Origin: Roseivirga sp.
Lineage (GTDB): Bacteria; Bacteroidota; Bacteroidia; Cytophagales; Cyclobacteriaceae
DNA: 64,000 bases
Assembly (NCBI GenBank): GCA_029262895.1
Contig: JAJCYM010000069.1
Span: forward strand, 1 to 64,000
Reading direction: 5' to 3'
Under the pieces are notes generated by a model. That model ran no database searches. It was given only the letters and a program-made list of their open reading frames with translations, and was not told the DNA's origin. Every line of letters begins with the position of its first letter. Positions within the stretch are counted from its first letter, which is position 1. Of the stretch, positions 1-64,000 are shown piece after piece. Both the position numbers and the translations under genes were made by a program.

Positions 1-79
1 GTTGCAACAGTTGTTTTATAACAACGCCTAAGTAAATGTAATAGTCAGGTAAAGCAATCCAATCACTCCCCCAAACCAT
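1..79 (-). CDS. possible partial CDS running off the left edge
   Basis: Reading leftward from an ATG at 77-79, 26 codons are open to the window edge and give a hydrophobic, aromatic-rich N-terminus (starting MVWGSDWIALPDYYIYLGVV). It lies downstream of two leftward promoter-like elements (254-285 and 146-178), which supports a transcribed gene here. The family cannot be recognised from so few residues. It could also be a chance open frame in the leader of an RNA gene. Confidence 0.3.
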   Translation of the reverse strand, partial: MVWGSDWIALPDYYIYLGVVIKQLLQ

Positions 80-145
80 CAAAAAACAGCACGTTTGCTG
101 ATCCTTTTTGTAACGCTTTTAAAAGTCTCCCCCTCAAAGCGGATG

Positions 146-178
146 CAAAGATATTTAATTAATTTTTCATCCTCACAA
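146..178 (-). promoter_or_regulatory. Bacteroidota-type promoter, leftward (proximal)
   Basis: On the minus strand TATCTTTG (complement of 146-153) matches the TAnnTTTG -7 element. A TTG (complement of 176-178) lies 22 bases upstream, as expected for a Bacteroidota -33 element. It would drive transcription out of the left edge of the window. Confidence 0.5.
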
Positions 179-232
179 CTTTATCCGAAAAATATTTAGA
201 AAGTTTTTCAGGGCCGTTGTTTCTGTTGAAAT

Positions 233-250
233 CCCCTATCGTTTTAGGGG
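233..250. other. short hairpin between two leftward promoters
   Basis: CCCCTA (233-238) and TAGGGG (245-250) form a perfect 6-bp stem with a 6-nt loop. It sits just downstream of the distal leftward promoter, so it would be at the very 5' end of that transcript. It has no obvious poly-T tract, so it is more likely a leader structure than a terminator. Confidence 0.4.
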
Positions 251-253
251 TCG

Positions 254-285
254 CAAATGTAGGTAAGTCTTACTCAATGGAACAA
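254..285 (-). promoter_or_regulatory. Bacteroidota-type promoter, leftward (distal)
   Basis: TACATTTG on the minus strand (complement of 254-261) matches TAnnTTTG, with TTG (complement of 283-285) 21 bases upstream. Together with the element at 146-178 this makes a tandem promoter pair for whatever lies left of the window. Confidence 0.5.
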
Positions 286-317
286 CCTTTTTAAGAACAT
301 TTTTTAAAGAAAATTGC

Positions 318-336
318 AACTGATTGAGCATCAGTT
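318..336 (-). terminator. hairpin directly after the DUF2480 gene
   Basis: AACTGAT (318-324) and ATCAGTT (330-336) form a 7-bp stem with a 5-nt loop. It begins at the base after the stop codon of the minus-strand gene and is followed by a short T-rich stretch on that strand (GCAATTTTC). It is a plausible intrinsic terminator for the run of minus-strand genes, though the T-tract is interrupted. Confidence 0.45.
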
Positions 337-855
337 TTAACTGGCCTTTGGTCTCTTATAAAGAGGGACAGTGCTGCATGGTTCTCCATACATTATTGTC
401 TTGGCAATTGGCCTGAGCAGTCTTGTTATTTCTACATAGGCCGACTCTGGCACCGGTAATTTTCCACAACCCTTGATAACAACGGGTTTGTCTTGAAATT
501 GAGCAAGGTCAATTTCTGACAGTGTTTTTTCAAACAAGGCATACTCCAGCACATCCAATTGGCCCATCACAACCAAATTGGCATAAGGCTCCAGTTTTGT
601 TGTCAATAACATATAGGCCCAAGTAGGTACTATGGCATCTTCAGAGCAAATGATCGCTACATTCATTCCTTGGTACTGTGACCAATCGTTGGTTTTCACA
701 AAATCCCTGAAGTCTTTCTCTTTTAATATGAGTCCTTGAAAAAGGTTCTGTGCAATATCATAGACTACTCTTTCTCCTTTATGATAGTACTCTTCCAGAT
801 CAAAAGTGATTAAGGGGCTTTTTGTGACTCTATTTATTATCTCTCTCTCTTCCAT
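337..855 (-). CDS. DUF2480 family protein
   Basis: This 172-residue soluble protein resembles the DUF2480 family, which is largely restricted to Bacteroidota and has no established function. The N-terminus (EEREIINRVTKSPLITFDLE) and the C-terminal part with KGCGKLPVPESAY are the recognisable parts. There is no signal peptide or membrane segment. The gene starts 1 base after the tsaB stop, so the two are almost certainly co-transcribed. It is the last gene of the minus-strand run and is followed immediately by a hairpin. Assignment is by remembered family resemblance; the biochemical role is unknown. Confidence 0.8.
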   Translation of the reverse strand: MEEREIINRVTKSPLITFDLEEYYHKGERVVYDIAQNLFQGLILKEKDFRDFVKTNDWSQYQGMNVAIICSEDAIVPTWAYMLLTTKLEPYANLVVMGQLDVLEYALFEKTLSEIDLAQFQDKPVVIKGCGKLPVPESAYVEITRLLRPIAKTIMYGEPCSTVPLYKRPKAS

Positions 856-856
856 C

Positions 857-1543
857 TCACAGTAATTTCTTTGGCGTTGTGGCTACGAAGTCCTTCAAAT
901 AGTATGGCTCGAAATAGGCGACATCTTCGAATTCGTTATTCAAAAATGACTGATGCGCCAATTTACCCACAGCGGATGCCGAGGGAGAAATTCCATTGAT
1001 AAAACTCGCTTTTCGATTTCCTGATTTCAATTCTCTGAACTTATCTGAACCATTTCCAAAGAACAACACCGAAGTTGATTCCAGCGTTTCATCAAAACTC
1101 GAATTGTCAAGAATCTTTGCACTCGTGGGTTCCTCTTCGTTCAAGTCTGTGTCATAAAGCGCTGTGTAAACCTCCATTCTTCGTGCGTCTATCATTGGAC
1201 ACAAAAGCGCACCATTGACGTTGAATTGATTTACCTCATATGCCATGGCCTTTAAGGTATTAATAGCAATTAAGGGTTTATCCAAAGAATAGCACAATCC
1301 CTTTGCCGTTGATACACCAATTCTAAGACCAGTATAGGAGCCTGGTCCTTTAGACACCGCGATAGCCTCTAACTCTGAGAATTTGAGCTTTGTATGATTC
1401 ATCAGTGATTCAATAACCACAGTCAGCAAATTGGCATGTGACTTCTCCAGAAACAGTTTTTCGGTTGCAACAAGCTCTCCATCTCTCGACAAGGCTACGG
1501 AGCAAACGGTTGTTGAAGTTTCAATACTTAGAATAAGTGACAT
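857..1543 (-). CDS. tsaB: tRNA threonylcarbamoyladenosine biosynthesis protein TsaB
   Basis: TsaB is the non-catalytic ASKHA-fold partner of TsaD in making the t6A modification at position 37 of ANN-decoding tRNAs in the cytoplasm. The 228-residue protein begins with the typical LSIETSTTVCSVAL strand, followed by the VSKGPGSYTGLRIGVSTAKG signature at about residues 63-82 and AINTLKAMA after it. Length is normal for the family. It lies between a TSUP permease and a DUF2480 gene on the same strand with very short gaps (22 bases and 1 base), so it is probably in one transcript with them. TsaD/TsaE partners are not in the window. Confidence 0.92.
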   Translation of the reverse strand: MSLILSIETSTTVCSVALSRDGELVATEKLFLEKSHANLLTVVIESLMNHTKLKFSELEAIAVSKGPGSYTGLRIGVSTAKGLCYSLDKPLIAINTLKAMAYEVNQFNVNGALLCPMIDARRMEVYTALYDTDLNEEEPTSAKILDNSSFDETLESTSVLFFGNGSDKFRELKSGNRKASFINGISPSASAVGKLAHQSFLNNEFEDVAYFEPYYLKDFVATTPKKLL

Positions 1544-1565
1544 GGCCGATATTTCAATTGTGAAA

Positions 1566-2378
1566 TCAGATGATTTGACTGAGCTTATTTATAATCACCA
1601 GGAACAAGAACAGTACAAAGATATAACTGATCAGGCGGTTGGAAAAACGACCGGCTAACCTTACTCCAATTGGTGAAGCAATAGAAACACCTAAGCCCAG
1701 GGATATTGCTACTGGGACGACTATATATCCTTGTGTTAAATATTCCAGATTAGCAGTTGGTTGTTGCATTAAGTTAACAATGGTGATTGCCAAGGAGGTG
1801 ATGAATATTGCCCCTAAGGAAATAGACTTAGCCTTTCTCATCATCATATTCAAACCACTGTTCAGGATTGGTATAATTACTATACCTCCACCTAGCCCGG
1901 AAAGTGCCGATATGGCTCCTCCCAAAACTCCTGTTAAACCCAAGACCTTGAATCCTGCACTCTTTTCTTTTAGAACTTCTCCCTTTTTATGTGCTTGTTT
2001 CAAGGTTCTATAAATTATGAATAGTGCAATCCCAATTATAAGGGGGTTGAAGTGTTCTCTTTGGTACCATTCTGTGTTAACCACAAACTCAAGCGAGAGT
2101 ATTGAAAATACCAACCCCACTATGCCGATGATCAAGGCTGGTTTTAAAAAGAATTCTTTCCGTCTTATGTGAGCAATATTTCCGGCAAGTCCTGCGAACA
2201 TGGTGCCTACCAAGGAGTTTGCAATGGTGAATTGTATCACTTCCGACTGTGGCACTCCCATGTGAGCTAAAATGTAAGGTAAAGCAAGGACGTAGACTAT
2301 ACCCCCGCCAATACCTATAAGGCCTGCCAATAGACCTCCCAGAAGACCAATTAAAAATAGAATAACAAAATACAACAT
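1566..2378 (-). CDS. TSUP family (TauE/SafE) membrane permease
   Basis: This 270-residue integral membrane protein has about eight hydrophobic segments. It carries the family glycine motif near the N-terminus (GLLAGLIGIGGGIVYVLALP) and a second copy in the C-terminal half (GGAISALSGLGGGIVIIPIL). This duplicated half-structure is typical of TauE/SafE (TSUP) transporters, which move sulfite, sulfonates or other small organosulfur or carboxylate anions across the inner membrane. The substrate cannot be read from sequence. It lies between the S41 protease (57-base gap) and tsaB (22-base gap), same strand, probably co-transcribed without an obvious functional link. Confidence 0.88.
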   Translation of the reverse strand: MLYFVILFLIGLLGGLLAGLIGIGGGIVYVLALPYILAHMGVPQSEVIQFTIANSLVGTMFAGLAGNIAHIRRKEFFLKPALIIGIVGLVFSILSLEFVVNTEWYQREHFNPLIIGIALFIIYRTLKQAHKKGEVLKEKSAGFKVLGLTGVLGGAISALSGLGGGIVIIPILNSGLNMMMRKAKSISLGAIFITSLAITIVNLMQQPTANLEYLTQGYIVVPVAISLGLGVSIASPIGVRLAGRFSNRLISYIFVLFLFLVIINKLSQII

Positions 2379-2435
2379 CCCGGAATGATCTGCTCCTGTA
2401 AAGGGATGCTAAGATAGTAGAAGTTATGAGATCGA

Positions 2436-4088
2436 CTACTGGCCGGACAAAGTCCTTCTATATAGCTCCAGATCTGAAAGCACTTCGATTGCCTTTGTTA
2501 TGTCATCATCGTTTTGAAGAGATACTTTGATTTGTCCTTCTTCCAAAAAATCTCTCGTAACAAACTCCTCCTTTAACAAATATTTGATCTCGTCCTTGTT
2601 GTCGTTCAGGTCCTTTACTTTGTCGTGCTTTACCGCTACTTCCAGATTATCAAGTTGAGTTCTAATAGATTCGAGTTCGCCAGAAGTTTCAGCTACTAAT
2701 TTCAATCGCTCAATCTCCTTTTCAAGTGGCGTGGTATAGTCATAGTCCTTGTCTGACAGCCACGTAACAAAGTCGTTGAAAACTTGATCTGTAATCTCGA
2801 AATCCGCGATTTCACCTATTTCACCGATGCTGGTTGCATATTCTGTTCCGAAGTCAAAAAATAAGTCCTTTGCCAAAATCCCAACTGTGATAGGCGATAA
2901 TTTTTCTTTATTAATGACAAAGTCAGGATCAACACCTCCTCCATCGTACACCTTTCGGTTATTGGTAGTTCTGAATTCAGTTTTTAAGGAATCGGCCAGT
3001 TTGCCAACGCTTCCATCTTCATTGCGGTTGCTGTAGTCTATGGCTTGGATACATCTGCCACTAGGTGTGTAATACTTTGCGATGGTCACCTTCATTTGGG
3101 AGTTATAAGAAAGGGGTAACGTTCTTTGAACCAGTCCTTTGCCATATGACCTCTGCCCAATAACAACACCACGATCATAGTCCTGAATGGTGCCTGCCAC
3201 AATTTCTGAAGCCGAAGCACTGTTGCTGCTGGTTAGTACAACTAAAGGAACCTCTAAATCGAATGGATTATTTAATGTTTTATAAGAGGCATTCATCTCT
3301 TCAATCTTGCCCTTTGTTGTCACAACCAATTCTCCTTTAGGAACAAAGAGGTTGACAATGTTCACAGATTCTCCTAAAAGGCCACCAGGATTACCTCTTA
3401 CGTCAAGTACAAATTTTTGAGCTCCTGACTTTTTCAATTCCTTTAGTGCTTTCTCAACTTCTTTGGAGGCGTCTACCGTAAAACCCGTTAGTTTGACAAT
3501 ACCAATTTCATCATTGAGCATTCCATAATAAGGCACGTTTGGCAGATCAATTTGCTCAAGTTCTACTTCGAACTCCATTTCGCCTACGTTATGCCGCAAT
3601 ACTTTTAGTTTAACCTTTGAGGCAGATTGCCCTTTAAGGTATTGACTTGCTTTGTCATATTCTCCCCTTACATCTAACTCATTTATGGCAATGATTTCAT
3701 CTCCTCTTTTGAGGCCTGCCCTGTCTGCCGCAAAGCCTTTGTTCGGCAGTATTACCGTGACCTTGCCATCTCTGTCTCCAACTATAGCTCCAATTCCTCC
3801 ATACTGACCGGTGTTTTCGGTTCGCACATCTTCAATCTCATCTTCCGGATAGAACTGGGTATAAGGATCCAAAGAACCGAGCATGGCATCTGCCCCGGTT
3901 TTAACCAATGTATTGGGGTTGAGTTCATCAACATACTGGGCATTAACTTCTTTGTATAGGGTAACAAAAATGTCAATGTTCTTCATGATTTCGAAGTACT
4001 TGTCATTTTGCGGTTTTGTAAATGACCAAAGGCCGATGACGGCTATAAGCCCGAATACCAAATATTTCTTCTTTACCTGCTTCTTCAT
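2436..4088 (-). CDS. S41 family C-terminal processing protease (CtpA/Prc type)
   Basis: A periplasmic serine protease that trims C-termini of exported proteins. Its 550 residues start with KKQVKKKY and one hydrophobic anchor (about 9-24: YLVFGLIAVIGLWSF). A PDZ domain follows (about 90-170, including GGIGAIVGDRDGKVTVI), then the peptidase core. The Ser/Lys dyad is visible in LTSSNSASASEIVAG (Ser) and QRSYGKGLVQ (Lys). A charged, probably helical C-terminal extension of about 130 residues follows. The gene starts 6 bases after rnpA. An rpmH-rnpA-S41 order is, to my knowledge, common in Bacteroidota. The exact substrate is unknown. Confidence 0.92.
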   Translation of the reverse strand: MKKQVKKKYLVFGLIAVIGLWSFTKPQNDKYFEIMKNIDIFVTLYKEVNAQYVDELNPNTLVKTGADAMLGSLDPYTQFYPEDEIEDVRTENTGQYGGIGAIVGDRDGKVTVILPNKGFAADRAGLKRGDEIIAINELDVRGEYDKASQYLKGQSASKVKLKVLRHNVGEMEFEVELEQIDLPNVPYYGMLNDEIGIVKLTGFTVDASKEVEKALKELKKSGAQKFVLDVRGNPGGLLGESVNIVNLFVPKGELVVTTKGKIEEMNASYKTLNNPFDLEVPLVVLTSSNSASASEIVAGTIQDYDRGVVIGQRSYGKGLVQRTLPLSYNSQMKVTIAKYYTPSGRCIQAIDYSNRNEDGSVGKLADSLKTEFRTTNNRKVYDGGGVDPDFVINKEKLSPITVGILAKDLFFDFGTEYATSIGEIGEIADFEITDQVFNDFVTWLSDKDYDYTTPLEKEIERLKLVAETSGELESIRTQLDNLEVAVKHDKVKDLNDNKDEIKYLLKEEFVTRDFLEEGQIKVSLQNDDDITKAIEVLSDLELYRRTLSGQ

Positions 4089-4094
4089 AAATGA

Positions 4095-4505
4095 CTATTT
4101 AGTTTTTGTCACTTCAACAATCAAACGGTTGATCGATTTGATTAGTTTGCTTTCGATCAACGGAAAAGGATGAATTTCTTTCCCTGTATAAATATAGGCA
4201 ATGAGCAATGGGGTGGTAATCTTCTCTGCTGAATAGAGAGAATACTTATTCAAACGGTAAGATTCCTTGATTCTTCGCTTGATTAGGTTACGATCGACCG
4301 CACGTTTAAACCTCTTTTTGGAAACAGAAATAACGACCTGGTGTCTCGAATAAGACGTATCCGGATTGGGTAAGTAAATAACCTTAAAGGGGTACAAATA
4401 AAAAGAGGAGCCTTTTTCAAAAAGCTCCTGAATTAATTTCTTACTGTTTAGTCTCTCCTCTTTCGGGAAAGTTTGTTTACTCGATACAGTTAATGGGTGG
4501 GTCAT
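4095..4505 (-). CDS. rnpA: ribonuclease P protein component
   Basis: RnpA is the protein subunit of RNase P, which removes 5' leaders from pre-tRNAs. The 136-residue basic protein contains the family RNR motif region (VSKKRFKRAVDRNLIKRRIK, about residues 81-100) and an N-terminal FPKEERL segment typical of RnpA. It lies 39 bases downstream of rpmH, the nearly universal bacterial gene pair, and is followed within 6 bases by the S41 protease. Transcription probably starts at the promoter at 4748-4778. Confidence 0.95.
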   Translation of the reverse strand: MTHPLTVSSKQTFPKEERLNSKKLIQELFEKGSSFYLYPFKVIYLPNPDTSYSRHQVVISVSKKRFKRAVDRNLIKRRIKESYRLNKYSLYSAEKITTPLLIAYIYTGKEIHPFPLIESKLIKSINRLIVEVTKTK

Positions 4506-4544
4506 TGAGGTCTCAAATTACAAAACCTCTAGATATCGAGGAAC

Positions 4545-4703
4545 TTATTTCTGACCTCTGGTTTCGTCAGAAACTGTCAGCTTGTGTCTGCCTTTCGCTC
4601 TTCTCCTGGCAATGACGTTTCTACCGTTAGCAGATTCCATTCTTGACCTGAAACCGTGCTTATTCTTTCTCTTTCTCTGCGAAGGCTGGAAGGTTCTTTT
4701 CAT
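4545..4703 (-). CDS. rpmH: 50S ribosomal protein L34
   Basis: Reading the minus strand from the ATG at 4701-4703 gives a 52-residue, very basic protein beginning [20 protein letters not shown] and ending DETRGQK, then TAA at 4545-4547. The KRTFQPS start, HGFRSRM and [13 protein letters not shown] segments are the hallmark of L34, a small protein of the large ribosomal subunit. It is followed 39 bases later by rnpA, the conserved neighbour, and is preceded by a good Bacteroidota promoter. It is short enough to be missed by length-filtered ORF calls. Confidence 0.97.
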
Positions 4704-4747
4704 GCTTATTAAAACTTATATAAATATTCTTTTCCCCAAAAGGAGTG

Positions 4748-4778
4748 CAAAGATAGAGAGCTTTTTCATTTTTACCAA
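4748..4778 (-). promoter_or_regulatory. promoter of rpmH-rnpA run
   Basis: TATCTTTG on the minus strand (complement of 4748-4755) matches the TAnnTTTG -7 element exactly, with TTG (complement of 4776-4778) 20 bases upstream. The element lies about 45 bases before the rpmH start codon. Confidence 0.65.
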
Positions 4779-4822
4779 TCGGACTCAAAAAATGTTTAGC
4801 TTTAATCCGATCAGCCAAAATT

Positions 4823-6499
4823 ATGCATTATAAATTCTCCTATAGCAATCCAAACACACATTTTATACATGTAGAGGTCAGAATTGACGCAATAACTCAA
4901 CCAGAATTGGTCATTCATCTCCCTTCCTGGAGGCCTGGACGATACGAAATTGCGAATTTCAGCAAAAACATATTGAATTTAAAAGTGACGGATAATGGCG
5001 ATTCGTCTTTGAAGGTCTCCAAAAATTCTAAAGACTCTTGGGTAATTCAAACCGAAGGTAGAGACTCAATTACTGTACACTATTCCTATTACGCCTTTGC
5101 CATGGACGCAGGTAACTCATGGCTTGACGAGGAACAGTTTTACATTAATTTTATCAATTGTGCAATATACGCGGATGGTTTTCTGAATGAGCCATGCACC
5201 GTATCACTGGATGTACCCTTAGACTATAAATGTGCTACGGGGCTGACACAGATTGACAATCATTCTTTCTCTGCTGCGTCTTACTATCAACTAGTTGATA
5301 GTCCATTGATCGCCAGCAACAGCTTGCGCCAAATCAAGTACTCTGTCCAAGATCATGACTTTAATATCTGGATTCAGGGAGATTTGCCAAAGACAGACCA
5401 AGAGTTAATCAAGGACTTTGAGCGGTTCACTCAGGTTCAAGTTGATGCGATGGGCGAATTCCCTTGTTCTGACTATCATTTTTTATTTCAGTGTTTACCT
5501 TACAAACATTACCATGGCGTTGAACACTTCAATTCTACCATCATTACCATTGGACCATCTGCAGAGCTTGCTGAGCGACAGAGATACAAGAAGCTTTTGG
5601 GAGTAAGTTGTCACGAGCTTTTTCATACCTGGAATGTGATTCGTCTTAGACCAAAAGAAATGGTTCCTTACAGTTTCAAAGAAGAGAACTATCACAAAAC
5701 CGGATTTATCACTGAGGGAATTACCACCTATTATGGTGACCTATTCCTTGTTCGAAGTGGTGTTTTTAGCGTCTCTGAATATGTTGAGGAATTGAATGAA
5801 TTGTTCAAAAAGCATTATAATAATCAGGGTAGGCGGAATATGTCAGTGGCCAATTCTTCTTACGACCTCTGGCTAGATGGCTATGAATCAGGAATACCTG
5901 GCAGAAAAGTCTCTATATATAATGAAGGTGCTCTCGCAGCTCTCATTTTGGATTTGCTCATTCGCTTAAAATGGACACATACAAAAAGTCTTGATGATGT
6001 AATGAGATTAATGTGGCGGGAGTATGGTCGGAATCTGAATGGATATGCAGAAGATGATTACAGAAAATGCGCTGAAGAAATTTTTGGTGAGTCCCTGGAT
6101 GAATATTTTGACGACTTTATATATGGAACTTCTCCATTTGAAAAAGCCTTAAGACCACTATTGGAGACATGCGGTTTCACATTTACCTTAATGGATGCTG
6201 AGAAAAGCGAAGAAAGAAATTTTGGATTCAGGCTGTCTGGCAATCAAATCATACAAATTGCAACTGGTTCTGAAGCCGAAGAACTACTTAGCCTAAAAGA
6301 CAAAATCCTAAAGGTGAACGGACAGGAATTTGTAAAAGAACAGGAGTTTGATGGTGAGATCAGTTTGGAGATTGAACGATTTGCTAAAATCAAAATGGTT
6401 CAACTCAATGCCTCCTCAAAATCATTCTTCCAAGTCTATCAAGTTGAGATATCAGATACAGGGAATCATCACCTAAAAAAGTGGTTCAACCAAAACTAA
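4823..6499 (+). CDS. M61 family metallopeptidase with PDZ domain
   Basis: A zinc metallopeptidase of the M61 (glycyl aminopeptidase-like) family, 558 residues. An N-terminal beta-rich domain (about 1-190, with the typical LPSWRPGRYEI segment) precedes the catalytic domain, where HELFHTWNVIRLRPKE (zinc ligands H264 and H268, catalytic E265) is followed by EGITTYYGDL carrying the likely third ligand. A PDZ-like region is at about 465-525 (FGFRLSGNQIIQIATGS). No signal peptide is evident, so the site of action is uncertain. The gene is divergent from rpmH and convergent with adenosine kinase, 13 bases apart. The substrate cannot be predicted. Confidence 0.9.
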   Translation: MHYKFSYSNPNTHFIHVEVRIDAITQPELVIHLPSWRPGRYEIANFSKNILNLKVTDNGDSSLKVSKNSKDSWVIQTEGRDSITVHYSYYAFAMDAGNSWLDEEQFYINFINCAIYADGFLNEPCTVSLDVPLDYKCATGLTQIDNHSFSAASYYQLVDSPLIASNSLRQIKYSVQDHDFNIWIQGDLPKTDQELIKDFERFTQVQVDAMGEFPCSDYHFLFQCLPYKHYHGVEHFNSTIITIGPSAELAERQRYKKLLGVSCHELFHTWNVIRLRPKEMVPYSFKEENYHKTGFITEGITTYYGDLFLVRSGVFSVSEYVEELNELFKKHYNNQGRRNMSVANSSYDLWLDGYESGIPGRKVSIYNEGALAALILDLLIRLKWTHTKSLDDVMRLMWREYGRNLNGYAEDDYRKCAEEIFGESLDEYFDDFIYGTSPFEKALRPLLETCGFTFTLMDAEKSEERNFGFRLSGNQIIQIATGSEAEELLSLKDKILKVNGQEFVKEQEFDGEISLEIERFAKIKMVQLNASSKSFFQVYQVEISDTGNHHLKKWFNQN

Positions 6500-6512
6500 A
6501 GGGTGTTATCCT

Positions 6513-7508
6513 CTATTTTAACTCTTGATGAATTGCTTGGGCCTCGTGCCACTGTAACCTGGGTCCGTATTGAGAAACCACTTTCGAAGAGGCCAAACTC
6601 GCCAGTTTACCTGACCCTGCATAAGTATGACCATGCGTAATACCGTAAAGAAAAGCTCCGGCAAACATATCTCCGGCACCATTAGTATCTATGGCCTTTA
6701 CGGGATAAGGCTCCACATCTATAAAGGTATCTCCATCATAAATCATGGCTCCGTTTTTTCCCTGAGTGATTACAAATCTTCGAGCATCCCTCTTCAAAGC
6801 CTGTCGTGCCTCTTCCAGATTGTCTTTTCCTGTGAACACTTTGGCTTCTTCTTCATTACAAAAGAGCAAATCAACAGAAGCACCAACCACGTCTATCATT
6901 TGCTCCCTAAATATTTGAACTATCGTAGGGTCAGAAAGCGTAATGGCAGTTAACACTCCATTGTCTTCGGCAATCTTCTTTCCAAATTTCATTGCCTCTA
7001 CGCCATTATTGGAGGTAACAAGGTAACCTTCCAAATAGAGGTACTGAGAGTCTTTAATCGCATATTCATCAATCTGATTTACCGACATTCCGGTGGTAAT
7101 GCCCAAATAAGTATTCATGGTACGCTCGGCATCCAATGTGATCATTACCAGGCACTTCCCGGTTATGCCATCCTCACGTTCTTTCCCATCAAGGTTTGTA
7201 TCCACTCCGGCCTCCTTCATGTCCTTTAGATAGAAATCGCCAAACTCATCATTGGCCACCTTGCAGGAATAAAAACTCTTGCCCCCAAATTGGCTAACGG
7301 CAATGATGGAATTGGCTGCTGAGCCTCCAGACTTTCGGCTCGTATCTTCAGAATTAATGGCGTTGATCAAGCGAAACTGCGTGTCCTCATCAACCAGGGT
7401 CATTACGCCTTTCTCAACCTTATGATCATAGAGAAATTGTTCATTTACCTTAAATTCAAGGTCAACCAAGGCATTGCCTATCCCATATACATCGTACTTC
7501 TTTTTCAT
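6513..7508 (-). CDS. adenosine kinase (PfkB family)
   Basis: This ribokinase-fold sugar/nucleoside kinase has 331 residues. The N-terminus reads YDVYGIGNALVDLEF, then a GGSAANS substrate motif at about 62-68 and the C-terminal PfkB signature with the catalytic Asp, DTNGAGDMFAGAFLYG (about 274-289). The overall pattern matches bacterial adenosine kinases, which phosphorylate adenosine to AMP in purine salvage. Other nucleosides or sugars cannot be excluded. The gene is monocistronic or follows the MBL gene (122-base gap); a possible promoter lies at 7571. Confidence 0.87.
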   Translation of the reverse strand: MKKKYDVYGIGNALVDLEFKVNEQFLYDHKVEKGVMTLVDEDTQFRLINAINSEDTSRKSGGSAANSIIAVSQFGGKSFYSCKVANDEFGDFYLKDMKEAGVDTNLDGKEREDGITGKCLVMITLDAERTMNTYLGITTGMSVNQIDEYAIKDSQYLYLEGYLVTSNNGVEAMKFGKKIAEDNGVLTAITLSDPTIVQIFREQMIDVVGASVDLLFCNEEEAKVFTGKDNLEEARQALKRDARRFVITQGKNGAMIYDGDTFIDVEPYPVKAIDTNGAGDMFAGAFLYGITHGHTYAGSGKLASLASSKVVSQYGPRLQWHEAQAIHQELK

Positions 7509-7570
7509 TCTTGACTAATAATTAAAGTTGAGTCGGACTCTGTTTCTTACACTCTTTATCAATGAGGAAT

Positions 7571-7578
7571 CAAAAGTA
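7571..7578 (-). promoter_or_regulatory. possible -7 element of the adenosine kinase gene
   Basis: TACTTTTG on the minus strand matches TAnnTTTG, about 65 bases before the start codon. No convincing TTG -33 element is at the expected spacing, so support is partial. Confidence 0.35.
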
Positions 7579-7630
7579 ATGAGATAAAAATTAGAATAAA
7601 ATCGACCGCGTGATTAAACAATCACACCGA

Positions 7631-8434
7631 CTAGAAAGTCATACTGGCTAAGGGCTCATTTAAAATGATAGCCCCGGGAAATCTAGTTTTTACTTGCTGA
7701 ATATTTTGAGTCAAATTAGGGATAGGGAAATGCGAGATAAGGTAGTGCTCGGCTCCGATAACCGTTTTCATTTCAGCCAAAGCCTGTGGTTGAAACAGCA
7801 ACCAATAAGGAAGAATAGCCACAGTGATATTTCTGTCAGGCAAATTTAAAGAACGCAATATGTCCCCCTCCCAATCAGGGTCACCAACATGTAAAACCTT
7901 GTATTCACCAAGCTCAATAATGTGTCCTAAATTTTGCACCCAAGACCATTGTGCAGGGTTTGAATGAGGAATTTTGAAAGCAGTAATATTAACCCCATTG
8001 AGTTGGAGTTCTGAAATATTCTCTGACAAATTATACTCAATTATTTGTTCTTGAATATCAGCAAATGGCGAAAATATTTTGCGCAGGCTATCTGCAATCT
8101 GCGGGGTGGCTATCATTTGGGCTTTATCATTTCTCTGAAGAAATGCTCCAACACGTTCAGGACGGAAGTGGGTATAGTGCACATGCGACTGAAGATATAC
8201 CTGGACATCCTGAAACTGACCCGCTCCATTAGTCATTTGTGTTAAAAGGCCATCAGTTGGAAAGGTGAAATCCGGATGGGACTCCTCGTACAGTGCGTCT
8301 ATAAGCACCTTTTGATCACCCGATTCTATTAGAAATCCCTCATTGCTAATAAACGTGAGTTTCAGCTCTTCTCTTATTTGAGATTTGGCTGAACAACCAA
8401 CAAGAAAAATGGAAAGAAGGAAAAGACAACGCAT
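7631..8434 (-). CDS. MBL-fold metallo-hydrolase-like lipoprotein
   Basis: A 267-residue putative lipoprotein: the N-terminus MRCLFLLSIFLVGCSAKSQ has a lipobox ending at C14. The body resembles the metallo-beta-lactamase fold: beta strands around LTFISNEGFLIESGDQKVLIDAL, a metal-site loop SHVHYTHF, a later IPHSNP, HVGDPDWEGD and ISHFPIPN. The usual HxHxDH motif reads HxHxTH, so one metal ligand is replaced and activity may differ from typical family members. It shares a 219-base intergenic region with the divergent M1 peptidase. The substrate is unknown. Confidence 0.75.
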   Translation of the reverse strand: MRCLFLLSIFLVGCSAKSQIREELKLTFISNEGFLIESGDQKVLIDALYEESHPDFTFPTDGLLTQMTNGAGQFQDVQVYLQSHVHYTHFRPERVGAFLQRNDKAQMIATPQIADSLRKIFSPFADIQEQIIEYNLSENISELQLNGVNITAFKIPHSNPAQWSWVQNLGHIIELGEYKVLHVGDPDWEGDILRSLNLPDRNITVAILPYWLLFQPQALAEMKTVIGAEHYLISHFPIPNLTQNIQQVKTRFPGAIILNEPLASMTF

Positions 8435-8653
8435 CCTTATAGGGTTTAGCTTGGTTTAATTAAACATTTTAGTCCAGTTTCGCAGCGTCAAGCTATACCC
8501 CAATTAGACTAGGTTATCAGAGCTCATCGTACAGAAACTAACTACATACAAACCTATAACCTTAAATAAGCAATAAGGAACTGAAAATTATTGTCGTTGA
8601 AAATACGGCATGATATTAGGTCTGTTGTATCTTGTAAACTGAATTGAAAATTT

Positions 8654-10882
8654 ATGAAAAGGATAGCATTGGTTTTAGCCTTCTTAACTCCGATCATGTT
8701 ATATGGTCAGGAGAATTGGGGAAAGAAATTTGAACAACTGGGCACCACGTTGCCTACGCCTAATGAGTACAGAACGGGCTCAGGAGCGCCAGGCCCTGAC
8801 TATTGGCAACAAAAGGTTGACTACAAAATTGCCGTTGAGCTTAATGATGATAACCAGCGCCTGACAGGTTCTGAAACCATCACTTACTACAACAACTCCC
8901 CCACCACACTCAACTACTTCTGGGTGCAACTGGACCAGAATGTAAGGCAAAAAAACAGCATGGGGGCAAGAGCCAACGGCTCACAAGCACTTCGACCTAA
9001 TACAAGTCAGGTCAATGCCAAAAGCCTTCAATCCATGTTGAGAGACCATGATTATGATGGTGGTTTCAAAATTCAATCTGTGACTGACAATTCCGGCAAG
9101 CCACTACCACATGTAATAAACAACACCATGATGCGCGTTGATTTGCCAGCTGGAGTGAAGTCGGGTGAATCTTACAGTTTTAAAGTATCCTGGTGGTACA
9201 ATGTTAACGATCGTGGGCTATTGGGTGGCCGCTCGGGTTATGAGTACTTCAAAGAAGATGGAAACTATCTCTATACAATAGCACAATTCTATCCGAGAAT
9301 GGCGGTGTATGACGATGTGAATGGCTGGCAAAACAAGCAATTTTTAGGTTCAGGTGAATTCGCTCTATCGTTTGGTGATTTTGAGGTGGAAATCACAGTG
9401 CCGGAAGATCACGTAGTAGGAGCCACGGGCGTTCTTCAGAATCCTCAGGCAGTACTAAGCAGAACTGAAAGACAACGTTTTGACCAGGCTAAGAAATCAT
9501 TCGATAAACCTGTGATCATTGTTACTCAAGCTGAAGCTGAAGCCAAAGAGAAGAATCCCAAAAAGGGCAAGAAAACCTGGAAGTTTAAGGCGGAAAATGT
9601 TCGTGACTATGCTTTTGCTTCTTCGCGTAAATTCATTTGGGACGCACAGTCTGTGAAAACAGGGACTACCACGCCATTGGCCATGTCTTATTATCCAAAA
9701 GAGGGCAACCCCCTTTGGGAGAGAGAATCTACCAAGGCAGTGGTAAACACTTTGATCAACTATTCTGAGATGACCATTGACTATCCCTATCCTGTTGCCA
9801 TATCAGTACATGCAGCTAGTATTGGCATGGAGTATCCAATGATCTGCTTCAATTTCGGAAGGCCAAGACCTGATGGTAGCTACGATGATAATATCAAGAC
9901 CCGCATGGTATATGTTATTGTACATGAGGTAGGGCACAACTTCTTCCCTATGATTGTGAATTCAGATGAGCGCCAGTGGGCCTGGATGGACGAGGGTCTT
10001 GATTCATTTCTTGAGTACCTGACTATGCATCGTTTTTATGAAGATTTGCCGTACAACTCAAATTCACCTGCTGCGATTAAAAACTATATGAAGGGAAGTC
10101 AGGATTTTATGAGGCCAATCATGACTAACCCGGAACAGTCGCTTCAACTTGGCCCCGAAGCTTATTCAAAACCTTCGGCTGCTCTGGTCATCTTAAGAGA
10201 AACCGTAATGGGTCCGGAGCTATTTGATGCGGCTTTCAAAGAGTACGCCAGACGATGGGCTTTTAAGCATCCTAAGCCAGGCGATTTCTTCCGAACTATG
10301 GAAGATGCTTCTGGGGTTGACCTTGACTGGTTTTGGAGGGGATGGTTTTATTCTGTAGACAATGTGGATGTAGAAGTGAGTGATGTTAAATGGTTTCGGG
10401 TTAAACAAGAAAACCAGAGCATCGAGAAGCAAGTAACTGCAGCAGAAGGCACACTAGGAAATGAACAGAGTGCTCAAAACGCAGATAATCCACTCTATGG
10501 CGAACCCCAGGAATTCGAAATTACCGATGCACAGCAGGGTGGTGAGTTCAGAGGTGAAATTGATAATGACGCTGTGAGGCAACGCTTTGCAGGTAAAAAT
10601 ATTTATCAGGTAAGATTCGAAAACAAAGGCGGATTAGTAATGCCGATTGTTGTGGAGTTCACCTATAAAGATGGCACCAAAGAAATAGAAAAGCTCCCGG
10701 CCGAAATTTGGAGAAGAAATGAAAAAACTGTTTCACACATGTTTGTCAAAGACAAAGAGGTGGCCAGCATCAAGTTTGACCCAAACAATGAGTTGGCAGA
10801 TACGAATTCCGAGAATGACGTTTTCCCTAAAAATTCGGGAGACAGCAGGTTCGATAAATTCAAAAAGAAGGGTGGCAATTGA
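8654..10882 (+). CDS. secreted M1 family metallopeptidase
   Basis: This 742-residue protein has a clear signal peptide (MKRIALVLAFLTPIMLYGQ). After an aminopeptidase-N-like beta domain (about 50-250), the catalytic domain shows a GMEYP exopeptidase-like motif and HEVGHNFF with H424, E425 and H428. A third ligand, E447, lies in WAWMDEGLDSF. The HExxH-x18-E arrangement is that of gluzincin M1 peptidases. It probably digests peptides in the periplasm or outside the cell. The C-terminal region (about 590-742) is beta-rich with no obvious sorting signal. The gene is monocistronic, with a strong terminator 16 bases after the stop. Confidence 0.92.
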   Translation: MKRIALVLAFLTPIMLYGQENWGKKFEQLGTTLPTPNEYRTGSGAPGPDYWQQKVDYKIAVELNDDNQRLTGSETITYYNNSPTTLNYFWVQLDQNVRQKNSMGARANGSQALRPNTSQVNAKSLQSMLRDHDYDGGFKIQSVTDNSGKPLPHVINNTMMRVDLPAGVKSGESYSFKVSWWYNVNDRGLLGGRSGYEYFKEDGNYLYTIAQFYPRMAVYDDVNGWQNKQFLGSGEFALSFGDFEVEITVPEDHVVGATGVLQNPQAVLSRTERQRFDQAKKSFDKPVIIVTQAEAEAKEKNPKKGKKTWKFKAENVRDYAFASSRKFIWDAQSVKTGTTTPLAMSYYPKEGNPLWERESTKAVVNTLINYSEMTIDYPYPVAISVHAASIGMEYPMICFNFGRPRPDGSYDDNIKTRMVYVIVHEVGHNFFPMIVNSDERQWAWMDEGLDSFLEYLTMHRFYEDLPYNSNSPAAIKNYMKGSQDFMRPIMTNPEQSLQLGPEAYSKPSAALVILRETVMGPELFDAAFKEYARRWAFKHPKPGDFFRTMEDASGVDLDWFWRGWFYSVDNVDVEVSDVKWFRVKQENQSIEKQVTAAEGTLGNEQSAQNADNPLYGEPQEFEITDAQQGGEFRGEIDNDAVRQRFAGKNIYQVRFENKGGLVMPIVVEFTYKDGTKEIEKLPAEIWRRNEKTVSHMFVKDKEVASIKFDPNNELADTNSENDVFPKNSGDSRFDKFKKKGGN

Positions 10883-11233
10883 TTGATTTCAACCGCTGAA
10901 AAAAGGAGGCAAGCGCCTCCTTTTTTTGTTATTACGCTTTACGCCAAGTTGAAAGTTAGAATGCTCACATTCCCTGGCAACCATCCTACAACCCAGGGCT
11001 TTACGACATTCTAATTAATTAAAAATTGGATTTTTTAATGATTAGATTGCCTCATTATTAAAAAGTGAAATTTGAACTTTAGCAATGAAACACTTCGTTT
11101 ATTCCATTGAATTGAAATAAAAAATTTAAAATATTATACTTTTTTGAGTAAATAACGGCAAGTGTCAGCCACGCTGATAATTGGACTTTTCTTTTAAAAA
11201 AAATTAGTCTACTTTCAGCAGTATCATACTAGT
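10883..11233. other. intergenic region, 351 bases
   Basis: Holds the terminator of the M1 peptidase gene (10899-10927), an AT-rich stretch without an open frame of interest, a small hairpin TCAGC-CAC-GCTGA (11165-11177), and most of an 18-bp palindrome that runs into the next start codon. No clean TAnnTTTG element is seen in front of the kinase gene. Confidence 0.6.
10899..10927 (+). terminator. intrinsic terminator of the M1 peptidase gene
   Basis: A perfect 12-bp stem (AAAAAAGGAGGC, 10899-10910, with GCCTCCTTTTTT, 10915-10926), a 4-nt loop and a terminal T-run. Because the stem is flanked by A and T runs it may also work in the reverse direction. Confidence 0.9.
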
Positions 11234-11239
11234 ATGATA
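11222..11239. promoter_or_regulatory. 18-bp perfect palindrome over the kinase start codon
   Basis: TATCATACTAGTATGATA is identical to its reverse complement. The ATG at 11234-11236 lies inside its right arm. It could be an operator for a dimeric regulator, or form a hairpin that hides the start codon in mRNA. No binding protein is identified. Confidence 0.5.
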
Positions 11240-14200
11240 AAACCGAATCTACCTAAGCACGAATCTCAAAGACTTGAGGCACTCAAGGACTATCATATTC
11301 TTGATACAGTCCCAGAAGAATCCTATCAGGACATTGTAAGCATTGCAGCACAAATTTGTAACGTACCCGTTGCACTTATTTCGTTAGTTGACGAAAAGCG
11401 ACAATGGATCAAGGCCAAGATTGGAATCCCAGAAGTTGTTTCGGAAATACCACGAGAATATTCATGCTGCGGACATGCAATTTTAGATCCTGAAAACATT
11501 CTAGAAGTCCAGGATGCCCAAAAAGACGAAAGGTTTTGCGATAATCCGCTCAGCCTAAATGATCCTCATATCAAATTTTATGCGGGCGCACCCTTAGTAA
11601 CCAGTGAGGGCCAAGCACTAGGAACACTATGCGTTATTGATCATGTTCCAAGGAAGTTAACTAAAGAACAAAGAAAGGCACTTTGGGCACTCTCCCGCCA
11701 AGTAATGTCTCTGCTCAATTTAAGAAAGGATACCGAGCAATTTAATTCAACGCATGGCCGTTTGCTTGAGATCATTGAGAACATCAGTGACGCTGTTTAC
11801 GAACTCGATGACCGAGGTAAGTTTGTCTATGTTAATCCCACCCTATGTAGGCTCACAAAATATTCTGAAGCAGAGCTCTTGAACAGTATTTATTTTGATT
11901 TGATCAGGGATGATTTCAAACAAGAGTTGGGGGAATTTTACTACAATCAAATTAAGAATAAAGAAGATTCCTCCTATTACGAATTCCCCATGGTCGCCAA
12001 GGATGGAGAGACAATTTGGATAGGCCAGACAGTTAAAATCTTCTACGATAAGCATCAGGACAGGGTCTTAAAGGTCGGTGCTGTAGCAAGAGATATTACG
12101 GAGCTTAAGCGTGTGCGTGAAGAATTGCAAGAACGTGAAGAGCTCTATCGCCTGGTTTCAGAAAATTCAAGTGACCTGGTTTGCCTCCATGAACCGGACG
12201 GAACATACAAGTACATTTCCCCGGCAGTCATTGATTTGGTGGGTTGTACCCCTGATACATTGATTGGCAAATCTCCTTATGACTACATACATCCGGATGA
12301 TGAACAGCGCGTGCGAACCGTCAGTCACAATGTATCAATAGAGGAAAAAATTGACACCTCAGTCTCCTACCGCCTCAGATCAGAAAATGATCAATACATC
12401 TGGGTGGAAACTGTGGCTCGTCCAATTCTGAACGAGAACGAAGAAGTAATAGCCATACAAACTGCTACAAGAGATATTTCGGGCAGAAAGAAGAACGAAG
12501 AGATAATCAAAAGAGAACAGGCCAATCTGGAAGCTCTAATTGAAAATACCCCTGATGTCATTTGGTCCATAGACACTGAAGACAGATACATTGCCTTTAA
12601 TAAACCATTTGTAAAAACAATTGAGTTCCTCACTAACTCGACCCCTCATGTTGGAGACAAGGTGGACTTCGGGTCCATCGAAAATGATTTAGGTCAACTG
12701 CTGAAAAAATTACACAAAAGAGCGCTGAGTGGTGAGCGGTTTATGCACAATATCGAATGGCTCGAAAACCCTGTTCGTACTTTTGAACATTCTTTTAATC
12801 CCATTATTGATGAAGACAAAAAGGTCATTGGGGTTTCAGTCTTTGCCAGAGATATCACCAAGCGAATTCAGGAAAACAAGAACCGTGAAAGATTCAAGGA
12901 TGGGCTTGCCCTGCTCAACGAATTATCGTCTGCCACTGAGTTGGACTATGGTGACTTGATTGACAAATCGCTCAAAGAGGTTTTACTGTTTTTGGATATG
13001 GATGTGATCCTATTGGGTCAGATTGCAAATGGAGAGATTCAGCTTGAGCGTTTTTATGACCGCACCGGGAAAATTCCAATTGAAAAAGGTGGCAAGTTCA
13101 ACCTCAATCAGACACTTTGTGAAATCACCTATGATGTACAAGGCATTGTTGCAATCGGTGAGACTGGTTGTTCTAAGAAACCTACCTCTGAACATCCCTT
13201 GTTAAGGCAGGAAGCCTACCTGGGAGCTCCTGTTATGATTGGTTCGCAGCCCTATGGCACCATCTGTTTGCAGTCAGCCACCAAAAGAACAGCCCCCTTC
13301 GATAGCTATGACAAAGAGTTTTTGGGACTGTACGCCAGATGGATTGGCGCCATTTTGGAGCGCAAACAATATGAAAAGCTTTTGCTGGAATCTCGTGAAA
13401 AAGCACTAATAGCCTCTGAAGCCAAGGCCAACTTCCTTTCCACCATGTCGCATGAAATAAGAACTCCACTCAATGCGATTATCGGGATGACACATTTCAT
13501 ACTGGAGGATAACCCTAAGCAGAGCCAGTTGGAGAACCTCAAACTACTTAGGTTTTCGGGTGAGAACCTCTTGGCACTCGTTAATGATATTCTGGATATC
13601 AACAGGATAGAATCAGACAACCTGGTATTGGAACAGGCTGATTTCAATTTAAAAGAGCTCTTGGAAAGTATCCGGCAATCTTCCACGTTTAATCTTGAAG
13701 AAAAAGGACTTGAGTGCAAATTATATTATGATCTGGATTTACCGGAAGTGTTCAAAGGAGATTCAATACGGATTACGCAAGTCATTAATAACCTGGTCAA
13801 TAATGCGATCAAGTTTACAGAGGAGGGCAAGGTTGAAATTATAGCGAAAAGCAAAGGTTTCTCAGATGGCAATTGCAAAGTATATCTGGAAATCCGGGAC
13901 AGCGGCATTGGTATATCCGAGGAGGAACAGAAATGGATTTTTGAGCGCTTTACTCAGGCCAAATCCAGCACCACACGGGAGTATGGTGGCTCAGGACTTG
14001 GGTTAACCATTGTCAAGAGCATACTGGAACTGATGGACAGTCACATTGAGGTAAATAGCATACCGGGAGAAGGGAGCAAGTTCTATTTCGAAATAGATCT
14101 ACCTCTGAGTAATCAGGCGGTTAGAAACAAAAACCACTTCTACCAGGCTGATTTGGTAAGTCTATCAGATCAGAACATTACCATTCTATTGGTTGAGGAC

Positions 14201-14911
14201 AATAAGGTCAATCAGGTGGTGGCTGAAAAGTTCTTGACCAAATGGGGCATCAAGGTTGAAATAGCTGAGAATGGCAAAGAAGCTGTTGCATTGGTCCGAA
14301 AAAAGTCCTTCGATCTGATTTTGATGGATTTGCAGATGCCAATTATGGATGGTTATCTGGCAACCAAGAAAATCAGATCAATGAATAAAGACTTGCCAAT
14401 TCTGGCTTTGACTTCCTCTACCCAAATGAGTGAGAAAAAGCGTGCGCTTGAGGAGGGTATGAATGACTACCTTATCAAACCGCTCACGCCTTCTCATTTG
14501 TATTCCAAAATTACTAAGTACGTAGAAATCAAAGGATTGATTTCTGAAAATGTAACCAAGAAAATTCAACCAAAGAAAAGTTCTGGTTTTCAAATGCTGA
14601 CAGAATTGATCGAGAAAGACCCAAGTTTCAAAAACGAAATTATCCCGCTTTATATAGAGAATATCCGGTCTATCAGAGATGGCCTACCAAAAAAAATCAA
14701 GGAAAAAGACACCAAGGGCGCAGAGAAACTCAGGCACAAAATGCTCACTACGCTTAACACCTTAGACGCTAATGAAATCCTCTCTTTAATGGATCAAGGC
14801 ATTCGCCTCATTAATCATGGGGAAAACGGGTTAAGAAAAACCCAGTATTTAAAAACTTTACACTCAGCATGTGACCAAATGGAATTGGATTTAGAAACAT
14901 TAATGAATTGA
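11234..14911 (+). CDS. hybrid sensor histidine kinase (GAF-PAS3-GAF-HisKA-HATPase-REC-HPt)
   Basis: This 1225-residue multi-sensor kinase has no membrane segment, so it is probably cytoplasmic. The order is: GAF (about 25-165), three PAS/PAC segments (about 165-295, 295-420, 425-545), a second GAF (about 555-720), HisKA with STMSHEIRTPLNAIIGM (phospho-accepting H740), and HATPase with NNLVNNAIKF, DSGIGI and GGSGLGL boxes. A receiver domain follows (ILLVEDNKVNQ, acceptor D1032 in LMDLQMP, Lys in YLIKP), then a C-terminal HPt-like helix with H1168 (KLRHKMLTTLN). All phosphorelay residues are present. The partner gene starts 25 bases downstream. The signal sensed is unknown. Confidence 0.92.
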   Translation: MIKPNLPKHESQRLEALKDYHILDTVPEESYQDIVSIAAQICNVPVALISLVDEKRQWIKAKIGIPEVVSEIPREYSCCGHAILDPENILEVQDAQKDERFCDNPLSLNDPHIKFYAGAPLVTSEGQALGTLCVIDHVPRKLTKEQRKALWALSRQVMSLLNLRKDTEQFNSTHGRLLEIIENISDAVYELDDRGKFVYVNPTLCRLTKYSEAELLNSIYFDLIRDDFKQELGEFYYNQIKNKEDSSYYEFPMVAKDGETIWIGQTVKIFYDKHQDRVLKVGAVARDITELKRVREELQEREELYRLVSENSSDLVCLHEPDGTYKYISPAVIDLVGCTPDTLIGKSPYDYIHPDDEQRVRTVSHNVSIEEKIDTSVSYRLRSENDQYIWVETVARPILNENEEVIAIQTATRDISGRKKNEEIIKREQANLEALIENTPDVIWSIDTEDRYIAFNKPFVKTIEFLTNSTPHVGDKVDFGSIENDLGQLLKKLHKRALSGERFMHNIEWLENPVRTFEHSFNPIIDEDKKVIGVSVFARDITKRIQENKNRERFKDGLALLNELSSATELDYGDLIDKSLKEVLLFLDMDVILLGQIANGEIQLERFYDRTGKIPIEKGGKFNLNQTLCEITYDVQGIVAIGETGCSKKPTSEHPLLRQEAYLGAPVMIGSQPYGTICLQSATKRTAPFDSYDKEFLGLYARWIGAILERKQYEKLLLESREKALIASEAKANFLSTMSHEIRTPLNAIIGMTHFILEDNPKQSQLENLKLLRFSGENLLALVNDILDINRIESDNLVLEQADFNLKELLESIRQSSTFNLEEKGLECKLYYDLDLPEVFKGDSIRITQVINNLVNNAIKFTEEGKVEIIAKSKGFSDGNCKVYLEIRDSGIGISEEEQKWIFERFTQAKSSTTREYGGSGLGLTIVKSILELMDSHIEVNSIPGEGSKFYFEIDLPLSNQAVRNKNHFYQADLVSLSDQNITILLVEDNKVNQVVAEKFLTKWGIKVEIAENGKEAVALVRKKSFDLILMDLQMPIMDGYLATKKIRSMNKDLPILALTSSTQMSEKKRALEEGMNDYLIKPLTPSHLYSKITKYVEIKGLISENVTKKIQPKKSSGFQMLTELIEKDPSFKNEIIPLYIENIRSIRDGLPKKIKEKDTKGAEKLRHKMLTTLNTLDANEILSLMDQGIRLINHGENGLRKTQYLKTLHSACDQMELDLETLMN

Positions 14912-14936
14912 CCGCGGAACGACTCCACCTCTTAAA

Positions 14937-16172
14937 ATGACAACAGAAACTACTACAGGATTGAACACAGATATACTCATTATTGAAGATGATAAAGTGG
15001 CGGCAACGCTTCTAAAAAAAGCTTTAACCGACCTCGGACATACCGTGGTAGGAATAGAAGCTGATGGCGAAAAAGCAATTGAATTAGCCAAGGAGAAGCG
15101 CCCCGGTTTATTGATGGTTGACTACAATCTGGATGGGGACTTAAACGGAGTTGATGTCACGCGATCCCTTCAAAAAGAACAATCTACTGCTGTGGTTTAT
15201 GTCACCTCAAAGTCTGATGAGGCTACGCTTAATGAAATCGCAAATACGAGCCCTTATGGCTACATATTGAAGCCCTTTAATACTCAAGAAGTGCGTATGG
15301 TGATTTCTACGGCCTTGGAGAAATTAGAAAAAGAAAGAGCCCTAAAGTCTGCCAATCAGGAGCTTGATGAACAGGTCAACATGACCAGAGCGGAACTCGA
15401 GAAAAGCCTCGTTCAATTGAAAAATGAGGTTATGCTCAGAAAAAGAGCTCAAATCCAATTGGAAATTGCCTTGAAAAATGAAAAGGAATTGAGTCAAATT
15501 AAGTCCAGAATAGCAACTAGTATTTCCAACGAATTCACAAACCCCATCACTTCCATTCTATCTTCCATTCAGATTTTGCAGCTAAAAAATGCGGAAGCTG
15601 ATGTGGACAAGAGCTATGAAAAGCATCTCAATCGCATTGAAGGTTCGGTGTTTCACATAAAGAGTATTATTTCAAACCTCTTATTAATCGAAAAGAGTGG
15701 TTTGGATAATAATGAAAATAAAGAATCGCGCGTGACTCTTGATAAGTTCATGAATTCTATTGTTTCTGACCTACAGGAACAAGGTTATGAGGACCGCAAC
15801 ATTCAAATAGAATTACCTGATTCGCCAAAGTCCATCATCACATTTGAAAGCCTTCTGAAGCAAATCATATTTAACCTCGCCTCAAATGCCTGCAAGTATT
15901 CTGCTGAAGACTCAACTATCAAAATTGAGGTCCTTCGCGAAGATTCAGCATTGCGATTTGATGTAATCGATCAAGGTATAGGAATCCCTGAAGGGGATCA
16001 GGAACACTTGTTTGATTACTTTTTTAGGGCGACCAATGTTGGCAAGATTGAAGGCAATGGGTTGGGACTGGCGGTGATTAAGAATTTTGCTACCATTATG
16101 GATGCCAAACTTACCTTTAAAAGTACTGAAGGTGTAGGCTCTACTTTCAGTTTTTCCCTACCTATGAACTAG
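14937..16172 (+). CDS. receiver domain fused to a His-less histidine-kinase-like module
   Basis: This 411-residue protein has an N-terminal receiver domain (about 12-130: ILIIEDDKVA, acceptor Asp in LMVDYNLDGD, Lys in YILKPF) and a coiled-coil linker (about 130-185). A DHp-like helix follows, with SNEFTNPITSILSS where SHEFRTPL is expected; N198 replaces the phospho-accepting His. The C-terminal HATPase has recognisable N (NLASNACKYS), G1 (DQGIGIP) and G2 (GNGLGLAVI) boxes. It lies 25 bases after the hybrid kinase and is very likely its partner. It may act as a phosphate-regulated allosteric or scaffold protein instead of a true kinase. No DNA-binding output domain is present. Confidence 0.88.
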   Translation: MTTETTTGLNTDILIIEDDKVAATLLKKALTDLGHTVVGIEADGEKAIELAKEKRPGLLMVDYNLDGDLNGVDVTRSLQKEQSTAVVYVTSKSDEATLNEIANTSPYGYILKPFNTQEVRMVISTALEKLEKERALKSANQELDEQVNMTRAELEKSLVQLKNEVMLRKRAQIQLEIALKNEKELSQIKSRIATSISNEFTNPITSILSSIQILQLKNAEADVDKSYEKHLNRIEGSVFHIKSIISNLLLIEKSGLDNNENKESRVTLDKFMNSIVSDLQEQGYEDRNIQIELPDSPKSIITFESLLKQIIFNLASNACKYSAEDSTIKIEVLREDSALRFDVIDQGIGIPEGDQEHLFDYFFRATNVGKIEGNGLGLAVIKNFATIMDAKLTFKSTEGVGSTFSFSLPMN

Positions 16173-16266
16173 GTCAACTCAATCTGCTTTGAGAGCTCCT
16201 CTATATTGGAACTCTTTAGGTCAGCATTAGTCATCCCTAACTTTCATCATTTAGCTTATTGCTCAA

Positions 16267-19200
16267 TCACTGAATTCCATAGTGACAAATCAGAATCACA
16301 TCCGTGATCTCCGATGAATCAAAAGGCTCGGCTTCCATACTCCATGTACCGGTACTACCCGTCATATTTGCTGGCGAAGAATCCGTTGGATTCAAATAAA
16401 CCGTTCCCGCCAAAACACCTTCCATATCAGTGACACCTGATAGATTAGTGCCTCCCGTGTTGGTGTCATGTGCCACTGAAAACCCTGGATCAGAGCCGGC
16501 AGAAATTAGGTACACATCCATTTGTCGGATATCAATTTCATAATCCTTGAACATCTGAGGGAAGCGTTCCTGAACAATTTCCATGTCCATGCTGTGATTC
16601 TCACCGTCAGCAGGATTGAGGAACCTGTACCAATCGTTAGCAAAATCATGCTTAGCACTGAACATTTTGGTTAAGCCGGTATTACCTGAACCCATGGCAA
16701 TCGCCTGGATGGCCGCTTCAATCTCTCCATTCACGTCAGAACGGAAAGTCTCGCCACCATCCTTCGCAGTATAACTTACTCTTAAAATCACATCACTTAT
16801 GGTATTGTAATCAAAGGCATGGAAGGTGGTAGGCAATTGCAATTTCCATTGACTGATTGCCCCTGCCCCTTCAAAGGGTAGATAACGTTCATCGTTGAAG
16901 TTCAATTGGAACATGCCGGAATCTTGCTGCCCATTGCTGGTTGCAATAGATTGGGTGGCTCCAGAATAAGTTGTTAGTGATTCTTCATCCAAATTATTCT
17001 CGGTCCGTACAGCGTTCTCCATAAGAGTGAGTGTGCAACTTACACTGGTATAAGGACCAGCCACACAGGGAATGGTCATGCTCACCGATTTGATCCTTCG
17101 CTGATAGTGTCCAGGGTAATCCAGATCAAAAATAGTCTCAGGCAAATTGACATAGCAAGTGCCTGTTTGCTTCAAATTTATCAAGGCCATTGGATCCAAT
17201 AATCCTACCGAAATATTCTTGGTGATTTCAAAGCCTCTTTTGTTTTGTTCAAGATAGGCCATTTCCATACGTTTCAAGTCGTGCTGCAATTTTTCACCCG
17301 CCAGCAGACCCTTTTTCAAGCTATTCCAATAACCATATTGGATGAATGTCTGATTTGAATTCAATTCGTATTGGAAGTTCTTCTGAGTACGTTTTGCACA
17401 ATCATAAGCCAATTGATAAGCCTGGAAGTACAGTGAAGATAGCTGAGAAATCATCCATTGATAGAGCTCCTTGTTGGTGTATTTATCCGTCATGAATTCA
17501 TGGTACTTCACTGCCTGTTCCATCTGTTGTTCAAAATTAACAAGCTCCTTCTCCGTGATAGCCAGTCTGACCTCGGAGGCTACAATCTGTTTTTCCAATT
17601 GCTTAATCTCGCTCTTTGCTAGTTTCTCCTGCAGTTTCCAGTCATTCCATCTACGCTGGTAAGAGGCAACAGTACCTGTTATGGAAGCCGCAGTATTCAG
17701 GATGGAGGCAGCAATATCAAACCCCCCACTCAATTTGTGCAGCGAAGAGGCTATTTTTCCGCCACCAGGCAATCCCACAACGGCCATTGGGATCGGACCT
17801 ATGACGCCTGTCTCTGGATCAGGAATTAACTCCGTAACAGAGGCACCTAACTTGATCCCTTGGGAAACGGCTTGTAAAACTCCGGCAGTAATGGTCATGC
17901 CCATTTGAGTTTTTTCGCCAGCATTTATTTTAACAATATCCTTGTAGTATTTATATCGTTTCTCTACTGTAATTTTGCTCTGTTTCTGAGCATTCAGATT
18001 CTCCCTAGCCTCATCCACAAAGAGCTTTCTTAGTTCCTTGATGGAGGTTTGCAGACTCATTTCCTGGTTGCTTCTGAGCAAAGCCAATGCTTCCGCATCT
18101 TTCTTTTCGAGTGCACTAAGTAATGCAGATCCCAAACTCTGAATATCTCTGGCATACTCTTTTGCTCTGGATATATAGAATTGGAATCGATAATTAGGTA
18201 ATGGTGCATTTAAGTCAGACAAGACCGCACCCAAATCTACTCCTGCAGCTTTCGCATTCACAAGCATCCCCGGGTCAATAGCTGGTTCAAATAGCGCCAG
18301 AGAACGAACCACCCCATCAATATTCATACAATTACGGATCTTAAAGAGTCTATCTTCAATAGTATCCCAATAGCCAATAAGGTGTTTGTTATGTGGAATG
18401 CAGAAGTATAAATTGTACAAATTGGTTACGGCTGTGTTATTGGAAGAAGACCCCGACTCCTCTCCTGAAACAATAAGAGATTCTATCTCAATCAATGCAT
18501 TCGAGAAACCATCTATTCCTTTCTCCAGTAATTCACTGTAGGTGTAAACCTCTCTCTCATCTGAAGGAATCTCTTCCGGACGTTCACCCATCAATTTGTA
18601 TGCTAAAATATAAAGCTGGGTGGCCTCATTGATTGATTCAATGGTATCTCTTTTGAAAAGACTGTCACCCCAATCAATCAGGTTATCGATGTACTTAAGT
18701 ACCGTGTTCTTCATATAGGCCACTTTTCTTAAAGCGGCTATTGTATGCGGTTCAAAAGGGTCTGCCTTCCAGGCCTCTATCTGGGCTTCAGCCTCCTCCT
18801 TCTTATTTAGAGTTTGGGTATCAGTACCCGAATAACTTAATGCATACATCAAATCATTGACACTATCCAGATCATACTCCTCGAAAAACGGTTTGAACTG
18901 CCAGAAATGTTGAGGTGTATCAACCCCTTCGGTGACACGGTCCATCGGATTGAATATATAGTGATACCACTGCTGAGCTTCCTCAAATTGCTGATCCTGG
19001 TTCAACTGATTTGCTATGAGCATGGGCACATGATAGAATAGTTCCCAATTGTAAATCCCATATGCACTGCCGTAAGTGAAGTCAATTTCCCTTTTGGGAT
19101 ATGGACTTACTACAGCAAGTGGTACATAGGTATCAAAATATTCGCTCTCCCAAAGTTGGGTTTCTCTTTTCATCACCTCAGATACTCCAGACAGGTTCAA

Positions 19201-22200
19201 GCTCTTCATTAAATCGCTGGAATACGGATGATAAAAGTTTTCAAACTTGTATTTCATCTGTGTAATCACGGAGTCATACTCTACTTCATTGGGTTCGGAT
19301 TTGCGAGATTTTGCTTTCGATTTACTTTGGGTTGAGGGTATATGAATGGTTTCTTTAGGGGTTACAAAAAAACTGTGGTAGGGGTCCTGAAAAAACAGGC
19401 TGTCCTGGGAATAATATTCAGGATGCTGGCCATGAATAGGTATTTCTGTTCCCCTGGTGCTGTCCAAAACTGTTACGGTAATCCCTGCAGCGTCTCTATG
19501 CAGAACAAAGTCTTTTCCTGAACTTAATTTGTACTTGTTGTGAGACAAATAGGTGTCGGGAAGAGCGTATTCATCCAAATCATCACTACCCTCAAATGAA
19601 AATGTTCCAGTGCTCAGGTCATAACGTATTTCCTCAACGGACACATCCGTGTCCAAAGCTACCGTGCCTATATAGCCACTAGACTGGAAGTAGCAGTTAA
19701 TCACTGCATCATTTCCAGACTCTTTGGCATAAAACCTCAATGCACTCATTTCGGTTTTGTTCATATCTCCAGCGAAATAGGACAGAATGGTAAAAGCTCC
19801 ATTTCCTACTTGAAAACTCTCTTTGGATGTTCTTCCCGGGGTCCATTTGTCATACTTATACTCGCTAACGCCTATGTTGATATCGAAATAGACAAAGGGA
19901 TCAGTAATCTTCTCCAAATAGGCCGTTTTTTGATCATCAGTATAATAACCCCAATGCTCCAAAAGTGGATCAAAGGCCGTTGATTCTTCATTGTATAGTC
20001 TTGTAGCTTCTTTTACAGTTTCTCGAAATTTGGTCCAAAAAATCAGCAATCTACCGTTAACCACTACTGGCATCACAAATTCGCTATCAACCTCTAAATC
20101 GAGTTTTTCCCATGGGGTCCAATACCCTTTTTCCAATTTCCTGTGATAGTATACGTGTGGATGAGACTTCGTCCGCCCGATTACATGCAACACGTCTACC
20201 TCCTCACCATCTATAGTGGTATCCAGGTGATAGGTACCCAGGACTTCAAGCCAGGAAACGGAATCTACTTTTTCTATATAGCGCGTAATGGCCCGTTCTA
20301 CGCTTTCATCGGTGATCTGGTCTTGTAAAAGCTCGTTTTCTAATGCTTTGAAAAACTCGCTTTTGGACGTTCTTAATTCGGGTTCCAACCAATTTTCCGG
20401 GAACAAGAAGACTTTACGGTTAGCTTCCCAAATCCTATATTGTGCCATCCACTCCCATTGCTCTTTTTGATCTGCATCGAGGGTAACACCTTCTTCCAGC
20501 CCCATAAAGCTTCTCTGAATGAAGAGTTGCAACGAGCTATTCGCCTGTTTGATTCGAGAGGTAAGCATGCACGCCTCCATTTCCGTATCGATCAGAAAAT
20601 GATCGAACAGATCCATTTTATCTTCATAACCGGCCTGACCAACCAGGTAAGCAGCCAATGCATCTCTTTGTCTTTGTCGCAATGGGTCTCTCAAGGAAGG
20701 GGCAATGTTCAGCCATTGACTAATTCCATAATGAGACTTGACAGTCTGTCTAATACCAGAGGCAGTAGTGCTATCGAGATCAGGATCTGCCCAACTCCAA
20801 AGAGTAGTTGTACTTGCCTTCACTTGACTAGTCAATTGCAAGCACTCCTCCAACTGTACCAGCACATCCCCATTGGCACAATCAGCCAAGCTTAGGTTGT
20901 ATGCAGATGTTCCTATTAGGAATTGGATGTCTGACAATTCCCAGCCCGACAATTCTTGAAATCCAAGAGCGAAATCCTCCAATGTAGGAGCAGTATCATA
21001 TTCCGCTCCATTAACTGCCATATCCAACAAGCTCAAAGTGCTGGTATCTTCAAGTCTATAGGTATCATTGAGAGCACACATAGCAGACATTCTCGTCCAT
21101 TGGTCGAAATCCTCATACCCATCTGTGACATAGGCTGTCGGTAGCCCATTGAGGTCTAACCAACTAATGGCATCATTATTTTCATAAACCCAAAGGAGCT
21201 CGTCATTCGTCAATCTACATGCCGAAACAACCATGGCAGCTTTATGTAGCAAAATCCAGGTATCGAATTGGGCCGAAAACAGGTCATAGGAAATCAACTC
21301 ATCTTCTGCATACTCATAGTTGGTAAAAGTTTCATCCAGTAGCTCATCAATGGCTGGTTTTGTGCTGTCAGCAGCAGACGTTACTAAATCGCTGATCAGC
21401 AATAAACTGGTATCAAGATCCAAATCGAACTCATCGGCAATACTTTGTGCTACCCGTTCACTGCTCTGTATTTCCACAATATGATCGAGCAGTGGCTGAA
21501 ATAAATAAGCATACCTAGCCTGAACTCTTGATTCCTCGCTCTGAGTAGTATCAATATTCATCAAAGTAGATATGGCTTCGGTCGCGTCCAGGAAGATCAA
21601 ATTGTCTTCGATCAACTGCTGTTGCTCGGTCTCGCTCAAAGCTGACTGCTCATTAATCAGGGCTATTAAGTCATTATAGGCTTCTTCATCTGCAATCAGA
21701 GCCAGCTTAGTTATAGTCAATTCTCCCGTGGGGTCGGAGCTATGGTCGTTTTCGGCAACTATTTTTTGTAAACCCTCCTGAAGTACGTTCAGCGATTTAC
21801 CAATGCTATCTTCGGAAAGACCAATTTTGTCGGTCTCGTCATAGTCATGCAGTAAGAGGTAGGCTAAAGCTCCTTCGTTCAAAACTCCAGAATGAATTTT
21901 ATCCACCTTCCCTGCAAATACCAGGGCTCCCTCAGGCTGCGCCACAGCAAAGGGGTCCTCTTCAATTAGACTAAAGAGCTTTGAAACATCCTTGGGCTCT
22001 ATATCAAAGGCATTGGTTAGTGAATTCAGCCTGTGCAGTTGGGACAGGTTGGCTAACGTAAGTGGAGGATTTTCAGCGAGTTCATCTATGAGGTATCCCA
22101 GATCTGCGCTGGAAACACCTAATGCGCCTGATATATGTGCCAAATGATCGTTTATAGGCACTACTGTTCCAGCATCCTCAATGGCCAAGGCTGTCCCTTC

Positions 22201-25200
22201 GCTGTTAAGCTCAAAGTCTGGCTCTAAGGGGTTGGAAATGGCCTTATTCAAGAATAATGACTCATAATATGAGCGGCTATGTTCGTCATTGACATCCTTA
22301 TCGGTGCTAAGGTTGGACCACCAGCTTAAAAGCTCTATCAGATCAAGCCCAGTTGACTCTTTGAGTTCTTTTATGATAGACAGGCGCTCAAGGAAGGGGT
22401 CTTTTAAATTGACATTCCCCATTGCCTTTATGGTGTAGCCAAGCTCCAGAATTTCCCAGTTTATGGTCTGACGCAGCCTGAGAAACCGATGTGTCCTTTG
22501 AAAAAACTGCTGTGCTAGGCTCGTGCCATCCGATTTTCTTATGATGGCTTGGGAAATATCACAAGGGTCATCTGATTCTGAAAAGTCAATAATGATATCT
22601 CCATCGGGGTTAATAAATTCTACCTGGAGTAATTGCTGAAGTTCCTCATAACTTAAGCCTGTCTTATCTAGAAAATTTTTAACCTTGGCCAAAACACTTT
22701 TCCAGTTAGAGGAGTTTGCACCCCACATGTCTTTCACCGTGTAGGTATTACTTCCTATCTCAAGGTCTCCGGCAATAATCTTTTTCTGACTGGTCGATAA
22801 GCCCAAATTTGTCTGAGCCTTTTCAATCGCTACAGGTTCATTAACACCCCCATTGAATTCTATGGCCTTCATCACATCAAATTTTGAAACCTCGAGTTTC
22901 TTTAGGTAGGCATCACCTTCGGTATTCGAGAAATGAAAGGGAAGAATAAACGGGTATACTGCTTGGTCCAGAATATCGTATGCAGCAAGATTGATATTCT
23001 CAGGAAAGGCCTGAAGTTCTTGTGTGGTTCCCTGACTTTGGTAAGTGATATCAACTGATTGACCGTTATGGGCGAGCACGGCATTCTCTAAGATTTCAAT
23101 TACAAGATCGATATATGGGAGTACTGTATTGGTGTTCTCACATGAGAGTTCTATGTTGCCAAGGTCTTCTCTACGTTGCAAAAGCAGTTGTAGTGGTGAT
23201 TGATTATCATCATTGCTGGCGCTGTGCCTTAAAAATTCAAGCAAGTCGACCATATAGGCGGCTGGACTGAGAATGGACTTGCAGTGTTGACATTCACAGT
23301 AACTCTGACTGCCAAACAAAGTCTCTAAATCCGGAATATCCAAGGCATCGGAATTGGCTTGAACTGTCTCGGTGACCACCGCGGGTGAATTATTTGGAGC
23401 GGTGGCTATCAAGCCGCCCACAACCTGTTGAACCTGGGTGGCAATACCAGCCGCATTCTCATAAACGGCAGCTGCGTTAGCTGGGCCTCCCAGATTCTCC
23501 GAGTACTCCTGTACAAAGGCTCCCTGCGTTTTGTCAGAAGTGATACCGATAGCGCTGGATTGGCCTGATTGATCAAGTTTATCCATCACCTCAGACCTAT
23601 TCCCAACTGGTGCTAATTTGTACAGGCGTTGGTTCTTTTTTAAATCATGAGCAAGTGATTCAAGGTTGTTTACCTCCTTCTCCAATTCACTACGGTTTTC
23701 ACGGATGTACCCATCCACAGAAGTTCTTGAAATATCGAAATCGCCCCGATTCTTCAGGAACTTACCCAAATCATTCCTGTTGTTCTTATCAATCAGCTTA
23801 GCAGTGGCTCTTTCAGAAGGATATAGCCTTTCAAATCTATTGGTGATTGAAAGCGCGTAATTCCTACGTTTTTCTGCCGGACTCGATCCTGAAATTGATT
23901 CAGGGACTTTAATCTTATTTTTGGTGATCTGCCCTTCCCAGTCTTTTACGTCAAGCCTAGCCAAGTTTTTAATTCTGCTATCGGCCGTGCCTGCCATCTT
24001 TTTCATGGCTTTGGTCATCCCCAAGTTATTGGCCGAAAGATGTGATAACTCCAAGGTGCTTTTAACTTCCTCTACCAATTTTTTATCCAGACCGGCCTCA
24101 GCTTCAATCTCCTTCCACAAATCTCCAGAAGTGCCTGATTTTTGATGGAATGCGTCAAGTATTCGTTTGCTCTGACCTTTGTTTAGAGATGACGCCTTAA
24201 TGGCATTCCCTATGGCTGTCTCCTTTCCACCTTCTTTGATATGGACTTCACTGGCGTGATTGTACAACTGTCCAAGTTGCTTGTCCAAGTCGCCTAGGGA
24301 TGTTTTAGGAATTAGGTTTTCTGCGACTGCTCTTTCTACAGCTTTTCTCAACACCCTATCTGGCTGTTGCGCCAATACCAGGGTATCGGTAGTGAGACCC
24401 CTTTTATTCAAGGCATAAAAGAAGCTCCTATCAATTCCAGTTGATCTGTGCTGCTTATCCGCCTTGATGTAATCTGCAACCTGTCCTTCCTTGGAACCGC
24501 TTTTTCCAGACAAATAAGCCAATTGACTAGTATCCACCTCGTCCAGCTTTTCTGTCAGCAGTGGGGCTAACGCACGTTCTAATTTTTGATATTCTGACTG
24601 TCCGCTATAGATGTTTTTATCTACCACCAGATTGACCACCAAATCAGTAATAGCATCGTAATACACTTGAGAGCTGGCCACCTGCTCACCATCTTCCACA
24701 GCCACCACCTGGATATCTGGTTGATCACCTCCTTTTGACTTGTATGAGACGTTGAAGCTCCCCTCTTCATCGCTTTTGGTATTTGTTAGCAAAACACGAC
24801 CACGCAAGCCAACATTGTAAACTTCGATTGTTGCCGTTATCGGGTCTCCGCCAGCCGTGGCCAATTTTCCTGAGACCTTGCCCGAAACGGATGCTCTGGA
24901 GTTTTTTCCTTTTTCGGAAGGCAAAGCGATATTGACTTCCGTATCATCTCCGGCATTGACAATTACTTCTTTTTCCGTGGAATGGATCAGCACTCCTTTT
25001 CGATAAATCCTGAAAAAGATATCTGGCTTTTTGTCGAACAACCCCTTAAAGGCAGAAGTGTCAAAGGTCATAGTAAATCCTCCCGATTTATCGGTAGTTG
25101 CTTTGCCCAAAAAATCATTGACAAGCAGATCTTTATCCCATGCTTCAATGGTTAGCGCAGCAAGGGCTCTTTTATTTGAGGAAATAATTCTTCCGGTGAT

Positions 25201-25218
25201 CTTATAGTGTGTGTTCAT
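16267..25218 (-). CDS. Tc toxin subunit A (TcA), pore-forming/injection subunit
   Basis: TcA forms the pentameric pore that binds target cells and injects the TcB-TcC-held enzyme. The 2983 residues are longer than the usual ~2,500. Two transthyretin/carboxypeptidase-regulatory-like beta domains (about 1-105, 108-200) precede a long helical region. The VRP1/TcA signature follows, a Cys/His cluster (C641, C643, H645, C646) then SILSPAAYMVDLLEFL. A neuraminidase-like beta region is near 1670-1750. The channel segment has coiled coils around a hydrophobic stretch (about 2360-2600). The TcB-binding domain carries FEGAGAISQWKLQLP near 2780 and FDYNTISDVILRVSYTA. It is second in the operon, 71 bases after the TcB-TcC gene. 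No signal peptide is present, as in other Tc toxins. Its host target is unknown. Confidence 0.9.
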   Translation of the reverse strand: MNTHYKITGRIISSNKRALAALTIEAWDKDLLVNDFLGKATTDKSGGFTMTFDTSAFKGLFDKKPDIFFRIYRKGVLIHSTEKEVIVNAGDDTEVNIALPSEKGKNSRASVSGKVSGKLATAGGDPITATIEVYNVGLRGRVLLTNTKSDEEGSFNVSYKSKGGDQPDIQVVAVEDGEQVASSQVYYDAITDLVVNLVVDKNIYSGQSEYQKLERALAPLLTEKLDEVDTSQLAYLSGKSGSKEGQVADYIKADKQHRSTGIDRSFFYALNKRGLTTDTLVLAQQPDRVLRKAVERAVAENLIPKTSLGDLDKQLGQLYNHASEVHIKEGGKETAIGNAIKASSLNKGQSKRILDAFHQKSGTSGDLWKEIEAEAGLDKKLVEEVKSTLELSHLSANNLGMTKAMKKMAGTADSRIKNLARLDVKDWEGQITKNKIKVPESISGSSPAEKRRNYALSITNRFERLYPSERATAKLIDKNNRNDLGKFLKNRGDFDISRTSVDGYIRENRSELEKEVNNLESLAHDLKKNQRLYKLAPVGNRSEVMDKLDQSGQSSAIGITSDKTQGAFVQEYSENLGGPANAAAVYENAAGIATQVQQVVGGLIATAPNNSPAVVTETVQANSDALDIPDLETLFGSQSYCECQHCKSILSPAAYMVDLLEFLRHSASNDDNQSPLQLLLQRREDLGNIELSCENTNTVLPYIDLVIEILENAVLAHNGQSVDITYQSQGTTQELQAFPENINLAAYDILDQAVYPFILPFHFSNTEGDAYLKKLEVSKFDVMKAIEFNGGVNEPVAIEKAQTNLGLSTSQKKIIAGDLEIGSNTYTVKDMWGANSSNWKSVLAKVKNFLDKTGLSYEELQQLLQVEFINPDGDIIIDFSESDDPCDISQAIIRKSDGTSLAQQFFQRTHRFLRLRQTINWEILELGYTIKAMGNVNLKDPFLERLSIIKELKESTGLDLIELLSWWSNLSTDKDVNDEHSRSYYESLFLNKAISNPLEPDFELNSEGTALAIEDAGTVVPINDHLAHISGALGVSSADLGYLIDELAENPPLTLANLSQLHRLNSLTNAFDIEPKDVSKLFSLIEEDPFAVAQPEGALVFAGKVDKIHSGVLNEGALAYLLLHDYDETDKIGLSEDSIGKSLNVLQEGLQKIVAENDHSSDPTGELTITKLALIADEEAYNDLIALINEQSALSETEQQQLIEDNLIFLDATEAISTLMNIDTTQSEESRVQARYAYLFQPLLDHIVEIQSSERVAQSIADEFDLDLDTSLLLISDLVTSAADSTKPAIDELLDETFTNYEYAEDELISYDLFSAQFDTWILLHKAAMVVSACRLTNDELLWVYENNDAISWLDLNGLPTAYVTDGYEDFDQWTRMSAMCALNDTYRLEDTSTLSLLDMAVNGAEYDTAPTLEDFALGFQELSGWELSDIQFLIGTSAYNLSLADCANGDVLVQLEECLQLTSQVKASTTTLWSWADPDLDSTTASGIRQTVKSHYGISQWLNIAPSLRDPLRQRQRDALAAYLVGQAGYEDKMDLFDHFLIDTEMEACMLTSRIKQANSSLQLFIQRSFMGLEEGVTLDADQKEQWEWMAQYRIWEANRKVFLFPENWLEPELRTSKSEFFKALENELLQDQITDESVERAITRYIEKVDSVSWLEVLGTYHLDTTIDGEEVDVLHVIGRTKSHPHVYYHRKLEKGYWTPWEKLDLEVDSEFVMPVVVNGRLLIFWTKFRETVKEATRLYNEESTAFDPLLEHWGYYTDDQKTAYLEKITDPFVYFDINIGVSEYKYDKWTPGRTSKESFQVGNGAFTILSYFAGDMNKTEMSALRFYAKESGNDAVINCYFQSSGYIGTVALDTDVSVEEIRYDLSTGTFSFEGSDDLDEYALPDTYLSHNKYKLSSGKDFVLHRDAAGITVTVLDSTRGTEIPIHGQHPEYYSQDSLFFQDPYHSFFVTPKETIHIPSTQSKSKAKSRKSEPNEVEYDSVITQMKYKFENFYHPYSSDLMKSLNLSGVSEVMKRETQLWESEYFDTYVPLAVVSPYPKREIDFTYGSAYGIYNWELFYHVPMLIANQLNQDQQFEEAQQWYHYIFNPMDRVTEGVDTPQHFWQFKPFFEEYDLDSVNDLMYALSYSGTDTQTLNKKEEAEAQIEAWKADPFEPHTIAALRKVAYMKNTVLKYIDNLIDWGDSLFKRDTIESINEATQLYILAYKLMGERPEEIPSDEREVYTYSELLEKGIDGFSNALIEIESLIVSGEESGSSSNNTAVTNLYNLYFCIPHNKHLIGYWDTIEDRLFKIRNCMNIDGVVRSLALFEPAIDPGMLVNAKAAGVDLGAVLSDLNAPLPNYRFQFYISRAKEYARDIQSLGSALLSALEKKDAEALALLRSNQEMSLQTSIKELRKLFVDEARENLNAQKQSKITVEKRYKYYKDIVKINAGEKTQMGMTITAGVLQAVSQGIKLGASVTELIPDPETGVIGPIPMAVVGLPGGGKIASSLHKLSGGFDIAASILNTAASITGTVASYQRRWNDWKLQEKLAKSEIKQLEKQIVASEVRLAITEKELVNFEQQMEQAVKYHEFMTDKYTNKELYQWMISQLSSLYFQAYQLAYDCAKRTQKNFQYELNSNQTFIQYGYWNSLKKGLLAGEKLQHDLKRMEMAYLEQNKRGFEITKNISVGLLDPMALINLKQTGTCYVNLPETIFDLDYPGHYQRRIKSVSMTIPCVAGPYTSVSCTLTLMENAVRTENNLDEESLTTYSGATQSIATSNGQQDSGMFQLNFNDERYLPFEGAGAISQWKLQLPTTFHAFDYNTISDVILRVSYTAKDGGETFRSDVNGEIEAAIQAIAMGSGNTGLTKMFSAKHDFANDWYRFLNPADGENHSMDMEIVQERFPQMFKDYEIDIRQMDVYLISAGSDPGFSVAHDTNTGGTNLSGVTDMEGVLAGTVYLNPTDSSPANMTGSTGTWSMEAEPFDSSEITDVILICHYGIQ

Positions 25219-25289
25219 GTTAATCTTTTTCTATTGTTTCGCATTGGATCTTATCTGTCTTAGTAAGATCTTTCGAGCGTACGTCATAA

Positions 25290-28200
25290 TTATCTTCCGT
25301 GGACATTAGTCCATGTTTCCATAAGGTATTCATAAGAGTATGGGCCGACTTGAGCCCCTGAAAACTCTTCAAAGGTTGAGTAATTGGAAGGGTCAGATGA
25401 ATCAAAAGATGGATCATCGTTGAGCCACATGCCAACACTAGGGACCGATGCTACCGCCAGTAAGGTTCCTGTCGTTCCGGGGGCCGTTAAGCCTGCATAT
25501 ACTTTTGTAGTGACATAATGAGTGGCAGGTGTTCCTACAGGTAATGTTGGAACCCCAGCTGCACCTAGAACATCAGCACAGGCATAAGTGGCACAATCGT
25601 TAGCCAAAAATTCGTATGGGCCGACACTACCACTTTCAACCGCATTATCTGCTACTCTTTGTGCAGCTTTTGCCTGTTCTGGAGTGACCGCCACATCGAC
25701 TATCTTCGTAGTTTTAGGATTTGGACGTGGAACTGACTCCACGAGTGTATCACCGCTCTTCACCAATCCTCCACCAGACATCATTTCACGCCCTTCTGCC
25801 GGAACACGAAGATGGGTCCAAGCTTCTTCGGCCGTTTCATCGACTTTCGTTCCAACTCGACTATGTCCCACTACATGCCCCGCAGGATTAGATCCACGAC
25901 CTTCTCTAAAGGACAAGCTAACCTGACCCGTTCTGGAACTATCCATCAATTGACCAACCTTATGGCCAACACCAGCTGTGGCAACTTCAAAGGCAACATT
26001 TCCCGCTGTTCCAGTATTAGTATCACCCAAAGCTGTGTACCCAAACGATTCAATAATACCCGCTGTTCCATGTCCCAACGCACTTAAGTAGTTACCCTGC
26101 TCCCATTGATGAACGGCTGCCGAACCGCGAACGGTCGCATATTCAAGAGCGGTCTGTCTCGTTAAAAAATCTCTACCTGATTCCGCTCTCTCACTTTCAA
26201 TCACTGATATTAAATTGTCAACAGACTCATCCGAATATCCCTGGGCTTCTGCATAATTCCATGCCGATTTCTGTGCTTCAGACATGGGTGGAGGTGCTTC
26301 CTGCAAACCATTTGGGTCTACTAAATTGATCGGATTATTGCTTACATACTTGTAAATGTTCAAGCCGTCTGCCGGCCCTGAAGGATCAGGACTTAGCCAC
26401 CTTCCCATCCATGTCGCATAGTACCTTGCACCGTAATAATAAAGTCCTGTTGTATCGTCCCTCTCTTTGCCTGTATATCTATATTCCTTTAGTTTAACCT
26501 CACTTTCATTAGCCCCAGTGGTAAATGCAGTACCTCCAAAAGGGAAATACTCTTCGTAAGAGATTATCTGTCCACTGATATCCAATTCAAGCGAGGCCGA
26601 ACCCAAATGGTTGTCCAATTGGTAGTGAAGCTTGTTTGTATTTATGGTTACCGTAGAGTCAGAGCTTAAAGTCCAATAATATGCTATTGCAATCCTCCTT
26701 GCGTTATCAGAGATATGATGGGAATAACGTTCATCCCTTATGGTCTCAGAGTTGCCCTGATATCTACGTTTGAGCTCTAAACCTGCAACATAAAGTTTCT
26801 CCTCCTTCCATAACAGATCTCCGTTAGCGTTATGGGTTTCCTTTACCTTCCTCAAACGTTGGCCAGAGCTGTCATAAACGTAGTATTCAGCATCATTCTC
26901 GGTATCTCTTTCAATGATCGTAACACTGGCGATATTATTCCTGTAATTCCAGGCGATTGCTTCCAGATGCTCCAGTTGTATCATATTTCCGGCAGCATCA
27001 AAATAACTATCCACATCCACCGAAGTATCCATTTCATCAGTAATGGCTCGGTTGCTGGTTTCCGCAACGGTCATCTGACGTGTGAAGGCATTCTCTCCAA
27101 CATGTTGAATTTGAGTGAGGTTGCCTGCGTTGTCGTAGCTATAATTTCTAATATAACCCCTTAGTTGTTGGCTATCATTGATACTCGCATGATGACTGCC
27201 CTTGTAATCTTCCCAACTGCTTTGATAGTCTGTTTTGCTTAATCCGAGATGCTGCCTACCCGTTGCCTGAGTGAGTTGATAAAGTGCATCATAAACAAAG
27301 TCATTGGCGGCTTCAACTTCTTGATTGGCGGTGAAAATAGTCTGATGTGAAGCGTCTGTGATCTTGACAATATTGCCAACCGGATCATAGACATAATGAA
27401 TATCCTGCAGAGTAGTGATGCTACCACTTTCCTCTTGACGAGTAGTCAGCAAATCAGTCAACCTGAAGGTTTCTGCTTCATAGGCATAGCTGGTTTGAAC
27501 TCCATTGCCATAGGTAATACCGTTTCGCTGACCCTTGGCATCGTAAGTAATGTTTTCAATGAATGCAGTACTCATCGATTCATTCTGAAGCTGTACACTC
27601 ACACTTTTTAATAGGCCCATTTGATGGTATTCTGGTGTGGTAATACTACCATCAGGTTTGATCTGCTCGACCACACGGCCCATCGCATCGTATACCATTG
27701 TTGTGGTAAACCTTTCGGCTTCCATATCAACGGTTGATGGATCATCCCAGTCCACTTCCGTTTTGTATTTTGATCGAAGCGTGCGGCTTGTCGATAAAAC
27801 CGCTCCTTTAAAGTCGAACAGTTCGTTTTCCAGCAAACCTGCCTGATCATAGTGCCTCACCATTTGCCCGTTGAGATTCTTTTCAGACGAATCAGTTTCC
27901 CCTTCTCCGTATTCCATTTGCTGCACAACCTGATCAAGTTCATTGCCTGATACATATATACTTTTTGGGCGGTGAAGTGCATCATAGATGGTTTGGCTAT
28001 AATACCCACGCGCATTCCAGAGATGAACTGCATTGCCCAAGACATTATTTAACACAAAACTTTCCCCGGCATCTGCACTCTGTGTATTCAAAGCATTACC
28101 CAGTAAGTCATATTGATGGATAAAGTTCTTAACCTGTTCTTCCTCCGTTCTACTTGCATTAGCGGCATACTGCCTCGGGTCTGTTATGGAGAGAGCATTA

Positions 28201-31200
28201 CCACTAATATCATATTCTGTATAAGTGATGTGTTCCTCACCTCCTTCTTCTTTCCGTTGTATACTCAGAAAAGTGCGGCCTAGCACATCCATTACTGTGC
28301 TTGTAGGGGTATTGTAATGCGCTATAGCATTGATTAGTGCCTCAGACTCTTCATCGCCATTTGCCACATGAGTAGCATAGTAATTGCTGTCGCTTACAGT
28401 ATCATTTTCATCGTAGCTGTGCGTTTCCCATGAGGTAAATTCCACTTTGCTGTGAAAACCCTTTGGAGTATCCGTCCTTATTACCCTGCCAAGTGGATCA
28501 TAATAGATAATAGGGGTAACACCTATGGGGCCTACTTCTTCTTCCGATTGATAGGCGTGGGTGCCACTATAGAAAGGCTCATACTGCTTGACCGGTTTTT
28601 CCTTATTGTTATACACTGTTCGACCTGAGACAAGCCAACGTTCACCGTCAGTAGTATCTGTTTCTGTCAATGGCCCATCATCTACTTTTACCTTGCGTTG
28701 CAATGATCTTCCAAAGCCATCAGAATAACCCAGCTGAATCTGTATGGCAGTATCTTCACCTTCGGCTAAATCACTAACATGGGTCTCACGCCAAAGACTG
28801 ACAAAATGGGGAGGTTGTTGATCATCAGACCAGGCTTCCAAATTGTAATAGAAAAAACTAGTCGCTTCTTGTAGGTAATCCGATGGATTGGCTACCACAT
28901 TCTCCATGTTTGGGCTGCTCTGTATTTCATAACCGCCAATGCTGCTATCACCTTTGAGAGTTCCATCAACACTGCCATAGCTTGAGGTGGCAATGACCAT
29001 ACCCAAGGCATCACTGATAGTCTCGGAAGTGTTGTTGTTCATATCGACCAATTGCCATGGAGCCAATGTGCGATAATTTATGGCAGCACTACTCGTATTA
29101 CCCAGTGCATCGGAACTTTGAATAATGGCTAAATTATAAGCGTCATAACCTATTTCTGCAAGGTTGCCAAAGGGGTCTTCAATCCTGTAGGGTCTATAAA
29201 ATGCCGTAGCTCCATGATAGTGCATGATGCTACTCGGTATCCACCAATAGCCATCACTTTCTATATAACTAGCCTCGTTCAGCATGTTTCCATCTACCAT
29301 ATCACCAAAGACCTCGGCCGGATAGTTGGTTGACATAACCACCTGCTCCGTATGGTGACCCAGCACCAGAGCCGACACCTCACCCCATTGAGCTTCGGTG
29401 CTCTCATCAAGCCAGTAGTAGTTTTTTGTCCAGCTCAAAAGCCTGGACTGCACCCCAGTGGTAAAGTCAGTGTTATGTGATAATATGGCAGCATCTTCAA
29501 ATAAACCTTCCAATTGACTGGAAATGTTATCCCAACTGAAATAAGCATCAGTCTCAAGACTGAACCCATTGACCTCAAAGCTCCTTTGTTGCAATGGCAC
29601 GCCCAGCAGGTAAAAATCTTCAGTGTTATTGATAAGCTCGTTGAGCTGGGCCACGGCTTTTAGCTCAGTCTGTTCGTCATAGGCACTGCTTACCGAACTC
29701 CTTCGTGGATAGGCGATGTTCACAGTTTTTAGAATATGCCCATATTCATCGATCTCCAGGTTAAAGGTGTGCTGTATTCTTGGGTCTGACAGTTCGCGCT
29801 CATAATGATGGGTAAGTGATTCCCTGCCTACGGCATGGAAGACAGCATGTGGTAATCCTTCATGTGGTTGAATTTGTGTAACCGCATAATTGGTCTCAGC
29901 CACATTATAGGGCATGTTTTGCCGTTCGCTACCATCCAGCGCATACGTCTCTACACGAAGAGGCCTTCCTTTCAGGGATCGGTAGGCCTCTCGTGTTGCC
30001 TCAAAGGACATCATATCTGCTCCTTCGATTACACTGTCGGCAAGAGGAGCTGCCATGGCATCTCCGTCAAAATATTCTGCCTCGTATTGTCTTGAAATCA
30101 CGCCCTGATCCACATAAGCCCCAGTGTGGAACCAACTTTTGGTATACACTGGAGCCATATCCAGTTCATCGCCTGTATTGTAGGTCTCGAAGCTTTCGGC
30201 ATCGGTTTGTTCCACCATGCCAAAGCCTCTGAATTCACGCTCAATACCGTCATAATAACCATGATGATATTTATAGCTCGTTGTAAGTCGGGAACCGGAA
30301 ATTAGATCTTCAACTGTGATGCTGGCTACCACTTGAACCGGAAAATGCAAAGGTGTAATCCAGGGGGTACCAGCTCTTAAATCATCCAGATAATATTGTG
30401 TTGAAGCCCCATAGCTTATTGTGGTCCTTTTACCCATATTATTATCAATCGTGGATAACAAGTATGGTTTTTGACCTCCGGAAAGATCAATATACTGCCA
30501 TTCATTAGGCTCATCCTTTGACAAGGGGGAGTTCCAAACTAAACAGGCTGTTCCCAGACCAAGCAGGTCTACCAAGCCCACTGAGGAAAGGTCGTCCACA
30601 TCGGGAAAAGAGGCTATAGCCAGAGACTCACCCCAGCCATTGCCAGACTCGTTGAGCCAGTAAGACACATTTCCTCCTCCGAGATATAGAATATCCGTCA
30701 TTCCAGATCCATTGATATCGCCAAGTCGAATTTGTTTTTGATCAAATAGCTCCAGGTAATCAAAAACAGGACTTCCAGACATCACAATCTTCGAACCGAA
30801 GCGCGCGTATCCCTTATTGGGCCAGTAGCAAACCTCACCATTCTTTATACGAACGAGATCTGTCAAACCATCACCGCTCATGTCGGCCAGGTATATGGAA
30901 GAGTCGCCATCAGAAAAAACTAATGTTGGTCCTTGTTCTTCATCATGACCTTTCGGTACGTATTCACCTGCATCGTAACCCGATTTGGCCTTAGATGGAA
31001 ACCAACGCAATACATCGTCCTCAGTGATTAGAATATCCGCATATCCATCTCCATTCAAATCAATGAGCTTCATATTCGGGTCCTGCCAATTGATGTTTGG
31101 CTGGTTCTCTAAAATCTTAAATGTCTCCCACTGTCCCTGATTGTAATCAAAGTAACCTTCCATACCATCTGCACGACCTTGAAGTAATAACTCCTTGCGG

Positions 31201-32618
31201 CCATCACCATCTATATCTACAATCCTGGGACTGGCCAGGCCTGCTCTTGCCGGGCTCGGTTGTTGAGACAAAAGCCTGGCTCCATCAAAGGTGCCATCAC
31301 CTCGATTAGGTCTATAGTACCAGCCATCTTCCTGTGTGGTGAGCAATCCGGGAAGCCCCTCGCCTTCCATATCTACCCACTGGTATTGATTTGGGTTTTT
31401 GGGCAATTCAGCACTTGATATAATATGGACTTCATCATCCGGGGGGGCTTCAGTATAAGTAAATGCCAGAGGTGGAAAGGCTTTGCTGCTATAACCGCCT
31501 AATTCAGCTTGTTTATAACCAAGCTGGATGGCTTCTGCTAAGAAAGTACCTAAGGTACTTTCATTATAAAAAAAGTCCGTGCTCTTCACTAACACAGGTT
31601 CTTCGCCTAGCTCATCAAAGTCGTGAAAAACCAACACGCGATCACATAGTCTATAAGTCCTAAGTTCAAACCCACTACGATATGTGCTAAAAGGGTCTTG
31701 CCTTACACGCCAGGGATTGGCATCTGAGAGGCTGGGCGCTTCATCATCATATTGCCCATAGTCAAAGGCTATGGTGAAGTGATAGTCACTATCATCACCA
31801 GCCAGTTTATTGCCATATTGAATTCTGGAAATATACTTATTGCCTAAGGCATAGTCATTCCCCAGCCGGGATTGTTCATGGACAAGACTTGAATCAATGC
31901 CCTCAAGGTTTTCCTGCTCATAACTATAACTGATGCTGTTCCCATGAGCATCGTAGCGCTTTTCAAGGAGCCACTCAAATATGTGGTCTTCTTGAGCAGG
32001 ATCGAAGACCTTTGCCGCTGAACTTTCTCCAAATAGACTGGTCACTCCTTCTCTACTAACCGTCTGCCAATGTACAGCGCCCGACTCTTGATCTTTCCAA
32101 TTTTCTATCCGGGCATATAGTCCCTCAATCCTTGGTCGATATCTGGTAATGAAATAACCATCTTCTTCTCGTTCATCTCTAATCCAGGAGCCTCCATCTT
32201 CCAGTAATACAGGCACTAGATCTTCAGCCTCTGAGAGCAAAAACACATCGCTCTCCTCTGAGTCTTTATATTGCGGTAGGCCCCTAGCTGTTTTGCGCTT
32301 TATTGATGGAACCGAAAGGGACCAACCATAACCAAAAAGACTATTGCCTGAACCGCTATTGTAGCTTACAGACAAACCGGGGGTGAGTGCAGATCTGCCC
32401 GAACTTATGGCTATAGGAATACTCATGGAAGAGGTACCGGTTACCGCATTCGTTTGGAACTTCTCGCCAATACCATTGATCGACCCTCCCCCACTGGGTA
32501 ACTCAATCGAAGGCAGTTGAGCCTGAGTGTCCGACTGGTTAGAGTTTCCAAAAAAATCATCCATAGAAGATGGGGAAGACGTTATGATAATGTTAACGAA
32601 TTCAAAGGTCTTGCGCAA
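25290..32618 (-). CDS. fused Tc toxin TcB-TcC subunit (SpvB/Rhs) with C-terminal toxin domain
   Basis: TcB and TcC form a hollow cocoon that holds a cleaved toxic enzyme, delivered through TcA. Here both are one 2442-residue protein. A SpvB-type N-terminus (about 35-330: LPSGGGSINGIGEKF, GLSVSYNSGSGNSLFGYGWS) leads to a VCBS/FG-GAP propeller (about 410-640: DIDGDGRKELL, DLNGDGYADIL, DMSGDGLTDLV), the TcdB middle domains, YD/Rhs repeats (about 1450-2040) and the Rhs core (YRYTGKERDDTTGLYYYGARYY ... DPSG ... YKYVSNNPINLVDPNGL) ending near residue 2105. The last 336 residues are a variable toxin tail. M19 (codon at 32562-32564) is a likelier start than M1 because the first 18 residues are unlike the family. 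No immunity-like gene lies next to it. Confidence 0.92.
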   Translation of the reverse strand: MRKTFEFVNIIITSSPSSMDDFFGNSNQSDTQAQLPSIELPSGGGSINGIGEKFQTNAVTGTSSMSIPIAISSGRSALTPGLSVSYNSGSGNSLFGYGWSLSVPSIKRKTARGLPQYKDSEESDVFLLSEAEDLVPVLLEDGGSWIRDEREEDGYFITRYRPRIEGLYARIENWKDQESGAVHWQTVSREGVTSLFGESSAAKVFDPAQEDHIFEWLLEKRYDAHGNSISYSYEQENLEGIDSSLVHEQSRLGNDYALGNKYISRIQYGNKLAGDDSDYHFTIAFDYGQYDDEAPSLSDANPWRVRQDPFSTYRSGFELRTYRLCDRVLVFHDFDELGEEPVLVKSTDFFYNESTLGTFLAEAIQLGYKQAELGGYSSKAFPPLAFTYTEAPPDDEVHIISSAELPKNPNQYQWVDMEGEGLPGLLTTQEDGWYYRPNRGDGTFDGARLLSQQPSPARAGLASPRIVDIDGDGRKELLLQGRADGMEGYFDYNQGQWETFKILENQPNINWQDPNMKLIDLNGDGYADILITEDDVLRWFPSKAKSGYDAGEYVPKGHDEEQGPTLVFSDGDSSIYLADMSGDGLTDLVRIKNGEVCYWPNKGYARFGSKIVMSGSPVFDYLELFDQKQIRLGDINGSGMTDILYLGGGNVSYWLNESGNGWGESLAIASFPDVDDLSSVGLVDLLGLGTACLVWNSPLSKDEPNEWQYIDLSGGQKPYLLSTIDNNMGKRTTISYGASTQYYLDDLRAGTPWITPLHFPVQVVASITVEDLISGSRLTTSYKYHHGYYDGIEREFRGFGMVEQTDAESFETYNTGDELDMAPVYTKSWFHTGAYVDQGVISRQYEAEYFDGDAMAAPLADSVIEGADMMSFEATREAYRSLKGRPLRVETYALDGSERQNMPYNVAETNYAVTQIQPHEGLPHAVFHAVGRESLTHHYERELSDPRIQHTFNLEIDEYGHILKTVNIAYPRRSSVSSAYDEQTELKAVAQLNELINNTEDFYLLGVPLQQRSFEVNGFSLETDAYFSWDNISSQLEGLFEDAAILSHNTDFTTGVQSRLLSWTKNYYWLDESTEAQWGEVSALVLGHHTEQVVMSTNYPAEVFGDMVDGNMLNEASYIESDGYWWIPSSIMHYHGATAFYRPYRIEDPFGNLAEIGYDAYNLAIIQSSDALGNTSSAAINYRTLAPWQLVDMNNNTSETISDALGMVIATSSYGSVDGTLKGDSSIGGYEIQSSPNMENVVANPSDYLQEATSFFYYNLEAWSDDQQPPHFVSLWRETHVSDLAEGEDTAIQIQLGYSDGFGRSLQRKVKVDDGPLTETDTTDGERWLVSGRTVYNNKEKPVKQYEPFYSGTHAYQSEEEVGPIGVTPIIYYDPLGRVIRTDTPKGFHSKVEFTSWETHSYDENDTVSDSNYYATHVANGDEESEALINAIAHYNTPTSTVMDVLGRTFLSIQRKEEGGEEHITYTEYDISGNALSITDPRQYAANASRTEEEQVKNFIHQYDLLGNALNTQSADAGESFVLNNVLGNAVHLWNARGYYSQTIYDALHRPKSIYVSGNELDQVVQQMEYGEGETDSSEKNLNGQMVRHYDQAGLLENELFDFKGAVLSTSRTLRSKYKTEVDWDDPSTVDMEAERFTTTMVYDAMGRVVEQIKPDGSITTPEYHQMGLLKSVSVQLQNESMSTAFIENITYDAKGQRNGITYGNGVQTSYAYEAETFRLTDLLTTRQEESGSITTLQDIHYVYDPVGNIVKITDASHQTIFTANQEVEAANDFVYDALYQLTQATGRQHLGLSKTDYQSSWEDYKGSHHASINDSQQLRGYIRNYSYDNAGNLTQIQHVGENAFTRQMTVAETSNRAITDEMDTSVDVDSYFDAAGNMIQLEHLEAIAWNYRNNIASVTIIERDTENDAEYYVYDSSGQRLRKVKETHNANGDLLWKEEKLYVAGLELKRRYQGNSETIRDERYSHHISDNARRIAIAYYWTLSSDSTVTINTNKLHYQLDNHLGSASLELDISGQIISYEEYFPFGGTAFTTGANESEVKLKEYRYTGKERDDTTGLYYYGARYYATWMGRWLSPDPSGPADGLNIYKYVSNNPINLVDPNGLQEAPPPMSEAQKSAWNYAEAQGYSDESVDNLISVIESERAESGRDFLTRQTALEYATVRGSAAVHQWEQGNYLSALGHGTAGIIESFGYTALGDTNTGTAGNVAFEVATAGVGHKVGQLMDSSRTGQVSLSFREGRGSNPAGHVVGHSRVGTKVDETAEEAWTHLRVPAEGREMMSGGGLVKSGDTLVESVPRPNPKTTKIVDVAVTPEQAKAAQRVADNAVESGSVGPYEFLANDCATYACADVLGAAGVPTLPVGTPATHYVTTKVYAGLTAPGTTGTLLAVASVPSVGMWLNDDPSFDSSDPSNYSTFEEFSGAQVGPYSYEYLMETWTNVHGR
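25293..26300 (-). other. variable C-terminal toxin tail of TcC, probable permuted papain-like enzyme
   Basis: Residues about 2107-2442, after the DPNGL end of the Rhs core, where TcC proteins cleave themselves. The segment has a His-containing strand (GHVVGHS, H2248 and H2252) followed about 90 residues later by FLANDCATYACADVLGAAGV with C2342. His before Cys, and the helix N-C-A-T-[FY]-A-x-D-V-L-x-A-A-G, are what circularly permuted NlpC/P60 (LRAT-like) cysteine enzymes show. The target (protein, lipid or peptide amide) cannot be told from sequence. The fold call is an inference. Confidence 0.5.
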
Positions 32619-33042
32619 GACGTTTTGAATATTTTTAATACTCTATAAATTATATATATAATTATAAATAGTTTCAACTCTTGATATCAAAATATTTATC
32701 TTAATTATATTACAATATTTAATTGTATTTGTTCCTATCTGAGCAGACGATGCTGCCTCAAACCTGATCAGTTTGCATCATTTCCGATTTCCTTTGGTCA
32801 GAGGTAACGAGCGCTTCATCTAAATAACACGACCTCTTTGACTCTCTTTACCACCGCAATCTTAATACCCACTTAGTTTCTCCCAAAGGGATATTTTTAG
32901 CAAAAAGTATGATTTTCATCCAATAGGGTTAGAGGCTGTTATCAGGAAGAAAAAGAAAGGATAATGGTACACCGGAATAGTACACCGAAAAGCATAAAAA
33001 AAAAGCTGATCTCTTAAGATATTGAGAAACAACCTTTTAGAT

Positions 33043-33059
33043 GTGGAGTGTATTGGATT
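33043..33059 (-). repeat. 17-bp copy of the tRNA-Val 3' end
   Basis: GTGGAGTGTATTGGATT is identical to 33192-33208, which covers the acceptor strand, most of the T-arm 3' side and the discriminator base of tRNA-Val. A further match TTCGAACCA (33124-33132) equals 33207-33215 in the tRNA, after a 64-base interruption. This looks like a broken second tRNA end or a former attachment site. Confidence 0.6.
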
Positions 33060-33161
33060 ACTCATACCCGCAAGCATGCCGCACTTCCCTTCGTGAACCT
33101 CCTCCGCTTTAGGCGGACTCGGTTTCGAACCAGTTGGTTCTCATCCAATAAAATCTTAACC

Positions 33162-33188
33162 AAAAAACCACCCTCTGGGTGGTTTTGG
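33162..33188 (-). terminator. intrinsic terminator after tRNA-Val
   Basis: On the minus strand AAAACCACCC-AGA-GGGTGGTTTTTT forms a 10-bp stem with a 3-nt loop and a T-run. It begins a few bases after the tRNA 3' end. Confidence 0.85.
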
Positions 33189-33192
33189 AAAG

Positions 33193-33267
33193 TGGAGTGT
33201 ATTGGATTCGAACCAACGACCCCCGCCCTGTCAAGGCGGTGCTCTAAACCAACTGAGCTAACACTCC
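33193..33267 (-). tRNA. tRNA-Val (anticodon GAC)
   Basis: The minus-strand sequence of 75 bases folds into a cloverleaf: a 7-bp acceptor stem (GGAGTGT with ACACTCC), D-arm AGCTCAGTTGGTTTAGAGC, anticodon stem CCGCC/GGCGG with loop TTGACAG (anticodon GAC), and T-arm GTTGG-TTCGAAT-CCAAT. The discriminator base is A and CCA is not encoded. An intrinsic terminator follows. Confidence 0.93.
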
Positions 33268-33419
33268 ATTCAACAGGGCTCCGCTGTGGCTGCAATATTA
33301 TAAAATTTTAACAACTATCCTCTTCTTTTAGCCGGTGCCATCTTTAGGTATTAGAAGTGACATAATAAAGCCTGTTTTCTGCAATTTGAATAGGATTATT
33401 TTATGTTAATCCTTTTCTT

Positions 33420-33427
33420 TAACTTTG
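33420..33427 (+). promoter_or_regulatory. possible -7 element of the giant repeat gene
   Basis: TAACTTTG matches TAnnTTTG exactly. The nearest TTG upstream (33386-33388) is 31 bases away, more than the usual spacing, so the -33 element is weak or absent. It predicts a leader of about 190 bases before the ATG at 33631. Confidence 0.4.
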
Positions 33428-33474
33428 CCTGACACCTCGAACTAACACTTTTTAAGTGTTACCAATACTGTTTT

Positions 33475-33507
33475 GAAAATTACGCCTCCTTAGGGCAGGC
33501 TAATTTC
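33475..33507 (+). other. leader hairpin before the giant repeat gene
   Basis: GAAAATTA (33475-33482) pairs with TAATTTC (33501-33507) and GCCT (33484-33487) with AGGC (33497-33500), with one bulged base, giving an 11-bp interrupted stem. A simpler hairpin AACACTT-TTT-AAGTGTT lies just before it (33444-33460). They may be a stability or attenuation element. No known riboswitch is recognised. Confidence 0.35.
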
Positions 33508-33630
33508 AACACGTTTTATCTGTACATGTTTTAATTTTTGTTTGATTGAATCTCGTTTTCATAACGCAGTGGTGTGATTGTGCCTTCCAAGATTCATTCA
33601 GCTTTAGAACTTGAACAACAACCTAACTAA

Positions 33631-36600
33631 ATGAGCATTACCCTAAGTGCTAAGCCTCTGCTATTGGCAGTGGCTGGTATTCTTTATTTTACCAACCTGT
33701 CTTTGGGTCAGAACTTCACCAATGTGGCTGGCAATGGTCAGGATGCCTCTGATATAAGACGGGATAAAGCGGGCGGCTTTGCCTTTGTTGATTATGACCT
33801 CGATGGTGATTTGGATTTACTGCTCAATTCAGATGAGACCAACTCTAATAGGAGATCCTACCTGTTCAGAAACGACAATGGGGTATTTATAGACGTGACC
33901 AGCAGTGTGGCTCCTAATCTGAAGGATACACGAACTGAACGCAGTGCCATCTGGGGAGATTTCAATAATGATGGTTTTCCGGATTTTGCCGTCAATGCCA
34001 GTGATCGAATCACTATTTTCCAAAACAATTCCGGAAGTAGCTTCTCGGTAATTCAGACGATTACCTCATTGACAAATGGGCTCAATGTGGAAGGTCTAGG
34101 TTGGATGGATTATGATAACGATGGCTTTTTAGACCTCATTATCGAAAATCACGACTCCGGTATCGATATCATGAAAAATGATGGGGCTTCTGTATCTGGC
34201 AATAGGTTCGATCAGGTAACACAAAACAATGTAGGGGCTTCAGGAACGGGAGCCGGGGGAATCGGACTCCCTCAGAATGGTTCCTCTACTGGTGATTATA
34301 TGACCGTGGTCGATATCAATAATGACGGCTTCATGGACATCATTGCCAGGAAAGAAGGCACCTCTACTTCCTCAAATGCTGACAACAACAATTACGACCT
34401 GTTTCTCAATGATGGGGATGGCACATTCACCTTCAACACCTCTTTCAATGAAGATGCCGATAATGGCAATAAGGGAGCGATAGCTGTAGCCGATTTTGAT
34501 GGTGATGGAGACTTTGATTTCATCTGGGGACCAGGCTCTACCAGTAACACACCCACGCTCTATCAACAGACTTCTTCGGGCGTTTTTGCCGCTGTGAGTA
34601 ATCCTTTTGTTCGATCGAACAGCAGTGCTCTGAGTGATTCAGGCATTGACGGTATTGCTACTGGTGACATTGACAATGATGGCGATATTGATGTTTTCTT
34701 TGGGGATGCCAGTGGAGATGGCTACCTCATGCTGAACAATACTGCCAGCGGAGCATTCCTTTTCAATCAGCCAACCAATAACAACGGGCTTCAAGTCGGT
34801 GACGATACCCAGGCAGTGGCCTTCGTGGATTATGACAATGATGGTGATTTGGATGTATACGTTAATATAGACAATGATCGCAATCAGCTTTGGCAGAATG
34901 ATCTTATCGGAAGTGGCAGCGAAGTAGCTACCAGTGGTTTTGCCGATAACTATTTAAATGTAATTCCTCAATTAGATTTAGGAAGTGGAAATACCCGAAG
35001 TGCTTTGGGTGCAACCGTTGTACTAAAAGATTGCGCTGGCACCATCCTCTCCCCTATTCAGGAGGTAAATGGAGGAACTGGTCTCGGTAAGCAAGACAGT
35101 CCTATTCTCCATTTTGGTTTACCAAATGGGCCGAGCGCCTCTTACATCGTCAGTGTTTCATTCCTCTCAAGTGGGGGATCAAGAACGGTAGTGGAGCAGA
35201 CTGTGACTCCTTCTGGCCTCGCTGCATTGAACCTTGGCTCCTCCACATTGGAGTACGAACAGACTATTATTATTAATAATACAAATGCCACAAGCATTTC
35301 TTGTAATACCCCTCCCGTTCTGGATTTGGATGCAAGCGGAGCTGGCACCGGTTTTACCACAAGCTTTACTGAAAATGGTGGGCCGGTTAACATCACTGAT
35401 ACGGATGTTTCCGTAACTGACGTGGAAGATGCCAACATGGCGAGTGCAACGATCACCTTGACCAATCGTCCTGACGGTGCTTTGGAAAGCCTTACAGTAA
35501 ACGGTGCCTTACCTGCAGGCATCACTGCCGGTGTTTATAACAGTACTACTGGCGTACTGACTTTGACTGGTTCAGCTTCTCTAGCTGATTATCAAACGGC
35601 TCTTGAGCAAATCCAATACGCCAACACAGATGTGGCCCCGGATGAAACCGCTAGAACTATTACAGTGGTAGTCAATGATGGAACAGAAAATAGCAATACG
35701 GCCACTTCCACAATCTCAGTAACAGGAATCAATTCTGTTCCAGTCATTGATCTCAACGGTGCTGCTGCAGGCACAGGATTTTCGGGAGCATTTACCGAAG
35801 GTGCAGGAGCAGTTGCCATTGCAGGTGGAGATATTTCAGTGACAGATACGGATGACACAAACATTGAAAGTGTCACCATTACGCTAACCAATATCCTGGA
35901 CGGAGCTGACGAATCGTTCAGTGTAAATGGTGCATTACCCGCTGGCATTACCGCCAGTGCCTACAATAGTACCACAGGTGTATTGACCCTGACTGGTTCC
36001 ACCTCATTAGCAGCCTATCAAACGGCTATTCAACAAATCGAATACAACAATTCGAATGGAGACCCGGCTGATGATAATAGACTCATTACCATTTTGGTAA
36101 ATGATGGAAACGACAATAGCGCAACGGCAACCAGCACCATCTCAGTGGCAAAAGTGAACAGTGCACCTGCCTTGGATTTGGATGGAAGCGCTGGAGGAAA
36201 TGATTTTGCAGCCTCTTTCACCATTGGAGGTTTCCCAAGCCCTATTGCTGATAGTGATGCCACCATCACGGATGCGGATGATACCAACATAGAGAGTGCC
36301 ACGATCACGCTAACCAATATATTGGATGGTGCCAATGAGTCCCTTAGAATATTAGGAGCTTTACCTGGTGGTATTACAGCCAGTAGCTATGATTCGGGAA
36401 CGGGGGTAATCACCCTAACTGGTTCCGGAACACTTGCCAGCTATCAAACAGCATTGAATCAGATCGTTTATGACAATACCGATGGCACACCGGATTTAAC
36501 AGCAAGATCAATCACTGTTGTAGTGAATGATGGAGATGACAGCAGCAATACCGCAACCACTACATTGAGTCTGTTCTCTGCCGCCAACCTAACTGGTTGT

Positions 36601-39600
36601 GAAACTGTTGGTGCTGGGGGAAATAGCTCATTCGCCTATGCAGCCATTTCCAGTACCAGTGGTTCTGGTCTGAACGAAACAATTACCTATTCATCCATCG
36701 GCACGCAAGGGGTGACAACTGTCGACATGCGTGTGACTTCTACGGCACAAAGTAATACAGCAACTAATCACGGGCTTAGTGTCAGTGGAGACAACGCCAG
36801 TCTTTCACTAAACACAGCTTCCGATGTGACTTTATTATATGAGTTCTTCGAAACAGGGACCACTACTCCCATTAGCGTGAGTTTTGCTTTTCTCGTCAGT
36901 GATTTAGATGGAGTGAGTGGAGCAGCCGGTGAGACATTCACCATGAACACCTCAGATATTGCTGGCTTTACGACCGCCTCAACATCTAATGTACTCACAA
37001 CACTTAACGGAAGTACTTTGAGCTTTTCCGGAACACAAACTCAGGGCTCATCTGATGAGGCGGCAATTGTACAGATCAACATTGTTTCGAAAACCTCCTT
37101 CAGCATTACTTACAGCGGTGGCGCATTCACTTCTGGTTCCCGCGATTTCACATTAGATGCTAATGGCGATCTGACATTTACCAGCCCTGTTTGTGGCCCT
37201 CCATTTGTTGACTTGGATGGAGACAATTCCTCTACTGATATCAACAATGGCTTTATCACCGCTTTCTCATTAGGAGGCACTGCCATTCCGATAGCAGATA
37301 CTGATGCCACCGTAAATGATCTGAATGACGTTGAAATTACTGGCGCCACCATTACCCTGACAACCCGGCCTGACGGTACTGACGAGACTTTGCGTGCATT
37401 TGGCACACTACCCACAGGAATCACAGCAAGCAGCTATAATTCCTCAACAGGTGTCATCACCTTGAGTGGAACGGCTTCCAAATCAGACTATGCCACTGCG
37501 TTGAATCAAATTGTATATGAAAACACGGCAAGTTCACTGACTACCTCAGATCGTACAGTGACTGTAACGGTCACAGATGGCACAAGCACTAGCCGAGTTT
37601 CTACCACCACGATTGGCATCGACAATACTCCGGTTTGTTCTACCATACCTACTCAATTCTTTACCTCCTCAAGTCTTTCCTCCGGAACTGACTTACAAGA
37701 AGGAGCAATCTATCGATACACCACAACTACCACGGGGGTAGATGCCTTGATTGAAATTGTTGATATCAATAACGCGGTGATTGGAGAGCTTGATGCTACG
37801 GCTAATGGAGAAGCTCGTGCGTTCCAGCCAACCATCAGGGTTGACAATGCAAATGTCAATAGTGGAACAGGGTTTGTAGATTTCAAATTCACATTTGTGA
37901 TTTCTGGGACAACAACTCCTGTTCAACAAACTGAATTCAGAACAACCTTTGCAGATATTGATGCCTCAAGCAGTGGAAGAAAGGAATTCGTTGGAGTAAA
38001 AACAGGTCAGATCTTTTTGGAAAGTGATACAAGGTTAACGAGAACATTCGAGGACCCATTCATCGTTTTTCGACCTACCGACAACACAGGGCTTGCCGGA
38101 GTCAACAACACGGAGGCCAGAAATATGGTGCATCTCAAGCATGAAAACGTTTCTCAGGTAGAATTCAGAATGGGAGTCTCAGGTGAAACAAGCACTTCTC
38201 CTCAATTAAGACTGTTCTCATCAGATTTTAGTGCCTGTCTGGTACTGAACTTTAATAATATCGTCAGAACACCTGAGAGTGCTGATAAGACGGTTAACGT
38301 AGACGAAGATGGTACCTTAGCCTTTGCCACAACAGATTTTGCATTTACTGACGATGATGGTCATGGCTTTTCAGCGGTAATCATTGCAAGCCTTCCTGCT
38401 GTTGGAACCCTGTTCTATAATGGTGTAGCGGTTAGCGCTTCAGACATCACAAACGAAACTAATTTTCCTGATCGTACGCTTTTCACTTATCAACCAGTAG
38501 CTGACGAAAACGGCACTTCCTATGCCAGTTTCCAATTCAAAGTGATGGACAATTCAGGGGATGCAGGAACAGAAATCAGTACCAATTATACAATGACAAT
38601 TGATGTAAATGATGTAAATGATCTACCAACCACTGATGACATAACTTCTGCCACAGCAATAAGAAGTGATGGAGTCGGCAGCGCTATTGATGATTTCACA
38701 GGAGCTGATAGTGATGGAACGGTGGTTGCCTTTGTAATCAAAACATTACCAGATCCGGCACATGGCATTTTAACCTTATCTGATGGCACACCAATAACAG
38801 CAGGACAGGAACTAACAGTGGCAGAAGCGGCAGGATTACTCTTTGATCCAACGGGTACCTACAATGGCCCAGCCACTTTTACCTATGCTGCTAAGGACGA
38901 TGATGGAGGAGAGGACGCTTCACCCGCAACATTTACAATCAATATTTCTAACACTCCTCCCGATACAAATGATATTACTAACACGGCATCAATTGCTTCA
39001 GGGCAGGCCGGAGTAGATATTGACGATTTAACCGGAACTGATGCGGATGGAACAGTTACAGCATTTATCATTAATACACTTCCTACAACCAATCAGGGTG
39101 TATTGACATTATCTGACGGAACTCCAATAACAGTTGGTCAGGAACTGACCGTAGCGGAAGCCAATGGTTTAAGGTTTGACCCCGTGTCAGGATTTAACGG
39201 CCCTGCTTCTTTCTCATTCTCATCAAAAGACAATGATGGTGATACTGACAGTACACCAGCCACCTATGTCTTGAACATAGGAATTGATACAGATTTGGAC
39301 GGTATCAGCGATGAAAATGACCTTGATGATGACAATGATGGTATCCCCGATAGTGAAGAATGTCCACCAATCTTGAATGGCAGCTTTGAACTACCAGGCG
39401 ACAACCTTTTCGGAGGAGCAACCACATTTAAAGTTATTGCACAAAATGAAGTACAGGGTTGGGGAACAACTGCCACTGATGGTAAAATCGAAATTTGGAG
39501 AACAGGGTTTAATGGCGTGCCAGCCTCAGTTGGTGATTTCTTTATTGAATTGAACGCCAACCAGGTAGCAGACATGTTTCAGGAAATTAACGTTGCAGCG

Positions 39601-42600
39601 GGAAGCGTAATCAACTGGTCCGTAGATCATAGAGGAAGAAACGGAACTGACGTGGCCGAGGTAAAAATAGGCAGCTCTGTGGCAACAGCCACCACGGTAC
39701 AAACCATGACTGATGGGAATACGGCCTGGGGTTCATACGCTGGCACTTATACAGTGCCGGATGGCCAAACGACAACCTTCATAGTGTTTTCTTCTGTGAG
39801 CTCATCCGGTGGAAGTAGTTCGGTTGGCAACTTTATTGATAATGTGGTCACCACGGTCATTTCAGGTCCGGGATGCAATACAGATACTGATGGCGATGGT
39901 ATACCAAACAGCCTCGACCTGGACAGTGACAATGATGGAATCTACGATTTAGTAGAAGCGGGTCATCTTCAAGCTGATGCCAATAATGATGGAATTATAG
40001 ACGGTGCTGATACCGGTTCAGGAACTAATGGTCTTTTCAACGCACTTGAAACAGTTGCTGATAATGGCGTTCTGAATTACACGGTTAAAGACACCGATGG
40101 AGACGGTAACCTGGACTCCAATGAGCTCGATTCGGACAATGATGGCTGTTTTGATACACTTGAAGCCGGACTTTCTGATACGGATAAAGATGGAACCTTA
40201 GGCACCGGGGCGGCAACTGTAAACTCGGCAACGGGAGTTGTAACAAGCACAGCCGGTTATACCACACCTACAAGTACTTTGGGAGTTTTTGATTTCCAAA
40301 ATGCAGCACTATTTTCCGCCTGCAACACCCCTCCTACTACGGGTGATATCACCAACTCAGGGCTTATTGTTAGCAATGACGCTGGAGTAGACATTGATGA
40401 CCTCACGGGAGCAGATGCTGAAGGATCAGTGACGAATTTTGTGATCAAAACATTGCCTTTGGCCAGTACAGGAGTGCTCACCTTATCTGATGGCACACCG
40501 ATCACTGTAGGTCAGGTATTGACCACTGCTGAGGCCGCAGGGTTGAAATTTGATCCTGCAGTCACTTTCACAGGCAATGCCACCTTCACCTATGCTGCGA
40601 GAGACGATCAGGGCGTAGAAGATGCGACTCCGGCTACCTTCACCATTCCGGTAAGCAACACCCCTCCGACTACTACTGATGTGACCAATACTGCGGGTAT
40701 TTTAAGCAACGCAGGGGCTACCGCACTTGACGATTTAGTTGGTGCCGATGTAGATGGAACAGTAGTGGGATTTTTGATTAAAACTTTACCCCCTGCATCA
40801 GAAGGTGTTTTAAAATTATTAGACGGCTCGGTTGTTTCGCTTGGACAGGAACTAACCACGGCCGAAGCTGCCGGACTGACATTTGACCCAACTTCTGGCT
40901 TTGTAGGTACTACTTCATTTACCTATGCTGCCAAAGATGATGATGGTGCCGAAGATGCCACACCAGCTACTTTCACCATTAATACGTTGAACTCTCCACC
41001 AGATTCAGGTGACATCACAAACTCAAACAGCATTTTAAGCACAGCTGGTGCAACGGATATTGACAACCTAAGTACTTCAGACAGTGATGGCACCGTGGTT
41101 TCAATCATTATTAGAACAGTTCCCAATGCAAGTCATGGTGTGTTGACACTAGCCAATGGCACCGTAATTATACAGGGGCAATCAATCACGCCAGTAGAAG
41201 CATTGGGTCTACGTTTTGATCCTTCTGGTACCTACAATGGCCCAGCCACCTTTACATATTCGGCAGTGGATGATGATGGTGCCGAAGACTTGACACCTGG
41301 AACCTTCATTCTTAATATTGACAATACGCCTCCTATTGTTGCGAGCAATACGATCACAGTCAATGAGAATGTTCAGGACACACCCCTGGGAATCGCCACT
41401 CCAACCGATCCCGATTCAGGTAATACCTTCACAATCATAGTCACTTCCCTTCCATCGTTGGGTGCTGTAACACTGGCAGATGGTACACCAGTGACACTCG
41501 GAATGACTTTGACCAGTCTTCAATTGACAACCCTACTCTACGATGCGCCCGAAGACTATGATGGCACCAGCGATCCCGGAGACTTTGGCTATTCTGTAAA
41601 CGATGGTGAGTTCACCGAGAATGCCGATGTAGACATTATCATTAATCCTGTTAATGATCCTCCCGTAGCCACGGATGCCACGGTAAGTTTATTAGAAGAT
41701 GCTGTTGACGGCACTACCGTTCACAATCTGGTTGCGACTGACCCAGATACTGGTGATGCTCTGACGTACGAAATCACTGGGGGAAATAACACGAACATTT
41801 TCGCCATCAATCCAACTTCCGGAGAAATCACGTTGGCAGACGGCTCACAAGTAGATTTTGAAACATTAATGGTGTACAACCTCACTGTAACGGTCACAGA
41901 TCAAGGCGGACTGACGGATACTGCGAACGTCACTGTAAATATTGGTAATGTAAATGAACCTCCTGTAGTGGATGGCGCCACGGTTCAGGCCAAACAAGAT
42001 CAGGCTTATGTTTTCATGTCTTCAGATTTTCTAACGAATTATTCTGATCCGGAAGGAGCTGCAGCAACAGATGTCAAAATCACAGAGCTTCCAATACGTG
42101 GCCAATTACAACTCAATGGCTCCCCTATTGCAAAAGATCAGGTAATCAGCCTGAATGACATTACCTTGGGCAATTTCACCTATGTGCCACCGTCCGGGCT
42201 TTCAGGGGATACATTTACAGACTTCAAATTCACCATTTCTGACGGTGTGCTTTTTTCAATAGGGAATGATTCAATCATTATTGATGTCGTTCCTTTGACT
42301 TCTGATCTGGCTGTCATCAAAGCAGTGAACCCCTTAAATGCCAATGCAGGACAATCCGTTGACTTTACCATAACGGTAACCAATAATGGACCCGATCTGG
42401 CTACCGGAGTGGCTTTGACTGATCAAATACCTTCAGGCTTTGTATTTGTAAGTGCCGCCCCTACACTAGGAACCTTTAGCAGTGCAACGGGCGAATGGAG
42501 TATTGGTAATATTGCCAACGGAACAACTGTTACCCTGGTAATCACCGCCACTGCCAATTCAGCAGGAGACTTTACCAATGTAGCCACCATCTCATCTACC

Positions 42601-45600
42601 GATAACGTAGACCCCGATTTGGGCAACAACACAGCCACGGTGAATATCAGCACAGAAGCCGTTGATATACAACTAGCCAAATCAGTGGATTTGTCTACTC
42701 AAGACGTGGGAGACGTGGTGGTCTTCACAGTCACCGCCACGAATGCCGGACCAGATGTGGCCACGGGCGTGATTGTGACCGATGAACTACCTTCAGGGTA
42801 CGATTTCGTGAGCAGAACCAGAACACACGGGGAGTACACAAATACAACAGGACTTTGGAATATAGGGGCATTGGCAAGTGGGGAAACCGCTACCTTGACT
42901 ATCAGAGCAACTATCAAGGCAACCGGTAACTTCACCAATACGGCCTCAGTTATTGGCTTAAATCAAACCGATACCAATGCTGCCAATGACCAGGCAAGTA
43001 CAAGTGCAGCCCCTTTGCTTTCAGATGTGGCAATTTCCAAGGTAGTGGACAATACAACACCAACACCTGGCGCAACTGTGGTATTCACAATCTCAGCTGT
43101 CAATAACGGAACGGCCACAGCGCAAGGCGTAGAAATAAGCGACTTGCTTCCTACCGGATACACATTTGTAAGCGATACGAGAACTGCAGGGACCTATAGT
43201 GCTACCACGGGGCTTTGGACCGTTGGAAGTATTACTGCAGGCGCTACACAAACCCTCATTATTCAGGCTACTGTTAATACAACAGGCACGTACCAAAACA
43301 CGGCTACAGTAACCAATAATGATACGTTCGACACCGACAACACCAACGATTCAGCCTCAGCTTCAGTAACGGTACAGACCGCTGATGTAAGCGTAACAAA
43401 GGTGGCCAGTAATCTTGCCGCCAATGTGGGTGAAAATGTAACGTTTACCATCACAGCCAGCAATGCCGGACCCGATGCCGCTACCAATGTCAATGTGCTG
43501 GACCTCTTGCCTTCTGGTTTCACATTCGTTAGTGCCACGGAAAGTCAAGGTACCTACACTTCAGGAACCGGGCTTTGGGCTGTGGGAACAATTAACAATG
43601 CAGCGAACGCCACCTTAAGCGTTGTTGCTACCGTATTGTCGACTGGTACTTATGAAAATACTGCGAGTGTTCAGTCTGTGGATCAATTAGACCCTGATCC
43701 GACTGATGACAGCTCATCAGTTACGGTGACTCCCGCCAATGCCGATTTGACCATTGCCAAAACTGTGAATCAAGCCGGTGCCAATGTAGGCGATCAAGTG
43801 ACCTTTACGATAACTGTTACTAACAATGGTCCGGATGCGGCCTCAGGAATTCAGGTAACCGATCAATTACCAACTGGATATACCTTCGTAAGTGCAACTC
43901 CTGTACAAGGAACCTACCTTAGCACAACCGGAGTTTGGACAGTCGGCAGTCTGGCTAATGGAACCTCCACTTCCCTGGATTTAGTAGGCACATTAAACGC
44001 TGCTGGCACACTCCTGAACAGCGCGAGTATTACCGCAGCCAATGAGTTTGATACCGATAACGGCAACAACACAGCCACAGCCGCCACTGCCATTGAAAGC
44101 TCCGATATCTCTGTGGCGAAATCCGTAAGTAATTTGGCGCCTAATGTTGGCGATAATGTCACGTTCACCATCACTGTGTCAAATGCAGGCCCGGATGATG
44201 CGGATGCACTGAGCATCCTGGATTTACTGCCAAGCGGATACACATTCGTTAGTCAAAATGCCTCCAGAGGCACCTATGTGCCAGGAACCGGTGTTTGGAC
44301 CATTGGCACCTTGAACAACGCTGGAACCGCAACGCTGGAGGTAGTAGCTACGATATTGGCCACCGGTACCTATGCCAACACCGCCACTATTAATGGGGTA
44401 GATCAGGCAGACCCTGACAACACCGATAATTCCAGCACAGTCACTCCCGTACCTTCAGGCTCTGATTTAAACTTAACCAAAGCTGTCGACAACCCAACTC
44501 CTATTGCCGGAGACGATGTCATTTTTACAGTCAACCTATTGAATCAGGGACCAAGCACTGCCACCGGAGTTCAGGTGACAGATCAACTGCCGAATGGTTA
44601 CAGTATTGTAAGCGCGGTTACTTCCCAGGGAACTTATAATCAAGTTTCAGGAGTTTGGGACATCGCAAGCTTACCAAGCACAGCTACGGCCACCTTAACG
44701 GTAAGAGCAACTGTTTTAGCAACAGGTAGCTACACGAATACGGCTACTGTGACTGATTCCGATCAATTTGACGGAGACAATACTGATGATACCGCAAGTG
44801 CTGCCGTGGTACTACAAAGCTCAGATATCAACCTGGTCAAAATTGTAGACAACCCTTCAGCGAATGTTGGTGAAAATGTGACTTTCACGGTTACTGCCAC
44901 GAATAGTGGTCCTGATCGTGCTACTGGCATTTCAATCCTTGACCAACTGCCTTCTGGCTACACCTTTGTTTCGGCAAGTCCTTCGCAAGGCACTTATGTT
45001 TCACAAACCGGCATATGGACGGTCGGACAATTGAACAACGCTGCCTCTGCTACGCTCTCAGTTATTGCAACCGTGCTTTCTACTGGAGATTATGACAACA
45101 CTGCCACTGTGAGCACCCTGGATCAACAAGATCCTGATAATACCGATGACAGTTCTACTGCATCTGTCGTTCCGCCAAGAGCAGATTTAAGTCTTGCAAA
45201 AACAGTGAGTGCCTCAAGTCCCAATGTAGGTGATGTGGTGACATTCACGGTAACATTGACTAATAATGGCCCGGATGCAGCTGCGGCTACCGGAATAGAG
45301 GTCACGGACAGGCTTCCATCGGGATACACTGCCGGAACAATCACACCTAGCGTAGGTACTTACAATACGACTTCAGGAATATGGGCGGTCAGTAGTCTGG
45401 CAAATGGTGCTTCCGCTACTTTGACGATGAATGCAACAGTACTGGCTGCGGGAGACTTTACGAACACGGCTCAGATTACTGCTTCAGATATCTTCGATCC
45501 CAACACAGGAGATAATACGGCCTCGGCTAGCATCGTAGCACAATCATCTGATTTGGCAATCACAAAATCCATCAGTGATGACACGCCAAATGTGGGTGAT

Positions 45601-48600
45601 AATGTGACCTTCACGATACGATTAACCAACAACGGAACCGATCCGGCAACCGGAGTTACGGCAACTGATCAATTACCTTCCGGATACACATTTGTTTCTG
45701 CAAATACAGGGTTTGGCACTTATAACAGCACCAGTGGGATTTGGAACATCGGTTCTGTGGCGGCTAGTCAAACCGCTACTTTAGAAATTGTGGCCACCGT
45801 ACTTTCGACAGGCACCTATAACAATACCGTGTCCATCACCACTTCAGATCAAAGCGATCCTGTTGCTGGTAATAACTCGGCAACCACTACAGTGGATACC
45901 CAATTCGCTGACTTGAACCTAACCAAGGTGGTGGACAATGCTACCCCTACGCCCGGCAGCGATGTAATCTTTACCATCACAGTGAAAAATGATGGACCAG
46001 ATGCTGCCACCAATGTGAGCATTACTGATCAATTGCCAAGTGGATACACCTTCGTATCTGGCAATGCTTCTCAAGGAACATTTGTCAATGGAACTGGGCT
46101 TTGGACCATTGGAACCCTTGGAAATTCAGCTTCCGCTGTACTTTCCATAAGAGCTACGGTGCTTGCTTCCGGAGATTTCACCAATACAGCCAGTGTCACT
46201 TCGAGCGATCAATTTGACACCGATGCTGCTGATAATTCTGCGAGCCGCAGCGTAACCCTGCAATCAAGCGACATCAACATTGCTAAGACTGTAAATGACA
46301 ATGCAGCCAATGTTGGAGAAAATGTTGTTTTCACTGTTACAGCAACCAATGATGGACCAGATGCAGCAACCAACCTGGAAATTTTAGATCAACTGCCATC
46401 AGGATATACCTTTGTGTCTGCCACCTCTACCCAAGGCACTTTTACAAACACAACCGGAATATGGGCCATTGGAACCCTGGCGAACAGCGAGACCGCCACG
46501 CTGGAAGTAACAGCAACAGTGCTTGCCAATGGTGATTTTGAAAACACTGCTTCAGTAAATAGTGTTGATCAACTCGATCCTAATAGCACCAATGATTCCG
46601 CTTCGGCAACAGTAACCGCACCCAGAGCTGATTTGAACCTGATGAAAACCGTAAGTTCAACAAGTCCAAATGTGGGTGATGTGATTACGTTTACAGTGAC
46701 ATTGAAGAACAACGGACCGGATGTCACTGATGCTACGGGCATCGCGGTAACGGATCAACTGCCTTCAGGATATACTTTCGGAACTGCCACTCCTAGTCTG
46801 GGTACTTATAATGAAACAACAGGCATTTGGAGTGTTGGAACGCTTGCACAAAATGCACAAGCCACGCTGACGGTAACTGCCACAGTGCTGGCCGCTGGAA
46901 ACTTCACCAATACGGCTACCGTGACAGCGAATGATGTATTCGACCCTAATTCAGGAGATAATACAGCCTCCGCAAGCATTGTTGCTCAATCTTCTGATTT
47001 GTCTATCACTAAAGCAGTAGATGATGCCACACCAGAAGTAAGTGACAATGTCACTTTCACCATTTCCGTGAGCAATGCAGGGCCTGATGCGGCCACCGGT
47101 GTAGCCGTGACTGATGCGATTCCAAACGGTTATAATTTCGTCTCTTCCAATACAGCTTTCGGAAGCTTCAACAACACCAATGGACTTTGGACAATAGGCT
47201 CCATTGCCAATGGTTCAACCGCTACTTTGGAAATTGTGACACAGGTGCTGTCCACTGGTACTTACGACAATACTGCTACTATTTCAGCTTCTGATCAAAG
47301 TGATCCGGACGCAGGAAACAATACGTCTACAGTTAATGTTGCTGCTCAGTTTGCTGACCTTAACATTACGAAGGTTGTTGACAATGCCACTCCTATTCCG
47401 GGCAGCAATGTGATCTTTACCATCACGGCTTTGAATCAAGGACCCAATGCCGCAACCAACATAGAAATTACCGATCAATTGCCTGATGGATATGTCTTGG
47501 TATCTGCCACACCTAGCACCGGAACCTATACTGCTTCAACGGGCATTTGGGCAATCAGCAGCCTGGCCAACAGTTCTTCTGGTGTATTGACTATCGTGGC
47601 AACAGTGCAGTCTACAGGTATCTTCCTCAATTCGGCTACCGTAACTTCGGTTGATCAATTTGACACGGATGCCACTGACAACTCCGCAAGTGCTACCATA
47701 GCCTTACAGACTTCTGACATCAACATCACTAAAGTAGTGGACAAGCCTGCGGCCAATGTTGGAGAAACGGTCATCTTCACTATTACTGCCTTGAATAGTG
47801 GAAGTGACAACGCCACCAACCTGACCATCACGGATAAATTACCTTCAGGATATACCTTCGTGAGTGCCACACCATCAACAGGTACTTACAGCAGTACTAC
47901 CGGAATCTGGACCATCGGCACCTTGAACAATGCGGCTTCTGCTACCTTAACAGTGACCGCAACTGTGCTGTCTTCCGGAGATTATGGCAATAAGGCTACC
48001 GTCACTACGCTGGATCAAAAAGACCCTGATAGCACAGACGATACGGCTTCAGCCACAGTTGTTCCTGCTCGTTCTGACCTGGCCATTACTAAAATTGTCA
48101 GCAACACCAATCCAAATGCAGGAGATATTGTCACTTTCACAGTAACGCTGACTAACAACGGTCCAAGCACCACTGCTGCTTCTGGTGTGACCGTAACCGA
48201 CCTCCTGCCATCAGGCTTTACATTGGGCACCGCCACTCCAAGTGTCGGAACCTATGCATCTGGCACAGGCCTTTGGACTGTAGGCACATTGGCCAATGGA
48301 GCCAGTGAAACTTTGACAATCACTGCCACCGTTTTATCAACAGGTGACTTTACGAACACCGCTGCGGTGACTGCGGCCGATCAATTTGATCCGAATGCGG
48401 GCAACAATACAGCAACTGCAAGTATTGTAACACAGTCTGCCGATTTGGCCATCACAAAAATGGTGAGCGATGCCACTCCAAACGTGGGAGATAATATCAC
48501 ATTCACTTTACGAGTAACCAATGGCGGCAATGACCTGGCTACAGGGGTCACTGTCACCGATCTTCTTCCAAGTGGTTATACATTCGTTTCTGACAATACG

Positions 48601-51600
48601 AGTTTTGGAACATATAATTCAACTACTGGTGTATGGACCATCGGTTCTATCACCACTAGTCAGACCGCCACTTTGGAAATTGTAGGCACTGTACTTTCAA
48701 CAGGTACTTATAACAATACTGCGTCTATCACCACATTAGATCAAGGCGACCCTGTAACAGCCAATAACACAGCTACCGCAACAGTGGATGCACAATTTGC
48801 TGATCTTAATATGACCAAGGTGGTGGACAATGCTACCCCTGTTCCTGGCAGCGATGTGATCTTCACAGTAACCGTAAGAAATGACGGACCCGATGCCGCT
48901 ACAAATGTGAGCATCACCGATCAATTACCTTCTGGCTATACATTGGTATCGAGCAATGCTTCTCAAGGAACTTATGTAAGTGGCACGGGTATTTGGACCG
49001 TTGGAACGCTAGGAAACTCTGCTTCAGCGGTACTTTCCATCAGGGCTACCGTAGGTTCTTCCGGTACTTTCCTGAATACCGCTAGCATCACGTCAATTGA
49101 TCAATTTGATAATGATGGAACAGACAACTCTGCCACAGCAACCACCACACTGCAAACGGCAGACATTGCACTGACTAAGACGGTAAGCAACGCAACAGCT
49201 AATGTGGGAGACAATGTGACTTTCACGGTAACCGCCACCAACAACGGTTCGGATGCCGCTACCAGCTTGAGTGTTCTGGATCAATTGCCTTCCGGTTACA
49301 CGTTCGTATCTGCTACTTCTACTCAGGGTACTTTCACCAATACGACAGGCATTTGGAATATCGGAACCTTGAATAACGGAGGAACAGTTACCCTGGAGGT
49401 AATCGCCACGGTATTGTCAACAGGTAGTTTTGTGAATTCCGCCTCAGTCAATAACCTTGATCAATTGGATGGCACTTCAACTAACGACACGGCATCAGCA
49501 ACCGTCACTGCTCCAAGAGCTGACCTGAACCTTACAAAAACCGTGAGTAACTCAAGCCCAAATATTGGGGATGTGATCACCTTCACAGTGACCTTGACCA
49601 ATAATGGTCCAAGCACCGCTTCTGCGACTGGTATCAAGGTGACTGACCAATTGCCTTCCGGTTATACTTTAGGCACAGCTACACCTAGCATAGGCACTTA
49701 CGCTTCAGGAACGGGTATATGGGATGTAGGGAGTTTGGCAAAAGATGCACAAGCCACCTTGACCGTGACTGCAACTGTTCTGGGAGCAGGTGATTTCACC
49801 AATACAGCTACTATTACAGCCAATGACGTTTTCGATCCCAACTCGGGAGACAACACTGCGTCCGCGAGTATTGTGGCCCAATCGTCAGACCTCTCCGTAA
49901 CTAAGGTCGCCAGTGATGATACGCCAAATGTGGATGACAATGTAACTTTCACCATCACGGTAAGCAATGTTGGTCCTGATGCTGCTACTGGTGTAGCGGT
50001 AACTGATCAACTGCCTTCCGGTTATGATTTCGTTTCTTCTAATACTGCTTTTGGAAGCTACAACAATGGCAATGGGGTTTGGTCTATCGGATCGATTGCC
50101 AATGGGGCCAGTGCGACATTGGAAATCGTAGCCAAAGTAAAATCAACTGGTGTTTATGACAACACCGCTACCATCACAGCTTCAGATCAAACAGATCCTG
50201 TACCAGGCAACAACAGCGCCATTGAAACGGTGGTTGCTCAGTTCGCTGATCTCAATATGAGCAAAACTGTAGACAACCCTACTCCTATAGCGGGGGCCAA
50301 TGTAATCTTCACGGTTACCGTATTAAATCAGGGGCCAAACGCAGCCACCAATATCGAAATCACAGATCAATTGCCTGATGGATATGTACTTGTTTCGGCT
50401 ACACCGAGTACAGGAACATATACTTCTTCAACAGGAATCTGGGCTATTGCCAATCTCAACAGCAGTTCTTCAGGAGTATTGACTATAGTCGCTACCGTCC
50501 AATCAACAGGTACTTTCACCAATACCGCAACCGTTACAAGTTCAGATGTTTTTGATACAGATGGCACTGATAATGCGGCTAGCAGCACCGTCACTTTACA
50601 ATCTTCTGACATTAACATTACTAAGGTGGTGGACAATACCACTGCCAATGTCGGTGAGAATGTAGTCTTTACAGTAACCGCACTGAACAGTGGTGCCGAC
50701 AATGCTACCAACTTGAGCATACTTGATCAATTGCCTTCTGGATACACATTTGTAAGCGCCACTCCTTCAACCGGCACTTACAATAATGGTACGGGTATTT
50801 GGACCATTGGCACACTGAATAATGCAGCCAATGCTACATTGGCTATCACAGCTACGGTACTTTCCACTGGTGATTATACCAATACGGCTTCAGTGAATGC
50901 AGTAGATCAAATCGATCCTGACAATACAGACAATTCAGCCTCGGCCACGGTCACAGCGCCAAGAGCAGACCTTGAATTGACAAAAATTGTAAGTAGCAAC
51001 AGTCCTAATGTAGGTGATGTGATCACCTTTACAGTGACATTGACCAACAATGGTCCAAGTACTTCTTCAGCAACAGGGGTTGCAGTGACTGATGCCCTAC
51101 CTTCAGGATATACCTTGGGTACAGCCACTCCGAGTTCAGGCACCTATGCTTCCGGAACTGGAATATGGACAGTAGGTACAATAGCTAATGGAGCAACGGA
51201 GACTTTGACTATCACAGCTACGGTATTGGCTTCTGGCAACTTCACGAATACGGCCAGCATCTCTGCTGTTGACCAATTCGATCCTGATGCTGGAAACAAC
51301 ACAGCAACGGCAAGTATTGTAGCGCTATCTTCAGATTTATCACTAGCCAAAGTAGCGAGCGATGCCGCTCCAAACGTAGGTGACAACATTACTTTCACAC
51401 TGACACTATCTAATGTTGGACCAGATGTGGCAACCAACGTTGAAGTGACTGATGCCCTGCCGAGTGGCTACACATTCGTTTCTTCCAACACAACTTTCGG
51501 AACATATACCCCCTCTTCAGGTATTTGGGATATCGGTACGGTTTCTACAGCACAAACGCCCGTACTGACCATCACTGCTACTGTATTGTCCACAGGCACA

Positions 51601-54600
51601 TATAACAATACTGCCTCCATTACAGCTTCAGATCAATCGGACCCGGTAAGTGCAAACAACTCAGCTACAGCGAATGTGGCTGCACAAATGGCTGACTTGA
51701 GCATTACTAAAGTAGTGAACGATGCCACTCCGGCTCCTGGAAGTCAAGTAACTTATACCATTACATTGACTAACAATGGTCCGGATGCGGCAACCAATGT
51801 AACAGTAAGCGACAGATTACCTTCTGGCTTGACCTTCGTTTCGGCCACACCTAGTGCGGGTACATATGATTCCGGAACTGGCCTCTGGACAGTAGGCACT
51901 GTTGCCAACAGTTCAAGTGCAGTCTTAACGCTTACAGGAACCGTTTTAACCACCGGCAGCTTCACTAATGTGGCCAACATCAATAGTGCTGATCAATTTG
52001 ATACTGATGTTTCCAACAACAGTGCAAATCAAGGTTTGACACTACAGCAATCAGATATTGGCATCACCAAGGTAGTAGACAATGCAACCGCCAATGTGGG
52101 TACCAACGTGACCTTCACAATCACTGCCTCGAATGCCGGACCAAATGATGCGACTAATCTGGTCATCAATGACTTGCTTCCTTCGGGCTATACTTTTGTA
52201 AGCCAGGCGGCAAGTGCAGGTACTTATATTTCAGGTACTGGTGTCTGGACAGTGGGAAGCCTGAGCAATGCAGCGAATGCTACCTTGACCGTGGTAGGAA
52301 CTGTACTGGCAACGGGAGATTATGGAAATACTGCCTCAGTATCGAGTGTGGATCAGTTGGATGGAAATGCAGCAAATGACCAAGCCACTCAAAACGTGAC
52401 ACCGCCAAGAGTTGATTTGAGCTTGGCCAAAGTGGTAGACCTTCCTAGGGTAAATACAGGAAATACGGTCAACTTCACTATCACATTGACCAACAATAGC
52501 ACAACAACCAGTTCTACTGGAATAACGGTTACCGATTTACTTCCAACAGGATATACATTCGTTAGCTCAACACCTTCTCAAGGAACCTATGCCTCCGGTA
52601 CTGGTCTGTGGACGGTAGGTACACTTGCACAATCCAGCAACGCGACATTAACGCTGACCGCCACCGTAAATGGGGCAGGTGACTTTACCAACTCTGCTAC
52701 AATTACAGCTGCCGATCAATTCGACACCGACAGTTCGAACGACACGGCAACCGCTTCTACTGTGAAGCAATCGGCTGATATTGCCATTGCGAAAACCGCA
52801 GACAATGCAGCTCCTCAAGTGGGTGGCCAAGTAGTCTTCACAATTACTGCCACACATACCGGGGATGATGAAGCCACAGGAGTTACAATTACTGACCTAT
52901 TGCCAAGCGGCTACGCATTTGTGAGCGCCAGCACATTGACAGGCTCATACAGCAGTGGTACAGGTGTTTGGACAATTGGTACCATTCCGATCAACGGAAC
53001 AGCAACCTTAACCCTCACAGGTACAGTACTCTCTACAGGCACTTACAACAATACCGCTACCCTGACTACTATTGACCAAGCTGATAGCAATGCTGGCAAT
53101 GACTCAGCAACTGCCACCGTAATACCCCAAGTAGCTGATCTGAACATGAGCAAGGTGGTAGACAATGCCACCCCTATTTCGGGTGCAGATGTGATTTTCA
53201 CGGTGACCGTACTCAACCAGGCTGGGACGGCCTCAGCAACCAATGTCACGGTAACCGATTTACTTCCTTCCGGATACACGTTCGTAAGTGCCACACCTTC
53301 TCAAGGAACTTATGCTTCTGGTACGGGCGTATGGACAGTAGGCACACTGGCAAATGCCGCCAGTGCAACCTTGACGCTTAGAGCTACAGTTTTATCAACA
53401 GGAAGCTACAGCAATACAGCAACTGTTACTGCATCTGATCAATTTGATGATGATGGTACTGACAATAGCGCAAGTGCTGGAGTGACTGTTCAAACATCCG
53501 ATGTGAACATCACCAAAGTAGTTGATAATACGACTGCTAATGTCGGGCAAAACGTGGTATTCACCATTTCTGCAAGAAATGATGGGCCAAGTGATGTGAC
53601 CAATTTGATTGTCTCTGACGAACTCCCAACTGGTTATACCTTCGTATCGAGTACGCCAAGTCAGGGTACTTATAGCAGCAGCACCGGACTTTGGACAGTA
53701 GGTTCGGTAGCGAATGGTGTCACGGCAACACTTGCAATCACCGCCACCGTAGTAAACAATGGTAGCAATACCAATACTGCTTCGGTTAGCTCTGTAGACC
53801 AGCTTGATTCTGACAATACAGACAACTCAGCTTCCGCAACAGTGACCCCACCAATTGCTGAGCTCTCGATGGCCAAGACAGTGGATGATCCAACGCCAAT
53901 TGTAGGCCAGACAGTAGTGTTCACGGTAACCTTAAAAAGTGAAGCAGGCAGTACTGCAGATGCCACCAATGTAACCGTGACGGACTTGGTGCCTAGCGGA
54001 TACACATTTGTGAGTGCCACCCCTTCTATCGGAGCTTATGCTTCAGGAACTGGTATTTGGACTGTGGGAACATTGACCAACGGAAGTACCGAAACGCTCT
54101 CTATCAGTGCTACTGTCAATGCAGGAGGCGACTTCTCCAATGTGGCGCGTATCACCGCATCAGATCAATTCGATCCTAACCTGGGTAACAATACAGCTTC
54201 GGTAAGTACAGCAGCACAGACTGTTGATTTGGCGGTAACCAAAACGGTGGATAACGCCACTCAAGATGTAGGAGAAAGCGTGATATTCACTGTTTCACTA
54301 CTCAATAATGGGCCTGATCCTGCCACCGGGGTAACCGTAACAGACCTATTGCCATCTGGCTATACATTCGTTTCTAATACTGCTTCCCATGGCAGCTATG
54401 TTTCGGGCACAGGACTTTGGACGGTTGGAGGTTTAGCCAATGGTGAAACAGCCACATTGACGATGCGAACAACGATCAATGCAACAGGAGCCTATACTAA
54501 TACAGCAACACTCACAACAGTCGATCAGACTGAATCGAATGCTGCAAATGACTCAGATAATGCGGTCTCGGCACCATTACTATCCGAGGTTGCTTTGACC

Positions 54601-55935
54601 AAGGCAGTCAATGATCTTACGCCACTTCCAGGTGGAACTGTACAGTTTACCATCTCTGCCACAAACAACGGTGCAAATACTGCCCAGAGCGTTCAGGTGA
54701 CTGACCTATTGCCATCCGGTTATACTTATGTCAGTGACATTGTCACAGCAGGCACTTATAACAGCACAAGTGGGCTTTGGGATATTGGTAATATTACTGC
54801 TACCGCTACCCAGACATTGGTAATTACTGCGACTGTCAACACTTCTGGCGTTTATACTAACACCGCTACCATTACTCAAAACAATACCTTCGATACAAAC
54901 GCTGCCAACAATGCCGATAATGCTTCGGTAACGGTAGAAACATCAGATTTAAGTGTGACCAAAACGGTTGACAATGCTGTTACCAATGTTGGGCAAAATG
55001 CGACCTTCACCATCACGGTTTCAAATGCTGGATCAGATGCAGCAACCAACGTCAACATTCTCGATCTTCTGCCTTCTGGCTTCACCTTCGTAAGCGCAAC
55101 GCCAAGTCAAGGTACCTATACATCCGGAACAGGAGTTTGGGCAGTGGGAACAATTAACAATGCTGCAAATGCCAGTTTATCCATAGTGGCAACGGTTCTT
55201 TCTACAGGTACTTACCAAAACACGGCAAGCGTTCAGTCATTAGATCAATTGGATGCCAATGCTTCGAATGACAGTGCTAGCGAAACTGTTGATCCATCAT
55301 TTATTGATTTGGCATTGACCAAAACTGTGGACGTAATAGGAGCTAACGTAGGTGACCAGGTAACATTCACGCTTGGGCTGACAAACAACGGACCAGATGC
55401 AGCAACGGCCATCGCAGTAACTGATCTATTGCCAAGTGGTTATACATTCGTAAGTGCAACTCCTGGGCAAGGCACTTACGCCTCTGGCACTGGTGTTTGG
55501 ACTGTAGGTAACCTAGCCAACGGGGCATCCGTGAATATGCAATTGGTGGCTACCTTGAATGCTTCGGGTACACTTACCAATACGGCAACCGTGACCTCGG
55601 TTCCTGAATTTGACACGAATACTGCTAACAATACTGCTTCGGCAGCCGCAACGATTGAAAATGCCGATATCTCTGTGGCTAAATCGGTGAACAATCTGGC
55701 TCCAAACGTAGGTGAGTCAGTCACATTCACGGTCACTGCAAACAATGCCGGACCTAGTGATGCAGATGCTTTGAGCATTAAAGATCTTCTTCCAAGCGGA
55801 TTTACTTTCGTAAGCGCCACACCTTCCAGAGGCACTTACCTTTCAACATCGGGTATCTGGAATATCGGAACCTTAAACAATGCCGGAACCGCTACCCTCA
55901 CCATCAATGCCTCTGTACTTTCCACAGGTTATTAA
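33631..55935 (+). CDS. giant secreted repeat protein, FG-GAP/UnbV/cadherin-like/DUF11 (N-terminal 7434 residues)
   Basis: A huge exported protein, probably a surface or released adhesin. The signal peptide is about 1-27 ([18 protein letters not shown]). Seven FG-GAP/VCBS blades with DxDxDGxxD calcium motifs (about 50-420) form a propeller, followed by an ASPIC/UnbV-like domain (about 450-535). Four copies of a VCBS/cadherin-like repeat follow (about 560-690, 705-830, 845-970, 1190-1330). Ig/cadherin-like repeats (about 1550-1880 and 2230-2670) flank thrombospondin-3-like Asp-rich segments (about 1887-1905, 2084-2190) and a galactose-binding-like domain starting NGSFELPG (about 1905-2075). A classical cadherin domain is at about 2677-2785. 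From residue 2891 come DUF11 units of about 120 residues. The frame ends at TAA 55933-55935 inside unit 38, where the repeat clearly should continue, and the same frame stays open beyond. Confidence 0.85.
35311..37630 (+). repeat. four-copy VCBS/cadherin-like repeat inside the giant gene
   Basis: Copies begin near 35315, 35735, 36155 and 37195; a unique domain of about 200 residues separates the third and fourth. Each contains ITDTDxxVxD-like, ATITLTNxxDG, GITAxxYNSxTGVxTLTG and YQTALxQIxYxNT segments. Three are contiguous and spaced about 420 bases. Confidence 0.8.
55933..55935 (+). other. in-frame TAA inside DUF11 unit 38
   Basis: The codons around it read ACA GGT TAT TAA GTC ATT TCG, where sibling units encode T-G-[TN]-Y-x-N-[TS]. 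No insertion or deletion is needed: the length is unchanged and the frame continues correctly on both sides. Changing a few A/T bases restores a typical unit. It is either a recent nonsense change, an assembly/base-call error, or a readthrough stop. Confidence 0.85.
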
Positions 55936-58900
55936 GTCATTTCGGCAGCGGTTGATGCTGTGAACCAAGCTGACGCTGATAACACCAACAATTCAAGTAT
56001 GGTGACGGTGGTACCAATGGTGGCCGATCTGAACTTGACTAAAACGGTCGACAATTCGACTCCTAACCCTGGAGATGATGTGATCTTCACCGTTAACTTG
56101 TTGAATCAAGGAACAAGCGCGGCAACGGGTGTTACAGTCACCGATCTTTTACCGAGTGGCTTCACATTGGTGAGTGCTGTTGCTTCACAAGGCACTTACG
56201 CTTCAGGCACGGGATTATGGACTGTCGGTAGCCTGGCGAATACGGCTACGGCAACGCTTACCATAAGAGCAACTGTCAAGACGTCTGGGGTATTCACCAA
56301 TACCGCATCTATCACCACTTCTGATCAATTCGATGGAGACAATACGGATAATACGGCAAGCGATGCGATTACTTTGCAAACTTCGGATATCAACATTAGC
56401 AAGGTAGTAGATAATGCTGTCGCTAATGTGGGTGAAAATGTGACATTCACCGTCACAGCCTTAAATGATGGTACGGACAATGCGACAAACCTTAGCATCT
56501 CTGATCAATTGCCTTCAGGCTTTGCCTTCGTGAGTGCAACACCATCCGCAGGCACCTATAACAGTGGAACTGGTGTTTGGAACATCGGCACCTTGAATAA
56601 CGCTGCAAATGCCACCCTATCGATCACTGCCACTGTACTTTCTTCAGGTACCTATACCAATACTGCCACTGTCAGTACACTCGATCAATTCGATCCAGAC
56701 AATACGGACGACAGTGCCTCTGAAACTGTAGTTCCTCCATTGGCTGATTTGGCCATTACCAAGCTGGTGAATAATGTTAGTCCGAATGTGGGAGACTTGA
56801 TCACATTCACCATCACATTAACTAATAATGGCACAGCCGCTGCCAGTGGTGTTGAGGTAACAGACCTTTTACCTTCGGGATATACAATTGGCACCGTAAC
56901 TCCGAGTACCGGTACCTATGTTGCCGCCACAGGTATATGGAGCGTTGGATCACTTGCTAATGCTGCAACAGCTACCTTGACCATCAACGCGACTGCCAAC
57001 TCAACGGGTGATTTCACCAATACCGCCACAATCACAGATGCCGATCAATTTGATCCAAATGTGGGTAACAACACGGCTAATGCCACCATTGTGACACAAT
57101 CAGCAGACTTGGCCCTAACGAAAGTTACGAGTGACGCGACACCAAATGTAGGCGATGAAATTACATTCACATTGACTTTGACAAACGCTGGAACCGACCT
57201 GGCTACGAATGTAGTAGTGACGGATTTACTACCTAGTGGGTATACCTTCGTTTCTTCCAGCACCACATTTGGTACCTATAGCGCCACTACAGGCCTTTGG
57301 AATGTAGGTTCAGTATCCACCACACAAACACCAGTCCTAACCATTGGAGCAAGTGTATTATCAACAGGTGATTATAACAACACCGCTACAATAACCGCAG
57401 CCGATCAAGACGACCCGACTACAACGAACAACAGCAGTACTGCCAATGTTGATGCGCAAACTGCGGATTTGAGTATTGTCAAATTGATCAATACTTCTAC
57501 ACCAATTCCAGGGGCACAAGTGGTATACACCATTACCGTGACCAACAATGGTCCTGATGCAGCAACCGGTGTAACAGTAAGTGATAGATTGCCTTCAGGA
57601 TTGACATTCGTAACGGCAACACCAAGTGCAGGTACATACGATTCGAACACAGGCATTTGGACAGTAGGAGGTTTAGTGAATAGCTCCAGTGCCACACTCG
57701 TATTGACCGGAACCGTGCTTACCACAGGGAACTTCACCAATGTGGCGAACATTGCAGGAGCAGATCAATTCGACACAGATATCTCAAATAACAGTGCCAG
57801 CCAGGGATTGACAGTACAACAGGCAGATATTGCCATTACTAAAGCGGTGGATAACAATACCGCCAACGTGGGCGAGAATGTCACTTTCACAGTAACGGTA
57901 GCCAATGCCGGACCGGATAATGCCACAGGCGTTGTAATCAACGATTTGCTTCCATCAGGTTATGCTTTCGTCAGTCAAACACCAAGTGTGGGAACCTATA
58001 ATTCAACCACAGGTGTATGGACCTTGGGTAGTCTTAACAACGGAAGTAATGCCACACTAACGATAGTTGGAACAGTACAGGCATCAGGCGACTATGGAAA
58101 TACGGCTTCTTTAGATGCTATCGACCAGATCGATGGTAACAATTCAAACGATCAGGATACAGAAACTGTCACTCCTCCAAGAGTTGATTTGAGCATTACA
58201 AAAACTGTTGACCAGGAACGTGTGAATACAGGAGATGAAATCACATTCGTCATGACTGTAACCAATAACAGCACTTCGGCAAGCGCAACGAGTGTTTCTG
58301 TTACGGATTTGTTGCCGACTGGCTACACATTAACTGGAAACACACCAAGTCAGGGTACCTACGTTACAGGCACAGGAGTCTGGACCATAGGCACCATTGC
58401 GAAAAACGCCATTGCTACCCTGGCCATTACAGCGACCGTAAATGCCAGCGGCAACTTTGACAATACTGCCACCATTACGGCAACTGATCAATTCGATCCG
58501 GATACTTCCAATGACAGCGCATCGGCAACTACCACAAAGCAAAGTGCAGATATCGCTGTGGCAAAAACGGTAAGTGATGCCAGTCCACAAATCGGTGATG
58601 AGATCACATTTACCATTACCGCAACTCACACTGGGGACGATGATGCTACCGGAGTTGCCATTACTGATGCGCTGCCAACCGGCTATGATTTTGTTGGTGC
58701 AACTACAGCTAATGGAAGCTATGACAGTGGCACTGGCATCTGGACGGTAGGTACCATTGCAACAAATACCACAGTTTCATTAACCATCACCGTTTCTACG
58801 AAATCTACTGGTACTTATGACAATACCGCCACCTTGACCGGTATTGATCAAGCTGATAGCAATGCGGGTAATGATGCAGCAACCGTAGTAGTAGTTCCAC

Positions 58901-61900
58901 AAGAAGCAGATTTAAACCTGAGTAAAACGGTGGACAATGCGGCACCAATTCCTGGTGCAGATGTCGTCTTTACAGTAACTGTTGAAAACCAGGGCGGAGG
59001 CCAAGCCACCAATGTGGAAATCACGGATCAATTGCCAAGCGGATACAGTTTGGTTAGCTTCTCTACCTCTCAGGGCACATACGTCACAGGAACCGGCATT
59101 TGGACTGTAGGATCTCTTGCCAATGGCGGAAGTGCCTCACTCACTGTAAGAGCCACTGTTCTGGCTACCGGCAATTATATCAATACAGCAACAGTCAGCG
59201 CATCCGATCAATTTGATGATGATTCCTCAGACAATTCAGCCTCAAGAGCGGTCGTTGTGCAAAGCTCAGATATCAGCTTAACTAAAGTGGTAGACAATTC
59301 CACTGCCAATGTTGGTCAAAATGTAATCTTTACCATTACGGCTAACAATGCAGGACCGGATGCGGCCACCAACCTTGAAGTGTTGGATCAATTGCCAGCA
59401 GGCTACACATTTGTATCTGCCAGCACAGCGGCAGGCACCTATAGCAATGCCACAGGCATTTGGTCGGTTGGCACCTTAGCGAACGGAGCCAATGCGACTT
59501 TGGCCATCACAGCAACAGTGGCCTCCACAGATGACAACCTCAATACCGCTTCGGTAAATGAGTTAGATCAAATCGATCCAAACAACACCAATAATTCGGC
59601 TACGGCAACCGTCACTCCTCCGGTCGCTGATTTATCCATAAGCAAAACGGTAAATACAAATACCCCAACCGTGGGCGAAGAGGTGATCTTTACGTTGACC
59701 GTAACGAGCGAATCATCGAGTACTGCGGATGCTACCAATGTGGCTGTGACTGATGTACTACCTGATGGTTATACCTTCGTAAGTGCGAATACAGCAAGTG
59801 GCTCTTACACTGCCGGCACGGGTATCTGGGATATCGGCACCGTAACTAATGGAGGCTCAGTAAGCCTAACCATCAACGCGACAGTGAATGCCACGGGTGA
59901 TTTGACCAATGTGGCGCGAGTGACAGCCTCTGATCAATTCGATCCGAATTTAGGAAACAACACTGCTACGGTCAGCACAAACTCACAAGCTATTGATTTG
60001 GCAGTGACTGTAACACCAGACGTTACCAGCCAGGATGTTGGTGGCAATGTGACCTTTACAGTAACCTTGACCAACAATGGCCCCGATGCTGCGACAGGAG
60101 TCATAGCCAATGATTTATTACCGACCGGCTTCGCCCTTGTATCGAGCACCCAGGATTTTGGAACATACGATGAGAATACCGGTACCTGGAATGTGGGTAC
60201 TTTGGTCAATGGTGCAACAGCCACCCTGACGATTGTAGGAACTGTTCAAAGCACAGGTGATTATACTGACGTCATTTCTGTGATCTCCGCAAATCAGACA
60301 GATTTGGCGAGTTCCAACAATCAGGCAAGCACCACTATCACGGCCCTTCTTTCCGATGTTTCCGTGACTAAGGTGGTGAGCAACACCACGCCAATTCCAG
60401 GAGAACAAATTGAGTTTACCATTACCGCCTCGAATGCCGGACCGAATAGTGCGAGAGAAGTGCAGGTCACTGACTTACTACCAAGCGGCTATACCTTCAT
60501 CAATGCGACCCGAACAAAAGGTACCTACGACAATACGACCGGTATATGGAATATCGGAACAATCGGCAATAGCAGCGTGCAAACACTGATCATCCGCGCT
60601 TCGGTGAATGCCTCAGGCACTTACTTGAACACTGCTTCAATCAGTAGAAATAGCACATTTGATACAGATAACAGCAATGACTCAGCCACCGCAACAGTCA
60701 CTGTTCAGGCGGCTGACCTGAGCGTTACGAAAGTAGTGAGCAATAGCGTGGCCAATGTGGGAGAAAATATCACATTCACCATTACTACGGCCAATGCAGG
60801 ACCAGACAATGCCACTAATGTGGAAATTCTGGATCAATTGCCTTCAGGCTTCACATTCGTGAGTGCTACTGCGAGTCAAGGCACTTACAATGCTACGAGT
60901 GGCGTGTGGAGTACCGGAAACGTGAACAATGCAGCGAATGCCACCCTGACAATAGTAGCAACCGTACAATCAACGGGCAACTTTACGAATACCGCTTCGA
61001 TTCAGCGTTTGGATCAAAACGATACCAACACAGGTAATGACACAGCTTCAGCCCTTGTGACTCCGCCAAATGCAGATTTGACTATTACCAAAATCATTGA
61101 TAATGCGAGCCCGAATGTCGGTAACAATGTCACATTCACCATTAGGCTTACCAATGACGGGCCTGATCAGGCTACAGGTATTTCCGTAACTGACCAGCTG
61201 CCTTCAGGCTTCACCTTTGTGAATGCAACGGAGAGTCAGGGCGCCTATGTTTCTGCCTCCGGCATCTGGACCGTAGGAAGTCTCGCGAATGGCGCAACCG
61301 CTACACTTGAAGTACTGGCAACCACATTGGCTACTGGTGACAGAACCAATACAGCCACGATCACTGCCTCAGATCAGTTTGATCCTGATAGTAGCAATAA
61401 CAGTTCAAGCGTTTCTTCTGGCATTCAAAACTCTGACATAGGCATTGCGAAAACCGTCAATAACCTTACACCAAATGTCGGGGATGTGGCAGTATTCACG
61501 ATAACGGTAAACAATGTGGGTCCTGATGCAGCAACAGGATTGCAAGTCACGGATCAACTGCCAAGCGGATTCACTTTTGTGAGTGCCACTCCTTCCAGAG
61601 GAACCTATGACAACACCACAGGACTTTGGAACATTGGAAGCCTCAACAATGCCGGGGTAGCCACTTTAACGGTAAATGCCACTACCCTATCGACAGGTGT
61701 CTTCCTTAACACTGCCACTGTTTCGGCAGCCGATCAAAACGATCCTGATGCCACCAACAATACCTCATCTGTAACTCTTGATCCGATGATTGCCGATCTG
61801 AGCATCAGCAAAGCAGTGGATAATGCCACACCGGTTCCGGGAGAAGATGTGATCTTCACCATCAACCTTTCGAATCAAGGACCGGATGCAGCAACTGGCA

Positions 61901-64000
61901 TCCAGGTAACGGATCAGATTCCTAGTGGCTTCAGCATTGTAAGTGCAGTGGCTTCACAAGGCACTTATACTTTAAGTACAGGTATTTGGGCCATCAGTAG
62001 CTTAGCAAATAGTGCAACAGCCACATTGACCATCAGAACTACGGTTCAATCTACAGGTGATTTTACTAATACAGCGACTATCACCGCGGTTGATCAATTC
62101 GACAGTGATAATACAAACAACACCGCAAGTGCATCAGTGACCTTGCAATCTGCTGACATCAACATCACTAAGGTCGTTGACGATGCCACAGCGAATGTAG
62201 GCGAGACTGTGATCTTTACAATTACTGCAACGAATCAGGGAACTGATAGAGCAACTGGCCTGACCATACTTGATCAGCTGCCATCAGGTTATAATCTGAT
62301 CTCTGCAAATCCAAGTGCTGGAAGCTATGTTTCTGCAACAGGCATCTGGACAATTGGCCAATTGACAAGTGGAAGTTCCGCCACATTGACTGTGACCGCT
62401 TCAGTACTTTCCAGTGGCACATACACGAATTCGGCAAGCGTCAATACATTGGATCAAATCGATCCTGACACAACAGATGATTCCACTTCAGCAGTGGTAA
62501 CACCACCAATAGCTGATTTGGCTGTAACCAAAATCGTGAGTAACTCCAATCCAAATGTGGGTGATTTAATCACTTTCACAGTAACAGTCCAAAACAATGG
62601 TTCTTCTACCGCTACCGGAATCGAATTGACAGACCAAGTGCCTTCTGGCTATACATTAGTAACGCCAACACCAAGCGTTGGAACCTATGATACCAACTCG
62701 GGCATATGGACATTGGGAAGTCTGGCTAATGCAGCTTCTGCTACCTTGACCATGACAGCCACGGTGAACGAGTCGGGTGACTTCACCAATACAGCACGCG
62801 TTTCTGCTTCTGATGTGTTTGATCCCAATGAAGGAGATAATACGGCCAGCGTGAGTATTATCGCACAGTCTTCCGACTTAGAAATTACCAAGTCCATTGA
62901 CGATGCTATGCCAAATGTCGGTGATAATGTGACTTTCACGATCAATCTGACAAACCACGGCCCTGACCCAGCGACAAGTGTTACGGCATTGGATCAACTA
63001 CCAAGTGGTTACGATTTCGTTTCTTCAAACTCCAACTTTGGCACCTACAGTCAAGCCACTGGCATATGGACCGCAGGTTCGATTGCCAATGGACAAACGG
63101 CTACTTTGACTATAGTAGCTACCGTGAATGAAACGGTTGACTATAGTAACACCGCCACAATCACTGGATCGGATCAGGAAGATCCTGAGGGGGCAAATAA
63201 CACCTCAACAGTAACTGTCACCACTCAATTTGCAGATCTGAATGTCTCGAAAACAGTGGATAACACCTCTCCTATTCCAGGGGAAGATGTGATCTTCACT
63301 GTAACGGTGTTGAATGAAGGACCAAACTCTGCCACAAATGTTCAGATCACCGATCTACTGCCTGATGGTTATGTACTGGTAAGCAGCAATGCCTCAGTAG
63401 GTACTTACACCGCTTCGACCGGACTGTGGACCATCAGCAGCATTGGTAGCACGGGAAGTGCGGTATTGACACTTAGAGCAACGGTTCAATCCACAGGTAC
63501 ATTCACCAATACCGCTTCTGTAACTGCTTCAGATCAATTCGATGTAGACAACACGGATAACTCAGCCTCCGAGTCTGTGACCGTTCAGGCTTCCGATATT
63601 GGCCTGACAAAAGCTGTAGATAATGCCACTGCCAACGTGGGTGAGAATGTGACTTTCACAGTGACAGCTACTAATAACGGAACAAATACGGCCACAGGAC
63701 TTTCGGTAAGTGATGTATTACCTTCAGGTTATACTTTCGTATCAGCAACGTCTAACCAAGGTATTTTCACAAGTGCCACTGGTAATTGGAACGTAGGAAC
63801 CCTCACCAATGCTGGTGTAGCTACTCTGGAAATCACTGCCACAGTATTATCAACAGGGGTGTATGAAAACACGGCATCGGTAAGCACATTAGATCAGGTG
63901 GATGGTATTCCTGGAAATGACACGGCATCGGCTACTGTCAATCCACCAAGGGCAGATTTGAACCTGACCAAAACTGTGGATTCGAACAATCCGAATGTCG
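55936..64000 (+). CDS. continuation of the giant DUF11 protein beyond the TAA (partial)
   Basis: Reading every codon from 55936 to the window end in the same frame, I find no further stop in 2688 codons. The segment holds the end of unit 38, complete units 39-60 and the start of unit 61. It has no signal peptide, and the first in-frame ATG is at 55999, inside a unit, so it is not a natural independent gene. It is best read as the C-terminal part of the protein that starts at 33631. The true C-terminus, with any anchoring or type IX sorting domain, lies right of the window. If the TAA is real and not suppressed, this part is a decaying remnant. Confidence 0.75.

What the first reader, a model, noticed from the sequence alone, without database searches (positions are those of the whole stretch)
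42301..64000. Nested 4-, 8- and 16-unit higher-order periodicity in a ~61-unit DUF11 array
Units are not independent copies. In units 7-26 four classes alternate (e.g. VDNxTPxPGxDVIF, VDNxxANVGENV, [19 protein letters not shown], [12 protein letters not shown]). Units 8 apart are closest: 10/18 share SQTATLEIV and LSTGTYNN, 12/20 share [16 protein letters not shown], 14/22 share [12 protein letters not shown] and SSNTAFGS, 17/25 share GTATPS and [15 protein letters not shown]. Later units 27-42 and 43-58 match one-to-one at a distance of 16 (e.g. [11 protein letters not shown] in 27/43, RVNTG in 29/45, ATHTGDD in 30/46, [13 protein letters not shown] in 33/49). Units 2-6 recur at 34-38. This suggests stepwise block duplications of doubling size, about 1.4, 2.9 and 5.8 kb.
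Basis: seen in the sequence. Interest (0 to 1): 0.7.

Follow-up and report, generated by a model that had tools for sequence, protein, structure and literature searches.

The report
Super-repeats in a giant bacterial adhesin
A bacterium, most likely a Roseivirga, encodes a roughly 14,000-residue surface stalk of 91 similar domains arranged in repeating groups of four, an old layout shared with sister species, in two of which part of the stalk is still being homogenised at a distance of eight domains.

Summary
The periodicity is real. The array has 91 DUF11 (CLIPPER) units, 60 of them complete in the window. Protein identity peaks at lags 4, 8 and 16 (z about +10 to +12 against shuffled unit order). 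Unit number modulo 4 can be called from sequence for 65 of 68 units. Beyond the 4-unit classes, colinear copies stand out only at lags 8, 16, 32, 40 and 48.

The layout is old. Synonymous sites between units are near background. Units correspond one-to-one (91:91) in two congeners (one contiguous, one joined over its contig ends); a third has 67, consistent with losses of 8 and 16 units. Only central blocks (units 11-16 and 19-24) are homogenised at lag 8: 89-100% identical DNA within each of two species. So "doubling-size block duplications" is partly right: block copying in multiples of four is supported, a 4-8-16 chronology is not.

Best read as a T9SS type-B, PorP/SprF-anchored fibrillar adhesin with an isopeptide-locked stalk. 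Titin and nebulin super-repeats are the nearest architectural parallel. New variant of a known kind.

The parts
33631..55935 (+). First ORF of the giant adhesin gene (7434 aa): FG-GAP region, cadherin/Big domains, DUF11 units 1-38 up to an in-frame TAA
33958..35136 (+). FG-GAP repeats and UnbV/ASPIC region (residues about 110-502), putative distal/adhesive end
   Evidence: Pfam FG-GAP_3 1e-27; UnbV_ASPIC 7e-4, below its curated cut-off
41653..42255 (+). Cadherin / Big_9 / Cadherin_4 domains just before the array
42304..64000 (+). DUF11 array, units 1-61 (unit 61 cut); continues to unit 91 at contig position 75141
42664..45183 (+). Head block 1 (units 2-8), copies at 34-40 and 50-56
   Evidence: colinear runs lag 32 and 48; head tree
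45184..51693 (+). Core block 1 (units 9-26), the most regular 4/8-unit periodic region
   Evidence: lag 4 0.653, lag 8 0.729 for units 7-26
45910..48075 (+). Units 11-16: positions homogenised with units 19-24 in G001 and G002
   Evidence: nt identity 0.90-1.00 in G001, 0.89-0.98 in G002
48802..50967 (+). Units 19-24: partner of the homogenised tract
51694..54225 (+). Tail block 1 (units 27-33), copy at 43-49 (lag 16)
   Evidence: tail tree, support 100
54226..56745 (+). Head block 2 (units 34-40), interrupted by the stop in unit 38
55933..55935 (+). In-frame TAA in unit 38, absent from G001, G002 and G013; G011 lacks this unit
55960..63999 (+). Second ORF in the same frame (6598-aa open frame to contig 75732): end of unit 38, units 39-91, Big_9, CHU_C/T9SS type B sorting domain
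56746..57465 (+). Core block 2 (units 41-42, minimal core)
   Evidence: my parse of the runs
57466..59994 (+). Tail block 2 (units 43-49)
59995..62514 (+). Head block 3 (units 50-56)
62515..64000 (+). Core block 3 (units 57-66, runs past the window end)
   Evidence: lag 48/40 runs

Best explanation
The gene encodes a giant fibrillar adhesin of the T9SS type-B kind: FG-GAP and cadherin domains at the N-terminus, a stalk of 91 DUF11/CLIPPER Ig-like domains, and a C-terminal sorting domain. Shown: the stalk has a super-repeat of four domain classes. Inferred: an old 4-domain tile was copied as blocks. Shown: longer blocks are alike too, at offsets that are multiples of 8; I parse them as three superblocks of head, core and tail. 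Shown: head and tail copies predate the split of the species compared and have diverged since. Shown: in two relatives the central core blocks at lag 8 are nearly identical within a species but not between species, so they were homogenised after these species parted. Inferred: gene conversion or register-locked unequal recombination does this, and such recombination removed 8 and 16 units in G011. Inferred: the stalk projects the N-terminal domains from the cell, most domains locked by a Lys-Asn isopeptide bond, and the C-terminus is held by the neighbouring PorP/SprF protein.
Against: In this genome the stop in unit 38 leaves the first ORF without a sorting domain, so the full protein may not be made. 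Support for within-species pairing of core blocks is only 71, and G000's own core blocks do not pair. In G000 a few lag-8 pairs have 4-fold identity somewhat above background (10/18 21 of 51, 11/19 24 of 57), so saturation is not complete. The class calls leave out one unit at a time, so close block copies stay in the training set. G001's contig ends lie in unit 19, inside the near-identical tract, so its count of 91 assumes that they abut. G011's 8-unit loss could be a collapsed assembly of such a tract. 11 of 91 (G001) and 20 of 91 (G002) units do not have their aligned partner as best hit. Only 5 of 19 genus genomes carry the gene. Ligand, fibre structure and expression were not tested.
Confidence: 0.77

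Rival explanations
1. Recent stepwise block duplications of doubling size (4, 8, 16 units) built the array.
For: Peaks at lags 4, 8 and 16 and a run at 32.
Against: Synonymous 4-fold identity between units is 0.309 at lag 8 and 0.293 at lag 16 against 0.301 for all pairs, so the copies are old. Runs at lags 40 and 48 score about as high as 32. The youngest exchange in relatives is lag 8.
Confidence: 0.1
2. The four classes are kept mainly by selection on a 4-domain structural or binding tile (as proposed for titin A-band super-repeats), with shared ancestry secondary.
For: Class identity persists with near-background synonymous sites. Of the 30 most class-informative columns 18 lie in the linker (118-124), the 10-20 loop or the 101-109 loop, as do 10 of the first 11. 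No adjacent pair of 90 exceeds 60% identity; 59 of 5000 random orders did as well.
Against: Shared ancestry alone gives the same pattern. Classes decay in units 69-91. Other DUF11 arrays show no higher order or period 2, so no tile of four is demanded by the fold. No coordinates were available to test whether the columns form interfaces.
Confidence: 0.3
3. Assembly artefact: scrambled or collapsed repeats.
For: Relatives do break or end at the near-identical tract: G013 contigs end in units 11 and 23, and G001's contig ends lie in unit 19. G011's 8-unit loss could be a collapse.
Against: In the window's genome no two units exceed 73.6% nt identity, TRF finds no array there at periods up to 500, and the unit order matches the uninterrupted G002 array 91:91.
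Confidence: 0.03
4. Generic property of DUF11 arrays, no special history.
For: DUF11 is widespread: 40 of 118 sampled family genomes at E<=1e-10.
Against: Of the four other arrays with at least 5 matched units that I examined, one has adjacent units 91-100% identical over units 2-12 of 14 with no higher order, one has period 2 (0.67 against 0.43), two have no clear period (cut to matched fragments, small numbers).
Confidence: 0.05

Closest known systems
DUF11/CLIPPER-domain fibrillar adhesins (PF01345, PDB 9IFR; PMC12617251, passages read)
   Different: 91 units in a four-class super-repeat with head/core/tail superblocks; not described in the passages that I read
SprB-type T9SS type-B surface adhesins with PorP/SprF partner (PMC9143113, passages read)
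   Same: CHU_C/type B sorting domain, PorP/SprF gene next to it, giant repetitive chain
   Different: Stalk of DUF11 domains. A TPR/PD40/OmpA gene follows porP; its domain content resembles PorE (recalled, not tested), whereas sprB/sprF lack a porE-like neighbour per that paper. Gliding role untested
Titin A-band and nebulin super-repeats (PMC10665226, PMC1553488, passages read)
   Same: Groups of domains repeat as a unit, autocorrelation peaks at the group size, part of the array more regular than its end
   Different: Bacterial, isopeptide-type domains, group sizes 4 and 8, homogenised tract in relatives; a parallel in layout, no descent claimed
Periscope proteins (PMC8201768, passages read)
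   Same: Tandem stalk that could set projection length; unit number differs in one relative (67 against 91)
   Different: Units in the window at most 82% identical in protein; unit number is the same, 91, in diverged species G000 and G002. Variation among strains was not tested

Membership tests
DUF11/CLIPPER (PF01345) | Match to the profile above the curated cut-off | tested here: met
   91 of 91 matches over 24.6 bits
DUF11/CLIPPER (PF01345) | CnaA-like Ig fold | tested here: met
DUF11/CLIPPER (PF01345) | Lys/Asp/Asn isopeptide triad residues | tested here: met
   K+D+N in 84 of 91 units, 87 with Glu allowed for Asp. K6 and D40 align with 9IFR; the Asn lies outside the aligned part
DUF11/CLIPPER (PF01345) | Isopeptide bond formed | not testable with these tools
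   needs mass spectrometry or a crystal structure
T9SS type-B cargo | C-terminal type B sorting domain | tested here: met
   TIGR04131 46.7 bits over cut-off 35; CHU_C 8.9e-22
T9SS type-B cargo | Cognate PorP/SprF gene beside it | tested here: met
   PF11751 1.5e-76 directly downstream; same in G002 and G011
T9SS type-B cargo | Sec signal peptide | not tested
   no signal-peptide predictor was run
T9SS type-B cargo | Uninterrupted chain from start to sorting domain | tested here: inconclusive
   interrupted by one TAA in this genome; open in G002, 14038 aa
SprB gliding adhesin | Needed for gliding | not testable with these tools
   -
Periscope protein | Highly identical repeats with unit number varying between strains | tested here: inconclusive
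   Window units at most 82% protein identity, but G001 and G002 have 89-100% identical DNA in one tract; 91 units in G000 and G002, 67 in G011. Strains of one species were not available
Titin-like super-repeat (works like, not member) | Autocorrelation peak at a multi-domain lag | tested here: met

The most novel reading that the evidence does not exclude
The four-domain tile, not the single domain, is the unit of selection and of recombination in this stalk. Exchange happens only in register (multiples of 4, in practice 8), which keeps neighbouring domains dissimilar and so avoids misfolding, while total length is held at 91 units as a ruler over long times. The array would be a bacterial counterpart of titin in which concerted evolution can be watched block by block.
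Probability: 0.25. Interest if true: 0.68.

Novelty: new variant of a known kind. Interest (0 to 1): 0.5.

Why it matters
The multi-domain super-repeats in the passages I read (PMC1553488, PMC10665226) are titin and nebulin. Here is a bacterial one with a 4/8/16 hierarchy, orthologs aligned unit by unit, and a core that was homogenised in two species while its flanks diverged. It makes testable how long arrays of similar folds grow without misfolding, whether recombination is locked to a register, and whether stalk length is selected. The near-identical tract also offers a reason why two assemblies of relatives end there.

Tried and rejected
TRF with periods up to 500 gave no array in 42-64 kb; units differ too much. 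The four-unit profile found no PDB chain by sequence at E 0.001; a single-unit profile found 9IFR. The reading-frame paper PMC3711429 matched DUF111, not DUF11. Foldseek's top rows are integrins and other multi-Ig chains, with TM-scores of 0.38 or less by query length; not taken as relatives, and 9IFR is not among the 50 rows shown there; it appears in the second look. Control arrays were cut to matched fragments, so their lag values are rough. The block tree for the lag-8 core used G011 units 10-17 as numbered, although its units 16 and 17 resemble 24 and 25. The head tree is unrooted, so the order of the three head copies is not settled. Library searches: 'Roseivirga' with 'DUF11' gave 0 papers; no listed title or abstract in the others describes a DUF11 super-repeat, but most lists were cut (20 of 47, 12 of 77, 12 of 4,083) and only open-access papers are held. 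PMC11573180 names DUF11 among domains of huge proteins (passages). PMC9210967 names DUF11 as a stalk domain (passages).
Full report
What was checked. The window lies on contig C69 (105,498 bases) of a 5.79 Mb genome in 102 contigs. So the window most likely comes from a Roseivirga species. DUF11 matches number 91, all on this contig at 42304-75126. They lie in one frame of 14,033 codons that a single TAA divides.

Periodicity. Units were cut at the DUF11 starts and aligned. Over all 91 units every multiple of 4 from 4 to 44 has higher identity (0.488-0.535) than any other lag up to 45 (0.453-0.481; the highest of these is lag 2, z +2.3). Class (unit number modulo 4) was recovered by leave-one-out profiles for 65 of 68 units; only the unit itself was left out, so block copies help. 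The three misses, 6, 38 and 54, lie 32 and 16 apart. Units 69-91 keep the call when shifted by one in 15 of 23 cases, and in 1 of 23 unshifted. In units 1-68 same-class identity is 0.559 against 0.470-0.491 for other classes.

Higher order. A null that permutes units within classes was used for units 1-68. Whole-array means reach the null in 136 of 5000 shuffles for lag 8, 57 for 16, 59 for 40 and 3 for 48, but in 1513 for lag 4 and 553 for 32. Best colinear runs are at lags 16, 8, 32, 48 and 40. Runs at 12, 20, 24, 28, 36, 44 and 52-64 do not stand out, and the lag-4 run does not pass over all lags (265 of 2000). My parse is three superblocks: heads 2-8, 34-40 and 50-56; cores 9-26, 41-42 and 57-66; tails 27-33, 43-49 and 67 onwards. 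The third tail is recognisable in 67 and weakly in 68. Core sizes 18, 2 and 10 differ by 8.

Age. In this genome the closest pair of units is 73.6% identical in DNA. Identity at 4-fold sites is 0.309 at lag 8 and 0.293 at lag 16 against 0.301 for all pairs; lags 4 (0.326) and 40 (0.322) and the two closest pairs, 10/18 (21 of 51) and 11/19 (24 of 57), are above that. Orthologs G000-G001 are 0.691 in DNA and 0.323 at 4-fold sites. So class and block likeness is held at the protein level over a time in which silent sites have nearly randomised.

Relatives. Both gene ends are found in the same 5 of 19 genus genomes. G002 has 91 units in one contig. G001 has 91 when its contig ends are joined, and the frame runs through. 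G011 has 67. G013 has 11 and 69 pieces on two contigs, with partial units at both breaks. Unit alignment of G000 with G001 and with G002 is 91:91 without gaps, mean identity 0.76 and 0.74; the best hit is the aligned partner for 80 and 71 of 91 units, so for 11 and 20 units another unit scores as high or higher.

Two modes of evolution. Head and tail copies group by position across the species that have them, with support 100 for the two tails and for heads 34-40 and 50-56; heads 2-8 are separated from the other two by a split of support 94 in an unrooted tree. The core behaves otherwise: blocks 10-17 and 18-25 pair within G001 and within G002 (support 71 each), and G000's do not pair. By DNA, units 11-16 and 19-24 are 0.90-1.00 identical in G001 (two pairs are 1.00) and 0.89-0.98 in G002, while the same units between the two species are 0.79-0.85. 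Outside the tract lag-8 identity is 0.52-0.76. The same place was thus homogenised in both lineages after they parted. G013's contigs end just there, which fits the same tract but does not show it. G011 runs 15, 24, 25, 42, 43. I read this as a loss of 8 and a loss of 16 units in register. The tail tree places G011 inside the 43-49 clade and G000 outside the other species, so 91 is probably ancestral. A collapsed assembly for the 8-unit loss is not excluded.

What it is. The N-terminus has FG-GAP repeats, then cadherin and Big domains. The C-terminus has Big_9 and a T9SS type B sorting domain. A PorP/SprF gene and an OmpA/PD40 gene follow in G000, G002 and G011. In PMC9143113 (passages read) type-B cargo is proposed to be anchored by PorP-like partners, and PorP-PorE pairs for non-moving cargo. 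In PMC12617251 (passages read) DUF11 is renamed CLIPPER, with an isopeptide bond shown in 9IFR. Here K, D and N at the matching columns are present in 84 of 91 units; over 418 units of five genomes K is in 400, D in 379 (E in 19) and N in 409 (2 partial units of 420 left out). K6 and D40 align with 9IFR by sequence; the Asn column lies outside that alignment and is assigned by spacing. 9IFR superposes on one unit of the predicted tile (model pLDDT 94.2, pTM 0.64, so domain orientations are less certain).

How it may work. Inferred: a stalk of 91 mostly locked Ig-like domains carries the N-terminal domains a few hundred nm from the cell. No adjacent pair exceeds 60% identity; random orders average four such pairs, and 59 of 5000 orders had none. 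Growth by blocks gives this for free, and avoidance of misfolding or aggregation between like neighbours, discussed in PMC8201768 and PMC1553488 (passages), would favour it. Of the 30 most class-informative columns 18 lie in the linker, the 10-20 loop or the 101-109 loop and 12 elsewhere; whether these form interfaces was not tested.

Controls. Of 118 sampled family genomes 40 have DUF11 at E<=1e-10, and none but G000 shows more than 23 matches (at most 35 candidates per genome were scored, so counts for rich genomes are lower bounds; the other four array carriers are not among the matches listed). Six loci from other genera were read: one array has adjacent units 91-100% identical over units 2-12 of 14 and no higher order, one has period 2, two are unclear, two have only 3 units. 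So period 4 is not general in the few arrays seen.

The stop. Unit 38 has TAA at 55933-55935, with further differences around it including loss of the isopeptide Asn; G001, G002 and G013 are open there, and G011 lacks the unit. If real, the first product lacks the sorting domain and the second lacks the N-terminal part. Error, strain polymorphism or decay cannot be told apart here.

Verdict. Observation confirmed and extended; interpretation partly supported. The finding is a new variant of a known kind: a super-repeat stalk with register-matched homogenisation in relatives.

Noticed in passing
window 55933-55935: Single in-frame TAA splits the giant gene in this genome; the relatives that have the unit are open there. 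Neighbouring residues of unit 38 are also unusual.
   Followed up: partly
window 16267-32618, minus strand: Two large neighbouring genes match Tc-complex families (TcA_TcB_BD, ABC_toxin_N; SpvB, TcdB mid regions, RHS). Described only.
   Followed up: no
contig C69 75734-78832 (L011 5734-8832): PorP/SprF and OmpA/PD40 genes directly behind the array gene, same order in G002 and G011.
   Followed up: yes
G001 contig C1 ends; G013 C6 and C5 ends: Assemblies of two relatives end inside or at the lag-8 tract, a likely cause of breaks there.
   Followed up: partly
L134 (G155 C11): Another genus has a DUF11 array with adjacent units 91-100% identical over units 2-12, a plain homogeneous array.
   Followed up: partly
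units 69-91 (contig 66850-75141): C-terminal quarter of the array is more diverged and shifted by one unit in register; its periodicity is weak.
   Followed up: partly
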